From a bacterium (GTDB lineage: Bacteria; Bacillota; Clostridia; Lachnospirales; Lachnospiraceae): DNA of 64,000 nt. The stretch covers positions 1-64,000 of the forward strand of contig JAMPFT010000004.1 of the NCBI GenBank assembly GCA_023664305.1. Direction: 5' to 3'. Below are positions 1 through 64,000 of the stretch, piece after piece. Made by a program: the position numbers and the translations under genes. The notes under the pieces are model-generated. The model was not told where the DNA came from and searched no databases. It saw nothing but the letters and a program-made list of their open reading frames with translations. Within the stretch, counting starts at the first letter, position 1; every line of letters begins with the position of its first letter.

Positions 1-45
1 TTTGTGTGAAGTTTTCAAGGTGCTATATTAGGTAGGGGCTTTTGA

Positions 46-1281
46 CCCCAACATCATAGTTATATTTATGTTGATTTCAAGAAGGATGACGACATCCGGG
101 AGTTTTGTGAGAGAACCGCCAATGCTGAAAAAATCATAGAATACTTATCCTTACTGAAAGGCAGGAGGATCACTGAAAATACGCTTTTGATCTTTGATGA
201 AGCGCAGGAATGCCCCAACATCCTGTCTTCTCTGAAATATTTTTGTCAGGATTTCAGAGAGATTCCCGTTATTGCAACCGGTTCAATGGTTCGAATCAAG
301 CTTCAAAGAGAGAGCAAAAAAAGAGGCGCAAAGGGAAGCGACAAATTCCTTTTCCCCGTGGGCAAAATTAATCAGGTTACCATCTATCCGATGACCTTTG
401 ACGAGTTTTTGATGAACGGCAATAAAATGCTGTATAACGCCATAAAAAAAGCTTACGAAGCCAAAATTCCGTTAGATGCGAAGATTCACGAGCTGGCAAT
501 GGAGCAGATTTATAAATATCTGCTTGTGGGCGGTATGCCTGAGGCGGTGGACGCTTACATTGACGGCAATAATCTTTTCGAAGCAAGAGAAATTCTCAAG
601 GCTTTGTATGATAATTACCTTGCCGATATGGAGCTTTATCAGGCAAGTCAGGAAGCTGTGCTGCGTTCCCACGTATTGTTTCAAAATATATATAAAGAGC
701 TTAACAGGGAATCAAAGAACTTTTCACCCGGGCTGATCGAGGGAAAGAGCAAAACAAGAGATTTTGCCACATCGATTCAGTGGCTGACTATGGCGCACAT
801 TGTGAATCAGTCGTTCCAGCTGAAAGAGCATATAACCATGCCGCTTATGCCCGACAACGAAAGTAATTTCCGGCTGTTTCTCGGCGATATTGGTATGTTC
901 TCATATCAAAGCGGCATCAATGCCGCCTCGTTTCTTTCAAGCGAAAGAGAAAACACTCTTTCCGGAATTTTCTTTGAAAATTTTGTGGCAAACGAATTGG
1001 TTGCAAAGGATCTGAAATTATTTTATTGGCGCGGCAAGGCTTCCGCTGAGCTTGAGTTTATTGTCGAGTCCAATAACAGACTTTACCCGATCGACGTCAA
1101 GAAGGGCAGAGGAACGCTTAATTCACTTGGAAAATTTTCAAATCATAATAAGTTTGAGGTCGCGATTAAGGTTTCCGGGAATAACTATGGCTATCATGCG
1201 GAACAGAAATTGTTGACCATACCGTTTTACTTTATCCCGTTTGCGGCAAAAGACCTTGCGGACGGAGCGCTGGGAGTATAA
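46..1281 (+). pseudogene. 5'-truncated DUF4143-type AAA ATPase
   Basis: The reading frame encodes the body of a bacterial ATP-binding protein of the AAA/DUF4143 type: a Walker B segment (LLIFDEAQECPN, near nt 184-220), a helical middle and a C-terminal nuclease-like domain (ELEFIVES followed by PIDVKKGRG). Family members begin with a P-loop about 40 residues before the strand seen here as SYIYVDF. That P-loop is absent, and the frame is closed by TGA at 43-45 and at 7-9. The sequence before codon 46 shows no homology to the family, so the gene appears cut by a recombination or insertion junction. A TTG at 187 could restart translation, but the product could not bind ATP normally. The cellular role of this family is not established. 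The window edge prevents seeing whether the 5' part lies further left. Confidence 0.7.
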
Positions 1282-1309
1282 GCCGCCTGATCGGCTTCCG
1301 CCAAATCCC

Positions 1310-2623
1310 TTAGGCCTTACCGTCTCGGATACCGCCCAGGCTCCGCCGCGTCCGTTCCGACATAATTAGCATCAAACCTCCGAACAGCAGCAGATAGGCG
1401 GGGTAAAGGCCGATGGTGAGACGGGCGGCCAGCAGGCCGAATAAAGGCGGCATAAAGGTGGAACCCACATAGGCGCTGGCCATCTGGATCCCGATGATCG
1501 CCTGCGAGTTGTCCCGGCCGAAATTGTCAGGGGTGGAATGGATGATGGAGGGGTAGACCGGCGCACAGCCAAGGCCTACCACGATCAGACCCGCGAGGGC
1601 GGGAAGGTCGAAGGGTACGGGCAGCAGGATCAACAGCGCGCCAAACAGGGCGGTAAGGGCGCCGATGCGGATCAGCTTTCTGTCTCCCAGGCGGTCCGCC
1701 ACAAAGCCGCAGAGAAAGCGTCCGAAGGTGATGCCGAGATAGAAGAGAGAGGCAAAGCGGGCGGCGGTTTCCGCGTCAATGCCGCGGTACTGCACCAGAT
1801 AGCTGCTGGCCCAGATACCCGCCGTGGATTCCAGGGCGCAGTAGGACAGGAAGGTGATCAGGACCAGGGGAACGCCTTTGAGCTGCAGCGCCCGGCGCAG
1901 AGTCAGCGTCCGTTTGTCGGCCGCGGGGGTGTTTTCTGCGGCAGGGACTGCGGCGGTCTGTATTGTTGTTCTGTTGTCGGGTGCTTTTGCGGCTGCGGGG
2001 CCCGATGTCTCTGCCGCTATTGCTTCAGCCCTGGGACCCGATGTTTCCGCGCCCGCTCTGTCGCCCGGCGTCTTTCCGGAACGCTTCCAGATGGGCAGAC
2101 TTAAGAAAAGCACAAGCGTCAGCCCGAACTGCAGGGCGGATACCGTGCCAAAGCCCAGACTCCAGCTGGAATAGCCGATGAGGCAGTAGCTCATGATGTA
2201 GGGGCTGACGGAGCAGCCGACGCCCCAGAAGCAGTGAAGCCAGCTCATATGGCGGGAGGCATAGTGGAGGGCCACATAATTGTTCAGGGAGGCGTCCACC
2301 GCGCCCGCTCCCAGCCCGTAGGGAACGGCCCAGAGGCAGAGCAGCAGGAAGGAGTCGGCGACGGAAAAGCCGAACAGGGCGGCAGCCGTGAGGAACACGC
2401 TGACTGCGGTGACAAGCCCCGTGCCGAATTTCCGGGTGAGCCTGTCCGCCAGAAGGCTTGACAGAATCGTGCCGCCGGAGATCAGCATGGTGATCATTCC
2501 CATGTAGGAAACGGGGATCTGAAGATCCTGATGCATGACGGGCCAGGCGGAGCCTATGAGGGAGTCCGGCAGTCCCAGACTGATAAAAGCGATATAAATG
2601 ATAACAAGAAGAAGTGAATACAT
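1310..2623 (-). CDS. MFS transporter, sugar-permease-like
   Basis: This is a 12-helix major facilitator superfamily protein of about 437 residues. The start at 2623 is chosen because GGAGG lies about 8 nt upstream; an upstream in-frame ATG at 2713 lacks this. The N-terminal half has the pattern LGLPDSLIGSAWP and ADRLTRKFG (loop 2-3 MFS signature), and the second half has a matching GRFLCGFVADRLGDRK. It resembles fucose-permease/YbjJ-like carriers, but the substrate cannot be read from sequence. The central loop between helices 6 and 7 is lengthened by a low-complexity stretch rich in Ala, Glu, Thr and Pro with a repeated ETSGP motif. It is transcribed alone and divergently from the deacylase gene to its right. 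Confidence 0.85.
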   Translation of the reverse strand: MYSLLLVIIYIAFISLGLPDSLIGSAWPVMHQDLQIPVSYMGMITMLISGGTILSSLLADRLTRKFGTGLVTAVSVFLTAAALFGFSVADSFLLLCLWAVPYGLGAGAVDASLNNYVALHYASRHMSWLHCFWGVGCSVSPYIMSYCLIGYSSWSLGFGTVSALQFGLTLVLFLSLPIWKRSGKTPGDRAGAETSGPRAEAIAAETSGPAAAKAPDNRTTIQTAAVPAAENTPAADKRTLTLRRALQLKGVPLVLITFLSYCALESTAGIWASSYLVQYRGIDAETAARFASLFYLGITFGRFLCGFVADRLGDRKLIRIGALTALFGALLILLPVPFDLPALAGLIVVGLGCAPVYPSIIHSTPDNFGRDNSQAIIGIQMASAYVGSTFMPPLFGLLAARLTIGLYPAYLLLFGGLMLIMSERTRRSLGGIRDGKA

Positions 2624-2850
2624 GGCCGTTACCTCCAAAAAAAGCACAATATGTTGTGGCAGTCCGGAAAAAGCTATGGTATACTTGATATGATCCGGGA
2701 AACAGTATAGCATGAACGGACATTTGTGTAAAGAAACGTCAGGCGGGTTTATCCGGTTTGTACTGCGGCAGACAGCATGACGGAAAGAGAGCGAAGACCC
2801 GGGCAGATCGGGCGCAGCGTCCGGTAAATTTCAAATCCGGAGGGATGACA

Positions 2851-3336
2851 GTGGCAAAGCAGAAGGAAATCAGGACAAACGCCATGCGTATTTTGGAATC
2901 GATGGGGATTCCTTTTGAACAGTATACCTACGAGTGCGATCATTTTGTGGACGGGCTTCAGATAGCGGACAAGCTGGGACTTCCCCGGGAGAAGGTGTAT
3001 AAGACGCTGGTGACCAGGGGAAGCAGCGGAAATTATTTTGTGTTTGTGATCCCGGTCGCGGAGGAGCTGGATCTGAAGGCGGCGGCCCGCAGCGTGGGAG
3101 AAAAGAGCGTGGAGATGATACCGGTTAAGGAGATCAACAATATCACCGGTTACATTCGGGGCGGCTGTACGGCGGTAGGAATGAAAAAGCGCTATGTGAC
3201 CCGGATCGACGGCACGGCCCTTGCGCTGGAGCGGATAATTGTCAGCGGCGGACGTATCGGTTCGCAGCTGGAGCTTACGCCCGGAGATCTGGCCCGCGCC
3301 GCGGAGGCGGAGTTTGCGGACATTATCCGGCGCTGA
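2851..3336 (+). CDS. ybaK: Cys-tRNA(Pro)/Cys-tRNA(Cys) deacylase YbaK/EbsC
   Basis: The 161-residue protein matches the YbaK/EbsC trans-editing family, which hydrolyses cysteine mischarged on tRNA(Pro). The N-terminus AKQKEIRTNAMRILE, the VYKTLVTRG segment, the conserved KEINNITGYIRGGCTAVGMK core and the final SQLELTPGDLARA segment are all typical, and the length matches the family. A GTG start at 2851 is preferred because GGAGG (2839-2843) sits 7 nt before it. The ATG at 2845 is only one base from that site, and a start at 2758 would add an unrelated extension. The gene stands alone on this strand, followed by a repeat-bearing spacer and the cysteine-cluster protein gene. Confidence 0.9.
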   Translation: MAKQKEIRTNAMRILESMGIPFEQYTYECDHFVDGLQIADKLGLPREKVYKTLVTRGSSGNYFVFVIPVAEELDLKAAARSVGEKSVEMIPVKEINNITGYIRGGCTAVGMKKRYVTRIDGTALALERIIVSGGRIGSQLELTPGDLARAAEAEFADIIRR

Positions 3337-3398
3337 ACTGCGGACGTGCGGGAGGTGCAACGGCGAGCAAGGAGGCGCAGACCGCCGGGAGAGCGGTC

Positions 3399-3493
3399 GC
3401 AAAAAGGGCGGGCGCAGTCTGAAAGCGCAACGCGAGGCAAAGTGGGTGCAGTCGGAAAGCATAACGCGAGGAAAGGCGGGCGCAGCCTGAAAG
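3399..3493 (+). repeat. Degenerate 34-38 bp tandem repeat, about 2.6 copies
   Basis: Three successive segments (3399-3436, 3437-3470, 3471-3493) share the pattern GCAAA.gGGyGCAG.C.GAAAGC.AACGCGAG with substitutions and small indels. They occupy the spacer between ybaK and the cysteine-cluster gene. The longest open frame runs through them, but no ribosome binding site supports translation. The origin is probably local duplication. Confidence 0.7.
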
Positions 3494-3519
3494 TACCATG
3501 GTATTGCGGAGGAACCGGA

Positions 3520-4176
3520 ATGAGACGAAATGTGAGCCTAAAGGAGATATCGGACGGGCGGCTGTACGGATATCAGGATATGGTGAAGGCTGACTGCCAC
3601 GGGTGCGTGGGATGCCATAAGTGCTGCACCGGGATGGGTAATTCCGTGGTGCTGGATCCCTATGACGTCTGGAGGCTGCAAAAAGGGCTGGGCCGGTCCC
3701 TTGAGACGCTTCTGGAGGAGGGCAGGGTTGAGCTTCATGTGGCGGACGGATGCGTACTGCCCAATCTTAAGATGAGCGGGCCTGAGGAGGCGTGTTCCTT
3801 TCTGGATGAAGAGGGCAGATGCAGTATCCATGAGTACAGGCCGGGGATCTGCAGGCTTTTTCCGCTGGGCCGATATTATGAGGACGGGAATTTTCGGTTC
3901 TTTTTGCAGGTGGGAGAGTGCGGCGCGGGGAACCGAACCAAGGTCAAAGTCGGCAAGTGGATCGACACGCCCCTGCAGATGAAAAATCATGAATTTCTTT
4001 GCAGCTGGCATCAGCTGCTGAAGGATGTGGAGAAAGCGGTTTGGGGCAAAGAGGACAGCGAATACGCAAAGGCGTTGAATATGAGCCTGCTGACGGCGTT
4101 TTATTTTGGAGAGATCGGCGGGGCGGAGGACTTTTACGCGGCGTTTTTTCAAAAGCGGAAGGAATTTAAAATCTAA
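3520..4176 (+). CDS. YkgJ-type cysteine cluster protein
   Basis: A 218-residue protein of the YkgJ / CxxCxxxC family, thought to bind a metal ion (Zn or Fe). The N-terminal motif CHGCVGCHKCC, the central CSFLDEEGRCSIHEYRPGICRLFPLG and a later ECG supply the expected ligand cysteines. The ATG at 3520 is 7 nt after GGAGG (3508-3512); an upstream frame through the tandem repeats is unlikely to be translated. It lies 17 nt before the glycosyltransferase gene and is probably co-transcribed with it. The biochemical function of the family is unknown. Confidence 0.85.
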   Translation: MRRNVSLKEISDGRLYGYQDMVKADCHGCVGCHKCCTGMGNSVVLDPYDVWRLQKGLGRSLETLLEEGRVELHVADGCVLPNLKMSGPEEACSFLDEEGRCSIHEYRPGICRLFPLGRYYEDGNFRFFLQVGECGAGNRTKVKVGKWIDTPLQMKNHEFLCSWHQLLKDVEKAVWGKEDSEYAKALNMSLLTAFYFGEIGGAEDFYAAFFQKRKEFKI

Positions 4177-4193
4177 GATGGGAGAATGATAAG

Positions 4194-5525
4194 ATGGAGC
4201 CTTTGGTTTCAATCATTGTTCCGGTGTACAATGCGGAAAATTATCTGGTGCGCTGCGTCGGAAGCGTGCTGAATCAGGAGTATACCAATTTTGAACTGCT
4301 GCTGGTGGACGACGGCAGCAGGGATAATTCCGGCGCCGTCTGCGACGGGTTTGCCCAGAGGGACGGCAGGGTAAGGGTGATCCATAAGGAGAACACCGGG
4401 GTCTCGGACAGCAGAAACTGTGCGCTGGAACAGGCGAAGGGGAAATATATCCAGTTTCTGGACAGCGACGACTGGCTGACGCCGGAGGCCACAAAGCTGT
4501 TTGTGCGCAGCGCCGAGGCCAGCGGGTGCGACATGGTGATCGCGGACTTTTACCGGGTATCCGGCGGAAATCTGGCCCACAAGGGAGACATCGAGAAGGA
4601 GGGACTGCTGACAAGGCAGGAATTTGCGGTGCTGATGATGGAGAATCCCGCGGATTTTTACTACGGTGTGCTCTGGAACAAGCTGTTTCGGCGGGAATTG
4701 ATCGACAGACTGTGCCTGAGGATGGATCCGCAGATCAGCTGGTGCGAGGATTTTATCTTTAATCTGGAATATCTCAGGCATTGCAGAAGCATCTATGCGT
4801 TGAATGTGCCGGTTTATTATTATGTAAAGACGAAAGGCAGCCTGGTGAACAGTCAGGGGGCCAGCATCAACAATACCATCCGCATGAAGCTGAATGTATT
4901 CGAGTATTACAATCAGTTTTACAAAGAGATTTACGATGAGGAGAGCTATGATGATATCCGGTTTCAGGTCTACCGGTTTTTCGTCACGGGGGCGAAGGAC
5001 GGATTTGTGCCGCCGTCGATCCTGCCGGGAAGCGTCAGGCTGGGGCAGGAGCGGCAGGGTTACGCGCTGCCGCAGGCGTTGGAGAAGGAAGGTCCCGCCC
5101 TGGATTACTACAGATACCGGAAGCTTTGGGAGTGCTGCTGTGAGCGGGCGGCGGACAGAAACGACATGTCCCGGGCGGAGGCGATGATCCTGATCTATCT
5201 GAATCAGGGCTTCGCCGTGACGGGCGCGGGGCAGCTGGCGGAGCTGACGGGACTGACCAGGCACAGCGTGAGCAGCGCCATACAGAAGCTGGAAAAGCGG
5301 CAGCTGGTCAAGCGGGAATCCGGAAAGCGGAAGAAGCAGTACCTTCTCTGCCCGGCGGCGGAGCCGGTTCTGGCGGAGCTTAAGGAGACGGAGCAGGAAT
5401 TTGAGGAGGCGGGATTTTTACTCTTTTCGGAGGAGGAAAGGCAGAGCTACAGGGTATTGGCGGGTAAGATGCAGGATGGCATAAAAAGTATTCTGCGGGA
5501 GCGGCGAACCAGGATCCGGGATTGA
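4194..5525 (+). CDS. GT2 glycosyltransferase fused to a MarR-like winged-helix domain
   Basis: Residues 1 to about 285 form a GT-A family 2 glycosyltransferase: SIIVPVYNAE at the N-terminus, DDGS at 39-42 for nucleotide binding, DSDD at 90-93 as the metal-binding DxD region, and WCEDFIFNLEY further on. Such enzymes transfer sugars to surface polysaccharides. From about residue 326 the sequence changes to a MarR-type winged helix: SRAEAMILIYL, QLAELTGLTRHSVSSAIQKL as the recognition helix region, and VKRESGKRKKQYLL as the wing, ending in a long helix. There is no stop or start signal between the two parts. The ATG at 4194 has GGGAGA 8 nt upstream. A GT2 plus DNA-binding fusion is unusual, so the second half may be a protein-interaction fold or a real regulator. 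Confidence 0.8.
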   Translation: MEPLVSIIVPVYNAENYLVRCVGSVLNQEYTNFELLLVDDGSRDNSGAVCDGFAQRDGRVRVIHKENTGVSDSRNCALEQAKGKYIQFLDSDDWLTPEATKLFVRSAEASGCDMVIADFYRVSGGNLAHKGDIEKEGLLTRQEFAVLMMENPADFYYGVLWNKLFRRELIDRLCLRMDPQISWCEDFIFNLEYLRHCRSIYALNVPVYYYVKTKGSLVNSQGASINNTIRMKLNVFEYYNQFYKEIYDEESYDDIRFQVYRFFVTGAKDGFVPPSILPGSVRLGQERQGYALPQALEKEGPALDYYRYRKLWECCCERAADRNDMSRAEAMILIYLNQGFAVTGAGQLAELTGLTRHSVSSAIQKLEKRQLVKRESGKRKKQYLLCPAAEPVLAELKETEQEFEEAGFLLFSEEERQSYRVLAGKMQDGIKSILRERRTRIRD

Positions 5526-5721
5526 CCGTCTATCCGGGCGGAACGGCTCGAAGGCAGATGTTTTGAGGCGGCGGAAAGGCTGCAGGTGCGGATCATAAAC
5601 TCGACGGAGAGAAAAAGGGAAGCTGCCGGCGCGGCAGAAAAGCGTAACAGAGATAAAGGGAACATACGTCTGCGCGGACGGCGAGGCGGAGACAGGAAAG
5701 ACGGAGCGGAGAAAAGACGGA

Positions 5722-6972
5722 ATGTATGAAGAGAGGATGAGCGAGTCCGAGGAGGAACGGGCCAGACGGCGCAGGGCGCGTATACAGGAACTGAGACGGA
5801 AAAAACGCAGGGCGCAGATTCTGCAGAAAAGAGTGTTTCCCGCGGCGGCAGCGATGATTCTGATTCTTGCAACGGTGGGAATCGTCGGGCTTGTGAGGAG
5901 CGGAAGCAGGGACCCGGAGGCGGGAGGAAGCGATACGCAGCAGGCGGACGAAAAGGTTTCGGAGAAAAACCGGGACGGGGAAGAACAGTCGGACAGCGCT
6001 TCGGCGGCGATCCCTCAGGCAAATGCTTCGCGGGCACAGGAGACTGTGGGGAAGGCGGTGCGCAGACAGCGGGAACAGGAGGCGGAAGAGTTCTACGGAC
6101 CTTTCCTGCCGCCCCGGCCGGATCCTTTTTCTGCGGCGGCGGATGAAAATACAGCCGGGTTTCCCCAGGAGGTAATCAGCGAGTACGGAATCCTGATCGA
6201 TGTGGAGGATGAAAGGATTGTAGCCCAGCGGGAGGGGATGACACGGATGAGCCCCGCGTCCATGACAAAGATTCTGACGGTGCTGACGGCGGCGGACGCT
6301 TTGAAGATCAGCGGGGAGGACTGGCAAAGTCTGTCCGTTCTGGAGGAAAAATTTACGATCACCATCGAGATCACGGATTACAGCTTTGTCAACGAGTGCA
6401 GCAACGTGGGGTTCGAGGTGGGAGAAGAGGTGACGGTCAGGGATCTCTTTTACGGGACAGTCCTTCCCTCTGGCGCGGATGCGGCTCTGGGGCTGGCCTG
6501 TTTTGTGGCGGGGTCTCACGAGGCGTTTGTGGAGCTGATGAATGAGAAGCTGGAGGAGTTGGGGCTGGCGGATACCACTCATTTTACCAACTGTGTCGGG
6601 CTTTACGACAAAGAGCATTACACCACGGTCTACGACATGGCGGTGATCCTGAAGACGGCGGCGGACAATCCCTTTTGCCGGGAGGTCCTCTCGGCGCGTA
6701 CCTATAACACTTCCCCCACGGAGCAGCATCCCGAGGGACTTTTGATCTCCAACTGGTTTCTGCGGCGGATCGAAGACAAGGATACCCACGGGGAGGTTCT
6801 TTGCGGGAAGACGGGATATATCCTACAGTCGAGGAGCTGTGCCGCCAGTCTCGCGGCGGATGGAAACGGCAGGGAATATATCTGTGTGACGGGAGGATCC
6901 TCGGGAACCAAGAACTGTATCAACGATCATGTCAGACTGTATCAGACCTGGCTTGCGGACGGGCCGGAGTGA
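5722..6972 (+). CDS. Serine-type D-Ala-D-Ala carboxypeptidase (peptidase S11)
   Basis: This is a DacA-like penicillin-binding protein that trims peptidoglycan pentapeptides. A basic cytoplasmic N-terminus (residues 1-37) precedes one membrane anchor (about 38-58), then an acidic low-complexity linker to about 140 and the catalytic domain. The SxxK nucleophile motif is SMTK at 180-183 and the KTG triad is at 363-365. At the position of the usual SxN motif the sequence is SGA (250-252, in LPSGADAALG), so the canonical Asn is replaced by Ala; some clostridial members may share this. The C-terminal anchor domain of PBP5 seems absent, with the N-terminal helix doing the anchoring. The start is 5722 or, less likely, 5737. 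A 66-bp tandem repeat follows the stop. Confidence 0.85.
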   Translation: MYEERMSESEEERARRRRARIQELRRKKRRAQILQKRVFPAAAAMILILATVGIVGLVRSGSRDPEAGGSDTQQADEKVSEKNRDGEEQSDSASAAIPQANASRAQETVGKAVRRQREQEAEEFYGPFLPPRPDPFSAAADENTAGFPQEVISEYGILIDVEDERIVAQREGMTRMSPASMTKILTVLTAADALKISGEDWQSLSVLEEKFTITIEITDYSFVNECSNVGFEVGEEVTVRDLFYGTVLPSGADAALGLACFVAGSHEAFVELMNEKLEELGLADTTHFTNCVGLYDKEHYTTVYDMAVILKTAADNPFCREVLSARTYNTSPTEQHPEGLLISNWFLRRIEDKDTHGEVLCGKTGYILQSRSCAASLAADGNGREYICVTGGSSGTKNCINDHVRLYQTWLADGPE

Positions 6973-6988
6973 AGCTGCCCCGCGGTTT

Positions 6989-7191
6989 GCGGGATTGGAG
7001 GGCGCTGCCTTTTGCAAAATCCGGAGGTAAGAAAAGAAGCCGTTCCCGCGGCCCGCGGGATTGGAGGGCGCTGCCTTTTGCAAAATCCGGAGGTAAGAAA
7101 AGAAGCCGTTCCCGCGGCCCGCGGGATTGGAGGGCGTTGCCTTTTGCAAAATCCGGAGGTAAGAAAAGAAGCCGCTCCGCGGCCTGCGGGA
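6989..7191 (+). repeat. 66-bp tandem repeat, three copies plus a fragment
   Basis: Near-identical units begin at 6989, 7055 and 7121, with a degenerating fourth start at 7186 after a 65-bp step. Each unit contains GCGGGATTGGAGGGCG, a CTTTTGCAAAA run, CCGGAGGTAAG and a GC-rich palindromic edge (CCGCGGCCCGCGG). A period of 22 codons keeps frames open on both strands, but no start with a fitting ribosome binding site supports translation. The repeat fills most of the 322-bp gap between the carboxypeptidase and zinc-ribbon genes. Confidence 0.9.
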
Positions 7192-7294
7192 TTTGGACAA
7201 AGCGGCGGATTTCCGAGTGGGAGCGCCTTGAACAGATAAAAATACATGCGTTATTATATAAAAAACAGCATTTTCGAGAAGGAGGGGACCTGAG

Positions 7295-7840
7295 ATGAAT
7301 TGCAGTTCTTGCGGCGTCGAATTGGAGAAGGGGGCACTGATCTGCCCAAAATGCGGAACCGTGGTGGTGAGGGAAAGCAAAAAACTGTTGACAAAAAAGG
7401 AGTTCTGGGAGCTTCCGGCGGTGAAGCCCTGCAGAGTGAATATCAATACGGCGGCAGGCATCATTTATGCCTGCTGTGTCCTTAACGTAGCGCTTAAGGT
7501 AACCGGTTCCAGCTATCTGGGACAGTATGTTTCCGTCATAGAGGCGCTGCTGGTGGCCGGGGTAGCGGTGTGGATGCAGCTTGCAAAAAGCAGAACCGCC
7601 GCCATACTTCTTTTGGTGTACGGGATCTTAAGCATGATTATTTCATCCGTTCTGGCCGGAAAAATCGTAGGCTGGTTTATCCCGCTGGCGGGCGCTTACG
7701 CGGTGGTCTATACTTTTCGGTTCCAGAAGGACTGGAAGCGGTATCAGGAGGAGGGCGTCCGTCCGCAGGAAATTCCGGAGCGTGTCAGCGACGGACTTTT
7801 CCAAAAAAACAAATTTTTTGACGACAAAAAGAAAAAATAA
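7295..7840 (+). CDS. Zinc-ribbon membrane protein of unknown function
   Basis: The protein has 181 residues. The N-terminus is a double-knuckle zinc ribbon (CSSCG at 3-7 and CPKCG at 17-21), followed by a soluble stretch and three or four hydrophobic segments between about residues 50 and 145, then a charged C-terminus ending in a lysine run. The architecture is common in Firmicutes, where a cytoplasmic ribbon sits on a small membrane domain, but no function is known. GGAGGGG lies 8 nt before the ATG. The gene converges on sdaAA with only five bases between the stop codons. Confidence 0.8.
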   Translation: MNCSSCGVELEKGALICPKCGTVVVRESKKLLTKKEFWELPAVKPCRVNINTAAGIIYACCVLNVALKVTGSSYLGQYVSVIEALLVAGVAVWMQLAKSRTAAILLLVYGILSMIISSVLAGKIVGWFIPLAGAYAVVYTFRFQKDWKRYQEEGVRPQEIPERVSDGLFQKNKFFDDKKKK

Positions 7841-7863
7841 GGGCCTTAAAAGCCCTTGATCTT
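7838..7863. terminator. Bidirectional terminator between convergent genes
   Basis: An AAGGGC / GCCCTT stem surrounds the two stop codons. It is followed by a T-rich run on the plus strand (CTTTTCTTTG) and, read on the minus strand, by TTATTTTTTC. One hairpin therefore appears to end both the zinc-ribbon gene and the serine dehydratase operon. Confidence 0.7.
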
Positions 7864-8715
7864 TTCTTTGCAGGAGATCCCGGCAGGGGTTGCCGCCAGG
7901 CCGCCTCTGCCGGTTTCTTTCAGTTCCTCCGGCATCAGGCGTCCGATGCTGCGCATGGCGTCGAAGACCTGATCCGGCGGAATTTTGCTGCGGATGCCGG
8001 CACAGGCCAGATCCGCGCCGGTCAGGGCGTTGACGGCGCCGATCACGTTGCGCTTGACGCAGGGCACCTCCACCAGCCCCGCCACGGGGTCGCAGGCCAG
8101 TCCCAGCAGATTTTTCATGGCCAGAGCGGCGGCGTGGGCGACGGTTTCACCGTTTCCGCCGCAAAGGTAGGCGGCGCTTCCCGCGGCCATGGCGGAGGCT
8201 GCGCCGATTTCCGCCTGACACCCTCCCGCGGCGCCGGAGACGGAGGCGCGGGAAGCGATGATTCCGCCGATTCCGGCCGCCGTATACAGGGCCTTTACCA
8301 TTTCCGCCCTCGGGAAGCCCTTTTCCTTCTCCAGGGACAGAAGCACCGCGGGAACGACGCCGCAGGAGCCTGCCGTGGGCGCGGCCACGATACGGCGCAT
8401 ACAGGCGTTGGATTCTCCCATTTTTATCGCCTTTTCCATGACAAGTCCCAGAAAGGGGCCGCAGAGCAGAGAGCCTTCCTTGCGGGCCCTTGCAAGCTTT
8501 TCCCCGTCTCCGCCCGCCAGGCCGCTGGCGGAGGCAAGATTCGGATCGTAGGCGTCGTCCGCGTTTTCCATGGCCTCGTAAAGCTCTTCCATCCGCCGGA
8601 AGGCCTCCCCGGCGGAAATCTCCAGCTCAAGGCAGTCCGCGTCCCGGACAATCTCCCAGAAAGCGGCTCCGGTTTTTGCTTCCAGCTCCAGTATTTCCTC
8701 AAAAGACTGATACAT
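7846..8715 (-). CDS. sdaAA: L-serine dehydratase, iron-sulfur dependent, alpha subunit
   Basis: This is the catalytic subunit of the two-chain [4Fe-4S] L-serine dehydratase, which converts L-serine to pyruvate and ammonia. The 289-residue protein contains the expected cysteine motifs in APTAGSCGVVPAVL, AAGGCQAEIG and ACDPVAGLVEVPCVKRN, which ligate the cluster in this family. The ATG at 8715 is chosen because GGAGG lies 5 nt upstream; a TTG at 8727 lacks this. It overlaps the 3' end of the beta-subunit gene by 17 nt, so the two are translationally coupled. A bidirectional terminator follows. Confidence 0.95.
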   Translation of the reverse strand: MYQSFEEILELEAKTGAAFWEIVRDADCLELEISAGEAFRRMEELYEAMENADDAYDPNLASASGLAGGDGEKLARARKEGSLLCGPFLGLVMEKAIKMGESNACMRRIVAAPTAGSCGVVPAVLLSLEKEKGFPRAEMVKALYTAAGIGGIIASRASVSGAAGGCQAEIGAASAMAAGSAAYLCGGNGETVAHAAALAMKNLLGLACDPVAGLVEVPCVKRNVIGAVNALTGADLACAGIRSKIPPDQVFDAMRSIGRLMPEELKETGRGGLAATPAGISCKEKIKGF

Positions 8716-9373
8716 GTTGACCTCCAAGATAAGTTACCTTTAAAATTCCCTCCAGTTCGGAGAGATTTTGGATGACGTCCGCCGGAACCTCCTGGTCGCA
8801 TTCCAGCACCATGACCGCACAGCCGCCCCGCTGAGCGCGGTGCAGCTGCATGTCGGCGACGTTGATGTTGTTCTGTCCGAGCAGCAGAGTAACCTCGTTG
8901 ACCCGGCCCGGCCTGTCCTGATTGAGGATGATCAGCGTGGGGAAATCGCCGGAAAAGCTGACGCTAAGTCCGTCGATTCCGGTTACCAGAATCGAGCCGC
9001 CGCCTACGGAGGCGGCGGTCATCTGCAGAGTATGACCGTTTCTGCCGTTTAAGAGCAGCTTGACGGAGTTGGGATGTACGTCGCCTAAGTCGATGCCGGA
9101 TAATCGGTAGACCATACCGGCCTCATCCGCAAACCGGAAGCTGTCTGCGATGCGGGGGTCGTCCACTCGAAAGCCCAAAAGCCCGGCGATCAGGGCCTTG
9201 TCGGTGCCGTGTCCTTTTCCTGTGGCGAAAAAAGAACCGTGGAAAAACAGCTCCGCCCGCCTGACGGGCTCTCCCAGCAGGCGGCGCGCCACATTGCCGA
9301 TCTTTACCGCTCCCGCGGTGTGGGAGCTTGAGGGCCCCACCATGACGGGGCCGATAATGTCAAAGGAAGTCAT
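8699..9373 (-). CDS. sdaAB: L-serine dehydratase, iron-sulfur dependent, beta subunit
   Basis: This 224-residue protein is the regulatory partner of sdaAA. The N-terminal domain has the family hallmark GPSSSHTAGA (residues 13-22) followed by GHGTDKALIAGLLG. The C-terminus is an ACT domain (about 148-224; LIILNQDRPGRVNEVT), probably the allosteric serine-binding unit. AAGGAG precedes the ATG at 9373. It is the first gene of the operon and is preceded by a 130-nt leader with strong predicted RNA structure. Confidence 0.95.
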   Translation of the reverse strand: MTSFDIIGPVMVGPSSSHTAGAVKIGNVARRLLGEPVRRAELFFHGSFFATGKGHGTDKALIAGLLGFRVDDPRIADSFRFADEAGMVYRLSGIDLGDVHPNSVKLLLNGRNGHTLQMTAASVGGGSILVTGIDGLSVSFSGDFPTLIILNQDRPGRVNEVTLLLGQNNINVADMQLHRAQRGGCAVMVLECDQEVPADVIQNLSELEGILKVTYLGGQHVSVF

Positions 9374-9388
9374 AAATTTCTCCTTGTC

Positions 9389-9504
9389 GGGCAGAGACCC
9401 GAAAAATCAATGATTTTTCGGGTTCGCTTCGCTCGTCAAATGTCCGAAAAAACATCTGCTCGAGCGAGCTCGGCAGCTGTTTCTTCGGCCACTTGACTCT
9501 GCCC
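9389..9504 (-). promoter_or_regulatory. Structured 5' leader of sdaAB-sdaAA, three-way junction
   Basis: Read on the minus strand, GGGCAGAG (9504-9497) can pair with CUCUGCCC (9396-9389) and encloses two long arms. One is a perfect 13-bp stem, ACCCGAAAAAUCA with its complement, at 9397-9423. The other, near 9442-9488, pairs CCGAAGAAAC with GUUUUUUCGG and continues through CUGC/GCAG and GAGC/GCUC. The single non-Watson-Crick pair in the second arm is G-U only if the minus strand is transcribed. The closing stem ends just before the ribosome binding site. It matches no known riboswitch class I recognise. Confidence 0.55.
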
Positions 9505-9513
9505 TTTACGGAC

Positions 9514-9522
9514 ATTATACCA
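9514..9522 (-). promoter_or_regulatory. Extended -10 promoter of the serine dehydratase operon
   Basis: The minus strand reads TGGTATAAT, a TGn-extended consensus -10. No good -35 hexamer lies 17 bp further up. Transcription would start near 9507, immediately before the leader stem GGGCAGAG. Confidence 0.55.
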
Positions 9523-9581
9523 CTTCCGGAACAAAAATGATAAAAAAATGACAAAACAGAGAAGAATATTTGAAGTTCACG

Positions 9582-9610
9582 TTGTAATTTCATTTTGGAT
9601 TTGCTATAAT
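9582..9610 (+). promoter_or_regulatory. Promoter of the phosphofructokinase gene
   Basis: TTGTAA (9582-9587) and TATAAT (9605-9610) are separated by 17 bp. They lie about 65 bp before the GTG start and back to back with the sdaAB promoter. This is a sigma-A type signal. Confidence 0.75.
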
Positions 9611-9673
9611 GCAGTTTGGCGGCTGAAAACCGGTGCAATATTTAATTTTTTTAATAGAAGCGGAGGATCAAAA

Positions 9674-10918
9674 GTGGCAAAGAAGCGTAATATCATCGTA
9701 GGGCAGTCGGGAGGTCCCACTGCGGTAATCAATTCCAGTCTTGCGGGAGTCTACAAGACTGCAAAGGAGAGAGGATTCCATAAGGTATACGGAATGCTGC
9801 ACGGCGTGCAGGGATTTCTGGACGAGCAGTATGTGGATCTGGCAACGCAGATTCATTCCGATATGGATATTGAACTGTTGAAGAGAACGCCCTCGGCGTT
9901 TTTGGGTTCCTGCAGATACAAGCTGCCGGAAATCTATGAGAACAGCGAGATCTATGAGAAGATTTTCCAGATTCTGGATAAGCTGGAGATCGAGGCGTTT
10001 ATTTACATCGGCGGAAACGACTCCATGGATACGATCAAGAAGCTGTCCGATTATGCGATTATCAAGGGACACAGCCAGAAGTTTCTGGGCGTGCCCAAGA
10101 CGATTGACAACGATCTGGCCCTGACGGACCATACGCCCGGCTTCGGAAGCGCGGCGAAGTACATCGCGGCTTCCACCAAGGAGATTATCCGGGATGCTCT
10201 GGGCCTGACCTACAAGGACAGATCCACCATTACCATCCTTGAGATTATGGGACGTAACGCGGGATGGCTGACCGGAGCGACAGCGCTTGCAAGGACGGAA
10301 GAGTGCGAAGGCCCCGATCTGATTTATCTGCCTGAGGTAACGTTCGACATCGCGAAATTCCGCGATACGACCGCGGAGCTGCTCAAGAAGAAGAAATCCG
10401 TGGTAGTGGCTGTGTCCGAGGGAATCAAGGTGGCGGACGGCAGATATGTGTGCGAGCTGTCCGGCGGCGGTGATTATGTGGATGCGTTCGGCCATAAGCA
10501 GCTTCAGGGAACCGCAGCTTATCTTGCGGGATATCTGGGGGCTGAGATCGGCTGCAAGACCCGCAGCATCGAGTTTTCCACCCTGCAGAGAAGCGCTTCG
10601 CATATGGCTTCGCGTGTGGACGTGGACGAGGCGTTCATGGTCGGCGGCGCGGCTGTCAAGGCGGCTGACGAGGGAGATTCCGGAAAGATGGTGGTAATCG
10701 ACCGTGTGGCGGACGATCCTTACATGAGTGCGGCAGGCATCTACGACGTACACAGGATTGCAAACAACGAGAAGCTGGTTCCCCGTTCCTGGATGAACCG
10801 GGAGGGCAACTATGTGACGGACGAGTTTATAAGCTATGTGGAGCCCCTGATCCTCGGCGACTATCAGCCCTTCATGGTCAACGGTCTTCCTCAGCATCTG
10901 GTGTTGAAAAGGAAATAA
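9674..10918 (+). CDS. pfp: Pyrophosphate-dependent 6-phosphofructokinase
   Basis: This 414-residue enzyme phosphorylates fructose 6-phosphate using PPi, allowing reversible glycolysis. The nucleotide/PPi loop is GGNDS (113-117), with Asp where ATP enzymes carry Gly. The catalytic loop is PKTIDND (141-147), where the Lys is the mark of PPi-type enzymes (ATP types have PGTIDND). MGRNAGW is at 192-198. GTG at 9674 is the start because GGAGG lies 7 nt upstream; earlier in-frame codons would add an unrelated hydrophobic extension and overlap the promoter. It is monocistronic, with its own promoter and terminator. Confidence 0.93.
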   Translation: MAKKRNIIVGQSGGPTAVINSSLAGVYKTAKERGFHKVYGMLHGVQGFLDEQYVDLATQIHSDMDIELLKRTPSAFLGSCRYKLPEIYENSEIYEKIFQILDKLEIEAFIYIGGNDSMDTIKKLSDYAIIKGHSQKFLGVPKTIDNDLALTDHTPGFGSAAKYIAASTKEIIRDALGLTYKDRSTITILEIMGRNAGWLTGATALARTEECEGPDLIYLPEVTFDIAKFRDTTAELLKKKKSVVVAVSEGIKVADGRYVCELSGGGDYVDAFGHKQLQGTAAYLAGYLGAEIGCKTRSIEFSTLQRSASHMASRVDVDEAFMVGGAAVKAADEGDSGKMVVIDRVADDPYMSAAGIYDVHRIANNEKLVPRSWMNREGNYVTDEFISYVEPLILGDYQPFMVNGLPQHLVLKRK

Positions 10919-10962
10919 ACTGCGAAAGAAATAATTACAGAAGAAATCATTACGAAAGAAGC

Positions 10963-11003
10963 GCCGCTTCATCCGAAAGAAAAGGATGGAGCGGCACTTT
11001 TTT
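10963..11003 (+). terminator. Intrinsic terminator of pfp
   Basis: GCCGCTTCATCC (10963-10974) pairs with GGATGGAGCGGC (10984-10995). The stem is followed by AC and a T6 run that overlaps the stop codon of the convergent regulator gene. Confidence 0.9.
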
Positions 11004-11937
11004 ATACCGACGCGCCCGCGTTTTTCCTGTCGTCGTAGTAGGCCTCCACGGTGATGTTCTGCTTGTAGTCCCCGAAGTTCTCGCCGAAGAGAGTCAGGCC
11101 GCCGCAGTTGGCGGTATCCTTCGGCACGGCGAAGGTCAGGTTGATGGAGCTGTTGTAGTCTATGCGGAGATCGGAAAGCTTTGTCCGGGAAATCCGATGG
11201 GTGCCGTCGATAAAGGTTCCCTCGGAGTTGACGATCAGGGTTTTCAGAAGCCCGTATTGGTTCAGGGGCATCGGCCACCAGGCAGGGGACAGGATTCCCT
11301 TTCGGCTGCCGAAGTCGCCGGGGCTGATCCACTTGCCCAGGGGAATGCCGTTGATGTCGAAATAAATGTCGCTGGGATAGTCCTCGTTGTTCTCCGGGCA
11401 TTCCGAAGAAATCTCAAAGGAGATCCGCAGCTCCTGCAGGGTCTGTCCGGCGATCAGGCGGTTGGGCAGATTGTAGGTGATGCTGCCGTAGCCGAACCAG
11501 AGGATCCCTGCGTGAAAGCGCTCGGGATAGGAGAAAACCCGGGGCATATCCAGCTCGCCGATGATGATGCTGGAGGTGGCGAGGCCGCAGGTGGGATGGA
11601 CGTCGCAGGCGGTATAGTGCCCTACGGGGATATCGTCCCGGTAGCAGTCCCGGGGCTTGCTCTGGGGAGCCATATCCACGATCATGCGGGAATAGACCGG
11701 CTGGACGATTTTCATGATACCGCGCTTCCCGGAGGAAGTACGGATCGTGACAAGCCCCGCGCTCTCCAGCTTGCTCACATGAAGGGAGATGGCGCTGTTT
11801 GTCAGCTGCAGCGCCTCCGCCAGATCGTTCATGCTCATCTCTTTTTCGTAGATCAATTCCATAATCCGCAGACGCATAGGGGTGCTCAGGGCCTTGAAAA
11901 TGTCCTCCGATTCCGTCAGTGAATGTATGTGCAGCAT
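11002..11937 (-). CDS. ArsR-type regulator with a large C-terminal sensing domain
   Basis: Residues about 8-85 form a winged helix of the ArsR/SmtB type (IFKALSTPMRLRIMELIYE, then MNDLAEALQLTNSAISLHVSKLESAGLV). The remaining 220 residues form a beta-rich domain with segments such as CDVHPTCGLATSS, WFGYGSITYNLPN and FDINGIPLGKWISPGDFG, which suggests a jelly-roll ligand domain. The metal-binding cysteines of classical ArsR proteins are absent. The ATG at 11937 follows a GGAGGAG site. It is divergent from the carbohydrate locus and faces repeated AT-rich motifs, so control of that locus is the natural inference, perhaps with an arabinose-related ligand. Confidence 0.85.
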   Translation of the reverse strand: MLHIHSLTESEDIFKALSTPMRLRIMELIYEKEMSMNDLAEALQLTNSAISLHVSKLESAGLVTIRTSSGKRGIMKIVQPVYSRMIVDMAPQSKPRDCYRDDIPVGHYTACDVHPTCGLATSSIIIGELDMPRVFSYPERFHAGILWFGYGSITYNLPNRLIAGQTLQELRISFEISSECPENNEDYPSDIYFDINGIPLGKWISPGDFGSRKGILSPAWWPMPLNQYGLLKTLIVNSEGTFIDGTHRISRTKLSDLRIDYNSSINLTFAVPKDTANCGGLTLFGENFGDYKQNITVEAYYDDRKNAGASV

Positions 11938-11992
11938 AAGCTCCTCCTTTGCGTTGTCAGAATATTTTGGGGTGTCGGATGGTTCTATCTGA

Positions 11993-12022
11993 ATTATACA
12001 GGGAAGGAAAAGGTTAAGTCAA
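11993..12022 (-). promoter_or_regulatory. Promoter of the ArsR-type regulator
   Basis: The minus strand shows TTGACT (12022-12017), an 18-bp spacer and TATAAT (11998-11993), about 55 bp upstream of the start codon. The operator-like motif TAAGCGTTAA begins 5 bp beyond the -35, which would permit autoregulation. Confidence 0.7.
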
Positions 12023-12026
12023 TACA

Positions 12027-12224
12027 TAAGCGTTAAAGAAATGAATAAATCATTAATTTTGGAAGGAGGAACAAGAGGGGGACAGTAGAATTGTGCAGAT
12101 TAGACAAAAACAGGGAGCGAAATTTCGGCACATAAATCAAAATTGTTTATTGACACTGGGATGATAAAAGAGTATCTTTAAATTAAGATTAAGCAAAATC
12201 ATTAATGATAAAGCAAACGCTTAA
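12027..12224. promoter_or_regulatory. Cluster of repeated operator-like motifs
   Basis: In the 524-bp divergent region, AAATCATTAAT occurs twice (12047-12057 and 12196-12206). TAAGCGTTAA (12027-12036) faces a near inverse copy AACGCTTAA (12216-12224), and ATTAAGCAA occurs near 12188 and 12270. One group flanks the regulator promoter. The other sits just downstream of the transport-operon promoter, a classic roadblock position. They are probably binding sites of the neighbouring regulator. From 12310 to the gene start nothing else is recognisable except the ribosome binding site. Confidence 0.5.
12150..12178 (+). promoter_or_regulatory. Promoter of the carbohydrate transport operon
   Basis: TTGACA (12150-12155), a 17-bp spacer and TATCTT (12173-12178). 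It predicts a 5' leader of about 275 nt that begins inside the second group of operator-like repeats. Confidence 0.75.
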
Positions 12225-12461
12225 ATAAAAGATCAAAAAACACCGTAAAACACCCCAAAAACGAGTTTTTATTAAGCAATATGTGAAGTGCTTATGACGC
12301 AGGGTGTACAAAATGTATGCTGTGTTTTGCGGCGCACACAGGCAAATCGTCAATATGTATAGCGAAGCTCTTGCGCGGTTTGGCGCGCGGTCTTAAAACC
12401 CAATATTTGAAAATGTATTTCCATATTCAGATATACATTCATTTTTATAAGGAGGTTCCGT

Positions 12462-15431
12462 ATGGCACGGAAAAGTAAAAAAGTTGTAGCGGCGGTGCTG
12501 ACAGCCAGCATAGTCAGCCAGATTTTTTTCGGGGAACTTGCAGCCGGGGTTGTCCATGCAGACACGTCCGGGGACACGGGAACCCAGCAGTCGTCGGGGG
12601 AAACGTTCAGTATTGAGCGTCTTACCTCCAATTATACCATTGTCAGTGCGGGGTATACTGCGGCTGCGTACAAGGGGGATCCTGTGACCTGGCAGATGGA
12701 CAAGGCCCTGGACGGCGGGGATACCGGATATCTGGCAGAAAACAATTACGGGTACGGCAACGGCGTCGTGGATGTGAAGAGTGGTGATTCCTTCCGTATG
12801 ACCGTGACCGTGCCGGAGACGGCACTCTACTGGATCGGGTTTGACTATCTGTCTTACGATGAGTCCATCCTGCCCATTGAGTTTGCGCTGAAGGTAGACG
12901 GGGATTATCCCTTCTACGAGAGCAGGAATCTGTCCTTCGAGACGACGTGGGCCTCGCAGGAGGAGGTTTCCCACGACCGTTACGGAAATGAGATCGTGGC
13001 GATGCCTGACAAACTGATTCAGTGGGAGACCAAGTATCTGTCCGACGCGAGCTACAGGCGTGCCGAGCCTCTCAGCGTAGAGCTGGAGCAGGGAACGCAC
13101 GAGCTGGAGATCGAGGTCAGCGAGGGGACGTTTTTGCTGGGCAATATCACCCTGACGGCTCCCGTGAAGGTGCCGGAGTACACGGGCTCTGAGAAAGCGC
13201 CGGGAAGTGAACTGATCACCATCGAGGGCGAGGATTTCTATCTGAGGAACGATTCCGCCATCCATGCGATCGGAGAGTACGATTCCGCGTTAAATCCCCT
13301 GTCCGCTACGGATACGGTGCTCAACACGGTGGACAGCGACTCCTTCAAGACCGCGGGACAGACAATCACCTACGAGTTCAATGTAGAGAAGGCGGGATAT
13401 TATTATCTGGCCATGAACTATAAGCAGTCCGACAAAAACGACTTCCCGGTATTTCTGGACTTCAGGATTGACGGGGAGATCCCGAACACGGAGTTCCAGA
13501 GTTGGAAGGCCGAGTACACCACCAAGTACCGGAATAAGACGCTCCAGGATACGGACGGCAACAATTTAAGCGTTTATCTGGAGCAGGGACGCCACACGCT
13601 TTCCATTACGATCAGCGTTGAGAATCTGCTGTATGTGCTGGAGCAGGTGGATCAGATCATGAACGGCGTCAACGACCTGTCCCTGGAGGTGACCAAGGTA
13701 GCCGGTACGAACAAGGACAAGTACAGGGATCTGAGGCTGACAAGATACATACCGGACGTACAGGAGAGACTGTACGGATGGGTTGACGATCTTTACGAGC
13801 TGGCGGAGATCGCAACGCAGTATGTGGAGGAGGACGACCCGGAGGACGTGGCGGCTTTCGCATACCTGATTATTGCGGCCAAGCAGCTCAAGAGCCTGGG
13901 CGACGAACCCAACGAGCTGATCTACCGTGTGGCGGAGCTTTCCACGAGCGTAAACTCCATCAACACGCAGATCGCAAACTTCATCGACCTGATCAACGAC
14001 AATAATCTTTCCATCGACAGGATTTATTTCTATCAGGACGACGCGAAGCTTCCGAAGAAGCTGAACGTGTTTAAGAGCATGGGGCTTTCGGTAAAGAGAT
14101 TTGTATATTCCTTCTTCGGAACCTCTTATTCCGCGAGCAATATAGACGAGAATCATCTCCAGGTATGGGTAAACAGACCCAGACAGTATGTGGAGATCAT
14201 GCAGAAGATGATCGACGAGCAGTTCACGGCGCAGACGGGTATCGAGGTGGATCTGTCCCTGATGACCGACGCGAACAAGCTGGTGCTTTCCAACGCTTCC
14301 GGCGATACCCCCGACATCGCAACGGGTATCAACTACGCCATTCCCTTTGAGCTGGGCAGCCGCGGGGCGCTGGTGGACCTGACGAAGTTTGACAATTATA
14401 AAGAAGTGTTCGGAAGATACAGCAGAGGTCTGGTGGTATCCTCCGTCATCGGCGAAGGGCTTTACTCTCTGCCGGAGACCATGAACTTTTATGTTATGTT
14501 CTACCGCTCGGATATTCTGGAGAAGCTGGGACTGGAAGCGCCGGACACCATGGACGATCTGATCGCCATGCTGCCGGATCTGCAGATGAGGGGACTGAAT
14601 GTCTACTATCCCACGGCGTCCATGATGGCGATGCGTAACTTCCACGGGACGACGCCCCTGATCTTCCAGAACGGCGGAAAGCTTTACGGGGAGACGGCGA
14701 CGGAGCTTTTGGTCAACAGCGAGGCTTCCATAGAGGGAATCACGGAGCTGACGGAGCTGTTCACCCTCTATAATCTGCCGGTGGATGTGCCCAATTTCTA
14801 TCAGCACTTCAGGAACGGAGACCTGCCCATCGGCATAGCGGACTTTAACGCCTACAACCTGATCCTGAACGCGGCCCCGGAGATTGCCAATTCCTGGGAG
14901 ATCGCGCTGGTGCCCGGCGTGGAGGATCCGGATACGGGAGAAATCAACAGGTACATGTCCGGCGGCGCGGAGAGCACGGTAATGTTCCAGTCCAATGAGG
15001 AGAGAGAGCAGCAGGCATGGCAGTTTATGGACTGGTGGTCCAGTGCCGAGGTACAGGCGGAGTTCGGACAGATGCTTCAGATCATGTACGGCGACGAGTA
15101 TATCTGGCCCACCGCGAACCTGGAAGCCTTCAACAATCTTCCTTATCCTACCGCCCACAAGGACATCATCATGAGTCAGGCGGAAAATATTCTGGAAGCG
15201 CCCAGACTGCTGGCGAGCTACATGATGGAGCGTGAGCTCAGCAACGCGTTCAACGACATTGTGGTCAACGGCGACACCCTGCGGACCAGAATCGACGAGC
15301 TTGTGAAGACTGTAAACAGAGAGACGACCAGAAAGCTGGAGGAGTTCGGCTACATCGACAGCGACGGGAACGTGCAGGAGGAATATCTTGTTCCCTCGGT
15401 GGACGTAGTAAATCGGATTTTCGGAGATTAG
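12462..15431 (+). CDS. Giant solute-binding protein with N-terminal carbohydrate-binding-like domains
   Basis: The protein has 989 residues, about twice the size of ordinary sugar-binding proteins. It has a signal peptide (1-34, cleavage after VHA) without a lipobox cysteine, so it may be released or held by another part. Two beta-sandwich repeats follow (about 50-230 and 245-395). Each has paired motifs such as YWIGFDYLSYDES / YYLAMNYKQSDKN and LEQGTHELEIEV / LEQGRHTLSITI. A helical section (about 400-560) leads to a family 1 extracellular solute-binding domain from about 568 to the end (SNASGDTPDIATGIN, LPETMNFYVMFYRSDIL). GGAGG is 7 nt before the ATG. It heads the operon and precedes two permease genes. 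Confidence 0.88.
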   Translation: MARKSKKVVAAVLTASIVSQIFFGELAAGVVHADTSGDTGTQQSSGETFSIERLTSNYTIVSAGYTAAAYKGDPVTWQMDKALDGGDTGYLAENNYGYGNGVVDVKSGDSFRMTVTVPETALYWIGFDYLSYDESILPIEFALKVDGDYPFYESRNLSFETTWASQEEVSHDRYGNEIVAMPDKLIQWETKYLSDASYRRAEPLSVELEQGTHELEIEVSEGTFLLGNITLTAPVKVPEYTGSEKAPGSELITIEGEDFYLRNDSAIHAIGEYDSALNPLSATDTVLNTVDSDSFKTAGQTITYEFNVEKAGYYYLAMNYKQSDKNDFPVFLDFRIDGEIPNTEFQSWKAEYTTKYRNKTLQDTDGNNLSVYLEQGRHTLSITISVENLLYVLEQVDQIMNGVNDLSLEVTKVAGTNKDKYRDLRLTRYIPDVQERLYGWVDDLYELAEIATQYVEEDDPEDVAAFAYLIIAAKQLKSLGDEPNELIYRVAELSTSVNSINTQIANFIDLINDNNLSIDRIYFYQDDAKLPKKLNVFKSMGLSVKRFVYSFFGTSYSASNIDENHLQVWVNRPRQYVEIMQKMIDEQFTAQTGIEVDLSLMTDANKLVLSNASGDTPDIATGINYAIPFELGSRGALVDLTKFDNYKEVFGRYSRGLVVSSVIGEGLYSLPETMNFYVMFYRSDILEKLGLEAPDTMDDLIAMLPDLQMRGLNVYYPTASMMAMRNFHGTTPLIFQNGGKLYGETATELLVNSEASIEGITELTELFTLYNLPVDVPNFYQHFRNGDLPIGIADFNAYNLILNAAPEIANSWEIALVPGVEDPDTGEINRYMSGGAESTVMFQSNEEREQQAWQFMDWWSSAEVQAEFGQMLQIMYGDEYIWPTANLEAFNNLPYPTAHKDIIMSQAENILEAPRLLASYMMERELSNAFNDIVVNGDTLRTRIDELVKTVNRETTRKLEEFGYIDSDGNVQEEYLVPSVDVVNRIFGD

Positions 15432-15459
15432 GCATGTATACTCTCAAATATTGAATGAA

Positions 15460-15477
15460 TGCCCGCAGGAGCGGGCA
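15460..15477 (+). promoter_or_regulatory. Intercistronic hairpin after the binding-protein gene
   Basis: TGCCCGC-AGGA-GCGGGCA forms a perfect 7-bp stem with a 4-nt loop, ending just before the permease ribosome binding site (GGAGGTG, 15479-15485). There is no T-run. Such hairpins typically protect the upstream binding-protein mRNA or reduce downstream translation. Confidence 0.7.
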
Positions 15478-15490
15478 TGGAGGTGTAGCG

Positions 15491-16396
15491 ATGAGTAAGA
15501 GGACCAAAATAAGCAGAAGGGAGCATTCCAACAAAGCCGGATATCTGTTTGTTCTCCCTTATGCCCTGCTGTTTACCGTATTCATACTGACTCCGGTAAT
15601 CCTGGCGATTATTCTTTCCTTTACGAACTTTAATACTATACAGTTTCCCAAATTTGTGGGATTCCTGAATTATATCAATCTGATCACCGGCGACGAGGTG
15701 TTCATGCAGCATGTCCTGCCCAACACGGTGATTTACGCGCTGATCGTGGGCGTCGGCGGCTATGTGCTGGCGTTTCTGATGGCCTGGGCCCTGGCGAACC
15801 TGCCCGGCGCGCTGCGGACGGTATTCGCCCTGATCCTGTATTCACCGACCATGACCACCGGCGTTGCGATGTCGGTGCTCTGGAAGATTATCTTTACGGG
15901 CGACCAGACCGGTTACCTGAACAGCTGGCTGATGGATCTGGGCGTGATCAACGAGCCGATCATCTGGCTGGTGAACGAGAATTATCTGCTGCCCATCGTC
16001 ATCTTTATCGGCCTCTGGAGCAGCATGGGCGTGGGCTTTCTGTCGATCATGGCAGGTATCCTGAACACGGACGAATCCCTGTATGAGGCGGCGGCCATCG
16101 ACGGCGTGAAAAACAGGTTCCAGGAGATGATCTATGTGACCATCCCCAGCATGAAGCCGCAGATGCTGTTCGCAGCCGTTATGCAGATCGTGGGAGCGTT
16201 CCAGAACGGACAGATCGCTTCCATGCTGGCCGGCAATCCTACCCCCGGCTACGCGGCGCAGCTGATTGTCAACCACATTGAGGATTACGGATTTATCCGT
16301 TATGAGATGGGCTATGCGGCGGCTGTATCCGTTGCGCTGCTTTTGATCGTACAGGTATTTTCCAAGATCTCCAATAAACTGTTCGGAGAGGATTAG
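15491..16396 (+). CDS. Sugar ABC transporter permease (MalF-type)
   Basis: A 301-residue inner-membrane permease with six predicted helices and the cytoplasmic EAA loop [21 protein letters not shown], which docks on the transport ATPase. The ATG at 15491 has GGAGGTG upstream; an in-frame ATG at 15455 lies in the intercistronic hairpin region and is less likely. It pairs with the next gene as the MalF/MalG-like half of an importer for the giant binding protein. No ATPase is encoded nearby, so a shared MsmK-like ATPase elsewhere is likely. Confidence 0.93.
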
Positions 16397-16408
16397 GAGG
16401 CGTGAAAA

Positions 16409-17281
16409 ATGGCTTATAAAGGACATAAAATCAATCCCAAAAAATTTGAACCGGGTCAGATCAAGATTATTCTGATGGTGCTACCCCTGGTGATTCTCAC
16501 GGGTCTGCCGATTGTGTTCATCATATTCCATGCGTTTAAGCCCATGGAAGAGCTGTTCGCATTCCCGCCCAAGTTTATCACCACGAACCCTACCCTGGAT
16601 AACTTCCGGAAGCTGTTTAAGGCGTCCAGAACCGCGGGCATCCCGCTTTCCAAGTATGTGTTCAACAGCCTGCTGATCACGATCAGCGTAGTGTTCTCCT
16701 CCCTGATTTTCTCCACGGCGGCTGCCTACGCGCTGTCGAAGCTGAAGTTCAAGGGAAGAGAAGCGATGATGCAGATCAATCAGTTTGCCATCATGTTCGT
16801 GGCCGTGGCGGTTATGATTCCCCGCTATCTGGTGGTCAACATGCTGGGCCTGACCAATACCTACTGGGCGCATATCCTTCCGCTGATCCCTCTGCCGGTG
16901 GCGCTGTTTCTGGTCAAACAGTTCGTGGACCAGGTGCCGCAGTCGCTGATCGAGGCGGCGTACATGGACGGGGCGACGGAGATCCATATTTATCTGAAGG
17001 TGATCATCCCGATGATCAAGCCCGCGATCGCTACGGCGGCCATCCTGGTGTTCCAGCAGGTGTGGACCAATATGGAGGCCTCCAACTACTATGTAAACGA
17101 TGAGGGCCTGAAATCCCTTGCCTTTTATATGAATACCTTAAGCAGCGGCACAGGCAACACGGTAGCCGGACAGGGAGTGGCGGCAGCCGCATCGCTGATC
17201 ATGTTTGTACCCAATCTGGTGCTGTTCTGTATCCTGCAGAAAAACGTTATGAATACCATGGCACATTCCGGTATCAAGTAG
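16409..17281 (+). CDS. Carbohydrate ABC transporter permease (MalG-type)
   Basis: A 290-residue second permease of the first importer, with six hydrophobic segments and the EAA motif EAAYMDGATEIHIYLKVIIP. AGGAGGCG lies 7 nt before the ATG, 12 nt after the preceding stop. The C-terminus (LFCILQKNVMNTMAHSGIK) matches the MalG-type end. It is co-transcribed with its partner and followed after 21 nt by the NHL/Yip1-like gene. Confidence 0.93.
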   Translation: MAYKGHKINPKKFEPGQIKIILMVLPLVILTGLPIVFIIFHAFKPMEELFAFPPKFITTNPTLDNFRKLFKASRTAGIPLSKYVFNSLLITISVVFSSLIFSTAAAYALSKLKFKGREAMMQINQFAIMFVAVAVMIPRYLVVNMLGLTNTYWAHILPLIPLPVALFLVKQFVDQVPQSLIEAAYMDGATEIHIYLKVIIPMIKPAIATAAILVFQQVWTNMEASNYYVNDEGLKSLAFYMNTLSSGTGNTVAGQGVAAAASLIMFVPNLVLFCILQKNVMNTMAHSGIK

Positions 17282-17302
17282 AAATGAGAGGGGAAGGAAT
17301 TG

Positions 17303-19351
17303 ATGAAAAAGGTATCAAAAAAGCTTTTATTATCCTTGGCAGTAATCCTTCTGGCCGCGGCCCTGTGGACGCCGCTGGAAGCGTATGCAGACGCCCCCTA
17401 CAAGACGTACACGGTTGACGGATACGGTTATGTGACGGAGACGCAGACGGCGTATCTTCCCTATCTGACGATTACGAAGGTCGGAGAAGAGGCGTTGAAC
17501 GGGCCGACGGACTTCACTCTTCTGGACGACGGCACGATGTACATCTTAGACAGCGGCAACTGCAGAGTGGTGGTTTCCGATCTGGAGGGCAATCTGATTG
17601 ATGTGTTCGGAGAGGGGACGCTGGTGAATCCGAAAGGAATCTATGTGACCCCGGAGCATATCTGTTATGTGGCGGACAGAGACGCCAGAAGCGTTTTCGT
17701 CTTTGACGAAGACGGCAAGCTGATACAGACCTACGGGAAGCCCGAGCATGCCCTGTACGGCAGCACACAGGATTTCCTGCCGATCAAGATTGTGGTAAAT
17801 TCCTCGGGAACCATGTATGTGATCTGCGAATCCAATACAAACGGTATCGTGCAGATCAGCCCGGTGGAGGGCGGCACCTTCCTGGGGTATTTCGGCACGA
17901 ACGCCACCAGCGCAAACCTTTGGACCATCGTCTGGAGGGCGCTGCAGACGGACGCTCAGAGGGCAAAGTCCCAGAGCAACCTTCCCTCCACGCCCACGAA
18001 CCTCTCCATCGATGAGAAGGGTCTGATCTATACGGTGACGGCGGGAGAAAAAGACGATACGCTGAAGCGCCTGAACATTGCGGGCACGAATATGATCGAG
18101 CCGGAGCGTTACGACGATACGCCGGCGGCGGTGGCTCCCGGTAACCACGACAACGTGTTCGTGGCATCGACACAGGGGTACATATACGAGTACAACAACG
18201 AAGGCGAGATGCTCTTTGTATTCGGCGGCGCCGACGACGGACAGCAGAGAATCGGCCTTTCCACGAAAGTGGAGGCGATCCAGATCGGAACCGACGACAA
18301 GATCTATGTGCTGGATTCCGAGAAGGCGCAGATTCAGGTTTATGAGCCTACAGAGTTTACCAGCCTGCTGCACGAGGCGCTGTATCTGTTCTCCAAGGGC
18401 CGTTACACGGCCAGCAAGGAGCCGCTGTCCCAGGTGCTGGAGATGAACAACCTGTTTGCTTACGCCAACATGGCTATGGGCATGGCGCTGGTGCAGGAGG
18501 AAAATTACGAGGAGGCTTTAAGCTACTCCAAGCTGGCAAAGGATTTTGACGGTTATTCGGACGCTTTCTGGGAGATCAGAAACGAATGGCTGAAGGATTA
18601 TCTGGTTCCGGTCGTCCTGATCATCGTGGCGTTTTTCGTGATCAAGAAGATCCTGCAGGTACTCGACAAAAAGAAGGGGATTCTGGCGGGTCCCAGAAGG
18701 GCGTTGGAAAAATTCAAGGACCGGAAGCTTGTCAGGGAAATCAATTACATGTTTTATTTTATGAGACATCCCATCGACGGCTGCTACGGTATTAAGAGAG
18801 AGGGAAGAGTCTCCCTGCTGAGCACGAACATCCTTCTGGTGGTGGGAGTTCTGTTCTTCATCATTAACAAATATTTCTGCGGATTCCTGTTGAAGACGGT
18901 GCGGGAAGGAAGCTACGACATCGTGTCGGACATCGGCCTGATCGTGATCGCCCTTGTGCTGATAACGGGCTGTAACTACCTGATCTGTACGATCAACGAA
19001 GGGGAAGGAAAGCTGAAGCATATCTACTGCTCCTTTGTATATAGCTTCGCACCTTACCTGGCGATTATGCCGCTGGTATTTGTGCTCTCCCATGTGGTGA
19101 CCTACAACGAGGTATTCTTCATACAGTTTGCGACGGTGTTTATGTATGTGTGGATCCTGATCCTGGTGTTTATTTCCATCATGGAGATCAACAGCTACAA
19201 TGTGAAGGAAACCATAAAGATCATCGGGCTGACGTTGTTTACGATTCTGATAGCCGTCCTGCTGGCATTTATCATCTATGTGCTGTGGTCGCAGGTATTT
19301 GAATTTATTCAGGCTATCATCGGAGAGGTGGTGTATAGGATTGGCAGCTAA
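17303..19351 (+). CDS. Secreted NHL-propeller/TPR protein with a Yip1-like membrane domain
   Basis: The 682-residue protein has a signal peptide (about 1-30). NHL-type beta-propeller repeats span about 45-350 (GPTDFTLLDDGTMYILDSGNCRV, then NPKGIYVTPEHICYVADRDARSVFVFDEDGKL). A TPR-like helical pair follows (LHEALYLFSKGRYTASKEPL and MALVQEENYEEALSYSKLA). The C-terminal half from about 435 has six or so membrane segments of the Yip1 type, after a basic cytoplasmic stretch. The propeller and TPR would face outward. ATG 17303 is preferred over the adjacent TTG. Its place between two permease pairs suggests an organising or sensing role for the importers or secreted enzymes, which is inference. Confidence 0.8.
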   Translation: MKKVSKKLLLSLAVILLAAALWTPLEAYADAPYKTYTVDGYGYVTETQTAYLPYLTITKVGEEALNGPTDFTLLDDGTMYILDSGNCRVVVSDLEGNLIDVFGEGTLVNPKGIYVTPEHICYVADRDARSVFVFDEDGKLIQTYGKPEHALYGSTQDFLPIKIVVNSSGTMYVICESNTNGIVQISPVEGGTFLGYFGTNATSANLWTIVWRALQTDAQRAKSQSNLPSTPTNLSIDEKGLIYTVTAGEKDDTLKRLNIAGTNMIEPERYDDTPAAVAPGNHDNVFVASTQGYIYEYNNEGEMLFVFGGADDGQQRIGLSTKVEAIQIGTDDKIYVLDSEKAQIQVYEPTEFTSLLHEALYLFSKGRYTASKEPLSQVLEMNNLFAYANMAMGMALVQEENYEEALSYSKLAKDFDGYSDAFWEIRNEWLKDYLVPVVLIIVAFFVIKKILQVLDKKKGILAGPRRALEKFKDRKLVREINYMFYFMRHPIDGCYGIKREGRVSLLSTNILLVVGVLFFIINKYFCGFLLKTVREGSYDIVSDIGLIVIALVLITGCNYLICTINEGEGKLKHIYCSFVYSFAPYLAIMPLVFVLSHVVTYNEVFFIQFATVFMYVWILILVFISIMEINSYNVKETIKIIGLTLFTILIAVLLAFIIYVLWSQVFEFIQAIIGEVVYRIGS

Positions 19352-21545
19352 GTTTGAACGGAAGTTAAAAAAGGTAACGGCTTTCCTGCTGACGGCGGTC
19401 TGTCTGATCGCATCGGGATTCTTCCTTCCGCAGACGGCGGCAAGGGTATCCGCGGCGGAGCAGATTAACGGCCATAGCCTCATAGCGGAAAATGACAGCT
19501 ATGCGCTGTACATGAACGAAGAGTATCTGTCGATCATTGTACAGGACAAGGCGACAGGAGCTTACATGGAGTCGGCGATCAGTTACGACGACGGCAAGAA
19601 TAACGCCACATGGTCCGCGGCTATGCGCTCCGCGCTGGTGCTGACCATGATCCACGGCACCACCGATACCCAGCAGGCGGATCTGATCAACGACGATGTG
19701 ACAAAGGACGTCTCCTACACATCCGACGGATTTTCCGCAAAGGTGTATTGGAACAGCTACAAATTCGGAATGACCCTTAACGTTACGCTCACGGAGGACG
19801 GTGTGGTGGCAGAGATACCCGACGAATCCATCGTGGAGGACGGCGAGGATTACTTTATCGGCACCATCGCGGTATACCCTTATCTGGGCCACTCCTACCT
19901 GGATGACAAGGAAGGATATATGTTCATCCCGGACGGAAACGGGGCGCTGATCTACTTAAACGATAAGGAAGGGCGGTTCCAGAGCGGATTCACGGGAATG
20001 ATCTACGGAAGCGATCCGGGCTTTTCGAGGCCGAGTACCTCCAACCTTCTCTGGCAGGAGTACCTGATCGTCAACAGCTCCAACAAGATTATGGCGCCGG
20101 TGTTCGGCATGGCCCATACGGAAGAGGGAATCGCTTATCTGGCGGTGGTCGAGAAGGGCGCGGAGCGCGCCAACATTATGGCGAACCCCAACGGCGTCAA
20201 TGTGGATTACAACAGAATCTACGCGCGGTTTACGGAGAGGGTGGTTTATACACAGTACACAAGCAACAACTCCTCCTCGGCTTATCAGACGGCGGAGACG
20301 GGAAGAAGCCATTCGGATCTGCAGGTTCACTGGATTTTCCTGCGGAATGAAAACGCAAACTACTGCGGCATGGCAAACGCCTACAGAAATTATCTGATGG
20401 AGCGTGGAGACTTAAACAAGGCGGAGGATCTCTCCTACAAGACAAGAGTAGACTTCCTGGGCACGGACAGAGAGTCCTGGGTCGTGGGAACCAGCGCCGT
20501 GGTCATGACGACGGTGGAGGATATCAGAGAGATTTACAGCGACCTGAAGGAAGAGGGATTGACGGATCTTTTCACCGTCTACAAGGGATGGCAGAAGGGC
20601 GGCCTGTACAATCTGCCCATAACCTCCTACAAGGCGGACTCCAAGATCGGCGGCACAGGGGAGCTGACGAGCCTGATTCAGGACGCCGAGGAGCAGGGGA
20701 TCGAGTTTTATCTTTACAACGACGCCCTGCGGCTGAACCCGGACGAAAGCGGTTCCGTATTCAACGTGGTGAAGCAGGTGAACAAGAGAAGGTATTCGGA
20801 ATCCACCTACAAGGAGGTATACGAATCGCTTCTTTACCTGATCCCTTCGAGAAGCAGTACCCTTTTGAACCAGTTTGTGAAGAGCTATACAAAGAAAGAC
20901 GTCAACCGTCTGGCGCTGGCCGGGATCAGCAATACGCTGTTCTCCCACTATTACGACAGCGTATTCTACAGCAGACATGAGACTGCACAGGAATACGACG
21001 GTATTTTGAGCCAGATATCGCAGCAGACAGACCTGGTATTGGAACAGCCCTTTGCTTACCTCTGGAAGTATACGGACACCTTTTTGGATATGCCACTGTA
21101 CACCTCGAATTACATGTATGAGGATGAGAGCGTACCGTTTATGTCGATCGTGCTGAAGGGTGTGATGCCCGTCTATTCCGAATATGTGAACTTTGAGGCG
21201 AACAAGCAGGAATTTTTCCTGAAGATGGTGGAGACGGGAACCTATCCCTCCTTCTATATCACAAAGGAGAGCTCGTCGGCGCTGGTGAATACAAACTCAA
21301 GCGACGTATACAGCTCGCAGTATGAAGTGTATCGGAGCACCATGGCAGACTACGCGGAGCAGCTCTCGCAGATCAATCAGAAGGTTGAGGGCGCTTACAT
21401 TTCGGGACATGAGATCAGAGGCAACGGAATCACGGTGGTAACCTATGACAACGGTGTAAAAATCTATCTGAACTACAGCAGCGCTGCAGCAGAGGCGGAT
21501 GGCTACACGATCGAAGGAATGTCCGTAAAGGTGGTAGATGAATGA
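19341..21545 (+). CDS. DUF5696 protein, probable exported glycosidase-like enzyme
   Basis: A protein of about 734 residues with a basic N-terminus and signal peptide (cleavage near VSAAE, residue 40). An N-terminal beta-sandwich region (YALYMNEEYLSIIVQDKATG ... FIPDGNGALIYL) precedes a region that looks like a TIM barrel (DFLGTDRESW, TVEDIREIYSDLKEEGLTD, LIQDAEEQGIEFYLYNDALR). This recalls GH families such as GH31 or GH101, but no catalytic pair is assigned for DUF5696. The only plausible start is TTG at 19341, overlapping the preceding gene by 11 nt, with GAGAGGTGG upstream. Its stop overlaps the next start as ATGA. It is tightly coupled in the transport operon. Confidence 0.75.
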   Translation: MAAKFERKLKKVTAFLLTAVCLIASGFFLPQTAARVSAAEQINGHSLIAENDSYALYMNEEYLSIIVQDKATGAYMESAISYDDGKNNATWSAAMRSALVLTMIHGTTDTQQADLINDDVTKDVSYTSDGFSAKVYWNSYKFGMTLNVTLTEDGVVAEIPDESIVEDGEDYFIGTIAVYPYLGHSYLDDKEGYMFIPDGNGALIYLNDKEGRFQSGFTGMIYGSDPGFSRPSTSNLLWQEYLIVNSSNKIMAPVFGMAHTEEGIAYLAVVEKGAERANIMANPNGVNVDYNRIYARFTERVVYTQYTSNNSSSAYQTAETGRSHSDLQVHWIFLRNENANYCGMANAYRNYLMERGDLNKAEDLSYKTRVDFLGTDRESWVVGTSAVVMTTVEDIREIYSDLKEEGLTDLFTVYKGWQKGGLYNLPITSYKADSKIGGTGELTSLIQDAEEQGIEFYLYNDALRLNPDESGSVFNVVKQVNKRRYSESTYKEVYESLLYLIPSRSSTLLNQFVKSYTKKDVNRLALAGISNTLFSHYYDSVFYSRHETAQEYDGILSQISQQTDLVLEQPFAYLWKYTDTFLDMPLYTSNYMYEDESVPFMSIVLKGVMPVYSEYVNFEANKQEFFLKMVETGTYPSFYITKESSSALVNTNSSDVYSSQYEVYRSTMADYAEQLSQINQKVEGAYISGHEIRGNGITVVTYDNGVKIYLNYSSAAAEADGYTIEGMSVKVVDE

Positions 21546-22594
21546 GCAAAGAAAAGAAAGTAAAAGATCCCAGGAGTAAGCTTGGGAAACTGGAAAAACG
21601 AGAGGCGAGAGTGGGTTATTTCTTCGTCGCGCCATGGCTGATCGGCGTGGTTCTGTTCCTGTTATACCCTCTTTGCCAGTCCTTTTATTACATGTGGTTC
21701 AACATCAGGATCACGCCGCTGCAGACAGTGTACACCTACGTCGGCACCGGTAACTTTACGCAGATCTGGCTGGAAAATCCGGAGTTCCCCCAGCAGATCG
21801 TGACCTATCTGTGGCAGACCGTCGTGGAAGTACCGATTATCGTCGTGTTTGCCCTGATGATTGCCATTATGCTGAACGGTAAGATCAAGTGCAGAGGACT
21901 TTTCCGTCTGATCTTCTTCCTGCCGGTCATCATTGTCAGCGGACCGGTTATGAACATGCTGGTCACCGAGGGGGCGGCAGCCATACCTGCCATGAATACG
22001 GATTCCATCATGGCGGCCTTTGACACGTTCCTGCCCACCTCTCTGGCAGAGTCCATCACGGAGATTTTCTCCGACATGATCATGATCCTCTGGTACTCCG
22101 GAGTTCAGATTCTGATCTTTTTGTCGGCGCTGCAGAAGATCGACAGCGCCATGTACGAGGCGGCCGCCATGGACGGCGCTTCCGGCTGGGAGAGCTTCTG
22201 GAAGATCACCCTGCCTACGATCAAGCCTTATATTTTGCTGAATGCGGTCTATTCCGTTATCTTCTTATCCAGCAACGAGCAGAACGAGCTGATCACCATG
22301 ATTCAGAGCGCCATGTTCTCGGGTACGAAGGAGAAGGGCTACGGATATGCGGCGGCCATGGCCTGGATGTACGCTTTGATCGTCACAGCCATCGTGCTTT
22401 TGTTCTTCCTGCTGTTGGGATCCAAGAAGGATATGTATGACAGACAGGTAAAGCGCAGACAGCGGGCGATGAAGAAGGAAGCGAGACTTGTGAAGAAGAT
22501 CGAAAGGAGGGGACAGAGAAATGCAAAGAAGATCGAACGCGCAAGGCAAAAGCGCAGCTACAAGACCTACAGCGGCGAAAGCGACTATAAGTAA
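21542..22594 (+). CDS. Sugar ABC transporter permease (second importer, MalF-type)
   Basis: A 350-residue permease with six helices and the EAA loop EAAAMDGASGWESFWKITLP. The start overlaps the previous stop (ATGA at 21542-21545), with AAAGGTGG upstream. It carries an unusual C-terminal cytoplasmic tail of about 55 residues made mostly of Lys and Arg (QVKRRQRAMKKEARLVKK onward), encoded by the DNA that also contains the start of the next gene. This tail is longer than usual for the family. Confidence 0.92.
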   Translation: MSKEKKVKDPRSKLGKLEKREARVGYFFVAPWLIGVVLFLLYPLCQSFYYMWFNIRITPLQTVYTYVGTGNFTQIWLENPEFPQQIVTYLWQTVVEVPIIVVFALMIAIMLNGKIKCRGLFRLIFFLPVIIVSGPVMNMLVTEGAAAIPAMNTDSIMAAFDTFLPTSLAESITEIFSDMIMILWYSGVQILIFLSALQKIDSAMYEAAAMDGASGWESFWKITLPTIKPYILLNAVYSVIFLSSNEQNELITMIQSAMFSGTKEKGYGYAAAMAWMYALIVTAIVLLFFLLLGSKKDMYDRQVKRRQRAMKKEARLVKKIERRGQRNAKKIERARQKRSYKTYSGESDYK

Positions 22595-23528
22595 AATGTT
22601 TACCAGAGAAAAAATGCGCCGGTTTGTATTCGGCACCCGTGAGAAAGAGGGCGCCGGGAAACAGATTGTCGTGTACGGTCTGTTAATCTGTATCGGATTT
22701 GTGTATCTTTATCCGATCTTCAGCATGATCAGCACCAGCCTGATGAATCAGGACGATTTGCTGGATTCCTCCGTGAACTGGCTGCCGGGCACCCTGTACA
22801 TCCAGAATTATCTGGACGCGGCCAAGAGCATGAACTTCTGGCTGTCTCTGCTGAAGGGAATTGTGATCGCGGGGATACCGACCCTGTTAAACATTCTGAT
22901 CTGTATGGTAGTAGGCTACGGCTTCGCGACTTACGCCTTCAAGGGCAAGACGATCATGATGGGACTTTTGATTTTCGCCTACATCCTGCCCAGCCAGGTG
23001 ACTATGATCCCGACCTACAGTCTGTACAGTAAGATGGGTATCGTGGGAACGCTTTGGACCTTTATCCTGCCTGCTTTGTTCGGCAATGGTCTGAATGCCC
23101 CCATCTTTATCCTGATTTTCTACCAGTTCTTCCGACAGGTGCCGAAAGTATTGCTGGAGGCGGCCAAGATCGACGGAGCGGGATATTTCAAGACCTTTGT
23201 GAAGGTGGCGGTTCCTTCCGCCGGTCCCGCGATTCTGACGGTCGGCCTGTTCTCCTTCGTGTGGTACTGGAACGAGTCCTACCTGACGGAGATGTACGTC
23301 CAGGGGTTATCCAGCAAGAGTACCTGGGTGAATCTGGTGGTACAGCTGAAGAACTTTGATTCGAGCTTTGAGTCCATGCAGGCCACGGGCGACGCGGCGG
23401 TAAGCTTAAGCGAGCCTGTGCGTATGGCGGCGACGGCGATCAGTATCCTGCCGCTGATGCTGATGTATCTGATCCTGCAGAAGCAGTTCGTGGAGAGTAT
23501 CGACAGAGCGGGTATCACTGGCGAATAG
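22521..23528 (+). CDS. Carbohydrate ABC transporter permease (second importer, MalG-type)
   Basis: A permease with EAAKIDGAGYFKTFVKVAVP as the EAA loop and a MalG-type C-terminus (LILQKQFVESIDRAGITGE). The start at 22521 has a strong GGAGGGG site 9 nt upstream, making 335 residues and a 74-nt overlap with the preceding gene. The alternative ATG at 22596 sits 2 nt after that gene's stop but has no ribosome binding site. The overlapped segment therefore codes for two basic tails in different frames. It is followed by a structured spacer and the lipoprotein binding-protein gene. Confidence 0.9.
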   Translation: MQRRSNAQGKSAATRPTAAKATISKMFTREKMRRFVFGTREKEGAGKQIVVYGLLICIGFVYLYPIFSMISTSLMNQDDLLDSSVNWLPGTLYIQNYLDAAKSMNFWLSLLKGIVIAGIPTLLNILICMVVGYGFATYAFKGKTIMMGLLIFAYILPSQVTMIPTYSLYSKMGIVGTLWTFILPALFGNGLNAPIFILIFYQFFRQVPKVLLEAAKIDGAGYFKTFVKVAVPSAGPAILTVGLFSFVWYWNESYLTEMYVQGLSSKSTWVNLVVQLKNFDSSFESMQATGDAAVSLSEPVRMAATAISILPLMLMYLILQKQFVESIDRAGITGE

Positions 23529-23713
23529 TGTGAGAAGAAGTTCTAATCGCTCAACAGCCAGCTGTTTCGCGAAGAACTTCTACGGCGCAAGAGAGCGCCT
23601 ACTCACACAGAAGAATCCGCGGAGCGGATTCTTCCGGATTAGGTCTTGATTCGGCGGTGAGCCGGGTGGAGATAAATGCATGCATGGAGGCGCTACCCTT
23701 CAATGGCGCCTCC
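23528..23713 (+). promoter_or_regulatory. Structured intercistronic spacer with a three-way junction and hairpins
   Basis: GTGTGAG (23528-23534) pairs with CTCACAC (23602-23608) and encloses AGAAGTTCT (23536-23544) with AGAACTTCT (23573-23581), plus GGCGC/GCGCC (23584-23599). Next is an 11-bp hairpin with a GGA triloop (23610-23634). Last is GGAGGCGC/GCGCCTCC (23686-23713), ending about 10 nt before the binding-protein ribosome binding site. No T-run follows, so processing or attenuation fits better than termination. Confidence 0.6.
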
Positions 23714-23735
23714 GGAAAAAGAAGGAGGAAGGATG

Positions 23736-25256
23736 ATGAAAAAGAAGATTTTGGCTTTGCTGCTGTGTTCTGCAACGGTATTGGCCATGGCCGGCTGCGG
23801 CAATCAGGGAAACGGGCCCTCCGGCAAGGTGGACGAGAACGGCGTTACCACCGACGACATTACGCTGACCTACTGGCACCTCGAGGATGAGACCACCATG
23901 AACCTGTTGGCGGAAGCATTTATGAAGAAATACCCCAACATTACGGTGGAGACCAGACAGATCAGCGACATGAGCACTGACCTTTCCGCTGCTGCTACGG
24001 CGCAGACTTTCCCGGATGTGTTCGCAGGAACGGATGTGGATACGGCTCTGGCAAACCAGTATTGGAGAGACATCACCGAGTACTGGGAGAACGATCCCGA
24101 GAATCAGAATCTGATGCCCACCATCAACGAGTACGGCATCGGCTGCTTCGACACCAGTGTAAGGTATGCGGCTCCCGTGTGGTGCCAGCCCAGCGCCATG
24201 TTCGTAGACAGGAACGTGGTAGAGACCCTGAACCTGACCATGCCCGACACGGACTGGACCTGGGATGAGATGATCGACTTCATCAAGAAGGCGACGCAGG
24301 GCAGCGGCGGCGACAAGTATTACGGACTGGGCTACTACAACCGTCTGGATTCCCTGTACGGCATCGCAGCGGTATCTCCCGATGTGCGCCGGATCAAGGG
24401 TGAGTTCGGATTCAACGGAACGGATTACGATCTGTCCTACTGGGCAATCGGCGAGCAGCAGTTTGCCGATCTGAAGCTGGCGGGCTACGTTGCGCCTCTT
24501 CAGGGAACCGCGGCTATGTACGACTGGTTGGGCGATCCCGACGCGTGGTTCGGCAATACGGGACATGCGGCGGTTGCCTCCGAGGGCTTCTGGACCTTCC
24601 AGAATATCTGGAACACCACTTCGGACGACGGCATTTCCTATCAGGAGAAAAACGGCGGCACGGACTGGATCCCTTATGTAACGCCCAACGTAGTTGACGA
24701 GAAAGAGCACAACACTATCGCCAGCATGTATTTGGGGGGGGTTTCTACCTCCTGTAAGTACCCTTACGAGGCGTATCTGCTCTTAAAGTTTATGGGCTGG
24801 GGCGTGGACGGCTGGAACGCGAGACTGGATATCTATGAGGACGAGACGATCGTCAATTCCTCAAACGTGCCTTTGAAGGCGGCTATGATGCCGGTTCCTC
24901 TGACCCTGGATCAGGGCGTCTGGGACAGATATAAGGCTCTGTTCCCGCAGGATGCGGATCACAAGCAGTATTGGGACGATTATTTTGACAGCATCACAAG
25001 GCCGGTTACCTTCGGCTGGCAGAGTATCGCGGGCTACTGGAATTTCTGCGATCAGTATTTCAACAAGATCGGTATCCATGACCTGGTAGACAACGGTTCG
25101 AAACAGGCGGCTGACTATGTGGAAGAGGCGACCAGACAGGCGAATTACCATCACGCAGAGGCGATGGTTTCCTACTTTGGGCCGAACGGCTACGGCATCC
25201 TTACGGATGAGGAGCTTGCTTCTTACCAGACGTATATTGACGCGTTTACGGAATAA
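23736..25256 (+). CDS. Lipoprotein extracellular solute-binding protein, family 1
   Basis: A 506-residue membrane-anchored sugar-binding protein. The signal sequence MKKKILALLLCSATVLAMAGC ends in a lipobox, with Cys as the modified residue. Typical family 1 motifs follow (DDITLTYWHLEDETTMNLLA, AATAQTFPDVFAGTD, DTDWTWDEMIDFIKKA). GGAGGAAGG precedes two adjacent ATGs at 23733 and 23736; the second has the better 7-nt spacing. It probably serves the second permease pair. An 8-G homopolymer at 24734-24741 lies inside the gene (in YLGGVSTS) and would truncate the protein if it changed length. Confidence 0.92.
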   Translation: MKKKILALLLCSATVLAMAGCGNQGNGPSGKVDENGVTTDDITLTYWHLEDETTMNLLAEAFMKKYPNITVETRQISDMSTDLSAAATAQTFPDVFAGTDVDTALANQYWRDITEYWENDPENQNLMPTINEYGIGCFDTSVRYAAPVWCQPSAMFVDRNVVETLNLTMPDTDWTWDEMIDFIKKATQGSGGDKYYGLGYYNRLDSLYGIAAVSPDVRRIKGEFGFNGTDYDLSYWAIGEQQFADLKLAGYVAPLQGTAAMYDWLGDPDAWFGNTGHAAVASEGFWTFQNIWNTTSDDGISYQEKNGGTDWIPYVTPNVVDEKEHNTIASMYLGGVSTSCKYPYEAYLLLKFMGWGVDGWNARLDIYEDETIVNSSNVPLKAAMMPVPLTLDQGVWDRYKALFPQDADHKQYWDDYFDSITRPVTFGWQSIAGYWNFCDQYFNKIGIHDLVDNGSKQAADYVEEATRQANYHHAEAMVSYFGPNGYGILTDEELASYQTYIDAFTE

Positions 25257-25314
25257 CAGTATGCGGCATGACAAAAACATGCCGCAGACATAAAAAAGGA
25301 GGATTTAGGACATA

Positions 25315-26877
25315 ATGAAAAAGAAATTACTGAGTATTCTGCTGTGCGGAGCGATGATCGGAACCATGCTGACCGCCTGCGGAAACAATGAGACACCCAA
25401 TGAGAGCGGAAGCAGCACCCCCAGCAGCGCGGAGTCTTCCGATCAGGGAGAGGTAACTCCCGTAGAGGTTACCCCGGAAGCGCTGCCCGCTGCTGCTTTT
25501 GCGCATTACACCTTTGACGGCGACGACGAGGGCTACACGGCGGTGACCCAGGCGACTAAGGCGGACGACAGCGCCAACGACGGCGCAAACTATGATCTGG
25601 TACCGGTGGAGGGCGCGTCCTTCTACTATGCGGACGGCGCGGTAGGCAAGGCCCTGTTCCTGGACGGCTCCTACGGCCTTGACCTGAATCTGCAGCCCAC
25701 CAACACGGACGTTTACACCGTATCCTTCTGGCTGAACGCAAAGTTCTTCTTCCAGTACGGGCCGACCCTGCAGATCGGCTATAACATCGGTAAAGCGGAC
25801 AACGCGGGCAACAATGTTACCTGGATGAATATTACGGAGTCCACCTGGGGCGCAGGCGACGCGCTGATCTTCCCCATGATCTGGAGCCGTAACGAAGCCA
25901 GCGACGCTCAGGACGGCACAGACTGCTGGCCTTGGATGTACGCGTGGGACGATTCCGTACACGGAAAACAGGAATGGATTATGATCACCGTGGTCAGCTC
26001 CGGCGAGAAGCAGGACGGCGCGACCGGTGCTACGACCGTGGGCGCGCAGTATTACCTGAACGGCCAGCTGATGTATGACTCCCAGGACAACTATACCAAC
26101 CACACCTACTGGGAGGAGTGGACATGGGACGCAACGCTTGCTCCCAATATCATGAAGCCCGGCGATTCCGAGTTTGAGGCTTATATCGGCGTCAACTATT
26201 GGGATCCCATGTATATCGGCTATGTGGACGATCTGTATGTGTATGACACCGCGCTGACCGCAGGTCAGGTATTGAGCCTGTATCAGATGGGCGATCCTTC
26301 CGTAGCGGTAGAATATCCCGATTCCGTATCGGAACCCGCTGAGCCCGAGGCGGTTGACCACAGCGACGTAGTGATCACCGGCACACAGGTAGGCGCGACA
26401 GACTGCTCCAGCGCTTTCTTCAAAGAATTTTCTGAGATAGTGGCAGTTCCCAGCGGTGAGTCCGTGACTGTGAACTTTAAGAACTACAGCAGTAGACTGA
26501 ATAACTGGAACAACTTTTCTGTAGTTTTACAAAATGTGGCAGAAGGACATACTGCAGATGAAACTTCAGACGTTCCTTACAATCCCGATTACAAGGAGTA
26601 TGCCGTGATGCGTGCGGACAACTGGGGTTGGGGCGTGGGCTATGATAACATTGCGACGGCTGCCTGCGACTGGAACTGGGATACCTTCACGAGCGATATC
26701 GACGGCGCGGACGTAGCGCTGACCATCACCAACAACGGCGACACCGCTGACGTAGTGGCGGTAGTGACGACCACTGCGGGAACCGTTTACAACCAGTCCT
26801 ACACCGGCATCGCAGTGGACGGCGACCTGTATTACTGCCTGACCGTTGACGGATCCTTCATCGACATCCAGCAATAG
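25315..26877 (+). CDS. LamG-domain lipoprotein
   Basis: A 520-residue lipoprotein with lipobox LTAC at about 20-23 and a Ser/Glu/Pro linker to about 60. A LamG/concanavalin-like jelly roll follows at about 65-335 (FAHYTFDGDD, GKALFLDGSYG, YTVSFWLNAKF, YIGYVDDLYVYDTALTAGQVLSLY). From about 365 there is a second beta-sandwich rich in Trp and Asn that probably binds polysaccharide. No catalytic residues are evident, so it is most likely a surface glycan-binding partner of the importer. Within 26410-26600 the base composition becomes visibly more AT-rich and codon choice shifts, hinting at a recombined domain. The gene is preceded by AAGGAGG. Confidence 0.85.
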   Translation: MKKKLLSILLCGAMIGTMLTACGNNETPNESGSSTPSSAESSDQGEVTPVEVTPEALPAAAFAHYTFDGDDEGYTAVTQATKADDSANDGANYDLVPVEGASFYYADGAVGKALFLDGSYGLDLNLQPTNTDVYTVSFWLNAKFFFQYGPTLQIGYNIGKADNAGNNVTWMNITESTWGAGDALIFPMIWSRNEASDAQDGTDCWPWMYAWDDSVHGKQEWIMITVVSSGEKQDGATGATTVGAQYYLNGQLMYDSQDNYTNHTYWEEWTWDATLAPNIMKPGDSEFEAYIGVNYWDPMYIGYVDDLYVYDTALTAGQVLSLYQMGDPSVAVEYPDSVSEPAEPEAVDHSDVVITGTQVGATDCSSAFFKEFSEIVAVPSGESVTVNFKNYSSRLNNWNNFSVVLQNVAEGHTADETSDVPYNPDYKEYAVMRADNWGWGVGYDNIATAACDWNWDTFTSDIDGADVALTITNNGDTADVVAVVTTTAGTVYNQSYTGIAVDGDLYYCLTVDGSFIDIQQ

Positions 26878-27026
26878 TGTGCAAAGATTTTCTAAGGCAG
26901 CAAGAGGGTGTGTAACACACCTCTTTAGGACGCCTGCTAAGAAAATCTAAGTTACACAAGTTGCTAAAGCAACTCGAAGAATCCGCAAGAGGGGGCATAG
27001 CCCACCTCTTTGTGCGGGCATTCTTC
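26878..27026 (+). promoter_or_regulatory. Nested hairpin region after the LamG gene
   Basis: GTGT/ACAC (26877-26880, 26954-26957) encloses AGATTTTCT (26885-26893) with AGAAAATCT (26940-26948) and an inner AAGAGG..CCTCTT hairpin. GTTGCT-AA-AGCAAC follows (26960-26973), then a GAAGAATCCGC arm (26976-26986) closing near 27026. The plan resembles the spacer before the other lipoprotein gene. The rest of the 417-bp gap to araA holds a terminator and no other signal I can name. Confidence 0.55.
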
Positions 27027-27080
27027 CGGACTTGCATCAGTTGTATGCGTGGACGGGAAGAAATAACAGATAAAGAAGAG

Positions 27081-27115
27081 CACCCCGGGTTAGGAGGATT
27101 AATCCGGGGTGTTTC
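27081..27115 (+). terminator. Intrinsic terminator before araA
   Basis: CACCCCGGGTTA (27081-27092) pairs with TAATCCGGGGTG (27100-27111) with one G-U pair, followed by TTTCT. It probably ends the transport operon, leaving araA to partial read-through or its own promoter. Confidence 0.75.
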
Positions 27116-27294
27116 TCACAAGTTGTCCGTTTGGGACAGCATTTTTATCCGATAGGAAATTTTCGCAGTCAAAGCGTCACGAAGGAATCCTTTTACGGAG
27201 GTGAGCGGGCTGCGGAGAGGCTGCATTGCCGACACGGGCGGCGAAAAAGAGAGCGCCGGGCGGAATCGACCGGCCGGCGTGGATGGGAGAAGTT

Positions 27295-28791
27295 ATGGAG
27301 ACAGGAAAAAAATATCAGTTTTGGTTTTGCACCGGCTCCCAGGATTTGTACGGGGACGAGTGCTTGAGGAAGGTTGCGGAGCATTCCGCAAAGATGGTGG
27401 AGGGCCTGAATGCCTGCGGGAAGTTGCCCTTTGAGGTGGTGTGTAAGCCCACACTGATCAGCCAGGCGTCGATCCGCAAGACCTTAAATGAGGCGAACGC
27501 GGACGAGAGGTGCGCCGGGGTTATCACCTGGATGCACACCTTTTCTCCGGCGAAGATGTGGATCATCGGACTGCAGGAGTACAGGAAGCCCCTGTGTCAT
27601 CTGCACACCCAGTTTAACGAGGAGATTCCCTACGACGAGATCGACATGGATTTCATGAACGAGAACCAGTCCGCTCACGGCGACAGGGAGTACGGCCACA
27701 TCGTCAGCCGCATGGGCATCGAGCGCAAGATCATCGTGGGTCACTGGGCAAGCGTCTCCGTTCAGGAGAAGCTGGGCAGCTGGATGCGCACCGCCGTAGG
27801 CGTGATGGAATCCAGTCATCTGCGGATCTGCCGTCTGGGCGACAATATGAACAACGTAGCCGTCACCGAGGGCGACAAGGTAGAGGCGCAGATCAAATTC
27901 GGCTGGGAGATCGACCACTACAATATCAACGACGCCGTGGAGTATGTACAGGCGGTATCCCAGGCGGATACGGACGCGAGGGTGGAGGAGTATTACGCAA
28001 AATACAAGCTGCTGACGGACGGACGGGACGAAGGAGCCTTCCGGGAGGCGGTGGCGGTACAGGCTGCCATCGAGATCGGTCTGGAGAGATTTTTGGAGGA
28101 GGGAGACTATCACGCGGTGGTAACCCACTTTGGAATGCTGGGTGCTCTGCGGCAGCTGCCGGGCCTTGCCATCCAGAGGCTGATGGAAAAGGGCTACGGC
28201 TTTGGCGCGGAGGGCGACTGGAAGACCGCGGCCATGGTGAGACTGATGAAGCTTATGACGGCGGGAGTAAAGGACGCGAAGGGAACCTCCTTCCTGGAGG
28301 ACTACACCTATAACCTGATTCCCGGCAAGGAAGGGATTCTGCAGGCTCATATGCTGGAGGTATGCCCTACTATCGCGGAGGGGGATATTGCAATCCGCGT
28401 GAACCCGCTGACCATGGGCAACCGGGAGGATCCCGCGAGACTGGTATTCACCGCGAAGGAGGGCAGAGGCGTAGCTGCCTCCATGGTGGATCTGGGCAAC
28501 CGCTTCCGCCTGATCGTCAACGAGGTAGAGTGCAAAAAAGTAGAAAAGCCCATGCCGAAGCTGCCGGTGGCCACAGCCTTCTGGACGCCCATGCCGAACC
28601 TGGAGACTGGGGCGGCGGCCTGGATCATGGCGGGCGGCGCTCATCACACCGCATTCTCCTATGACCTTTCCGTGGAGCAGATGACGGACTGGGCGGACGC
28701 TATGGGGATCGAGAGCGTGGTAATCGACGCGGATACGAATCTGCGGGATTTCAAAAACGAGCTGAGGTGGAATTCGGTATACTACCGCTAA
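27295..28791 (+). CDS. araA: L-arabinose isomerase
   Basis: A 498-residue enzyme converting L-arabinose to L-ribulose. The N-terminal signature YQFWFCTGSQDLYG, the active-site region GAEGDWKTAAMVRLM, the second Glu region GTSFLEDYTYNLIPG, and His residues in AHMLEVCP and GGAHHTAFSYDLS are all conserved. Length matches the family. ATG 27295 follows GGGAGA; an in-frame ATG at 27226 would add an unconserved extension. No ribulokinase or ribulose-phosphate epimerase gene follows, so the pathway must be completed elsewhere. Position next to GH43 genes links the locus to arabinan use. Confidence 0.95.
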   Translation: METGKKYQFWFCTGSQDLYGDECLRKVAEHSAKMVEGLNACGKLPFEVVCKPTLISQASIRKTLNEANADERCAGVITWMHTFSPAKMWIIGLQEYRKPLCHLHTQFNEEIPYDEIDMDFMNENQSAHGDREYGHIVSRMGIERKIIVGHWASVSVQEKLGSWMRTAVGVMESSHLRICRLGDNMNNVAVTEGDKVEAQIKFGWEIDHYNINDAVEYVQAVSQADTDARVEEYYAKYKLLTDGRDEGAFREAVAVQAAIEIGLERFLEEGDYHAVVTHFGMLGALRQLPGLAIQRLMEKGYGFGAEGDWKTAAMVRLMKLMTAGVKDAKGTSFLEDYTYNLIPGKEGILQAHMLEVCPTIAEGDIAIRVNPLTMGNREDPARLVFTAKEGRGVAASMVDLGNRFRLIVNEVECKKVEKPMPKLPVATAFWTPMPNLETGAAAWIMAGGAHHTAFSYDLSVEQMTDWADAMGIESVVIDADTNLRDFKNELRWNSVYYR

Positions 28792-28960
28792 ATTGTTTCC
28801 GCAAAAGCCGGAGTGTTCCGGGAAAAAGCGGCTCACCGACGCTTCGCGGAACGATGAGGGTTCGGGAATACCGACTCCTGAGACGCTTTAAAAAACGGGA
28901 ATCGTCAGAGGACAATCACGGTATCCCGCAAAAAAGTTACTACGAAACGGAGAACAAAGA

Positions 28961-31060
28961 ATGACAGATAAAAGAAAACGTAGAGCGGGCCGACGCCTGT
29001 CGGCCCTGACTCTGGCAATCCTGCTTCTTCTGCCCATGCGCGCGCAGGCGGAGGGCGCGTCCCACAGCGTGACCACCGACGGGATCACCGTCACAATCGA
29101 GACGGACAAGGAGACCTATAAGGCGGGAGAAGAAATTCAGTATTCCATCACGGTGGAAAACGGGAAAGCCAAGTGGGACATCAAGGCTTCCTCCTTTACC
29201 TACAGCAATACGGACGGACTGGTTCCGACGTCGGGGGATTCCATGCCGGATTCTCTGCCGGAGATTCTGTCCGGTGAAAGCTATACCCTGACCGGGAGCC
29301 TGACCGGAGACCCGGCTGTCTTTACCGGAAGCGGCGGATCCGCGGGTGGCGGCATGGTCTGGGGAATCGTCGCCGCTGCCGTGGCGGTGGTCGTCGCCCT
29401 GGCGATTGTGATCTTGCGCGTGCTTCGCGGCAAGGGGAAGAAGAACGGGAAAAAGGCGGCGGCGCTGGTGCTGCTTGCCGTGCTCTGCAGCAGTGCTCTT
29501 CCGGCTCGGGCGGCGGGCGAAACTGTTACCGTCCGGCCTTATGTAAACGTGACCTACGCGGGACAGGAAGTCACCATCCGCGCGGTGATGGAGCTGAAGC
29601 TGGACCAGGAGCTCATGGTGATCGAGCCGGAGGACAGAAAGGTCTATCAGAGGATTACCTGCCATGATCCGTCGATCTTTAAGGATTTCGACGGCACCTA
29701 TTACATCATCGGTTCCTTCCTGACGGGTGGCAGCACGCAGAATCTGTACGATTGGACCAGCCTTGACGCGCAGATTCAGGGAGGCTTTGATCAGGAGACC
29801 AGAGATCAGGTAAAAGCCTGGAACAAGGACGACACAGCGGACGGCTGGAACGGTTACCTCTGGGCCCCGGATATCATCTACAATCCCCACATGGAGAAGT
29901 ACTGCATGTACCTGAGCGCCAACGGGGATAACTGGAAATCCAATATCGTGCTGCTGACGGCGGACAGCGTCACAGGCCCTTATGAATATGCGGGCTCCAT
30001 CGTTTACGGCGGCTTTACCGAGGAGGACTTCGGCGAGACGGACGCCCCGGCGGTTCTGGGAACGGACGAGCTTCCGGAGCGGTATATCACCAACGGCATC
30101 AAGAACAACAAGTGGGGAGACATGTGGCCCAACTGTATCGATCCCTGCGTCATCTTTGATGACGACGGAAATCTCTGGATGTCCTACGGCTCCTGGTCGG
30201 GCGGTATCTTCATGCTGGAGCTGGACGAGGAGACGGGCTTGCGGGATTACAACGTCACCTATGAAAACAGCCTGCACTCCGACGCTTATTTCGGCACGAA
30301 AATTGCGGGCGGCGCTTATGTGTCCGGCGAGGCCTCCTATATCCAGAAGATCGGGGATTACTATTATCTCTTTATCTCCTACGGAAATCTGGAGGCGGCG
30401 GGCGGCTATAACGTCAGAGTTTTCCGCTCCGAGCGGCCTGACGGGGATTATGTGGATCTGCTGGGCAACTCCGCTTACTTTGACACCTATACCTTCAACT
30501 ATAACAGCTCCGTGGGCGTGAGACTGATGGGCGGTTATAAGTGGCGCAACTTTAACGTGGGACAGGTGGCGCAGGGGCATAATTCCGCCTTTGTGGACGA
30601 TGACGATAAGGCCTATATCGTCTTCCACACCCGTACCTCAAACGGCACGGAAGGCCATAACGTAAAGGTGCATCAGCTCTTTGTGACCAAAGAGGGGTGG
30701 CTCGTTGCTGCGCCCTACCAGACCACGGGAGAGACGATGAAACAGGACGGCTACAGCGCTTCGGAGGTGGCCGGGGACTACGAGGTGATCCTCCACGAGC
30801 TGGAGATCGACTATAAGAACCTGGAGACCAAGCAGCCGAAATTTGTCACGCTGACCGAGGACGGAAAGATCACCGGCGAATACGAGGGAACCTGGGAGCT
30901 GGAGAGCGGAACGCCTTATATCCGCCTGACGCTGGCCGGGCAGGAATACAGCGGCGTAACTCTTTCCATGCAGATCGAGTACACCACGATCGAAACCATG
31001 ACCTTCACGGCGGTGGGACTGGATAATCAGGTGACGGTCTGGGGAAGCAGATGTCCGTGA
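28961..31060 (+). CDS. GH43 endo-arabinanase-like enzyme with an N-terminal membrane hairpin
   Basis: A 699-residue protein. A signal-like segment (about 12-30) is followed by a small beta domain, a hydrophobic helix (about 129-154), a basic loop (RGKGKKNGKK) and a second hydrophobic helix (about 165-185), then another beta segment. The GH43 five-blade propeller runs from about 230 to 590. Catalytic residues fit GH43: Asp236 in CHDPSI (base), Asp394 in CIDPCV and Glu457 in SGEASYI (acid); WAPDI and GHNSAF are also present. The last 100 residues resemble the C-terminal beta domain of arabinanases. GGAG lies 8 nt before the ATG. The double membrane pass is unusual for a secreted glycosidase. 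Confidence 0.85.
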   Translation: MTDKRKRRAGRRLSALTLAILLLLPMRAQAEGASHSVTTDGITVTIETDKETYKAGEEIQYSITVENGKAKWDIKASSFTYSNTDGLVPTSGDSMPDSLPEILSGESYTLTGSLTGDPAVFTGSGGSAGGGMVWGIVAAAVAVVVALAIVILRVLRGKGKKNGKKAAALVLLAVLCSSALPARAAGETVTVRPYVNVTYAGQEVTIRAVMELKLDQELMVIEPEDRKVYQRITCHDPSIFKDFDGTYYIIGSFLTGGSTQNLYDWTSLDAQIQGGFDQETRDQVKAWNKDDTADGWNGYLWAPDIIYNPHMEKYCMYLSANGDNWKSNIVLLTADSVTGPYEYAGSIVYGGFTEEDFGETDAPAVLGTDELPERYITNGIKNNKWGDMWPNCIDPCVIFDDDGNLWMSYGSWSGGIFMLELDEETGLRDYNVTYENSLHSDAYFGTKIAGGAYVSGEASYIQKIGDYYYLFISYGNLEAAGGYNVRVFRSERPDGDYVDLLGNSAYFDTYTFNYNSSVGVRLMGGYKWRNFNVGQVAQGHNSAFVDDDDKAYIVFHTRTSNGTEGHNVKVHQLFVTKEGWLVAAPYQTTGETMKQDGYSASEVAGDYEVILHELEIDYKNLETKQPKFVTLTEDGKITGEYEGTWELESGTPYIRLTLAGQEYSGVTLSMQIEYTTIETMTFTAVGLDNQVTVWGSRCP

Positions 31061-31218
31061 CGGTGGCAACGTACCTTTTGACCGGCTCGATCATCGAACG
31101 GATGGCGGTATGATGCGAAGCTGAAAGCAATGGAGTTTTAACGGCGATAATCGGAGCGGACCGTTATTGGGCGGGAACTTTTTTTCGAGAGGAAGACTCC
31201 TGCTTTAGGAGAATGTGT

Positions 31219-31491
31219 ATGGAATTTGAAATCAAAACAGACAAAGTAGTGGATATCGCAAAGAGCATTATCTTTTTTCTGCTGACGACCGTGATTGCGT
31301 TTGCCTGGTTTATGCTGACGCTTCTGATCATCAGCTTTGTGACCTCCTCCTATCTGCATTTTACCATCGAGGGCATCTTTATCGCCTCGACCGTGTGTAC
31401 TGTGGGAGTCGATATCTGGTATGTGGTAAAAAAGATGCGGGGCGAAAAGCTGCCCCGCAGGAAAAAAAGAGTTGACGCGGAAGGAAAGTAA
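31219..31491 (+). CDS. Small membrane protein of unknown function
   Basis: A 90-residue protein with two hydrophobic segments (about 16-40 and 48-65) and a basic C-terminal tail (RGEKLPRRKKR). The second of two nearby ATGs is chosen because AGGAG (31207-31211) lies 7 nt upstream. That AGGAG is the 3' arm of a CTCCT-5 nt-AGGAG hairpin (31197-31211), which may damp translation. It lies between the two GH43 genes. No family is recognised. Confidence 0.65.
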   Translation: MEFEIKTDKVVDIAKSIIFFLLTTVIAFAWFMLTLLIISFVTSSYLHFTIEGIFIASTVCTVGVDIWYVVKKMRGEKLPRRKKRVDAEGK

Positions 31492-31569
31492 TTGTATTTT
31501 ATTGAATGGAGGTCAGCGCGCCCTGCCGGGCATAATAGGTAACAGGCTGACGCCGGGAGGTTGCAGGAA

Positions 31570-32535
31570 ATGATTCACACAAATATTAACAAGCCCTTTA
31601 TCGAGCAGAGGGCGGACCCTTATGTTTACCGCCATACGGACGGAAGCTACTACTTTACCGCGTCGGTGCCTTCCTATGACAGGATCGCACTGCGGCATTC
31701 CGGGACCCTGCTGGGATTAAAGAACGCGAAAGAGGTCACCGTGTGGAAGCGGCATAAGAGCGGGAAGATGAGCGAGCATATCTGGGCGCCGGAGCTTCAT
31801 TACCTGAACGGGAAGTGGTATCTGTATTTTGCGGCGGGACGCAAAAATGACATCTGGAAGATCAGACCCTATGTGCTGGAATGTACCGGGCAGGACCCGC
31901 TGAAGGATTCCTGGGTCGAGAAGGGAAAGATGCAGAGGGCGAAAAACGATATTTATTCCTTCAAGGCTTTCTCGCTGGACGCTACGATCTTCGAGCATAA
32001 GGGACAGTATTATTACGTCTGGGCGGAGAAGGTCAGTGTGGGAATCCAGATTTCCAATCTCTATATCGCCAGAATGGCGTCTCCCACGAAGCTGGCAACG
32101 GCCCAGGTGATGCTGACAACGCCGGATTACGACTGGGAGAGGCAGGATATCTGGGTGAACGAAGGACCTGCGGTCCTGAAGAAAAACGGGAGGATTTTCC
32201 TCACCTATTCCGCCAGCGCCACAGGGGAATGCTATTGTATGGGAATGCTGAGCATCGGCGAGGACGAGGATATCCTGGACCCGAGAGCCTGGAAGAAGGA
32301 GCGGTATCCGGTGCTGACCAGCGACGGTTCTCTGGGAATCTACGGGCCGGGACACAACAGCTTTACCACCTTAGAGGACGGCACGGACGTCTGCGTCTAT
32401 CACGGACGGCCTTACTCCAAGATCAAGGGGGATCCGCTGTACGATCCCAACCGTCATGCCAGACTGATGAAAGTGGAATGGGACGACAGGGGTTATCCCG
32501 TGTTTGACTTCCGAAACGTCATAGACGAGATCTGA
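31570..32535 (+). CDS. GH43 family glycosidase, probable alpha-L-arabinofuranosidase
   Basis: A 321-residue single-domain GH43 enzyme without signal peptide, therefore probably cytoplasmic and acting on imported oligosaccharides. Asp16 in RADPYVY (base), Asp137 in SLDATIF and Glu198 in VNEGPAV (acid) fit the GH43 triad. HIWAPELHY and GPGHNSF complete the blade pattern. ATG 31570 has GGGAGG 9 nt upstream; a TTG at 31561 directly abuts that site and is rejected. Family GH43 also includes xylosidases, so the substrate is inferred from the neighbouring araA. Confidence 0.85.
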   Translation: MIHTNINKPFIEQRADPYVYRHTDGSYYFTASVPSYDRIALRHSGTLLGLKNAKEVTVWKRHKSGKMSEHIWAPELHYLNGKWYLYFAAGRKNDIWKIRPYVLECTGQDPLKDSWVEKGKMQRAKNDIYSFKAFSLDATIFEHKGQYYYVWAEKVSVGIQISNLYIARMASPTKLATAQVMLTTPDYDWERQDIWVNEGPAVLKKNGRIFLTYSASATGECYCMGMLSIGEDEDILDPRAWKKERYPVLTSDGSLGIYGPGHNSFTTLEDGTDVCVYHGRPYSKIKGDPLYDPNRHARLMKVEWDDRGYPVFDFRNVIDEI

Positions 32536-32585
32536 GAAAGTGAAAATATGCTTTGTGCGGTGCAAAAATTGCCGCAAAAAAACCG

Positions 32586-32627
32586 CCGGGGCTGCAGACT
32601 TACAAGTCTGCAGCCCCGGCCGGTTTT
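32586..32627 (+). terminator. Strong intrinsic terminator ending the arabinan locus
   Basis: A perfect 16-bp stem (32586-32601 with 32604-32619) with a 2-nt loop is followed by CCGGTTTTTAT. It is the strongest terminator in the window. Confidence 0.92.
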
Positions 32628-32657
32628 TATTCTATAGGAAACTTCGTCGTAGCAAGG

Positions 32658-32702
32658 GAAGAATGCGAAGCATTCTTCGAAGCGTCCGATAGGACGTTTT
32701 TT
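32658..32702 (+). terminator. Tandem hairpins with terminator T-run
   Basis: A 7-bp GAAGAAT/ATTCTTC stem capped by GCGAAGC (32658-32678) is followed by CGTCC-GATA-GGACG (32683-32696) and T6. It is a back-up terminator, or the end of a short transcript. The GCGAAGC-capped hairpin recurs exactly at 46577-46597. Confidence 0.75.
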
Positions 32703-32746
32703 ATCTGACTTTATGTCGGATATGAGATTATTTTGTAAAAAAGGGC

Positions 32747-32775
32747 TTGCGCCCCCCCCGTTTTTCGACTATAAT
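32747..32775 (+). promoter_or_regulatory. Promoter candidate with poly-C spacer
   Basis: TTGCGC (32747-32752), 17 bp and TATAAT (32770-32775). The spacer begins within a run of eight C (32752-32759). It would drive the HPt/HD-GYP/kinase genes through a leader of about 350 nt. Nothing recognisable is seen in 32776-33110; no riboswitch consensus fits. Confidence 0.55.
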
Positions 32776-33129
32776 AATTGTGTGTAAACAGCTATGAAAG
32801 GCTTTACGGGAAGATGTAAGCCTTATTGCGGTCTCTCTTGTTGCCTTTTCCCGTATGCTGTCTGCAGGGAGTTATTCCGGCCGGGAGAATCGCTATTTTA
32901 CGGTGTTGCACAGTCATCTGACGGAGCGGTCCGTTCAAAGTGTTCTTCGCAAATTATTTCCCCGGAATGACTCTGAAAACGGTACGAATAAATAATCTGG
33001 CAGCCGCCGGTTCTTTTGGTGTGCTGCGCGTTTTTATACCTGTGCTTTGTCCGGCTTTGGCGTGTCCTGCGATCTGATCCCGCCGGGCGAAAAGACGGGA
33101 AGCTTCAGGTCGGAAAAGGAGAGTCACCC

Positions 33130-33483
33130 ATGAGTTTGACGGAAGAATTGAAGGCGTTGGGAGCGGATACGGCGGAGGGGCTGGAGCGCGTGATGGGCGA
33201 CGGCCCTCTGTATGAAATGATGCTGGGGATGTTTCTGGATACGCTCCGGGAGAATCCCATTGCGTTGGAGGAATTTGCGGAGGCTGACCGGGATGAGCTG
33301 ATCCGGAAGGTGCATTTGCTGAAGGGAACCACGGGAAATCTGGCGCTTACGCCGCTTTTTACCGGTTATAATACGGCGCTTCAGCTTTTGCGCGGCGGTG
33401 CGGCAGACGACGCGAAAGCGGAATTTGAGCGGATTCTGCCCGTTCAGGAGCAGTTTGTCGCCTGTATTAAGCGCTATATATGA
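33130..33483 (+). CDS. HPt phosphotransfer protein
   Basis: A 117-residue helical protein with the histidine phosphotransfer signature at HLLKGTTGNLAL (His62), where His is followed by KG as in HPt domains. It would shuttle phosphate between the receiver domains of the downstream hybrid kinase and response regulator. ATG 33130 follows an AAGGAGAG site; an in-frame ATG at 33016 would add an unconserved extension. It is the first gene of a three-gene phosphorelay on one strand. Confidence 0.85.
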   Translation: MSLTEELKALGADTAEGLERVMGDGPLYEMMLGMFLDTLRENPIALEEFAEADRDELIRKVHLLKGTTGNLALTPLFTGYNTALQLLRGGAADDAKAEFERILPVQEQFVACIKRYI

Positions 33484-33600
33484 GGCCGGAGCCGGTCCGC
33501 GCCGTTTCAGGGCGGCGCGGGAAATCGGGATGACGGTCGATATACCGGGAAAACGCCGGGGAGGCGGCGTTCTTCGGATCCGGAAGAGGAGGTCGATACG

Positions 33601-34704
33601 ATGGAAGAAAATTACTTACATCCTGTACAGAATATGAATTACAACAGGATCCTGATTGTGGACGACGATGCGATCAACCGCAAGATTTTGGGAAAAATTT
33701 TTTCGGAGTATTATGTGATCCAGGAGGCGAAAGACGGGCAGGAGGGTGTGGAGCGGCTGCTTGACGAAAACGCTCAGTTCTGCGCGATCCTTCTGGATGT
33801 GCTGATGCCGAGAATGTCAGGCATCGAGGTCCTGCGCTGGATGAAGGAGCGGAAGCTTCTGGAAAAGATCCCGGTGTTTCTGATCACGGCCGATCGGAGC
33901 GAGGACATGATGAAGGAGGCTTACGAGCTGGGAGTCATGGACGTGATTCAGAAGCCGATGGTCTCTTATGTGGTGCTGAGACGGGTGCGGTCCGTGATCG
34001 AGCTGTTTGAGGCGCGTAAGCATTTGAGGACCGTGGTGGAAAGTCAGAGTATCGAGTTGCTGCGACAGGCCGAGAAAATTATCGAGCTGAACCAGGGGAT
34101 GATCGAGGCGCTGGCTACCGCCATCGAGTTTCGAAACGAGGAGTCCGGCGGGCATGTACAGCGTATTGCCATGATCACGCGGATCATGCTGGAAAGTACG
34201 GATTTCGGAAAAGGGCTGAGCAAAGAGGAAATCGATAATATCGCGCTGGCTGCCATCATGCACGATGTGGGCAAGATCACCATTCCGGACGCAGTTTTGA
34301 CAAAACCAGGCAAGCTGACGCCCGAGGAGTACGAGGTCATGAAGAGCCACACGGTAAAGGGGGAGACGATTCTGGAGAGGATTCCCCAGCTGCGGGACGG
34401 CGGGATCTACGAATATGCCTGCGATATCGCCCGCCATCATCACGAGCGCTGGGACGGCAGGGGTTATCCGGACGGGCTGGCGGGAGAGGAGATTTCCCCC
34501 TGGGCGCAGGTGGTATCTCTGGCCGACGTGTACGACGCGCTGAGCTGTAGAAGAGTTTACAAGCCTCCGTTTCCCCGGGAGCTGGTACTGGAAATGATTC
34601 AGACCGGGCAGTGCGGAGTGTTTAACCCGCATTTGATCGAGAGCTTTTTGACGGTGGAGGACCAGCTTTTTGACCTTTATAAGGATTTGGAGCCGATCAC
34701 TTAA
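33601..34704 (+). CDS. Response regulator with HD-GYP cyclic-di-GMP phosphodiesterase domain
   Basis: A 367-residue protein. The receiver domain (about 15-135) has the acidic pair DDD near residue 21, phospho-acceptor Asp66 in LLDVLMP and a late Lys in IQKPM. The HD-GYP domain (about 165-360) has His221-Asp222 in IMHDVGK, the His triplet at 279-281 and the full ERWDGRGYPDG motif expected of active enzymes that linearise cyclic-di-GMP. GAGGAGG precedes the ATG. Being flanked by an HPt gene and a hybrid kinase suggests it is the output of that relay. Confidence 0.93.
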   Translation: MEENYLHPVQNMNYNRILIVDDDAINRKILGKIFSEYYVIQEAKDGQEGVERLLDENAQFCAILLDVLMPRMSGIEVLRWMKERKLLEKIPVFLITADRSEDMMKEAYELGVMDVIQKPMVSYVVLRRVRSVIELFEARKHLRTVVESQSIELLRQAEKIIELNQGMIEALATAIEFRNEESGGHVQRIAMITRIMLESTDFGKGLSKEEIDNIALAAIMHDVGKITIPDAVLTKPGKLTPEEYEVMKSHTVKGETILERIPQLRDGGIYEYACDIARHHHERWDGRGYPDGLAGEEISPWAQVVSLADVYDALSCRRVYKPPFPRELVLEMIQTGQCGVFNPHLIESFLTVEDQLFDLYKDLEPIT

Positions 34705-34803
34705 TCAATCGGACGCTTTGCCTGTGAAAACCGCGAAGCGCGAGGACTGCTTTGGCCTGCAGGCAAAGGCAGACGCCCGTCGAACCGGGCAGGGAGTAGA
34801 ACC

Positions 34804-37800
34804 ATGTATCATTGCCATGTTGAAATTTATCTGACCGGCCGCCGGTGTAATGTATTCGAGGCGGTGAAAAGGATGTCTCCCCCGGAGCGTTTCACCTACG
34901 GCTTTTCGGAGAGCGAAACGCCGGAGCAGGAGCTGACCGCGGCGGCGGACCTGATCCTGGCGAGGCTGGAGGAAACGGACAAAGAGGGGCAGCTGCAAAT
35001 GCTGACGGCAGATAAGAAGGCGGGGGCCGCGCTGATTTTACTGGCGGACGGAGAGTCGGCGGGAGATCTGCCCTGGAAGCTGCTGGAGGAGCTTTCCGGG
35101 GACTGCGACGTGTGGACGCTGCCCATGTCGGCGGAGGAGGCGGTTTTCCGTTTTCGGCGTTTCCAGCAAAACGACAGGCGGAGCAAGGATCTCTGGGAAA
35201 AGGATCAGTTTCTGGAGGCGGCCATCAACGGATCGCCGGAGCTGGTCTGGTATAAGGACAAAAACGGAATCCATGAAAAGGTAAACGATGTTTTCTGCGA
35301 AACGGTAGGAAAGTCAAAGCAGCAGGTGGAGGGAAAGACTCACGCTTATATCTGGGATGTGGAGGAGGATGATCCGGCCTGCGCCCAGTCGGAGCAGGAG
35401 GTTATGGAGCGCAGACAGACCTGCGTCTCGGAGGAGACCGTCCAGACCGGCGACGGAGAGATGCTTTTGAAGACCTATAAATCGCCGCTGTACGATTGGG
35501 ACGGCAGCGTGATGGGAACCGTGGGCGTGGCCGTGAACGCAACCAGGGAGCGGGCCTACGAGAGCAAGATCATCGAGAAGAACAAAACCCTGGAGATGCT
35601 CTTTTCCACCATGGACTGCGGCGTGATGTGCCATTCGATCGACGGAAAACGCGTCATCAGCGTCAACCGGGCGGCTTTGGAGCTTTTGGATTATGATTCC
35701 AGGCAGGAGCTGTTAAAGGACGGCTTTGATTTGGTGGCGCAGTCTGTGATAGACGAAGACAAGCCTAAGCTCAGGCGGGCAATTACCTCCTTGAAAAAGG
35801 TGGGGGACAGCGCCAACACAGAGTACCGGGTGCGCCATAAGGACGGAAAAATCTATCATATTCTGGGCAATATCAAACTGGTGGAGGAAGACGGGGAGCT
35901 GTTTTACCAGCGTTTTCTGCTGGATTATACCGCCCATAAAATGAAAGAGGCGGAGAAGTGGGCCAGAAAGGATCGGGAGCTTCGCTATCAGGAGCAGATG
36001 TTTGATATTTTCGCCACCTTCCTGGCCGACAATATTGACGATATCTACATGATGCTGGACGAAAATGGGGAGAAGGTGGAATTTGTCAGCGCAAATGTGG
36101 AACGGGTGCTGGGCATCCCCTGGAAGGACGCCATGGAAGACGTCAGGCGGCTGGGCAGAGCAAGATATCTGTCGGGCGAGGATGTCCCGCGGGAAGTCCT
36201 CGCGGACATGAAGCCGGGGATGGCGATGGAAAAGGCGGAGACCGAGCGGATCAATCCCAGAACCGGGGAACACAGAAGATTTCAGGAAAGCGTGTACTGT
36301 GTGCTGCTGCAGGGGAAAAAGAGGATCGTCATCTATATTTCCGACCGGACGAAGGAGAGGATGACGCAGGATGCGCTGGTGGAGGCGCTGGAGATCGCGC
36401 AGGTGGCGAACAGGGCCAAAAGCACATTTTTAAGCAGCGTCAGCCACGATATCCGGACCCCCATGAACGCTATTATGGGCTTTGTCACGCTCCTGAAGGA
36501 GGAGGCCGACAATCCGGAGCATGTGAGAGAGTATACCCAGAAAATTTCCGCCGCAAGCCAGCATCTTTTGGGACTGATCAACGATGTGCTGGATATGAAT
36601 AAGATTGAGAGCGGCAGCGCGGTTCTCAATATCTCGGAGTTGAATCTGGCGGAAATCATCGACGAGATGAACACGATTATCCGCCCTCAGGCCAGAGCAA
36701 GGAATCAGACCTTTGACATCCACACCGTTTCCCTGACCAGAGAGCATCTGCTGGGAGATAAGCTGCGGATTAACCAGATCCTGATCAATATCCTGTCAAA
36801 CGCCGTCAAGTATACCGACGAGGGCGGCAGGATCGAGATGCAGATCAACGAGCTGCCTCAGGTGGATAAAAGCTACAGCCGCATCCGCTTTACCGTCCGC
36901 GACAACGGACGGGGGATGAGCGAGGAATATCAGCGCGTGATCTTTGATCCCTTCACCCGGGAGAAGGAAACGACGTTAAACCAGGTACAGGGCACGGGAC
37001 TGGGCATGGCGATCACCAAGAGCCTGGTGGACCTGATGGGCGGAGATATCAGGGTGGAAAGCCGGCTCGGTCAGGGGAGTACCTTCACCGTGGAGCTGGA
37101 GCTGCGGATCCAGGAAAAAGAGGAGGATCCGAAGTTCTGGGAGCGGCACGGCATCCGGCGCATGATTGTGGCGGATGACGACGAGAATATATGCCGGGAT
37201 ATCATAAAGAAGATGGAAGGGACCGGCGTGGTGACCCGATTTGCTACCCACGGGGTCCAGGCGGTGGAGATGATCCGTGCCGCCAGAGAGTGCGGCGAGC
37301 CCTACGACCTGATGCTGCTGGATTGGAAAATGCCTGGCTTAAACGGTTTGGAGACGGCCCGCCTGATCCGGAAAAATTATCCCGTGAAGATTCCGATTTT
37401 CCTGTTTACCGCCTACGACTGGGCGGACATCGAGGAAGAAGCGCTGGAGGTGGGCATCGAGCATTTCCTGTCTAAGCCCTTCTTTATGAGCAGCTTTAAG
37501 GATGCGATCCGAAGAATGCGGGAAACCGGGGGGAAAAAGATTTCCGCAGGCGCAGAACGCATTTTGGAGGGAAGACGGATCCTGGTGGTGGACGATATCG
37601 ATGTGAACCGGATGATTCTGGTGAAGATTCTGACTACCCTGGGCGCGGACTGCGATACGGCAGCGGACGGGCAGGAAGCGGTGGATAAATTTGAAGCGTC
37701 CGAGCCGGGAGAATACGACCTGATCCTGATGGATATCCAGATGCCCCGGTTAAACGGCTATGAGGCTACACGGGCGATCCGGGGGAGTACACACCCCTGC

Positions 37801-37959
37801 GCCAGGGAAATCGCCGTAATTGCCATGACGGCCAACGCCTTTGTAGACGATATCCGGGACGCGCTGCAATCCGGTATGGACGCGCACATCTCCAAGCCTA
37901 TCGTTCTGGAACAGTTAAAACAGACGATACGGGAGGTTATGGAGAAGAAAGGGCTTTAA
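34804..37959 (+). CDS. Hybrid sensor histidine kinase (PAS-HisKA-HATPase-REC-REC)
   Basis: The protein has 1051 residues and no clear membrane segments. A short N-terminal domain (about 1-125, possibly receiver-like but degenerate) precedes PAS-type domains at about 135-255, 260-385 and 400-520 (ELVWYKDKNGIHEKVND; DYDSRQELLKDGFDLV; MMLDENGEKVEFVSANVERVLG). The dimerisation helix carries His548 in SVSHDIRTP. The ATPase domain has an N box (QILINILSNAVKYT) and a DNGRGMS box. Two receivers follow, with acceptor Asp840 in LLDWKMP and Asp977 in LMDIQMP. GGGAG precedes the ATG. It would sense a cytoplasmic signal and feed the adjacent HPt and HD-GYP proteins. A GC-rich stem near 37982-38010 follows the gene. 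Confidence 0.93.
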   Translation: MYHCHVEIYLTGRRCNVFEAVKRMSPPERFTYGFSESETPEQELTAAADLILARLEETDKEGQLQMLTADKKAGAALILLADGESAGDLPWKLLEELSGDCDVWTLPMSAEEAVFRFRRFQQNDRRSKDLWEKDQFLEAAINGSPELVWYKDKNGIHEKVNDVFCETVGKSKQQVEGKTHAYIWDVEEDDPACAQSEQEVMERRQTCVSEETVQTGDGEMLLKTYKSPLYDWDGSVMGTVGVAVNATRERAYESKIIEKNKTLEMLFSTMDCGVMCHSIDGKRVISVNRAALELLDYDSRQELLKDGFDLVAQSVIDEDKPKLRRAITSLKKVGDSANTEYRVRHKDGKIYHILGNIKLVEEDGELFYQRFLLDYTAHKMKEAEKWARKDRELRYQEQMFDIFATFLADNIDDIYMMLDENGEKVEFVSANVERVLGIPWKDAMEDVRRLGRARYLSGEDVPREVLADMKPGMAMEKAETERINPRTGEHRRFQESVYCVLLQGKKRIVIYISDRTKERMTQDALVEALEIAQVANRAKSTFLSSVSHDIRTPMNAIMGFVTLLKEEADNPEHVREYTQKISAASQHLLGLINDVLDMNKIESGSAVLNISELNLAEIIDEMNTIIRPQARARNQTFDIHTVSLTREHLLGDKLRINQILINILSNAVKYTDEGGRIEMQINELPQVDKSYSRIRFTVRDNGRGMSEEYQRVIFDPFTREKETTLNQVQGTGLGMAITKSLVDLMGGDIRVESRLGQGSTFTVELELRIQEKEEDPKFWERHGIRRMIVADDDENICRDIIKKMEGTGVVTRFATHGVQAVEMIRAARECGEPYDLMLLDWKMPGLNGLETARLIRKNYPVKIPIFLFTAYDWADIEEEALEVGIEHFLSKPFFMSSFKDAIRRMRETGGKKISAGAERILEGRRILVVDDIDVNRMILVKILTTLGADCDTAADGQEAVDKFEASEPGEYDLILMDIQMPRLNGYEATRAIRGSTHPCAREIAVIAMTANAFVDDIRDALQSGMDAHISKPIVLEQLKQTIREVMEKKGL

Positions 37960-38118
37960 ATAACAGTTCTTTTGCAAAATGAGCCTCCTGTCTTTTTGGC
38001 GGGAGGCTTAAAGAATTTATTGTATAAGGGAAATGCGGACTGTATGCAATCAGGAAATCGGTGTCGGAGCGGAAAAGGACTTCAAAGCGGGGGAGAAGGC
38101 AAAAAGGGCGGGCAGGAT

Positions 38119-38892
38119 ATGGAGACGGAATTTTTACAGGAAAGCAATGCGAAAGAAGCAGAAAGACGCCGGCGTCTTGACCGCGGGTTCTTTGCCCGGG
38201 ACGGGATTACGGTAGCCCGGGAGCTGCTGGGAAAAATCCTGGTTCACAGGACGCAGACCGGGCTCATCCGGGGAATCATCACAGAAGCGGAAAGCTACAT
38301 GGGCGAGGAGGATAAGGGCTCCCACACCTACGGAGGCAGGCGGACCGGGCGGACCGAGCCCATGTACCACGCGGGAGGCACCTCGTATGTGTACCTGATT
38401 TACGGGATGTACAGCTGTATGAATATCGCCGCCATGACGGAGGGTATTCCCCAGGCGGTGCTGCTGCGAAGCGTGGTTCCGGCGGATCCGGAGTCCCGGG
38501 AGAGGATGTGGGCGCTGAGGCTGGCCGAGATGCAGAGGAGGCGCGGCAGGCGGGCGGAAAAAGAAAAGGCGGAAGAAAGGCGGATCGGAGAATCAGGCGA
38601 AATGCTCCGATTTACCGGGCAGGGCATGGCAGACGGAGCCGAGGACAAGCTGCAGAAGGCTTTGGAAAAGCATCTTGCGGACGGCCCGGGAAAGCTTTGC
38701 ATTGCAATGGGAATCACACGCGACGACAATGATATTGATCTGACGAAAAGCGAAGATTTTTATGTGACGGAAGGGATTTCGGTAGAGCCGGAGCAGATTC
38801 ATGCGGGAAAACGAATCGGCATCGACTACGCGGAGGAAGCGGCGGATTATCTGTGGCGTTTTTATCTGGAACCGTCTTTCTGGGAGGGATGA
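38119..38892 (+). CDS. 3-methyladenine DNA glycosylase (AAG/MPG family)
   Basis: Removes alkylated purines from DNA. The core has FFARDGITVARELLGKILVH, the active-site stretch ITEAESYMGEEDKGSH, the DNA-intercalating MYHAGGTSYVYLIYGMY and the closing GPGKLCIAMGIT. A charged insertion (about 131-170, rich in Arg, Lys and Glu) lengthens the usual loop before DGPGKL. The start is uncertain: 38119 has only a weak GGCAGG nearby, and in-frame ATGs at 38044 and 37972 would add unconserved residues. It precedes addB by 217 bp, and both are DNA repair functions. Confidence 0.88.
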   Translation: METEFLQESNAKEAERRRRLDRGFFARDGITVARELLGKILVHRTQTGLIRGIITEAESYMGEEDKGSHTYGGRRTGRTEPMYHAGGTSYVYLIYGMYSCMNIAAMTEGIPQAVLLRSVVPADPESRERMWALRLAEMQRRRGRRAEKEKAEERRIGESGEMLRFTGQGMADGAEDKLQKALEKHLADGPGKLCIAMGITRDDNDIDLTKSEDFYVTEGISVEPEQIHAGKRIGIDYAEEAADYLWRFYLEPSFWEG

Positions 38893-38928
38893 TTTGTGCT
38901 CGGGGAGCGCGGCATAAGGAACCGCCCG

Positions 38929-39053
38929 GAGCAAGCGATGAAAACAGGGAAAGCGCGGACATAGACCGAAAACGGGAGCGTGTGCATAAGAAACAACAGA
39001 GAGCAAGCGCTGAAAACAGAGAAAACGCGAAGACAGGACGGAGAGCGGGAGCG
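38929..39053 (+). repeat. Degenerate 72-bp tandem duplication before addB
   Basis: GAGCAAGCG.TGAAAACAG.GAAA.CGCG recurs at 38929 and 39001, and each copy ends with a GGGAGCG motif. The spacer is rich in purines and has no convincing coding signal of its own. Confidence 0.65.
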
Positions 39054-39109
39054 CAGATGCGGAAAATGCAGCCGGGAGCGCGAAAAAGGGTTCCGTGTGG
39101 AGAGACAGG

Positions 39110-42100
39110 ATGAGTCTGAGATTTATATTTGGCCCCTCGGGGGCGGGAAAAAGCCGACTGCTCTACGATGAGATCATTCGGAGAGCGGAGGAAGATAAAA
39201 AGAAGAATTTTCTGATCATTGTGCCGGATCAGTTTACCATGCAGACGCAGAAGGATTTGGTAACGCTCCATGAAAAGGGCGGGATCATGAATATTGACGT
39301 GTTAAGCTTCGGGCGGCTGAATCACCGCATCATGGAGGAGGTGGGAGGCGGTGACATTCCGGTTTTGGACGATACGGGAAAAAGTCTTGTGCTGCAGAAG
39401 GTGGCAGCAGGCCTGAAGGACAAGCTTCCCGTGCTGGGCAGCTTCCTGCATAAGCAGGGTTATATTCATGAGGTAAAGAGCGCAGTCTCTGAATTTATGC
39501 AGTACGGGATCGGCACGGAGGATGTGTCAAAGCTGATCGAGTACGCTGCAAAGCGGGGGGCGCTGGCACAGAAGCTGAAGGATCTGGAGACGGTCTATAA
39601 GGGATTCCGGGAGTACATACAGGGGAATTTTATCACGACGGAGGAGACGCTGGATGTGCTCCGGCGGTCACTGGCGAAGTCCCGGCTGCTGCCGGGAAGC
39701 GTGGTGGTATTCGACGGTTTTACCGGATTTACGCCGATCCAGAACCGGGTGATTCAGGAGCTGATGCGGGTCTGCGGAGAAGTGATTGTCACGGCGGTCA
39801 TGGGACAGGGAGAGGACCCTTATCGACCGGACGGGGAGCAGAGGCTGTTCCATTTAAGCAAGAAGACAGTGGCGGATTTAAGCCGGCTGGCCGAAGAGGC
39901 GGAGGTTTCGAGGGGACGGGATATCTTTGTCATTTCGGAACGTCCCGGCGGTGTCCCGGCGGCAGAGCGGGAAGCGAATCCTGCGGCAGGATATGGAAAT
40001 TCCGGGAGGATATCGGCACATGAAAATGCCCTTCCGTCCTCCCAGTGCGAGCTTCATGTAAGTCGTCGAAGCCGGTTTGAGCAGGCTCCGGCCCTTAAGC
40101 ATCTGGAACAGAATCTGTTCCGTTATTCGGTGTACCCTTATCGGGGGGAGCAGTCCGAGATCGGGATCTTTGAGACGACGACGCCCCGGGACGAGGTGCA
40201 TCAGACCGGGTTAAAGATCCGTGAACTGATCCGGGAGAAAAATCTCGCCTATCGGGACTTTGCCCTGATCATGGGGAATCTGGACGAATATGCGCCCTAT
40301 GTGGAGACGGAGTTTGAGCAGATGGAGATTCCCTGCTTTATCGACAGGACGAGGGGAATCCTGCTCAACCCCATGGTGGAGTATATCAAGAGCGCCCTGG
40401 AGCTTTACCTGAAGGATTTTTCTTACGAGGCGGTGTTCCACTATCTCCGCAGCGGGCTGGCGGATATGGAGCCGGAGGAGATAGATCTTCTGGAAAATTA
40501 TGTGATCCGGACCGGGCTGCAGGGGGTACGCCGTTATGAAAGGCTTTTTGTCCGAAAAACTCCGGAGACGGAAGAGGAGGAGACGCTGGCAAAGCTGAAT
40601 GAGCTGCGGGAGCGTCTGATGGGACAGGTCGAAATGCTGCGGATGGAAGAGCGGGAACCGGTGGCAGGCTATGTGAACAAGCTGTACGATTTTCTGGTAC
40701 ATAACGGCGTTCAGGGGAAGCTGGCGGCCTATGAGGCGGAGTTTGAGCGTATGGGGCAGCCGTCCCGCGCCAGAGAGTACGCCCAGATTTACCGTCTGGT
40801 CATGGAGCTTTTGGAGCAGATTTACCGGCTTTTGGGCGAGGAGAGCATCACGCTCCGCGAATTTGCGGATATTTTGGAGGCCGGTTTCGGTGAAATCCAG
40901 GTGGGAACCATTCCCCAGAATGTGGATCGAGTCGTGGCGGGAGATATGGAGCGGACACGGTTGAAGCAGGTAAAGGTCCTGTTCTTTCTGGGAGTCAATG
41001 ACGGGAATATCCCGAAGAATGCCTCCAAGGGCGGCATCATCTCGGATATGGATCGGGAGTATCTGCGGGAGTCCGGGCTGGAGCTTGCGCCCAGTCCCAG
41101 GCAGCAGATGTTTATCCAGAGACTGTATCTTTACCTGAATATGACAAAGCCTTCCCGGAAGCTGTATCTGTCATACTCCAGGGTAAACAGCGCGGGAAAA
41201 ACAATCCGTCCTGCCTATCTGATCGATACCGTGAAAAAGCTGTTCCCGGGGATTTGGACGGAATATCCTCAGCTTCGCAGCCCATTGGAGCAGATTGTGA
41301 CGCCGAGAGAAGGGGCCGGTTATCTTGCGGAGGGGCTGCGGGAATATGCGGCAGGACATCTTTCCCCGGAGCGGGAGACGGAGGTGCTCACCCTGTACCG
41401 GGCCTTCGGGGAGGGAGAACTGGAAGCGGAACGGGACTTTTTGAGGGAGGCGGCGTTTCGACGTTACCGGGACAGCGGCCTTTCTGCGGCAGTGGCAGCG
41501 GCTCTTTACGGCAGGCATCTGGAGAACAGCGTATCCAGGCTGGAAACCTATGCGGCCTGCGCATACAGACATTTTCTGCAATACGGGCTGACGCTGCAGG
41601 AGCGGCAGGAGTTTTCCTTTGAAAATGTGGATATGGGAAACGTGTATCATGCGGTGTTGGAACAGTTTGCCGGCGCGTTGGAGGAGAGCGGGTATACCTG
41701 GTTTGACTTTCCGGAGGAATTTGCGCAGAAGGCAGTGCGCAGCGCCTTGGAGGCTTATGCGGTCTCCTACGGGGATTCCGTGCTTTACAGCAGCGCGAGG
41801 AACGAATACGCGATCACCCGGATGGGCAGGATTTTGACGAGGACGGTGCTGACGCTGCAAAGGCAGCTTCGGAAGGGGAGCTTCCAGCCGGATGCCTACG
41901 AGCTTTCCTTCCGGTTTACCGACGATCTGAACAGCGTCAACGTGTCGTTATCCGATCAGGAGAAGATGCGGCTGCAGGGGCGGATCGACCGGATCGATGT
42001 GGCCGAGGAGGGCGACAGGGTCTATGTGAAGGTGGTGGATTATAAGTCCGGCAACCGTCATTTTGATCTGGCCGCGCTGTATTACGGGCTGCAGCTGCAG

Positions 42101-42649
42101 CTGGTGGTCTATATGAACGCCGCGCTGGAGGTGGAGGCGGGAAAGCACCCGGATAAGGAGATCGTTCCGGCAGCCATGCTGTATTATCACATCGATGACC
42201 CTACGGTGGATACGCCGGTTTGGCTGACGGAAGAAGAGATCAGGGAACAGATTGCAGGGCAGCTGAGGATGAAGGGTGTCGTGAGCAGTGAGCCGGGGAT
42301 TGCGGAGCGGCTGGATACGGAGATGGGGGACAGATCGGACGTCATCCCCGTAGAGCGGAAGAAGGACGGCTCTTTTAGCGCCCGCTCCTCCGTCTTAAGC
42401 CGGGAGGAACTGCGGACGGTGTCCGGCTATGTCAGTCGGAAGGTTGCGGAGATTGGCAGGGAGATTTTAAAGGGCTCCGTATCTTTAAATCCTTATCAGA
42501 TGGGAAGCGAGGAGGCATGCACCTGGTGCGATTATAAGCGGGTCTGCGGGTTTGAGGCGGCTATGCCGGGCTGTGAAAAAAGGAAGCTGGACGGTATGGC
42601 TCCGGCGGAGGCGTTGGAGAGGATGCGGGAAGAGCTGGCGGAGGAGTGA
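39110..42649 (+). CDS. addB: ATP-dependent helicase/nuclease AddB subunit
   Basis: The 1179-residue AddB partner processes double-strand breaks for recombination. P-loop GPSGAGKS is at about 7-14. The C-terminal RecB-like nuclease has VVDYKSGN, and the iron-sulfur staple is present as AACAYRHF upstream plus ACTWCDYKRVCGF. The ATG at 39110 follows GGAGAG; a GTG at 39095 is less well placed. Residues about 280-325 form a low-complexity insertion (GVPAAEREANPAAGYG) absent from the family core. It is separated from addA by 6 nt, with addA's ribosome binding site overlapping the addB end. Confidence 0.95.
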   Translation: MSLRFIFGPSGAGKSRLLYDEIIRRAEEDKKKNFLIIVPDQFTMQTQKDLVTLHEKGGIMNIDVLSFGRLNHRIMEEVGGGDIPVLDDTGKSLVLQKVAAGLKDKLPVLGSFLHKQGYIHEVKSAVSEFMQYGIGTEDVSKLIEYAAKRGALAQKLKDLETVYKGFREYIQGNFITTEETLDVLRRSLAKSRLLPGSVVVFDGFTGFTPIQNRVIQELMRVCGEVIVTAVMGQGEDPYRPDGEQRLFHLSKKTVADLSRLAEEAEVSRGRDIFVISERPGGVPAAEREANPAAGYGNSGRISAHENALPSSQCELHVSRRSRFEQAPALKHLEQNLFRYSVYPYRGEQSEIGIFETTTPRDEVHQTGLKIRELIREKNLAYRDFALIMGNLDEYAPYVETEFEQMEIPCFIDRTRGILLNPMVEYIKSALELYLKDFSYEAVFHYLRSGLADMEPEEIDLLENYVIRTGLQGVRRYERLFVRKTPETEEEETLAKLNELRERLMGQVEMLRMEEREPVAGYVNKLYDFLVHNGVQGKLAAYEAEFERMGQPSRAREYAQIYRLVMELLEQIYRLLGEESITLREFADILEAGFGEIQVGTIPQNVDRVVAGDMERTRLKQVKVLFFLGVNDGNIPKNASKGGIISDMDREYLRESGLELAPSPRQQMFIQRLYLYLNMTKPSRKLYLSYSRVNSAGKTIRPAYLIDTVKKLFPGIWTEYPQLRSPLEQIVTPREGAGYLAEGLREYAAGHLSPERETEVLTLYRAFGEGELEAERDFLREAAFRRYRDSGLSAAVAAALYGRHLENSVSRLETYAACAYRHFLQYGLTLQERQEFSFENVDMGNVYHAVLEQFAGALEESGYTWFDFPEEFAQKAVRSALEAYAVSYGDSVLYSSARNEYAITRMGRILTRTVLTLQRQLRKGSFQPDAYELSFRFTDDLNSVNVSLSDQEKMRLQGRIDRIDVAEEGDRVYVKVVDYKSGNRHFDLAALYYGLQLQLVVYMNAALEVEAGKHPDKEIVPAAMLYYHIDDPTVDTPVWLTEEEIREQIAGQLRMKGVVSSEPGIAERLDTEMGDRSDVIPVERKKDGSFSARSSVLSREELRTVSGYVSRKVAEIGREILKGSVSLNPYQMGSEEACTWCDYKRVCGFEAAMPGCEKRKLDGMAPAEALERMREELAEE

Positions 42650-42655
42650 GGAAAG

Positions 42656-45600
42656 ATGGCAGTGACGTTTACACCGGAGCAACAGAAGGTTATAGATCTG
42701 CAGGATAAAAACATTCTGGTGTCCGCCGCCGCGGGCAGCGGCAAGACGGCGGTGCTGGTAGAGAGAATCGTAAAAAAAGTGTGTGACGGCCTGCGGCCCG
42801 TGGATATTGACAGGCTGTTGATCGTCACCTTTACCAATGCGGCAGCGGCGGAGATGCGGGAGCGCATTGCGGCGGGAATCGCCGCCAGACTTGCAGAGGA
42901 ACCGGTGTCCGAGCATATCCAGAGACAGATCACTCTGCTTCACAACGCGCAGATCACCACCATTGACAGTTTTTGCCTTTTTTTGCTGCGAAATCATTTT
43001 AACGAAATCGGGCTTGATCCGGCCTTCCGCATTGCGGACGAGGGAGAGATCAAACTGATGCAGCAGGATGTGCTGAAAGAGCTTCTGGAGGAGTCCTTTG
43101 CCTCCGGAGGGGAGGCTTTCCGGTATTGCGTGGAATATTTCTGTCCGGGCGGCAGGGAAAGTGTGCTGGAGCAGCATATTCTGGAGCTTTCCCGGTATGC
43201 GGACAGCTTTCCCTGGCCGGAGGAATGGCTTAAGGAGAGAAAGCAGGATTACGGTTCCGAGGATGAGGAGGCGTTTGAGCAAAGTGGCTGCGGCAGGTAT
43301 CTGACGGGGTATTTAAAGGCCATGGTCGGGGGATGGCGCGACAGGCTGACGCGGGTGCAGAGGCTTTGTCAGGAACCGGACGGCCCTTATATGTACGGCG
43401 AATCGGTGGACGGCGAGCTGGAGCAGATAGAGAAGCTGGCGGGCTGCCGCAGTCTGGCGGAATATGCTAAAAGGCTGCCGGCGGTGAGCTTTGGACGTCT
43501 TTCCTCCAAAAAGGACGATAGTGTGTCTGCGGCGAAACGGGAGTTGGCTGCGAATCTGCGGGCGGAGGTGAAAAAGAGCGTAAAGAATGCGGCGGACGCG
43601 TTTTTTGCCACGCCTCTTTCCCTGGCGATGGAACAGGGAAAAGCATGTCGGGAACCGGTGGCGCTCCTGTTGGATCTGGCGCTGGACTTCCGGCGGCGGA
43701 TGGCGGAGAAAAAACAGGATAAAAAGGTGATCGACTTTTCCGATATGGAGCATTTTGCCCTGGATATTTTACTGAACCGGGAAGAGGGAAGGATTGTGCC
43801 CAGCCGCGTGGCGTTGGAGTACAGGCAGTATTTTGAAGAGGTTCTCATCGACGAATATCAGGACAGCAATCTGGTGCAGGAATATCTGCTGGCCGCGGTA
43901 TCCGGCGAGGAGGAGGGACGCTTCAACCGGTTTATGGTGGGGGACGTGAAGCAGAGCATTTACAAATTCCGCCTGGCCAGGCCGGAGCTTTTTCTGGAAA
44001 AATACGCGGCCTACGCCCCGGACGGAGAGCAGTGCGAAAGAATCGATCTTTCAAGAAACTTCAGAAGTCGCGCTCAGATACTGGAAGCGGTCAATCAGGT
44101 GTTTTCCCGCCTGATGAGCAGGCAGGTCGGAGGCATCGAATATGACGGGCGGGCGGCTCTTTATCCCGGCGCGCGTTATCCGGAAAGTACGGGCAACGAG
44201 AGCGAGTTCCTTTTGATGGAGAAGCCTGCGGGAGATTCGGGCTGGGATGCAAAGCAGGCAGAGGCCGCCGCCGTGGCACAAAGAATCCGAAAGCTGCGCG
44301 TGGACTTTTCCGTGACGGACAGGGAGAGCGGAGAGCTGCGGCCTGTGCGGTATTCGGACATCGTTATCCTGCTGCGGACAAACAGCGGCTGGGACGAGGT
44401 GTTTCGGGATGTGCTGGAGAAGGAAGGGATTCCCGTACATATCACGTCCAAGACGGGATATTTCGGCGCGTCGGAAGTACAGGAGCTTTTGCAGCTCTTG
44501 CGCGTGCTGGATAACCCCAGGCAGGATATCCCGCTGTTCGGCGTGATGAAATCCGTTTTCGGCGGCTTTACGGATGAGGAGATCGCGCTGATCTGCAGCC
44601 GAAAGAAGGGATGCCCGCTTTACGAGGCCGCCGCTTCTTTTGCGGGGGAGAGTGCCGGGACTTCAGGGGAATCTGCGAAGTCGGAAGGATTTGCCGCGGG
44701 AGGCGGGAAAGCTGCCGGGACTTCAGGGGAATCTGCGAAGTCGGAAGGATTTTCTGCGGGAGCCGGGAAAGCTGCCGGGACTTCAGGGGAATCTGCGAAG
44801 TCGGAAGAATTTGCCGCGGGAGGCGGGAAAGCTGCCGGGACTTCAGGGGAATCTGCGAAGTCGGAAGGATTTGCCGCGGGAGCCAGAGAGGGCGGCGGAG
44901 ACTTAGCGGCTTCAGGGGAGCAATCGGCTGATGCCGCGCTGCGGGAGAAGACGGCCCGGTTTCTTGTCCGGATTAGGGAATACCGACGGTGTACGGTGTA
45001 CATGCCGGTGCGGGAGCTTTTGACCAGACTGGTCACCGACTTTGACTATCTGAACTATGTGACGGCTCTGCCCGCCGGAGAAAAGCGCCGGGCTAATGTG
45101 GAGATGCTGTTTACCCGGGCCTCCGACTTCGAGAAGACCAGCTATTTCGGTCTGTTTCACTTTATCCGCTATATGGAGCAGCTGGAGAAGTACGACGTGG
45201 ATTACGGGGAGGCCGAGATTCTGGACGAAAACGCGGATGTGGTGCGGATTATGAGCATCCATAAGAGTAAGGGGCTGGAGTTTCCCGTCACCTTTGTCTC
45301 GGGCTTAAGCAAGCGGTTCAACATGCAGGATGTGAACCGCTCCCTGATTCTGGACGTGGATTTCGGACTGGCCACAGATTTTGTGGATCCGGCGAGAAGG
45401 GTGCGGAACAGGACGTTGCGCAGGAGCATTCTCGCCGCAAAGCTCCGCGAGGACAGTCTGTCGGAGGAACTGCGCGTGTTGTATGTGGCCATGACGCGGG
45501 CCAGGGAAAAACTGATTTTAACGGCGGTGACGGAAAATGCGGGCGAGAAGTGGGAGACAGCGCGGGAAAACGGAGGCGGGCAGCTGTCCTATCCGGATTT

Positions 45601-46489
45601 TATGGCAGCTTCCGGCTATCTGGACTTCTTGCTGCCGGTGATCGGCGGAACCTCTTTTCAGGTCAGTGTGCTGGGAGAGGAGACGCTTGCGGCCGGAGAG
45701 TGGAAAGAGCAGATTGCGCTGTATGACAGAAAGCAGCTTTTGGAGCAGGAGCAGCGGTTTGGGGACACGCAGGCGCTGGAAGCGCTGCGGGAGCGGTTGA
45801 AAGTCGAGTATGCCTATCAGGATCTGGCGGGGCTTTATACCAAGACGACCGTGTCCGAGTTAAAGATTGCCGCCATGGCAGATCGGGACGAGGCGGCTTT
45901 TCATGCCTTTGAAGAGAAGGAAATCCAACCGTATATCCCGGCTTTTCGGCGGGAGGAAGAAAAGGTCAGCGGCACAGTCCGGGGAAACGCTTATCACCGC
46001 GTTATGGAATTGATGGATTTCGGTTTTGTTTTGGAAGGGCCCGGGGAAGAGCTGCCGGGGAGGCTCCGGGAGTTTTTGGACCGGGAGATCCGGGAGGGCC
46101 GCCTGAAGCAGGAGTATGCCGATGCGGTCAGCGAAAAGAAGCTGCTTTGCTTCCTAAAATCCGAGCTGGCCGCGAGGATGTGGCAGGCGGAAAAGGAAGG
46201 CAGACTGTATCGGGAACAGCCCTTTGTCATGGGGATCGGCGCGTCCCGGCTGGGGGACAATTTCCCGGAGTCCGAGAAGGTATTGGTCCAGGGGATTATC
46301 GACGTGTTTTTCGAGGAAGAGGACGGCCTTGTACTGTTGGACTATAAGACGGACGCCGTCTCCTCCATGCAGGAGCTCTGGAACCGCTATGAGACACAGC
46401 TGGAATATTACAGCGAGGCGCTGACAAAACTGCTGGAAAAGCCGGTAAAGGAAAAAATCCTGTATTCCTTCCGGCTGGGAGAATATTGA
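42656..46489 (+). CDS. addA: ATP-dependent helicase/nuclease AddA subunit
   Basis: This 1277-residue protein is a UvrD-type helicase plus RecB-type nuclease. Walker A is SAAAGSGKTAVL (near 24-35), followed by LIVTFTNAAAAEMRERI, Walker B LIDEYQDSN, VGDVKQSIYKFR, MSIHKSKGLEFP and LYVAMTRAREKL. The nuclease motif is LVLLDYKTD near the C-terminus. Between helicase motifs, residues about 667-746 are four copies of a 20-residue Ala/Gly/Ser/Lys/Glu repeat (AGTSGESAKSEGF core) that belongs to no known AddA domain. GAGGAAAG precedes the ATG. A strong terminator follows. Confidence 0.95.
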   Translation: MAVTFTPEQQKVIDLQDKNILVSAAAGSGKTAVLVERIVKKVCDGLRPVDIDRLLIVTFTNAAAAEMRERIAAGIAARLAEEPVSEHIQRQITLLHNAQITTIDSFCLFLLRNHFNEIGLDPAFRIADEGEIKLMQQDVLKELLEESFASGGEAFRYCVEYFCPGGRESVLEQHILELSRYADSFPWPEEWLKERKQDYGSEDEEAFEQSGCGRYLTGYLKAMVGGWRDRLTRVQRLCQEPDGPYMYGESVDGELEQIEKLAGCRSLAEYAKRLPAVSFGRLSSKKDDSVSAAKRELAANLRAEVKKSVKNAADAFFATPLSLAMEQGKACREPVALLLDLALDFRRRMAEKKQDKKVIDFSDMEHFALDILLNREEGRIVPSRVALEYRQYFEEVLIDEYQDSNLVQEYLLAAVSGEEEGRFNRFMVGDVKQSIYKFRLARPELFLEKYAAYAPDGEQCERIDLSRNFRSRAQILEAVNQVFSRLMSRQVGGIEYDGRAALYPGARYPESTGNESEFLLMEKPAGDSGWDAKQAEAAAVAQRIRKLRVDFSVTDRESGELRPVRYSDIVILLRTNSGWDEVFRDVLEKEGIPVHITSKTGYFGASEVQELLQLLRVLDNPRQDIPLFGVMKSVFGGFTDEEIALICSRKKGCPLYEAAASFAGESAGTSGESAKSEGFAAGGGKAAGTSGESAKSEGFSAGAGKAAGTSGESAKSEEFAAGGGKAAGTSGESAKSEGFAAGAREGGGDLAASGEQSADAALREKTARFLVRIREYRRCTVYMPVRELLTRLVTDFDYLNYVTALPAGEKRRANVEMLFTRASDFEKTSYFGLFHFIRYMEQLEKYDVDYGEAEILDENADVVRIMSIHKSKGLEFPVTFVSGLSKRFNMQDVNRSLILDVDFGLATDFVDPARRVRNRTLRRSILAAKLREDSLSEELRVLYVAMTRAREKLILTAVTENAGEKWETARENGGGQLSYPDFMAASGYLDFLLPVIGGTSFQVSVLGEETLAAGEWKEQIALYDRKQLLEQEQRFGDTQALEALRERLKVEYAYQDLAGLYTKTTVSELKIAAMADRDEAAFHAFEEKEIQPYIPAFRREEEKVSGTVRGNAYHRVMELMDFGFVLEGPGEELPGRLREFLDREIREGRLKQEYADAVSEKKLLCFLKSELAARMWQAEKEGRLYREQPFVMGIGASRLGDNFPESEKVLVQGIIDVFFEEEDGLVLLDYKTDAVSSMQELWNRYETQLEYYSEALTKLLEKPVKEKILYSFRLGEY
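44654..44893 (+). repeat. 60-bp in-frame tandem repeat inside addA, four copies
   Basis: Four copies of a 60-bp unit beginning GCCGGGACTTCAGGGGAATC are nearly identical, differing at a few positions (for example TTTCTGC for TTTGCCG in the second). The exact 20-codon period preserves the addA frame. The high identity points to recent expansion. Confidence 0.93.
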
Positions 46490-46569
46490 TTTTTCGCGAG
46501 GTAGCGCGTTTTGGCAAACTTCGTTGCCGGCAGGGAAGTTTGCGAGGCTATTGTTTGAAGCTATGCTGC

Positions 46570-46623
46570 CACTGGGGAAGAATGCGAAGCATTCTTCCCC
46601 AGTGCCGCTTGCGGCACTTTTTT
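46570..46623. terminator. Terminator pair between addA and thiT
   Basis: A 14-bp stem capped by GCGAAGC (46570-46604) is followed by GTGCCGC/GCGGCAC (46602-46617) and T6. The two stems share GTG, so they partly exclude each other. An 8-bp CAAACTTC/GAAGTTTG stem lies upstream (about 46514-46541). The T-run overlaps the stop of thiT. Confidence 0.85.
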
Positions 46624-47308
46624 ACTGCGTAGCCTGCTGTTTGACTCTGGCAAAGGCGTTTTTGACCGCGGGAACGGACAAAAGGATCACGGTCACCACC
46701 GCCTCCGGCAGAAGATAGGTGGCGTTGTAGGTCAGGTTATAGACGGCGATCCCCAGCGGCGTCTGGGTCGGCGCGTAGGAAGCGAAGAAGACGGCGCCGG
46801 AGATACAGGCGAAGACATACCGGCCGAATACGCCGACCAGGTAGCCGATCAGCAGCCCGTTCTTCTTTTTGTGGAAAAAGCCCGAGAGCCCCAGCGCCCC
46901 GAAGGCCAGGGGATAGTCCAGCAAGAGCTGCCAGGGCGAGTAAAATACAGGATCAAGGACAAACTGCAGCAGCCCGTAGGCAAAGCCCGTGAGCAGTCCG
47001 GCCCTTGCGCCGTACCAGTAGCCGATCAGCACGATAAAAAGCATACTGAAAAGGGTGATGGAGCCGCCGAAGGGCAGCCTTGCGAACTTCAGCTCTGAGG
47101 TGACCAGGGCAAGAGCCATGGCCGCTCCGGAAAAGACCAGCTGACGCGTGGCGTTTTTCACGGTTCTCTCCTTTTTGGGGCGAAGCAGTATGGCTGCCGC
47201 TACAAGAATCCCCAGCAGAATAACCACGGTTACGATGCCTGCGGCGGTGAGTTGGAAGACATCCTCCTCCCAGCTGTTGACGGTGGGAAATGCAAAGAAA
47301 TCTGACAT
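46622..47308 (-). CDS. thiT: ECF transporter S component for thiamin (ThiT)
   Basis: A 228-residue membrane protein that binds thiamin and works with a shared ECF module. The core has LVTSELKFARLPFGGSITLFSM, GYWYGARAGLLTGFAYGLLQ and FVLDPVFYSPWQLLLDYPLAFG, characteristic of the ThiT family, whose Trp and acidic residues hold the ligand. An extra N-terminal hydrophobic segment (about 22-42) precedes the usual six helices. Assignment to thiamin is independently supported by the TPP riboswitch upstream. AAGGAGG lies 7 nt before the ATG and is itself inside a terminator-like hairpin. Confidence 0.93.
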   Translation of the reverse strand: MSDFFAFPTVNSWEEDVFQLTAAGIVTVVILLGILVAAAILLRPKKERTVKNATRQLVFSGAAMALALVTSELKFARLPFGGSITLFSMLFIVLIGYWYGARAGLLTGFAYGLLQFVLDPVFYSPWQLLLDYPLAFGALGLSGFFHKKKNGLLIGYLVGVFGRYVFACISGAVFFASYAPTQTPLGIAVYNLTYNATYLLPEAVVTVILLSVPAVKNAFARVKQQATQ

Positions 47309-47338
47309 AAAAAAACCTCCTTATTCTGGCTAAGGAGG
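47309..47338 (-). promoter_or_regulatory. Expression platform hairpin: terminator that contains the ribosome binding site
   Basis: On the minus strand CCTCCTTA (47338-47331), a 7-nt loop and TAAGGAGG (47323-47316) form a perfect 8-bp stem followed by T7 and directly by the ATG. The 3' arm is the thiT Shine-Dalgarno. The hairpin could terminate transcription, block ribosomes, or both. Confidence 0.75.
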
Positions 47339-47384
47339 GACATCACGGACAAAAAGAGCGGCGAAAGAGACGCGCCTGTCTGTT

Positions 47385-47470
47385 TTGCTTCCTTACGCCG
47401 GTATTATCCGGGTCAAGTAGTGAGGGTTAGAAGCGTTTTGCTTCAATCTCAGCGATGTGCTCCCCTAGCG
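47385..47470 (-). promoter_or_regulatory. TPP riboswitch (THI element)
   Basis: The minus strand carries the conserved aptamer pieces in order: GGGGAGC (47465-47459), CTGAGA (47452-47447), AACCCTCACTACTTGACCCG, then CCGGATAATACCGGCGTA and GGAAG (to 47388). In this RNA class thiamin pyrophosphate binding shuts off thiamin synthesis or uptake genes, and the downstream gene is thiT. Confidence 0.95.
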
Positions 47471-47505
47471 GTTTATGATACTGCGCCTGCGCAGCTTTTA
47501 GAGAT

Positions 47506-47534
47506 ACTATAGGCCGGTTTGAGGAAGATGTCAA
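47506..47534 (-). promoter_or_regulatory. Promoter of the thiT riboswitch transcript
   Basis: Minus strand TTGACA (47534-47529), 17-bp spacer and TATAGT (47511-47506). Transcription would begin about 30 nt before the aptamer. From 47535 to 47900 I see no coding or regulatory signal. Confidence 0.8.
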
Positions 47535-47920
47535 GAGGGATTGCGGAAGTTTTTAACGTTTCGGCTGCGTTTTCGGCTGCGTATCGTTTGCGCTTTGTTG
47601 CTGCCTGGCTGCTGTTTAGGTTTTTATGGTTTGGGAGAGGTTTTGTCGGGCACCTTCCTGCCTGTTATGAATCGGAAAGCGACGGTTCGGCCGGGGAGCC
47701 GGTTTGTTTCTGAAAAGAAAAAGAGGTTGCCGTGTCAAAGCGGGACTGATAAAATAAAAAGGTAGCGACAGATTTATTCCCGCGGGCAAAATGTACACTT
47801 CAGGCGCATAGCCGGGTCAACGCCGTTTACTTTGTGCCAGCGCTTGCATAGGACATAAAGTCAGCAAGTTGACTTGCGAATGCTGCGAGGTTATTGACTC
47901 AGGGAGGAAAGGAGTACCGT

Positions 47921-47959
47921 ATGAAAAAAAATAAGAAGGAGACCGCTGCAGACCGGTAA
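47921..47959 (+). CDS. Possible 12-residue leader peptide
   Basis: A strong GGAGGAAAGGAG site precedes ATG and twelve codons giving MKKNKKETAADR before TAA. The coding end overlaps a hairpin whose arms AATGGCTGTA and TATAGCCATT pair over 10 bp (about 47957-47993). The CD3324-family gene starts 69 nt later. It may be a regulatory uORF, or a decayed gene start. No family can be assigned at this length. Confidence 0.35.
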   Translation: MKKNKKETAADR

Positions 47960-48028
47960 TGGCTGTAGCAGTGTAAAAACGTTATAGCCATTGCCGTTCC
48001 TGAACGCAGTGTAGATTAGGAGGGCGCT

Positions 48029-48337
48029 ATGAGCTATAAGAAAGCGGAAGAGGTTCTGCCCCGGGAGCTTCTGGCTTCCGTGCAGCAGTATGTGGACGGT
48101 CAGATGCTCTATATTCCGAGAAAAGCGGAAGAAAAGAGAACCTGGGGTTCGGCGACGGAGACGAGAAAGAACCTGGAGCTGAGAAACGCTGAAATTTACG
48201 CAAAATACTGTGAGGGAATATCTGTAGAGGCTTTGGCGGATACCTATTTCCTCACCCGGAAAAGCGTACAGCGGATTATCAGAAGGATGAAGCCCTCCGA
48301 AGGAAAAAAGCAATCAGCCTTTGGGAGGGAAAATTGA
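48029..48337 (+). CDS. CD3324 family protein
   Basis: A 102-residue basic protein with the family layout: YKKAEEVLPRELLASVQQYVDGQMLYIPRK, a W-G motif (TWGSATETRKNLELRN) and a C-terminal helix-turn-helix-like region (ISVEALADTYFLTRKSVQRIIRRM). The family is widespread in Clostridia, function unknown, with DNA or RNA binding plausible from the C-terminus. AGGAGGG lies 5 nt before the ATG. It overlaps the next gene by 4 nt and is translationally coupled to it. Confidence 0.85.
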   Translation: MSYKKAEEVLPRELLASVQQYVDGQMLYIPRKAEEKRTWGSATETRKNLELRNAEIYAKYCEGISVEALADTYFLTRKSVQRIIRRMKPSEGKKQSAFGREN

Positions 48338-48759
48338 ACAGAGAAAACAAGAAAAGATCTTTTGAAAAGGGATACTACAAAAATCATACCTGTGAGGAAA
48401 CCTTTACCTGTAAGGTGTGCGGCAGACCGGTGATACCGGAGGGAGCCGGGAGCGGACATCGGAATCATTGTCCCAACTGCCTGACCAGCCTGCATGTGGA
48501 TGTGGAGCCGGGAGACCGGGAGTCGGACTGCGGCGGATATATGGATGCGGTTGCGGTCTGGGTGAGGAAAAACGGAGAGTGGGCGATCATTCACCGATGC
48601 AGGATTTGCGGGGTTCTTCGGTCCAACCGTGTGGCGGCGGACGATAATCCCATGAAGCTTATGTCGATCGCCATGAAGCCCCTGGCCCTGCTGCCGTTTC
48701 CTATCGACCGGATTGAGGAGATGACGCGGCTTATGGGCGGAGACGGGGCGATGGAGTGA
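48334..48759 (+). CDS. RNHCP domain protein
   Basis: This 141-residue protein carries the family-defining RNHCPNCL motif and several paired cysteines (CKVCG, CPNC, CRICG) typical of a zinc-binding treble fold, plus an N-terminal FTCKVCGRPVIP. The start is TTG at 48334, overlapping the TGA of the upstream gene, with GGGAGGG as ribosome binding site. Function of the family is unknown; the zinc motifs hint at RNA or ribosome contact. Confidence 0.87.
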   Translation: MNRENKKRSFEKGYYKNHTCEETFTCKVCGRPVIPEGAGSGHRNHCPNCLTSLHVDVEPGDRESDCGGYMDAVAVWVRKNGEWAIIHRCRICGVLRSNRVAADDNPMKLMSIAMKPLALLPFPIDRIEEMTRLMGGDGAME

Positions 48760-48928
48760 CTTGGGTTTCCTGTGGCAAAATTTGCCATGGCCGGAAAAAT
48801 TGCCAGACGAGTTTCGTTCGTCGGGCGATTCTTTCCGGAAACGATAGATTCCAAGGAACCAAATGGTTCCATAGGATTGGTTTGTGCCGTTGATGACTGC
48901 AATGTGAAATTTCTTTCAAAAAAACATG

Positions 48929-48968
48929 ACAGGCTTACATCTTAAGATTGAGATGTGAGCCTGTTTTC
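48929..48968 (+). terminator. Terminator after the RNHCP gene
   Basis: ACAGGCTTACATCT (48929-48942) pairs with AGATGTGAGCCTGT (48951-48964) with one G-U position, followed by TTTCG. Upstream, 48776-48895 holds several more small hairpins (CCGGAAA/TTTCCGG enclosing GACGA/TTCGTC; GGAACC/GGTTCC). Confidence 0.75.
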
Positions 48969-49012
48969 GTTATAATCAAAAGGAAATAATCATTCGGAGG
49001 TGAGAGGAAACG

Positions 49013-49693
49013 ATGCAGGAGGGTTCCTGGTTTCAGAAGGCATTGACAGACTTTACCTGGGAGGCGGCCAACGGAGGCGCGATCCGGCATCTGGCGGATC
49101 TGGGATATACGGTGGAGGAGATTCGAAAGGAGCTGACGTTTCCCGCTTCTTATGAAACGGTGCGGAATGCCGTGTGGAAGCATCTGCTGGATACGGGCGT
49201 AGTGCTGCGCGAGAACCCCAGGGAACGGCGGGCAGCGTCCACACAGGCGGAATATATCCGGGAGTATGACCAGTACGGCAGGCCCAGCTTTCGCCGTGCG
49301 GCGAAAGCCTCCCCAGCGGGAAATACCTGCAGGCTCGCGACAGAATGGCGGGAGCGGAAGCTTTCCGAGGGGAAACCTCTGGATATTTTGCTGCGGGAGA
49401 AGACGGCGGAAAACGGGGTGGAAAATTCTTATCTGTCCTGTGATTTCGGAGAGATTGCGGTGAAGAAGCCCGAGGAGCTTCGGGAACTGCTGCAGATATT
49501 GGATCCCCGGCAGAGGGAGTATATAGAGGGGCTTCCCTGGGAGAAACGCCGGGTTTACCACAGGCTGACTCCCTGTATGACGGGGATTGTCCTGCGCCTT
49601 TACCGGGCAGGGAAGTACCGGGGGATTTTCTGCTTCCTCAAAACGGGGGAGTGGGTGGAGGTCGGAGAGCAGCAGGAAGGGCCTGAAGATTAA
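49013..49693 (+). CDS. Hypothetical protein with possible helix-turn-helix N-terminus
   Basis: The protein has 226 residues and no recognised family. The first 70 residues are helical, with GGAIRHLADLGYTVEEIRKEL and ASYETVRNAVWKHLLDTG, suggestive of a DNA-binding helix pair. A basic linker follows, then a helical C-terminus with LQILDPRQREYIEGLPWEKRRVYHRL. GGAGGTGAG precedes the ATG by 8-10 nt. It lies 22 nt before pcp, so co-transcription is likely. No membrane segment or signal peptide is present. Confidence 0.7.
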   Translation: MQEGSWFQKALTDFTWEAANGGAIRHLADLGYTVEEIRKELTFPASYETVRNAVWKHLLDTGVVLRENPRERRAASTQAEYIREYDQYGRPSFRRAAKASPAGNTCRLATEWRERKLSEGKPLDILLREKTAENGVENSYLSCDFGEIAVKKPEELRELLQILDPRQREYIEGLPWEKRRVYHRLTPCMTGIVLRLYRAGKYRGIFCFLKTGEWVEVGEQQEGPED

Positions 49694-49715
49694 GCATAAT
49701 TTGACGAGGTGCGGT

Positions 49716-50306
49716 ATGGAAAAGAGATTATTGATTACGGGATTTGAGCCGTTTGGGGGAGAACGCGTCAATCCGTCCTGGGAGGCGGTGAGCAGGATGC
49801 GGGACGGGATCGGGGAATGGAAGCTGAAAAAGCTGCAGGTGCCCACCGTGTTCGGAGTGGCAGCGGAAACCGTTTTGCAGGCGGCGGAAGAATTTGAGCC
49901 GGATGTGATTCTCTGTATCGGGCAGGCGGGCGGTCGCTGCCTTGTCACGCCGGAATATGTGGCGGTCAATCTGCGGGATGCGGCGGTGGCCGATAATGCG
50001 GGGAATATGCCCTGTGAGGAGCTTGTCGCCGCGGATGGCCCTAACGCTTACTTTTCTACCGTTCCGTGCCGCAAAATAGCGGAAGCGGTCAGGAGCAGAG
50101 GGATTGCCAGCGGGGTTTCCTACTCGGCGGGGGTCTATGTGTGCAATGATCTTTTTTATACGCTGTGCCGCTATTACGAAAAGACGGCTGTGCGGGTCGG
50201 ATTCATCCATGTGCCTTATCTGCCGGAGCAGGCCGGTAACCGATGGCCCAGTCTGCCGCTTGATGTGATCGTGCAGGCGCTGGAGGCAGCGGTCAGTGCG
50301 TTGTGA
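49716..50306 (+). CDS. pcp: Pyroglutamyl-peptidase I
   Basis: A 196-residue cytosolic cysteine peptidase that removes N-terminal pyroglutamate from peptides. The N-terminal LLITGFEPFGGERVNPSW motif and the catalytic triad are in register with the family: Glu80 in TPEYVAVN, Cys143 in GVYVCND and His165 in GFIHVPYLP. It is slightly shorter than typical. ATG 49716 has GAGGTG 5 nt upstream; a longer in-frame start inside the preceding gene is not supported. Confidence 0.95.
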   Translation: MEKRLLITGFEPFGGERVNPSWEAVSRMRDGIGEWKLKKLQVPTVFGVAAETVLQAAEEFEPDVILCIGQAGGRCLVTPEYVAVNLRDAAVADNAGNMPCEELVAADGPNAYFSTVPCRKIAEAVRSRGIASGVSYSAGVYVCNDLFYTLCRYYEKTAVRVGFIHVPYLPEQAGNRWPSLPLDVIVQALEAAVSAL

Positions 50307-50328
50307 GAAATATGTGCCATAATAATGG

Positions 50329-50383
50329 TATAATGAGACGGCGGAGTGGCAGTCCCCTTGTTTATTCCTGCCACTCACAGGGG
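50329..50383 (+). other. Extended -10 promoter followed by an H-type pseudoknot
   Basis: TGGTATAAT (50326-50334) would start RNA near 50341. GAGTGGCAG (50344-50352) pairs with CTGCCACTC (50368-50376), and the loop segment CCCCT (50354-50358) can pair with AGGGG (50379-50383), making an H-type pseudoknot. No gene on the plus strand follows, so this would be a small or antisense RNA at the island edge. Confidence 0.35.
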
Positions 50384-50416
50384 TGTTATGCGCAACAGCG
50401 GACGCGAAGATTTCGT

Positions 50417-50647
50417 TTATATCTCCATTTGCACGATCTTTCCAAATCTCATTTCATCTTGAAAAATGCCGTATACATATGCGGAGCTTTCAAGATATAA
50501 TCCGGTTTCGACATCTGTGAGCTTATCAAACGTCTGAGAATTGTAAAAAAGATTCATTGCCTCATCATATTCGATCTGGATATCCTCAACGATGTATTCA
50601 ATAATATCCTGAATGCTATACTCGATTAATTGTTTCTGTTTCGTCAT
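50417..50647 (-). CDS. Small acidic protein next to DUF3990
   Basis: A 76-residue helical acidic protein (YSIQDIIEYIVEDIQIEYDEAMN ... ESSAYVYGIFQDEM). It starts with ATG at 50647 after GGAG, and overlaps the end of the restored DUF3990 frame. Small acidic proteins beside DUF3990 genes are often DUF3791-like or antitoxin-like, but the sequence does not allow a firm family call. It appears intact, unlike its two upstream neighbours. Confidence 0.6.
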   Translation of the reverse strand: MTKQKQLIEYSIQDIIEYIVEDIQIEYDEAMNLFYNSQTFDKLTDVETGLYLESSAYVYGIFQDEMRFGKIVQMEI

Positions 50648-51151
50648 TGCAATACTCCTGTTTTTTCAAAAGTTCAACCGCCCTTTTGGTATGAAAAGAA
50701 TACTGACTTGTTGTTTTCCGAAATGTCATCCCGTTCATCATCATCTGTAAGGTAATCAAATTGTTTTGATATTGACGGAAAGTACAGTCATATCATCATC
50801 TGCAATCGGTCCGTATACGATATCATATTTATAATCAAAGTTACAATCTTTGCTTCCAAAATCTGTAAAGGCTTTATTTCTGTTGTTCATTACAAACACT
50901 GCCCAGCGCTCCGAAGGAATTTTACCCAGATCCAACACATTTATTTCTTTATTTTCCATAAAATCATCCGATATTTCATACATATTTACAGTCGGAGTAC
51001 CCCCATAAACCCCGGCAACGCGTCTTGCCATTTTTTGCGCCTGTTCGAAATTATCTGTAGTGTAAAATCCTTTCCCAAAATCCTTATAAGGACGACACGA
51101 TGCAAGATTAATTGACAAAATTTCGGTATTGAATCCATGATACAAAATCAA
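50616..51151 (-). pseudogene. DUF3990 gene with a single frameshift
   Basis: The 5' part reads MILYHGFNTEILSIN, SCRPYKDFGKGFYTTDN and so on, the DUF3990 family (ADP-ribosyltransferase-like fold, found with DUF3791). Translation from TTG 51151 stops at 50756. One base after TVLS the next frame continues as RQYQNNLITLQMMMNG and then TSQYSFHTKRAVELLKK, the expected C-terminus, to TAG at 50616. The span is one base short of a multiple of three, so one base has been lost near 50780. The start overlaps the upstream DUF3791 stop, and GGAGG precedes it. Confidence 0.75.
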
Positions 51152-51371
51152 ATTAGCATACCTCCGTTCTTTTTACAGATTATCAACATATCATTGAGTG
51201 CATCATCCAAAGACAATGTATGTTCAATATCATAATTTTCTTTTAGAAACTCTATGGCTTTGTACTCAAACAAAAAGCAAAATGCTTCTTTTATCGTCAA
51301 ATTATGTTCATGTGCAAACTCGCTAACACAAGCAACAGTGTAATTAATTTGTCTTCTTTTTTTTTTTTCAC
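51148..51371 (-). pseudogene. DUF3791 gene out of frame at an A12 tract
   Basis: The minus strand encodes NYTVACVSEFAHEHNLTIKE and continues through AFCFLFEYKAIEFLKENYD to CKKNGGMLI and TGA at 51148, a clear DUF3791 protein. AAAGGAG and GTG (51371) form a good start, but the next twelve A residues (51368-51357) place it in the wrong frame. Thirteen A would give M-KKKK-RRQ-INYTVACVS. The open frame has no other start codon upstream. It may be a decayed gene, a phase-variable one, one rescued by polymerase slippage, or a sequencing error in the homopolymer. Confidence 0.7.
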
Positions 51372-51414
51372 AATGGCTCCTTTTGCATGATGGATGATAT
51401 AATTGTTCAAACAG

Positions 51415-51717
51415 TCATGCTATCCGTATTTTTTCCTTCATAATTACGTTGTATAATCGACTATCTCTGTTTATTTCGCCTATTTCAAATACATCCACAT
51501 CTTTTTTCAAAACTTCTCGCAGTTTTTTTGCAAACGAAAGGATCAAGGTAAATCTGAAATTTTCCCCGCCATACACTAAAAAGTCCAGATCACTACCTTC
51601 ATTCGCCTCTCCCCTCGCATAAGAACCAAATAAATATACCTCTTTCACTTTGTATTTTTCAGCAATTGGCTTAACTGAATTTTCAATTTCTTTAATAGTA
51701 AATATATCACTATTCAT
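51415..51717 (-). CDS. MNT-type nucleotidyltransferase domain protein
   Basis: A 100-residue minimal nucleotidyltransferase with the signature LFGSYARGEANEGSDLDFLV (G-S plus D-x-D). It resembles the MntA antitoxins that AMPylate HEPN toxins, and related small transferases. No HEPN gene is recognisable beside it; the DUF3791 remnant follows instead. The ribosome binding site is weak. The role is likely modification of a partner protein, which is inference. Confidence 0.8.
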   Translation of the reverse strand: MNSDIFTIKEIENSVKPIAEKYKVKEVYLFGSYARGEANEGSDLDFLVYGGENFRFTLILSFAKKLREVLKKDVDVFEIGEINRDSRLYNVIMKEKIRIA

Positions 51718-51767
51718 TTTAATCGGTTAGTTTTTCCGCAACATAAACGATATCCTTTATCTGCTGC

Positions 51768-53927
51768 TCATTTCATTATGTCTGTAACGCCTCTCTTTGT
51801 ATTGATTCGGTCAATTTCTTCTTTGATGATGTTACCAAAGGTTCGTTCATCCATTTCTATGCTTTCCATGGCCGCAACCGACTTGTCCGCAAAGGCGTCA
51901 AAAATCCTTTGTTTTTTTTCGAGCACAGATGTAATTTTTTCATCTACCGTGTTCTCACATAATAATCGATATACAAGAACATTTCTTGTCTGCCCCATCC
52001 TATAGGCCCGGGAAATTGCCTGATTTTCGATAGAAGGCTTAAACTGTGGCTCACACAAAATCACGACGCTTGCAGACTGGATGTTCAATCCAGTGCCGCC
52101 GGACTGAATCTGCGCAACTAAAACGGTTCCTGACGGAGCTTTGTCAAATTCATCGATAATTTCCTGCCGCCGGGCAGGACTGACAGAACCATTGATAGGG
52201 TTAGTACAACGATCTCCCAATAAGTGAGTTATTTTGCGGATAGTATCAAGGAAGAAAGAAAAGACAAGAATCTTTCTTCCTTCTTCCTTAGCCTCATCGA
52301 CCAACTCCAACAAGCGCGCTGCTTTGGAAGAATCTTTAAGATCCTCTACATTCCAGGAGACTCTCCTTGTATCCGCATAATTTTTTGCAAGAACAGCCTG
52401 TTCATAGGCAGCTTCCTCGGTCTTAGACAGAGAACACCATTCCTGACTTTCAATCAATTCCGGAAGCTCCGTCAAAACATCTTCACGTTTTCTACGATAA
52501 TATACGGGAGCCACGGCGTTTCGGAATGCCGGTGCGGTAGACAGAGATTCCATTCCCTGAACCTTAGATGCAACATGAGGCTGTAAAATCCGAATTAGTG
52601 AAATCATTTCATCCACTTTATTCTCTAAGGCTGTACCGGTCATGAACAGCAACCGGTGTGCATGTTTGCTGAGCCGTTTGACATTAATACTTCGGCGTGC
52701 ATCGGGATTTTTTATATAATGCGCTTCATCGACCACAAGCAAAGTAAACTTAAATTCATCAGGGAAAGTAACATAGACAGTCGTTTCATAGGTGGTTACG
52801 GCTACGCCGCCTGTCTTCATCCAAGATTGCAGTGCAAATTTCCGGCCTGCCCCATGAACCTTTGTTACGCTCAGCTGACTTATTTTTCGGATTTCCCTGC
52901 ACCAGTTAGTAATAATGCTTGCCGGGCATACGACAACGAAATGTGTTGCACCAGTATTTCTCAAAGAAACCATTGTTGCTATAGCCTGAACGGTTTTTCC
53001 AAGCCCCATCTCATCCCCCAGCAAAACACGTTCCTGATGAAGCACATATTTTACGCCCCACTCTTGATATCTTCGTAATTCACAAAGCAAACCGTCAGGA
53101 AAAAAGCACTCTTCCTGAATTTCTCTCGCAAGATTCTCCGGAAGTCCATATACGGCATCATTGTTACCCAGAATGCCAGGATTTACATCCTCAAGGATAT
53201 TGAAAAACCGAACCGAATTAGCTGTAAAATCACTCCACGCATCTTCGCCAGAGCATCCACTGATTGAGTCGATCTCGGAGAGATATGTTTGAGCTTCAAG
53301 CCAAAAACTGTTGTCTTTTATTTCGTGTAATAGATTGTATGCATTGGTAGCTTTTTGTTTTTTAGCTTTTGATGAGAACAACCAATTGAAACGTCCCATC
53401 GCAGCTGAAAGATCCTCGATTGCATAATCAATCTTCTGATGATTGGCACGAAGCAGACTTTTGCATTTTTCTGCAACAGGCTGGCTTCGCCTGAATTGTG
53501 AAATTGCAGTGATAAGAAGTGTCGCTTCTGCTGTTTTACTATCAGTACTGATGCGGATTTTTATGCCCTGCCGTGCTTTTGCAACAGTATCATCTACAAT
53601 ATGCTTTATAGAATAGGCCGCATCTTCACTAATGCCATGTACAGACGCAATGGAGTAAACCGATGTCGACGCAATGTCGGCAATAGTTCTGAAGCCGTGA
53701 TCGCGCAAAGCCTTTACCCTGAAACCGCGTTTATCCCGATTGATCTCTTCAATTGGGATGTCCCGCAGAACTTTCATAACCTCCTGTGCGATAAGCGCGT
53801 CCGAAAACTCTTTAATTTTTGCGCGATATTCCCTTGTGGAGGCTTCAACATTATTCAGATTTTTGAGGAGTCTTTGATGTTCATCAATAATTCTTTTTCC
53901 ATCGGTTGGACTGAATGATCTTGCCAT
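51768..53927 (-). CDS. SNF2-family DEAD/DEAH helicase
   Basis: A 719-residue Swi2/Snf2 ATPase. Walker A is GDEMGLGKTVQAIA (about 303-316) and the DEAH box VVDEAHYIKNP is near 400. The C-terminal helicase motifs are VAQIQSGGTGLNIQSAS and AISRAYRMGQTRNVLVYRLL. The N-terminal 250 residues are coiled and helical, with a helix-hairpin-helix-like segment (FRTIADIASTSVYSIASVHGISEDAAYSI). The start is taken at the ATG at 53927 (MARSFSPTDG); a longer frame to 54035 is not supported. SNF2 proteins of this kind occur in defence islands and in stress or chromatin remodelling roles, so it could be a defence component here. Confidence 0.88.
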   Translation of the reverse strand: MARSFSPTDGKRIIDEHQRLLKNLNNVEASTREYRAKIKEFSDALIAQEVMKVLRDIPIEEINRDKRGFRVKALRDHGFRTIADIASTSVYSIASVHGISEDAAYSIKHIVDDTVAKARQGIKIRISTDSKTAEATLLITAISQFRRSQPVAEKCKSLLRANHQKIDYAIEDLSAAMGRFNWLFSSKAKKQKATNAYNLLHEIKDNSFWLEAQTYLSEIDSISGCSGEDAWSDFTANSVRFFNILEDVNPGILGNNDAVYGLPENLAREIQEECFFPDGLLCELRRYQEWGVKYVLHQERVLLGDEMGLGKTVQAIATMVSLRNTGATHFVVVCPASIITNWCREIRKISQLSVTKVHGAGRKFALQSWMKTGGVAVTTYETTVYVTFPDEFKFTLLVVDEAHYIKNPDARRSINVKRLSKHAHRLLFMTGTALENKVDEMISLIRILQPHVASKVQGMESLSTAPAFRNAVAPVYYRRKREDVLTELPELIESQEWCSLSKTEEAAYEQAVLAKNYADTRRVSWNVEDLKDSSKAARLLELVDEAKEEGRKILVFSFFLDTIRKITHLLGDRCTNPINGSVSPARRQEIIDEFDKAPSGTVLVAQIQSGGTGLNIQSASVVILCEPQFKPSIENQAISRAYRMGQTRNVLVYRLLCENTVDEKITSVLEKKQRIFDAFADKSVAAMESIEMDERTFGNIIKEEIDRINTKRGVTDIMK

Positions 53928-54180
53928 AAATATTATCCCCATAGTTATTTGCCAGATAAATGATATCTTTACTGCTGCACCGGGTACTGAAAACGCGCCG
54001 CAATATAGTATGCGTCGGCAACGAGGAAACGGCAAAGCTGCCTTCGAGTCTGCTGGCAGTCTTGAGCCGGATAAAACAGGCTGATTACATGAAAATCATA
54101 TTATTGTCATACATGCAAGCAAATGGTAATATATCAATATAAAGAGGTGTTGCCGACGGTTAGTCCGCTTTATATTTGAT

Positions 54181-54222
54181 AAAAATAACCGCTAAGTTTG
54201 CGAGACTGGGGCGGTTATTTTT
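54181..54222. terminator. Bidirectional terminator in the SNF2 upstream gap
   Basis: AAAAATAACCGC (54181-54192) pairs with GCGGTTATTTTT (54211-54222), giving T- or A-rich tails on either strand. The rest of 53928-54266 includes a short, more GC-rich stretch (about 53985-54080) with no recognisable gene. Confidence 0.75.
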
Positions 54223-54266
54223 ATGCCTCACTATTCTTACCAAATCATATGGACAAGGCTGAAACT

Positions 54267-54701
54267 CTAAATAATTCTTCCTTCCCGATAACATTCCCGA
54301 ATATAGTCCCTCGGCTGATAATAAAAATCTGAATTATAATTTGAAATAGATCGGTCAATCCATGAACCGTAAACCTCCAACAGAGTTTTGATTGCATCTT
54401 CTCCGCAGACGTCTTCTATCAGACGTTCATAGACCTCGCCAACCGTCCAATAATCGGGAATTAAGTATTTGCATTTTCCTACATTATCATATTCGCCAAC
54501 CGGAATACAATGGGACGTAATAAATTCAACCGCGGTTTTCTCAATCGGCTCACAATGTAATACATCTGCATATTTATAAATGCGTCGAATCGTTTTTTCA
54601 CCAAGCTCGGAGACGACTGTCGCGCGCTCCAGTTTTTGGCGTCTGCCGATAAACTCGATTAAGCTGCATGTGAAAAATAAATTACTATCACTCTTTATCA
54701 C
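54267..54701 (-). CDS. Hypothetical protein
   Basis: The protein has 144 residues, is probably soluble, and has no recognised family. The N-terminal part (LFFTCSLIEFIGRRQKLERA ... RRIYKYADVLHCEPIEKTA) is helical, and the C-terminal half has VGEVYERLIEDVCG and an aromatic end (DFYYQPRDYIRECYREG). Translation likely starts at the GTG at 54701; the ribosome binding site is weak. It is the last island gene, with codon use like the SNF2 gene. Similar short proteins occur near accessory loci in Firmicutes, but I cannot assign a function. Confidence 0.6.
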   Translation of the reverse strand: MIKSDSNLFFTCSLIEFIGRRQKLERATVVSELGEKTIRRIYKYADVLHCEPIEKTAVEFITSHCIPVGEYDNVGKCKYLIPDYWTVGEVYERLIEDVCGEDAIKTLLEVYGSWIDRSISNYNSDFYYQPRDYIRECYREGRII

Positions 54702-54785
54702 TTACTTCGTATCCCTTCACAAAAGTCAATGTCCTCAGTGCGTTTACAGTATGGAAGCTATCCGGGTTTAAGCGGTTAATTATCA

Positions 54786-54814
54786 TTGTAAACATATGAC
54801 ATGTATGTTACAAT
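54786..54814 (+). promoter_or_regulatory. Promoter inherited from a lost antitoxin gene
   Basis: TTGTAA (54786-54791), 17 bp and TACAAT (54809-54814). It lies just before a truncated RelB/DinJ start and now reads into the Ig-like protein gene. Confidence 0.65.
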
Positions 54815-54842
54815 ACTACCACAAAACAATAGGAGTCGCAAT

Positions 54843-54935
54843 ATGGCTGCATTACAAATTCGTATTGATGATATAGAGATGAAAACGCAAAGGAGTGACC
54901 GATATGGGAGTTATAAAAGGACAGATAACGGATAA
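54843..54935 (+). pseudogene. RelB/DinJ antitoxin remnant
   Basis: TAGGAG and ATG are followed by MAALQIRIDD, the typical first ten residues of RelB/DinJ antitoxins. The frame then leaves the family (IEMKTQRSDRYG) and ends after 30 codons, overlapping the next gene. No toxin gene is present. It appears to be the deletion scar of a toxin-antitoxin pair at the island boundary. Confidence 0.6.
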
Positions 54936-55500
54936 AAATGGTAAGCCGGTGGAAGGCGCGGATGCAGGCGTGATGAATCGGGGGTTTGAACCGATGTACC
55001 GCGCGGTAACGGATGCAGAGGGACGCTATACCCTGGAAATACCGGATGGCTGTTATCCGTTTTTTATTGCGGTAAAGGGTTATGGGGAGGAAAATCTGGA
55101 GTATTGGTGTAATAACATCGAATTGAACGGGCAGATAGAAATTAACTGTCAAATTGATAAATTGGAGCTGTATGGCCTGCATGTTTTTGAAATTAAGGGC
55201 GCCGCGCCGGCTCTGACCGTATATTTCCGGCCAATGAGTCTGGTAAAGGCGCTGAACGGGGAGACGGATATTGTCCCTGAATTTACGGAAGAATCTGTTA
55301 CCTGTTTTGTCAACGGCGAAAAGTGCGATTTGCTGGTGATGAACATGGTGAAGGAATATTCTCCGGACGCTATCCTTACCGGCTGTCTGATTCAGATTTC
55401 CAGGCCGGACAACATGACGGAAAAAAACAAGTTGGACTTGATTCTTCGGGACAAGGACGGAAATATGGGAATGGCGAGCCTGTTTTTTACGTTGGACTGA
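54904..55500 (+). CDS. Carboxypeptidase-regulatory-like (Ig-fold) protein
   Basis: A 198-residue protein with no signal peptide. Residues 1-80 form a carboxypeptidase regulatory-like beta-sandwich (GVIKGQITDKNGKPVEGADAGVMN, YTLEIPDGCYPFFIAVKGYG). The rest is a second beta domain ending in KLDLILRDKDGNMGMASLFFTLD. ATG 54904 is 8 nt after AGGAG. Function is unknown. It lies 66 nt before the GTPase-nuclease gene and could be co-transcribed with it from the antitoxin-remnant promoter. Confidence 0.75.
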   Translation: MGVIKGQITDKNGKPVEGADAGVMNRGFEPMYRAVTDAEGRYTLEIPDGCYPFFIAVKGYGEENLEYWCNNIELNGQIEINCQIDKLELYGLHVFEIKGAAPALTVYFRPMSLVKALNGETDIVPEFTEESVTCFVNGEKCDLLVMNMVKEYSPDAILTGCLIQISRPDNMTEKNKLDLILRDKDGNMGMASLFFTLD

Positions 55501-55566
55501 ATGCAGAAAACCGGGAGCCTTTTTTGTTGGATCAGATCTGGGGGAGATGATGGAAGGAGGCGTTTT

Positions 55567-58383
55567 ATGGGCGGACAGGCGGAGGAAAAAGAACGGAAAA
55601 AGCGGATCTGCGTCGGCCTGCTGGCCCATGTGGACGCGGGCAAGACAACGCTTTCGGAGGCGCTTTTGTACACGGCGGGGGCGCTGAGAAAGCTGGGCAG
55701 GGTTGACCACGGAGACGCTTTCCTTGACAATTTTTCGCTGGAGCGGGAGCGGGGAATCACCATCTTTTCCAAACAGGCGCAGCTTCTCTGGAAGGGGATG
55801 GAGGTGACGCTTCTGGATACGCCGGGGCATGTGGATTTCTCGGCGGAGATGGAGCGGACGCTGCGGGTGCTGGATTACTGCGTGCTGGTGATCAGCGGTT
55901 CCGACGGCGTCCAGGGACATACGGGGACGCTTTGGAAGCTGTTGAAGCAATATGAGATTCCGGTTTTTTTATTCATCAATAAGATGGATCAGCCTGACAC
56001 GGACAGGACGAGGCTGCTGCGGGAATTGCAGGCAAGACTGGACGGAGGCTGTCTGGAGTTCGGGCCAAACGCGGAGGCGCACAGCGAATTTTGGGAAGAG
56101 CTTTCCATGTGCAGCGAGGAGCTTTTGGAAGAGTATCTGGAGACGGGGACTTTGGCGGAGTCGTCCGTGCAGCGGGCGGTGGCCCGGCGGCAGATTTTCC
56201 CCTGTTATTTCGGCTCGGCGCTTCGCCTGGAAGGGGTGGAGGAGCTGCTGGACGGGCTTTGTCGGTATACAGGGAGCAGGGAATATCCGGAAGAGTTCGG
56301 CGCGAGAGTTTATAAGATCTCCCGGGATCCGGCGGGGAACCGTCTCACGCATCTGAAGGTGACGGGAGGGACGCTGCGGGTCAAGATGTCGATCCGGATG
56401 CCGGAGGGAAGCCGGGAGGGCGCATCCTCCGGGGAGGAATACCGGGAGGAGAAGGCGGACTTGCTGCGGGTGTACGAGGGCGCGGGATTCCGGACGGTAG
56501 AGAAGGTGGAGGCCGGAGGAATCTGCGCCGTCGCGGGCTTTACCCGTACCTATGCCGGGCAGGGGCTGGGGTACGAAAAGGACAGCGAGGGCTGCGCCCT
56601 TGCGCCGGTGTTGAGCTATCGGCTGGCGCTTCCGCCGGGGACAGACGAGGTGAAGGCGCTGGGGCAGCTGCGGAGACTGGAGGAAGAGGAGCCGCAGCTT
56701 CATGTGGTCTGGCAGGAGCGGCTCCGGGAGATTCACGTTCAGGTCATGGGAGAGGTACAGACGGAGATTTTGAAGCGTCTGATTCTGGAGCGCTTCGGCC
56801 TGGAGGTAGAGTTTGCGGACGGCAGGCTTTTGTACCGGGAAACCATAACGGGGCCAGTAGAAGGAATCGGCCATTTCGAACCCCTGCGCCATTACGCGGA
56901 GGTGCATCTTTTGCTGGAGCCGGGAGAGCCGGGGAGCGGACTGGCGTTCGAGTCGGCCTGCGGGGAGGATCAGCTGGATCGGAACTGGCAGCGGCTGATT
57001 CTGACGCATTTGGAAGAAAAGACGCACTTGGGAGTGCTGACGGGGTCTCCGATCACGGATATGAAAATTACGCTGCTGGCGGGAAGGGCGCACCTGAAGC
57101 ATACCGAGGGCGGCGATTTCCGGCAGGCCACCTACCGGGCGCTGCGGCAGGGGCTGATGCAGGCGGAGAGTGTTCTGCTGGAGCCGGTTCTTGCCTTTAC
57201 GCTGGAGCTGCCCACAGAGCAGCTGGGGCGCGCCATGTCGGACATCCGGCGGATGTGCGGCAGATTTGATCCGCCTGTGACAACAGGGGAGAGCAGCGTG
57301 ATCACCGGCAGCGCTCCCGCGGCAACGATTCGGGACTATCAGAGGGAAGTGAACGCCTATACCAGAGGGCGCGGCAGATTCTCCTGTGTGCTGAAGGGGT
57401 ATGAGCCCTGCCACAATGCGGAGCAGGTGATCGGGGAGACAGGGTACGATCCGGACGCCGATCAGGAGAATCCGTCTTCCTCCGTATTTTGCGCCCATGG
57501 CGCGGGGTTCCTTGTAAATTGGAGAGAGGTGCCAAATTATGCCCATGTGGAAAGCGGCTGGCAGCCGCCGGAAGCTGCGGGGAACTCCGGGTCGGAGGAC
57601 GGCCGGGAGAGCGGGAGCGGAACGCGCGGAAAAAATCCTCAGCCGGAGGAGCAAGGCCGCACCGATCATATTACCTTAGAGGAGATCGAGGCGATTTTTC
57701 AGCAGACCTACCGGAAGAGTATAAAGGCTTATGAGCCTTACCGGGTGCATAAGCGGAACAACGGGGGAGGAAGCGGGCAGGAGGAAGCCGCGGGTTTCGG
57801 GAAGCAGACGGGAGCCGGAGGACAGAGCGGACTTCAGCGGCACTCTGGAAAGACAGGCGACCGGGAGGAGGAGGAATCCTATTTCCTGGTGGACGGCTAT
57901 AACATTATCTTTGCCTGGGAGGATCTGCGGAGCCTGGCGGAGACGAATATTGACGGCGCGCGGGACAGGCTGATGGATGTCTGCTGCAATTTTCAGGGCT
58001 GCGACGGGGCGACGCTGATTCTGGTCTTCGACGCTTACAAGGTAAAGGGAAACCCGGGCTCGGTACAGAAGTATCACAATATTTATGTGGTGTATACGAA
58101 GGAGGCGGAGACCGCGGATCAGTATATCGAAAAGACGGTGCATCGGATCGGGAAAAAGCATCGTGTCACCGTCGCGACCTCGGACGCGCTGGAGCAGATG
58201 ATTATCTGGGGCGCCGGAGCTACCCGCCTGTCCGCCCGGGGCTTTCGGGAGGCGATAGAGGAGGCCGCACTGCGGATGCGTGAGAATTTTACGGGAGACG
58301 GCAGGCTCTCCAACCGGATCCGGGTGCCGGAGGAACACAAGATTGCCGGGGAAAGCGGGCAGGATAGTCCATTCCGGGGATGA
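55567..58383 (+). CDS. TetM-like ribosomal-protection GTPase fused to a Rae1/YacP-type NYN domain
   Basis: The protein has 938 residues. The N-terminal two thirds is an EF-G-like translational GTPase of the Tet(M)/Tet(W) type: G1 AHVDAGKTT (20-28), RGITIF, G3 DTPGH (84-88), G4 NKMD (138-141), then domains II-V with VMGEVQTEILKR. After a low-complexity linker (about 660-765) a PIN/NYN domain begins with FLVDGYNIIFAWEDL and contains LVFDAYKVKGN and VTVATSDALEQ. This matches YacP/Rae1, a ribosome-associated A-site mRNA endonuclease in Bacillus. GGAGG is 7 nt before ATG 55567. The fusion implies ribosome rescue or mRNA cutting at the A site. Drug resistance cannot be assumed. Confidence 0.88.
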   Translation: MGGQAEEKERKKRICVGLLAHVDAGKTTLSEALLYTAGALRKLGRVDHGDAFLDNFSLERERGITIFSKQAQLLWKGMEVTLLDTPGHVDFSAEMERTLRVLDYCVLVISGSDGVQGHTGTLWKLLKQYEIPVFLFINKMDQPDTDRTRLLRELQARLDGGCLEFGPNAEAHSEFWEELSMCSEELLEEYLETGTLAESSVQRAVARRQIFPCYFGSALRLEGVEELLDGLCRYTGSREYPEEFGARVYKISRDPAGNRLTHLKVTGGTLRVKMSIRMPEGSREGASSGEEYREEKADLLRVYEGAGFRTVEKVEAGGICAVAGFTRTYAGQGLGYEKDSEGCALAPVLSYRLALPPGTDEVKALGQLRRLEEEEPQLHVVWQERLREIHVQVMGEVQTEILKRLILERFGLEVEFADGRLLYRETITGPVEGIGHFEPLRHYAEVHLLLEPGEPGSGLAFESACGEDQLDRNWQRLILTHLEEKTHLGVLTGSPITDMKITLLAGRAHLKHTEGGDFRQATYRALRQGLMQAESVLLEPVLAFTLELPTEQLGRAMSDIRRMCGRFDPPVTTGESSVITGSAPAATIRDYQREVNAYTRGRGRFSCVLKGYEPCHNAEQVIGETGYDPDADQENPSSSVFCAHGAGFLVNWREVPNYAHVESGWQPPEAAGNSGSEDGRESGSGTRGKNPQPEEQGRTDHITLEEIEAIFQQTYRKSIKAYEPYRVHKRNNGGGSGQEEAAGFGKQTGAGGQSGLQRHSGKTGDREEEESYFLVDGYNIIFAWEDLRSLAETNIDGARDRLMDVCCNFQGCDGATLILVFDAYKVKGNPGSVQKYHNIYVVYTKEAETADQYIEKTVHRIGKKHRVTVATSDALEQMIIWGAGATRLSARGFREAIEEAALRMRENFTGDGRLSNRIRVPEEHKIAGESGQDSPFRG

Positions 58384-58466
58384 GACGGCTGTGCTAAAAT
58401 AAGGGATACCGTTATCGGGCAGCCGACAGACGGAATTGGCCGGAGCGCGGATCGGCGGACGGAAGT

Positions 58467-58548
58467 ACAGAAAAGCAATACAGAAAAGCAATACAGAAAA
58501 GCAATACAGAAAAGCAATACAGAAAAGCAATACAGAAAAGCAATACAG
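58467..58548 (+). repeat. 13-bp simple repeat, six copies
   Basis: ACAGAAAAGCAAT is repeated exactly six times (58467-58544) plus ACAG. It lies 36 bp before the GH2 gene start, between the upstream stop and the ribosome binding site. It has no spacers and is not a CRISPR. Confidence 0.95.
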
Positions 58549-58584
58549 GCGCAGGAAGCGTTTACAACAGGACGGAGGAAGAAG

Positions 58585-61500
58585 ATGGACGGATGTGTGA
58601 TACCTTTTTATGACGGGTGGTCTTTTCTGCGGACGGAGCCGGAGACCACTCCCCGGGAGGCGGAGGAGCGAAAGGGAGAGTTTACCCCAGTGGAGCTGCC
58701 GCACGACTGGCTGATTTACGATGCGAAAAATCTCTACCGGGACGGTTACGGCTGGTATCGGAAGGAATTTGAGATAAATTTGAGCCGGGGAGAGAAGGCC
58801 ATCCTGCGTTTTGACGGGGTATATATGGATTCCACGGTTTATGTCAATGGCAGCAGAATCGGGGACTGGAAATACGGCTATTCCACCTTTGACATGGATA
58901 TCACCCCGGCGTTGAAGCCGGGGAAAAACAGTGTGCTGGTGTTGGTGCGGTTTCAGTCGCCGAACAGCAGATGGTATTCCGGCGCAGGTATTTACCGCAA
59001 GGTCTGGCTGAAGATTTGTCCGCCGGTTTATCTGCCTCTGGACGGGACGTATGTGACGGTGAGAAAATGCGAAGGCGGCTTCCGGCTGGAGGCGGAGACG
59101 GAGATCGCGGGGAGCGAGTCGGAGAGGTTCGGAGCTGGCAACGCGGAGAATGTGGCGGAGACCGCGAGGAGCGAGTCGGAGAGGTTCGGAGCCGGCAACG
59201 TGGAGGCGGAGACGGAGATCGCGGGGAGCGAGCCGGAGGGAACTGGAGCTGGCAACACGGAGAAAGTGGCGGAGATTGCCGGAGAAGCCGGAAAATTACC
59301 GCAGGAGCTGTGCTGCCGCTACCGCCTTTGGAAGGACGGAGAAATGATACAGGAATTGGGCCGGTCTTTGGCGGAGCGGGCTGACGAAGAAGGGATTACG
59401 GGAAAAACATTTCTTTCCGCCCTGATTCCCGATCCCGCGCTCTGGGATCTTGAGGATCCGCAGTGCTACCGGCTTTCGGTGGAGCTTTGCAGCGGAAACG
59501 GGGAAAAGGTTTTCGACAGGCAGGACATCACGATAGGCTTCCGCACCCTGGAATTTACGGCGGATAAGGGGTTGTTTTTAAACGGCAGGCATGTGAAAAT
59601 ACATGGCGTCTGCGAGCATCATGATCTGGGATGTCTGGGGGCGGCCTTCCATGCTCCGGCCATGGAGCGGAAAATCCGGATGCTGCAGAAGATGGGCGTG
59701 AACGCCATCCGCACCAGCCACAATATGCCCGCGCCGGAGCTGATGGAGTTGGCGGATCGAATGGGAATGCTGATCTTAAGCGAGGGCTTTGACATGTGGG
59801 AGCGCTCCAAGACAAAGTATGATTACGGCCGGTTCTTTGGGGAATGGTGCGAGAGGGATGTGCGCAGCTGGGTGCGGCGGGACAGAAACCATCCCAGCCT
59901 TTTGCTTTGGTCCATCGGAAACGAGATTTACGATACGCATGCCGACGAGCACGGTCAGGAAATTACCCGCAGACTGGTGAAGGCGGTGCGGGAGCAGGAT
60001 CCGAAGGCGAACGCGCTGATTACCATCGGCTCCAACTATATGCCCTGGGAGAATGCGAGAAGGTGCGCGGATATCGTCAAGGTTGCGGGGTATAACTACG
60101 GGGAGGCCTGTTATGAGGAGCATCATCGCGCGCATCCGGACTGGATGATGTACGGCAGCGAGACCGGTTCCGTGGTGCAGAGCAGGGGAATTTACCATTT
60201 CCCGCTGCGGCAGGAGATTTTGTCGGAGGAGGATCTGCAGTGCTCCTCCCTGGGCAATTCCTCCACAAGCTGGGGGGCCAGAAGCTGGCAGAAATGTATC
60301 ACTGACGACAGGGATCCGGAGTATATCTGGGGACAGTTTCTCTGGACGGGAGTTGACTATATCGGGGAGCCTACGCCATATCACACGAAAAACTCCTATT
60401 TCGGGCAGATCGATACGGCGGGATTTCCCAAGGACTCCTATTATGTATTTCAGGCGGAGTGGACCGACGTCAAAAAGGCACCCATGGTACACCTGTTCCC
60501 TTATTGGGATTTCAATCCCGGTCAGATCATCGACGTTCAGGCCTGCACCAATGCGCCCTGTGTGGAGCTGTTTGTCAACGGACAGTCCCGGGGAAAGCAG
60601 CAGATTGATCACGCTCGCGGGCTGCAGCTGGTGGCGCACTGGCAGGCAGCGTACGAGCCGGGGACGATTACAGCGGTTGCCTATGACGAAGAGGGCGTTG
60701 AGATCGCAAGGGACAGCCACACTTCTTTCGGGGACAGCCGCCGGATCCTGCTTGCGGCGGACAGAGTGCAGATGACAGCCGACGGCGAGGATATGTGCTT
60801 TGTCACGGTCTCCACGGAGGATGAAAAAGGGAATCCGGTGGAAAACGCCGCGGATTATGTGAAAGCACAGCTTTCGGGGCCGGGGCGGATTCTGGGACTG
60901 GACAACGGAGACAGTACGGACTTTGACGATTATAAAACTACGGTGAGGAAGCTGTTTTCGGGAAAGCTTCTGATCGTGGTGGGAAGCACTAACGAGGCGG
61001 GGGAGATTACCCTGCGGGTGTCCGGCAGGGGGCTGGAACCGGCGGAACTGAGGCTTTGTGCGCTTCCGGCGGAGGGCAATATTTTCAGAAAAAGCTATCT
61101 GGAGGATTGCCGCCGGATGGAAGCAGTGGTTTCGGCGGAGGGTAACGTTTTCCGGAAAAGCGCTCCTGAGGATTGCCGCACAGTAGAAGCAGAGTTCCCG
61201 GAGCGGATTCCGATTCGGAAGCTGGAGCTTTTGGCATCAGAGGAAAGGACGCTTACCGGGGAAAAGCGGGAGCTTTTGATCGAAGCGCGGGTTTATCCGG
61301 AGAACACGACGGACAGGCAGCTTGTCTGGAAGGCGGTAAATGAGGCTGGGATCGAGGTAAACTTCGCGAAGGCAGAGGGCTTCCGGGACGGGCAGGGAAG
61401 GAATCTGGCAAGGGTAAAGGCGCTGGGGGACGGAGCGTTCTATGTGCGCTGCATGGCCGTCACGGGAGGCCGGGCGGCATTGATTTCCCAGCTGGAGTGT

Positions 61501-62292
61501 GCTGCGGAGGGCTTAGGGCAGGCGATGACGAGTCCTTACGGATTTGTGTCCGCCGGTCTGTACACGAAAGCGCTGGGCGATATCGGCAGCGGCAACGAAA
61601 AGGGAATTGCCACGGCCAGAGGCGAAGTCAGCGGTGTGGTTTTTGAAAATCTGGATTTCGGAGAGTACGGCTCCGACTGGCTGACGCTTTCCGTGTTTGC
61701 ACTGTCGGAAACGCCCTATCCCATAGAGATTTGGCTGGGGATGCCCTATGAGGCGGAAAGTGTGCTGCTTGATACGGTGATCTATCAGAAGCCTTCGATC
61801 TGGAATGTGTATCAGGAAGAGACCTATCAGCTGCCGCAGCGTATCAGGGGAGTGGCAGCCCTGGGCTTTGTGCTTCGGGACAAGGTGCATATTAAGGGCT
61901 TTTCCTTTGAAAAGCAGCAAAAGGCTTTCAGCAGACTCTGCGGCGGGGAGGCGGACGCCATCTACGGCGACAGCTTTACAAGGGACGGTAATATTGTGCG
62001 CGGGATCGGAAATAATGTTACGGTAGTGTATGACAATATGGATTTCGGCGAGGAGGGCGCGGGAAGCGTTACGGTCTGCGGCAGCACGCCTCTTGACGTC
62101 AACACGATTCACATCCACTTTACCGACGCGGCCGGAGAGACGGTGAACCGGATTCTGGAGTTTCCGGGCGGCAGTGCGGGCTGTGAGGCGCACTCGTTTC
62201 CTCTAAAAAGGCTGAAGGGAAAAGGGCGGATCGAGCTGATCTTTCTGCCGGGCTCCGATTTTGATCTGGAATATCTGCAGTTTGAGCGGTAG
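58585..62292 (+). CDS. Glycoside hydrolase family 2 (beta-galactosidase type) with accessory domains
   Basis: This 1235-residue cytoplasmic enzyme without signal peptide cleaves beta-linked sugars. The sugar-binding domain has PHDWLIYDAKNLYRDGYGWYRKEF. The TIM barrel has acid/base Glu447 in SIGNEIYD and nucleophile Glu526 in YGSETGS, with WTGVDYIGEPTPYHTKN after it. Later come DUF4982/Ig-like regions (from about 640) and a beta-sandwich module with two similar segments (VVFENLDFGEYGSDWLTLSV and VVYDNMDFGEEGAGSVTVCG), resembling CBM6-type domains. Residues about 176-235 are a 19-residue repeat (SESERFGAGN core) inserted in the second domain. GGAGG precedes the ATG. Confidence 0.92.
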   Translation: MDGCVIPFYDGWSFLRTEPETTPREAEERKGEFTPVELPHDWLIYDAKNLYRDGYGWYRKEFEINLSRGEKAILRFDGVYMDSTVYVNGSRIGDWKYGYSTFDMDITPALKPGKNSVLVLVRFQSPNSRWYSGAGIYRKVWLKICPPVYLPLDGTYVTVRKCEGGFRLEAETEIAGSESERFGAGNAENVAETARSESERFGAGNVEAETEIAGSEPEGTGAGNTEKVAEIAGEAGKLPQELCCRYRLWKDGEMIQELGRSLAERADEEGITGKTFLSALIPDPALWDLEDPQCYRLSVELCSGNGEKVFDRQDITIGFRTLEFTADKGLFLNGRHVKIHGVCEHHDLGCLGAAFHAPAMERKIRMLQKMGVNAIRTSHNMPAPELMELADRMGMLILSEGFDMWERSKTKYDYGRFFGEWCERDVRSWVRRDRNHPSLLLWSIGNEIYDTHADEHGQEITRRLVKAVREQDPKANALITIGSNYMPWENARRCADIVKVAGYNYGEACYEEHHRAHPDWMMYGSETGSVVQSRGIYHFPLRQEILSEEDLQCSSLGNSSTSWGARSWQKCITDDRDPEYIWGQFLWTGVDYIGEPTPYHTKNSYFGQIDTAGFPKDSYYVFQAEWTDVKKAPMVHLFPYWDFNPGQIIDVQACTNAPCVELFVNGQSRGKQQIDHARGLQLVAHWQAAYEPGTITAVAYDEEGVEIARDSHTSFGDSRRILLAADRVQMTADGEDMCFVTVSTEDEKGNPVENAADYVKAQLSGPGRILGLDNGDSTDFDDYKTTVRKLFSGKLLIVVGSTNEAGEITLRVSGRGLEPAELRLCALPAEGNIFRKSYLEDCRRMEAVVSAEGNVFRKSAPEDCRTVEAEFPERIPIRKLELLASEERTLTGEKRELLIEARVYPENTTDRQLVWKAVNEAGIEVNFAKAEGFRDGQGRNLARVKALGDGAFYVRCMAVTGGRAALISQLECAAEGLGQAMTSPYGFVSAGLYTKALGDIGSGNEKGIATARGEVSGVVFENLDFGEYGSDWLTLSVFALSETPYPIEIWLGMPYEAESVLLDTVIYQKPSIWNVYQEETYQLPQRIRGVAALGFVLRDKVHIKGFSFEKQQKAFSRLCGGEADAIYGDSFTRDGNIVRGIGNNVTVVYDNMDFGEEGAGSVTVCGSTPLDVNTIHIHFTDAAGETVNRILEFPGGSAGCEAHSFPLKRLKGKGRIELIFLPGSDFDLEYLQFER
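59113..59280 (+). repeat. 57-bp in-frame repeat inside the GH2 gene
   Basis: Copies starting with AGCGAGTCGGAGAGG at 59113 and 59170 and a decayed one at 59227 have a 57-bp (19-codon) period, flanked by partial repeats of GCGGAGACGGAGATCGCG. They encode a Glu/Ser/Ala/Gly segment not found in the enzyme fold. Confidence 0.85.
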
Positions 62293-62483
62293 GGACGGCG
62301 GCAGACGCGGGTTCCTCTGCGGACCGTAAAGGCACATCGGTGCCGAGCGGGGGTCTTTCGAGTTTAGCGCCCGCTATGTTCCGACCCGAGTACAAACGTG
62401 TCCGCAACCCGTGCCTGCCCGGCACATTACATTCGTCTTGTGACCGATAACGTGGAATCATCCCGGAATTGCGGGAGAATTAT

Positions 62484-62512
62484 TTGCATACGCTTTTGAT
62501 TTATGCTATGAT
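62484..62512 (+). promoter_or_regulatory. Promoter of the MraY-like gene
   Basis: TTGCAT (62484-62489), 17 bp and TATGAT (62507-62512). Shortly after, GCGGCGGA/TCCGCCGC (62521-62542) forms an 8-bp hairpin in the leader. The rest of the leader to 62708 and the upstream gap 62293-62480 show nothing else I recognise. Confidence 0.65.
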
Positions 62513-62708
62513 AGGCCTTAGCGGCGGATGCCTGTCCGCCGCGGGGCTTTCATTCTATTGTTGCATAGCCAAAGTCGTTTTATCGATCGTTGAACTGCGT
62601 TTTGACGCTTTTTACAGAAACAGATGGCGGACAGTACTTTTGCAGACTGCTGATGCCGGGGCGGCATGGCGGAGATGTGCAGATCAGGTCCGCAGGCATC
62701 GGAAAGGC

Positions 62709-63686
62709 ATGGTAATCGATATGCTTCATTTTTTTACATCGGAGGCCCGGGGGTCGCTTTTGGCGCTGGCCGGGATTTTGTCTGCCTTTGCGGCCACCGT
62801 GTATGCCACTCATAAGCTGCAGGGATATCTGCCAAGAGACGCAGGCAGAGAGTTTGCCCATGACGGCAAGCTGTCCGCCGGGAAGCCGAGAGGCGCGGGG
62901 ATCATTTTTGTACTGTGCTTTACGGCGGCGGCGCTTTTGTTCGCGCCTTTGGACGCGGAGATGATCATTTACCTGATTCTTCTTGTGATCTGTATGATGA
63001 CCGGTTTTCTGGACGACGCGTCAAAAATGCCCTGGGGAGAATACAAGAAGGGATTTCTGGATCTGTGCGTGGCTGCGCTGGTTGCCATGACTTTTTTAAA
63101 ATACAATTCCCGGACGGTGGAGCTTGCGCTGTTTCATATACAGATTGCGATTCCGACGGCGCTCTTTGCCGTTCTTACGGTGATTCTGGTGTGGACCTCC
63201 GTGAACGTGACGAATTGCTCCGACGGTGTGGACGGGCTGTCAGGCACGCTTGCGCTCGTCTCCCTGATGACGGTCTACGCGGTAAACCGGGTGCTGGGCA
63301 GGGGCGAGGATTTCTCCTTCCTGATTTTGCTGTTCTCGGCCTGTATTCTGGGGTATCTGTGGTATAACGCAACGCCCAGCAGGCTGATGATGGGGGACGC
63401 GGGATCCCGTGCCATGGGACTGTTTATCAGTATCGCTATCTTAAAGACAGGTTCTCCGTTCCTGTACATTCCCGTGGCGCTGGTCATGATTCTGGACGGC
63501 GGCCTGGGGCTTGTGAAGGTGGCGCTGCTGCGGTTTTTGAAGATACGGATTTTAAAGAAGGTAAGAACGCCCCTTCATGACCATGTGCGCAAGGAGTGGG
63601 GCTGGTCCAATACCCAGACCGTATTCCGGTTTGCGATCATCCAGATCATTCTGGCGGCGGCTGTGATATATGGGATCCAATGGTAG
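62709..63686 (+). CDS. MraY/WecA-like polyprenyl-phosphate sugar-1-phosphate transferase
   Basis: A polytopic membrane enzyme of about 325 residues in the glycosyltransferase 4 (PNPT) family. Signatures are LDDASKMPWGEYKK (Mg-binding Asp pair), VTNCSDGVDGLSG, MGDAGSRAMG and the late PLHDHVRKEWGWSNTQTV, close to the MraY PLHHHFE motif. It probably attaches phospho-MurNAc-pentapeptide or another sugar phosphate to undecaprenyl phosphate. Start is ambiguous: ATG 62709 or 62721, neither with ideal spacing from GGAAAGG. An in-frame ATG at 62469 would precede the promoter and is rejected. Confidence 0.85.
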   Translation: MVIDMLHFFTSEARGSLLALAGILSAFAATVYATHKLQGYLPRDAGREFAHDGKLSAGKPRGAGIIFVLCFTAAALLFAPLDAEMIIYLILLVICMMTGFLDDASKMPWGEYKKGFLDLCVAALVAMTFLKYNSRTVELALFHIQIAIPTALFAVLTVILVWTSVNVTNCSDGVDGLSGTLALVSLMTVYAVNRVLGRGEDFSFLILLFSACILGYLWYNATPSRLMMGDAGSRAMGLFISIAILKTGSPFLYIPVALVMILDGGLGLVKVALLRFLKIRILKKVRTPLHDHVRKEWGWSNTQTVFRFAIIQIILAAAVIYGIQW

Positions 63687-63866
63687 GAAGAGAGCGTGCG
63701 GCCGGGTAGTATTACCGGAAAAAGAGGGAACACGAAACGAAAACAAGGGAAACAGTATGCGAACAGGCAGTACGGCCCGGAACGGCGACAGACCGAATCA
63801 GTGTAAAAAATTACGAAAATTTCTGCGGGCAGATCCCGCGGACGAGGGAAAGGCGTGTGAAGCAGG

Positions 63867-64000
63867 ATGTATGACGAATTGACGGCCGGAGATATCAAAA
63901 AAATGGAGGAGGAGATCGAGTACCGGAAGCTGGTGGTGCGGCCCAAGGCACTGGAGGACGTAAAGGAGGCCAGAGCTCACGGCGACCTCAGCGAAAATTT
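63867..64000 (+). CDS. GreA-like transcription elongation factor, partial
   Basis: The window ends inside this gene. The visible 44 residues (MYDELTAGDIKKMEEEIEYR, then VRPKALEDVKEARAHGDLSEN) match the N-terminal coiled coil of GreA-type factors, including the acidic-tip GDLSEN motif. These factors stimulate RNA cleavage in backtracked RNA polymerase. ATG 63867 is the first in-frame start after a TGA at 63858; its ribosome binding site is weak, so a start further in is possible. No recognisable promoter is seen in the 180-bp gap. Confidence 0.8.
   Translation, partial: MYDELTAGDIKKMEEEIEYRKLVVRPKALEDVKEARAHGDLSEN

Follow-up and report, generated by a model that had tools for sequence, protein, structure and literature searches.

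Why should a sugar importer be encoded with two permease pairs, and why should the genes for a Yip1-like membrane protein and a DUF5696 protein lie coupled between them? This question is raised by a gene run at positions 12462..26877 of the window, i.e., the 64,000-nucleotide stretch of Lachnospiraceae DNA that we analysed. The initial annotation described two complete permease pairs, two binding proteins (a giant one without a lipobox and a lipoprotein), a Yip1-like protein and a DUF5696 protein, and all of these were found, on the + strand. The matter is of general interest, as the import of long plant glycans by Gram-positive gut and rumen bacteria, which have no outer membrane, is poorly understood, and the module bears on this question.

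The run opens with the SBP1 gene (12462..15431; 989 aa, with the solute-binding domain, SBP_bac_1/8, in the C-terminal part), assigned by Pfam and conserved in position. It is followed by the permease genes PA1 (15455..16396; MalF/UgpA type) and PB1 (16409..17281; MalG/UgpE type), the gene for an NHL-Yip1 membrane protein with a TTG start (17300..19351), the DUF5696 gene (19341..21545), and the second pair, PA2 (21542..22594; MalF/UgpA type) and PB2 (22521..23528; MalG/UgpE type), where the real start of PB2 may lie further downstream than 22521. From SBP1 to PB2, the intergenic gaps do not exceed 23 nt on the single (+) strand, and the start-stop overlaps noticed earlier in the middle of the run are present: 11 nt between the Yip1 stop and the likely DUF5696 start, and 4 nt between DUF5696 and PA2. 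The spacing leads us to infer that the run is one transcript. Terminator-like sites in 11900-29000 were near background (16 found vs. 13.3 expected), and promoter-like sites were at background (11 vs. 13.2). Next comes the gene for SBP2 (23676..25256, +), a solute-binding lipoprotein with the lipobox MAGC, which is a member of arabinan-type clusters outside the invariant core. The same interval holds a second lipoprotein gene (25315..26877, +) that had gone unmentioned; its product has no Pfam match over cut-off, and the gene, also outside the core, is retained in many arabinan-type clusters.

The same-strand run continues beyond 26877 with araA, encoding an L-arabinose isomerase by homology (27226..28791, +), and two GH43 genes. 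One specifies an endo-1,5-alpha-arabinanase-like enzyme with GH43_C (28961..31060, +; PDB match 4kca, E 7.8e-122), and the other an arabinofuranosidase/beta-xylosidase-like enzyme without a hydrophobic N-terminal segment (31561..32535, +). Divergently from the cluster lies the gene for an ArsR/SmtB-type helix-turn-helix regulator with a C-terminal part of ~230 residues (11002..11937, −). Upstream of SBP1, the perfect palindrome AAGCAAACGCTT (12211..12222, +) is a possible operator; such palindromes occur five times in the window vs. 1.31 expected, the other four inside ORFs. A Gram-positive polysaccharide utilization locus (gpPUL) is defined in the excerpted text of PMC5320581 by a degrading enzyme, a transporter and a regulator in one locus, and all three are encoded here together. 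The locus is accordingly a gpPUL, and its most likely glycan is arabinan.

To the initial annotation, the gene order appeared deliberate and suggested that the two middle genes are integral parts. Far from being absent or unlinked in relatives, the middle genes were found in place in loci fetched by the Yip1 protein (L064-L093), where all eight genes, SBP1-PA1-PB1-YIP-DUF-PA2-PB2-SBP2, are kept in order and strand in 26 of 30 cases; the other four (L083, L088, L089, L092) show the identical order as far as the contig end. These relatives include Lachnospiraceae, Butyrivibrio, Oscillospiraceae, Ruminiclostridium and Ruminococcus albus 8, with the Yip1 protein of L064 (Lachnospiraceae) 92% identical to that of the window, and a relative of the regulator stands divergently upstream in L064, L065, L067 and L092. 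Gene order is retained even where identity to the window falls to 38% for DUF5696, 42% for SBP2, 51% for SBP1, and 56% for the Yip1 protein, PA2 and PB2. At the best Yip1 matches in the same genus (L034-L063, including the window's own locus), DUF5696 was present in 28/30 loci and PB1 in 29/30; the loci lacking DUF5696 (L061, L063) or PB1 (L062) are all at contig ends.

A less biased sampling was centred on DUF5696 itself. It comprised 60 loci, 57 of which carry DUF5696 by profile HMM (the window and its two paralogues included), while L104-L106, with weak sub-cut-off matches, do not. The preceding labelled gene is Yip1/NHL in 54/57 loci, and the next one is a PA permease in 55/57, which supports the view that the middle genes are integral. 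Departures from this pattern were seen at L112, L027 and L109, which reach contig ends, at L120 (the same place as L138), which is reordered, and at L122, in which the DUF5696 gene is preceded by just ~0.5 kb with no label found there. The gene-label HMMs were seeded with proteins of the window and its paralogous modules L094 and L095 and are hence circular for these three loci; L094 and L095 were checked independently with Pfam.

Pairing of matches across the 138 genus genomes at first spoke against such close linkage. At least 91 of the SBP1 N-terminal matches, among 150 matches listed, have a listed DUF5696 match 4-11 kb downstream, and at least 91 of the DUF5696 matches, among 150 listed, have a listed SBP1 N-terminal match upstream, the distances being 5.9-8.1 kb among the matches listed; many of the contigs are short. 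Of the best 50 Yip1 matches, 19 have no DUF5696 within 4 kb among the matches listed. When ten of the 59 seemingly unpaired SBP1 loci were inspected, chosen for also having a Yip1 match, the seven-gene core was found in 10/10, with PB2 running off the contig in L164 and separate NHL and Yip1 genes in L166. Pfam confirmed DUF5696 in L158 and L165; the fused protein of L165 has a Pfam NHL match and no Yip1 match at E 0.001, its Yip1 label coming from the seeded HMM. The pairing count of 91/150 thus understates the linkage. A chance neighbourhood is ruled out by the conservation of order across relatives.

DUF5696 over cut-off was found in 96 of 138 same-genus genomes and in nine of 119 genomes of the phylum sample (the window's own included), with a maximum of at least 8 or 9 matches per genome. 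From the phylum DUF5696 list, we chose 20 neighbourhoods in eight genomes. Yip1/NHL precedes DUF5696 in 19/20, the Yip1 gene of L138 standing after PB2, and PA2-PB2 follows in 18/20, the other two (L129, L140) reaching contig ends; Pfam confirmed NHL and Yip1, in fused or split proteins, in L123, L131, L126 and L138. The SBP1-PA1-PB1 set lies upstream, on the same strand and side, in 11/20 and is absent nearby in 9/20. The module therefore comes in two versions, long and short, and the short-form core is NHL/Yip1-DUF5696-PA2-PB2. The nine short-form loci come from three genomes of two families (G199, G177, G219), which also carry long-form modules (L131, L136, L137, L139, L142).

The short form shows that having two permease pairs is no strict requirement at those loci. 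It also speaks for a reading in which the run encodes two independent, co-regulated importers for different sugars, with Yip1/NHL and DUF5696 serving PA2-PB2 only and the SBP1 set being separate: PA2-PB2 is in view in seven of the nine loci without the SBP1 set, and PA1 and PA2 are distant from each other. We consider this reading rather doubtful, since the SBP1-PA1-PB1 set stands beside the core, on the same strand and side, in 11/20 phylum loci and in all ten inspected loci that had seemed unlinked.

How old the two pairs are was seen from permease trees that combined 18 long-form modules with the PA2/PB2 sets of four short-form ones and a small number of other permeases. Within the window, identity is 20.8% between PA1 and PA2 and 23.0% between PB1 and PB2. 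With midpoint rooting, each permease is monophyletic: PA1 (18/18; support 0.991), PA2 (22/22; 0.685), PB1 (18/18; 1.0) and PB2 (22/22; 0.888). By this phylogeny, the pairs are two old, separate lineages. A recent duplication of one pair was ruled out, the four permeases being four old clades. The EAA...G motif is present in all four window permeases, which are of the MalF/MalG type as in CUT1 importers.

No ATPase was found among the proteins encoded in the importer run, just as had been noted before. Elsewhere in the genome, one ATPase scores above the UgpC-type cut-off (C17:6215-7315; 499 bits vs. 432), and the 14 kb around it contain no labelled permease or SBP. The MsmX protein of B. subtilis is described (PMC5730181) as a multipurpose ATPase for several importers; similarly, both permease pairs would draw their energy from an ATPase of the MsmX type whose gene lies outside the cluster. 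The next two ATPases of the genome score 334 and 300 bits, beneath the 432-bit cut-off, and hence the ATPase partner is not certain.

As to the binding proteins, SBP1 carries its solute-binding domain within residues 578-871 and has a signal-type N terminus, whose first 45 residues contain no lipobox. The long N-terminal part may be CBM-like, to judge from scores under the Pfam cut-off (CBM_35, 14.7 bits, in the window; the corresponding part of the paralogues gives Golvesin_C, likewise under cut-off). The position of SBP2 is identical in the 26 fully covered relatives; in the paralogue L095, a GH30 gene is found there instead. SBP1 and SBP2 thus provide the family-1/8 solute-binding proteins that are encoded alongside CUT1 permeases.

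The genome of the window harbours two more modules, L094 and L095, both with the seven-gene core. L094 has an SBP gene downstream of the core and another SBP gene with a GH43-like gene upstream; its PA2 is just under the Pfam permease cut-off. In L095, GH30 and GH35 genes follow the core and SBP2 is absent; its protein at the NHL position has no Pfam NHL match and only sub-cut-off TPR matches, and its PA1 and PA2 are also sub-cut-off (21.0 and 20.8 vs. 26.4). At other loci, the scanned companions include GH26 with CBM35, GH5 with GH16, GH35, GH106, a pectate lyase, GH31, GH5 and an apiosidase-like enzyme. The remaining scanned neighbours have no enzyme domain, e.g., HEAT-repeat proteins (L131, L135, L142), or are unrelated genes. 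Such varied companions indicate that the module is not tied to one glycan, and they fit the multi-part glycan uptake system that the initial annotation had in mind. A common module that accompanies very different glycosidases gives DUF5696, a family of unknown function, a defined context.

The structures of the two middle proteins were predicted for each protein alone, as had been suggested at the outset. In the NHL-Yip1 protein, Pfam recognises NHL (37.1 bits) and Yip1 (PF04893; 29.2 bits vs. a cut-off of 28.6), so these two parts of the propeller/TPR/Yip1 description stand, and the TPR match is below cut-off (15.9 vs. 32.7 bits), though the model shows helical repeats. The predicted model comprises an NHL beta-propeller (49-352), helical repeats (352-413), a TM segment and the Yip1 domain, for which hydropathy predicts five TM segments; its overall confidence is low (pTM 0.54), and the PDB matches cover the propeller. 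In both same-genome paralogous modules, NHL-TPR and Yip1 are two separate genes, the Yip1 proteins (PF04893) scoring 62.7 and 52.7 bits. Being fused in one lineage and separate in another, the two parts are suggested to act together.

The proposal of a surface sensor or organiser finds a precedent for its second half: YknW is a Yip1-family protein that modulates the assembly of its ABC complex, according to the excerpted texts of PMC4887032 and PMC10707071. The first half is disfavoured: Pfam recognised neither a kinase domain nor any other domain of signalling type in the NHL-Yip1 protein. By analogy with YknW, the Yip1 protein could serve as a scaffold or assembly factor for the importer, which would mean a possible sugar-import role for bacterial Yip1 proteins.

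The DUF5696 protein (586 bits in Pfam) bears an N-terminal signal/anchor. Its ORF opens at 19278, with a 74-nt overlap with Yip1, and the translation start is likely the TTG at 19341, behind GGAGAGG. The predicted model has a GH129/GH101-like fold over nearly the full length, with an N-terminal beta-sandwich, a TIM barrel and a C-terminal beta domain as in GH129. Profile matches to 5opq/8rzk and NagBb are weak but significant, their alignments ending before the catalytic strand. The profile comparison with GH101 catalytic domains gave a weak alignment (probability 4.7%, E 0.0086, 3 sequences). The protein has no Pfam GH129 match (hmmscan, E 0.1; only PF18952 and PF23618 were listed). PF11308 (GH129) matched nothing in the 119 phylum genomes, where the controls were equally without a match, and a piece of NagBb as a query gave one weak plasmid match.

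The fold agrees with the earlier suggestion of a glycosidase; the putative active site makes that role doubtful. The position equivalent to the catalytic Asp (NagBb Asp435), in a register taken from spacing and strand order rather than from a structural alignment, is occupied by Gly (549) in 10/10 window-type sequences, and no acidic residue occurs within 545-551 of the window protein. A glycosidase belonging to a new family and active outside the cell, anchored at the importer by Yip1/NHL and passing its products to the permeases, would nevertheless be in line with the near whole-length fold, with the profile matches, with Asp or Glu at the same inferred position in 24/33 non-window rows, and with E589, present in 10/10 window-type rows; together with E652 and further acidic residues that the window group retains, E589 could support another mechanism. 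We judge this unlikely in view of Gly549, of the lack of an invariant acidic column across 43 DUF5696 rows, of the predicted placement of the best-kept acidic residue, E652 (42/43 rows), in a helix and not at the expected strand end, and of the very different companion enzymes, a variety seldom expected around an enzyme specific for one linkage. For DUF5696, binding or a structural function appears at least as likely as glycosidase activity.

Taken together, the data fit best with a dual CUT1 importer with a Yip1 scaffold and an MsmX-type ATPase from elsewhere, serving here for arabino-oligosaccharides; we hold the full stepwise scheme to be about equally likely to prove right or wrong. By homology, a secreted GH43 endo-arabinanase would free arabino-oligosaccharides, to be captured outside by two binding proteins, SBP1 with its extended N-terminal part and the lipoprotein SBP2. 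The two different CUT1-type pairs would then import them, the EAA motifs presumably docking the ATPase encoded by the lone gene. The Yip1 domain in the membrane, the propeller-TPR part facing outward and the DUF5696 protein at its anchor would keep the permease pairs and SBPs in one assembly, acting, by analogy with YknW, as assembly factor and as a platform for docking on the outer face. DUF5696 itself, given its fold and the missing Asp, might be a glycosidase-derived, non-cutting binder of glycan or of partner proteins. Finally, the second GH43 enzyme, presumably cytoplasmic, and AraA would complete the breakdown. The short-form loci, the gene order of L138, the lack of SBP2 and of a Pfam NHL match in L095 along with its two sub-cut-off permeases, the missing Pfam Yip1 match of L165, the low confidence of the Yip1 model, the register used for the catalytic position, the weak GH101 comparison, the acidic residues retained by DUF5696, the two lower-scoring ATPases, and the fact that the YknW precedent is an exporter count against this scheme.

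That one SBP-permease set is mainly a sensor, with the NHL/Yip1 protein or SBP1 reporting sugar occupancy to the regulator, is very improbable: the divergent regulator gene and CuaD of Ruminiclostridium cellulolyticum, described in the excerpted PMC10384115 as a second SBP regulating cellobiose/cellulose use, would suit it, but the Yip1/NHL protein has no signalling domain in Pfam and all four permeases keep the EAA motif. Returning to the dual importer, a bolder version would make it a distinct type of ABC importer, a single machine in which permease heterodimers from two lineages and their SBPs are joined by a Yip1-propeller scaffold and by DUF5696, a repurposed glycosidase handing long oligosaccharides to the channels, as a Gram-positive counterpart of SusCD that works with many different enzymes; we advance this only as a speculation that is unlikely to hold in full.

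In line with the earlier impression that the function is undescribed, no description of this module was found in the open-access papers searched, among which none names DUF5696 and none contains both "YIP1 family protein" and "extracellular solute-binding protein". Several known systems share parts of it. Like gpPULs, the locus unites enzyme, transporter and regulator, and the importer architecture seen here is absent from the excerpted gpPUL description (PMC5320581). GH129 and GH129-like enzymes (NagBb; the Zobellia 3,6-anhydro-D-galactosidase) and GH101 share their fold with nearly the whole predicted DUF5696 model, whereas the window protein has no Pfam GH129 match, its subfamily shows nothing acidic at the position inferred to be catalytic, and DUF5696 is membrane-linked and adjoins permeases in 55/57 loci. 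In YknWXYZ of Bacillus and the Yip1 bacteriocin clusters BawDEFG, a multi-span Yip1 protein is likewise encoded with an ABC transporter, according to the excerpted PMC4887032 and PMC10707071; those are exporters, whereas the present system is of the importer type and its Yip1 domain bears a propeller-TPR ectodomain. AraNPQ-MsmX of Bacillus subtilis, a CUT1-type importer with a shared ATPase, likewise has a MalF/MalG-type pair with EAA motifs, a solute-binding protein and an ATPase gene outside the cluster; here, in contrast, one run encodes a pair of SBPs and two permease pairs that differ from each other, and the coupled genes for NHL/Yip1 and DUF5696 lie in between.

A perfect palindrome, AAGCAAACGCTT, was found at 12211-12222 in the intergenic region between the divergent ArsR/SmtB-type regulator gene and the gene of the solute-binding protein SBP1, and is possibly an operator. 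In seven of the same-genus loci bearing the seven-gene core (L157-L163), an additional SBP gene immediately precedes SBP1 on its 5′ side, and the SBP label 3′ of PB2 is absent.

The sole ATPase above the UgpC-type cut-off is encoded at 6215-7324 of L156 (G000:C17:1-14000), a stretch of the same genome as the window, with no labelled permease or SBP nearby within this stretch.

The GH43_C enzyme (28961-31060) bears two strongly hydrophobic stretches (residues 136-154 and 166-184) N-terminal to its GH43 domain; the second looks like an additional signal peptide.

Among the phylum-sample loci, L138 (G199:C9) carries a module with the changed order DUF5696-PA2-PB2-NHL/Yip1 (8080-15015), and three others encode large HEAT-repeat proteins 3′ of long-form modules (L131:15071-18163, L135:545-3445 and L142:1385-4267).
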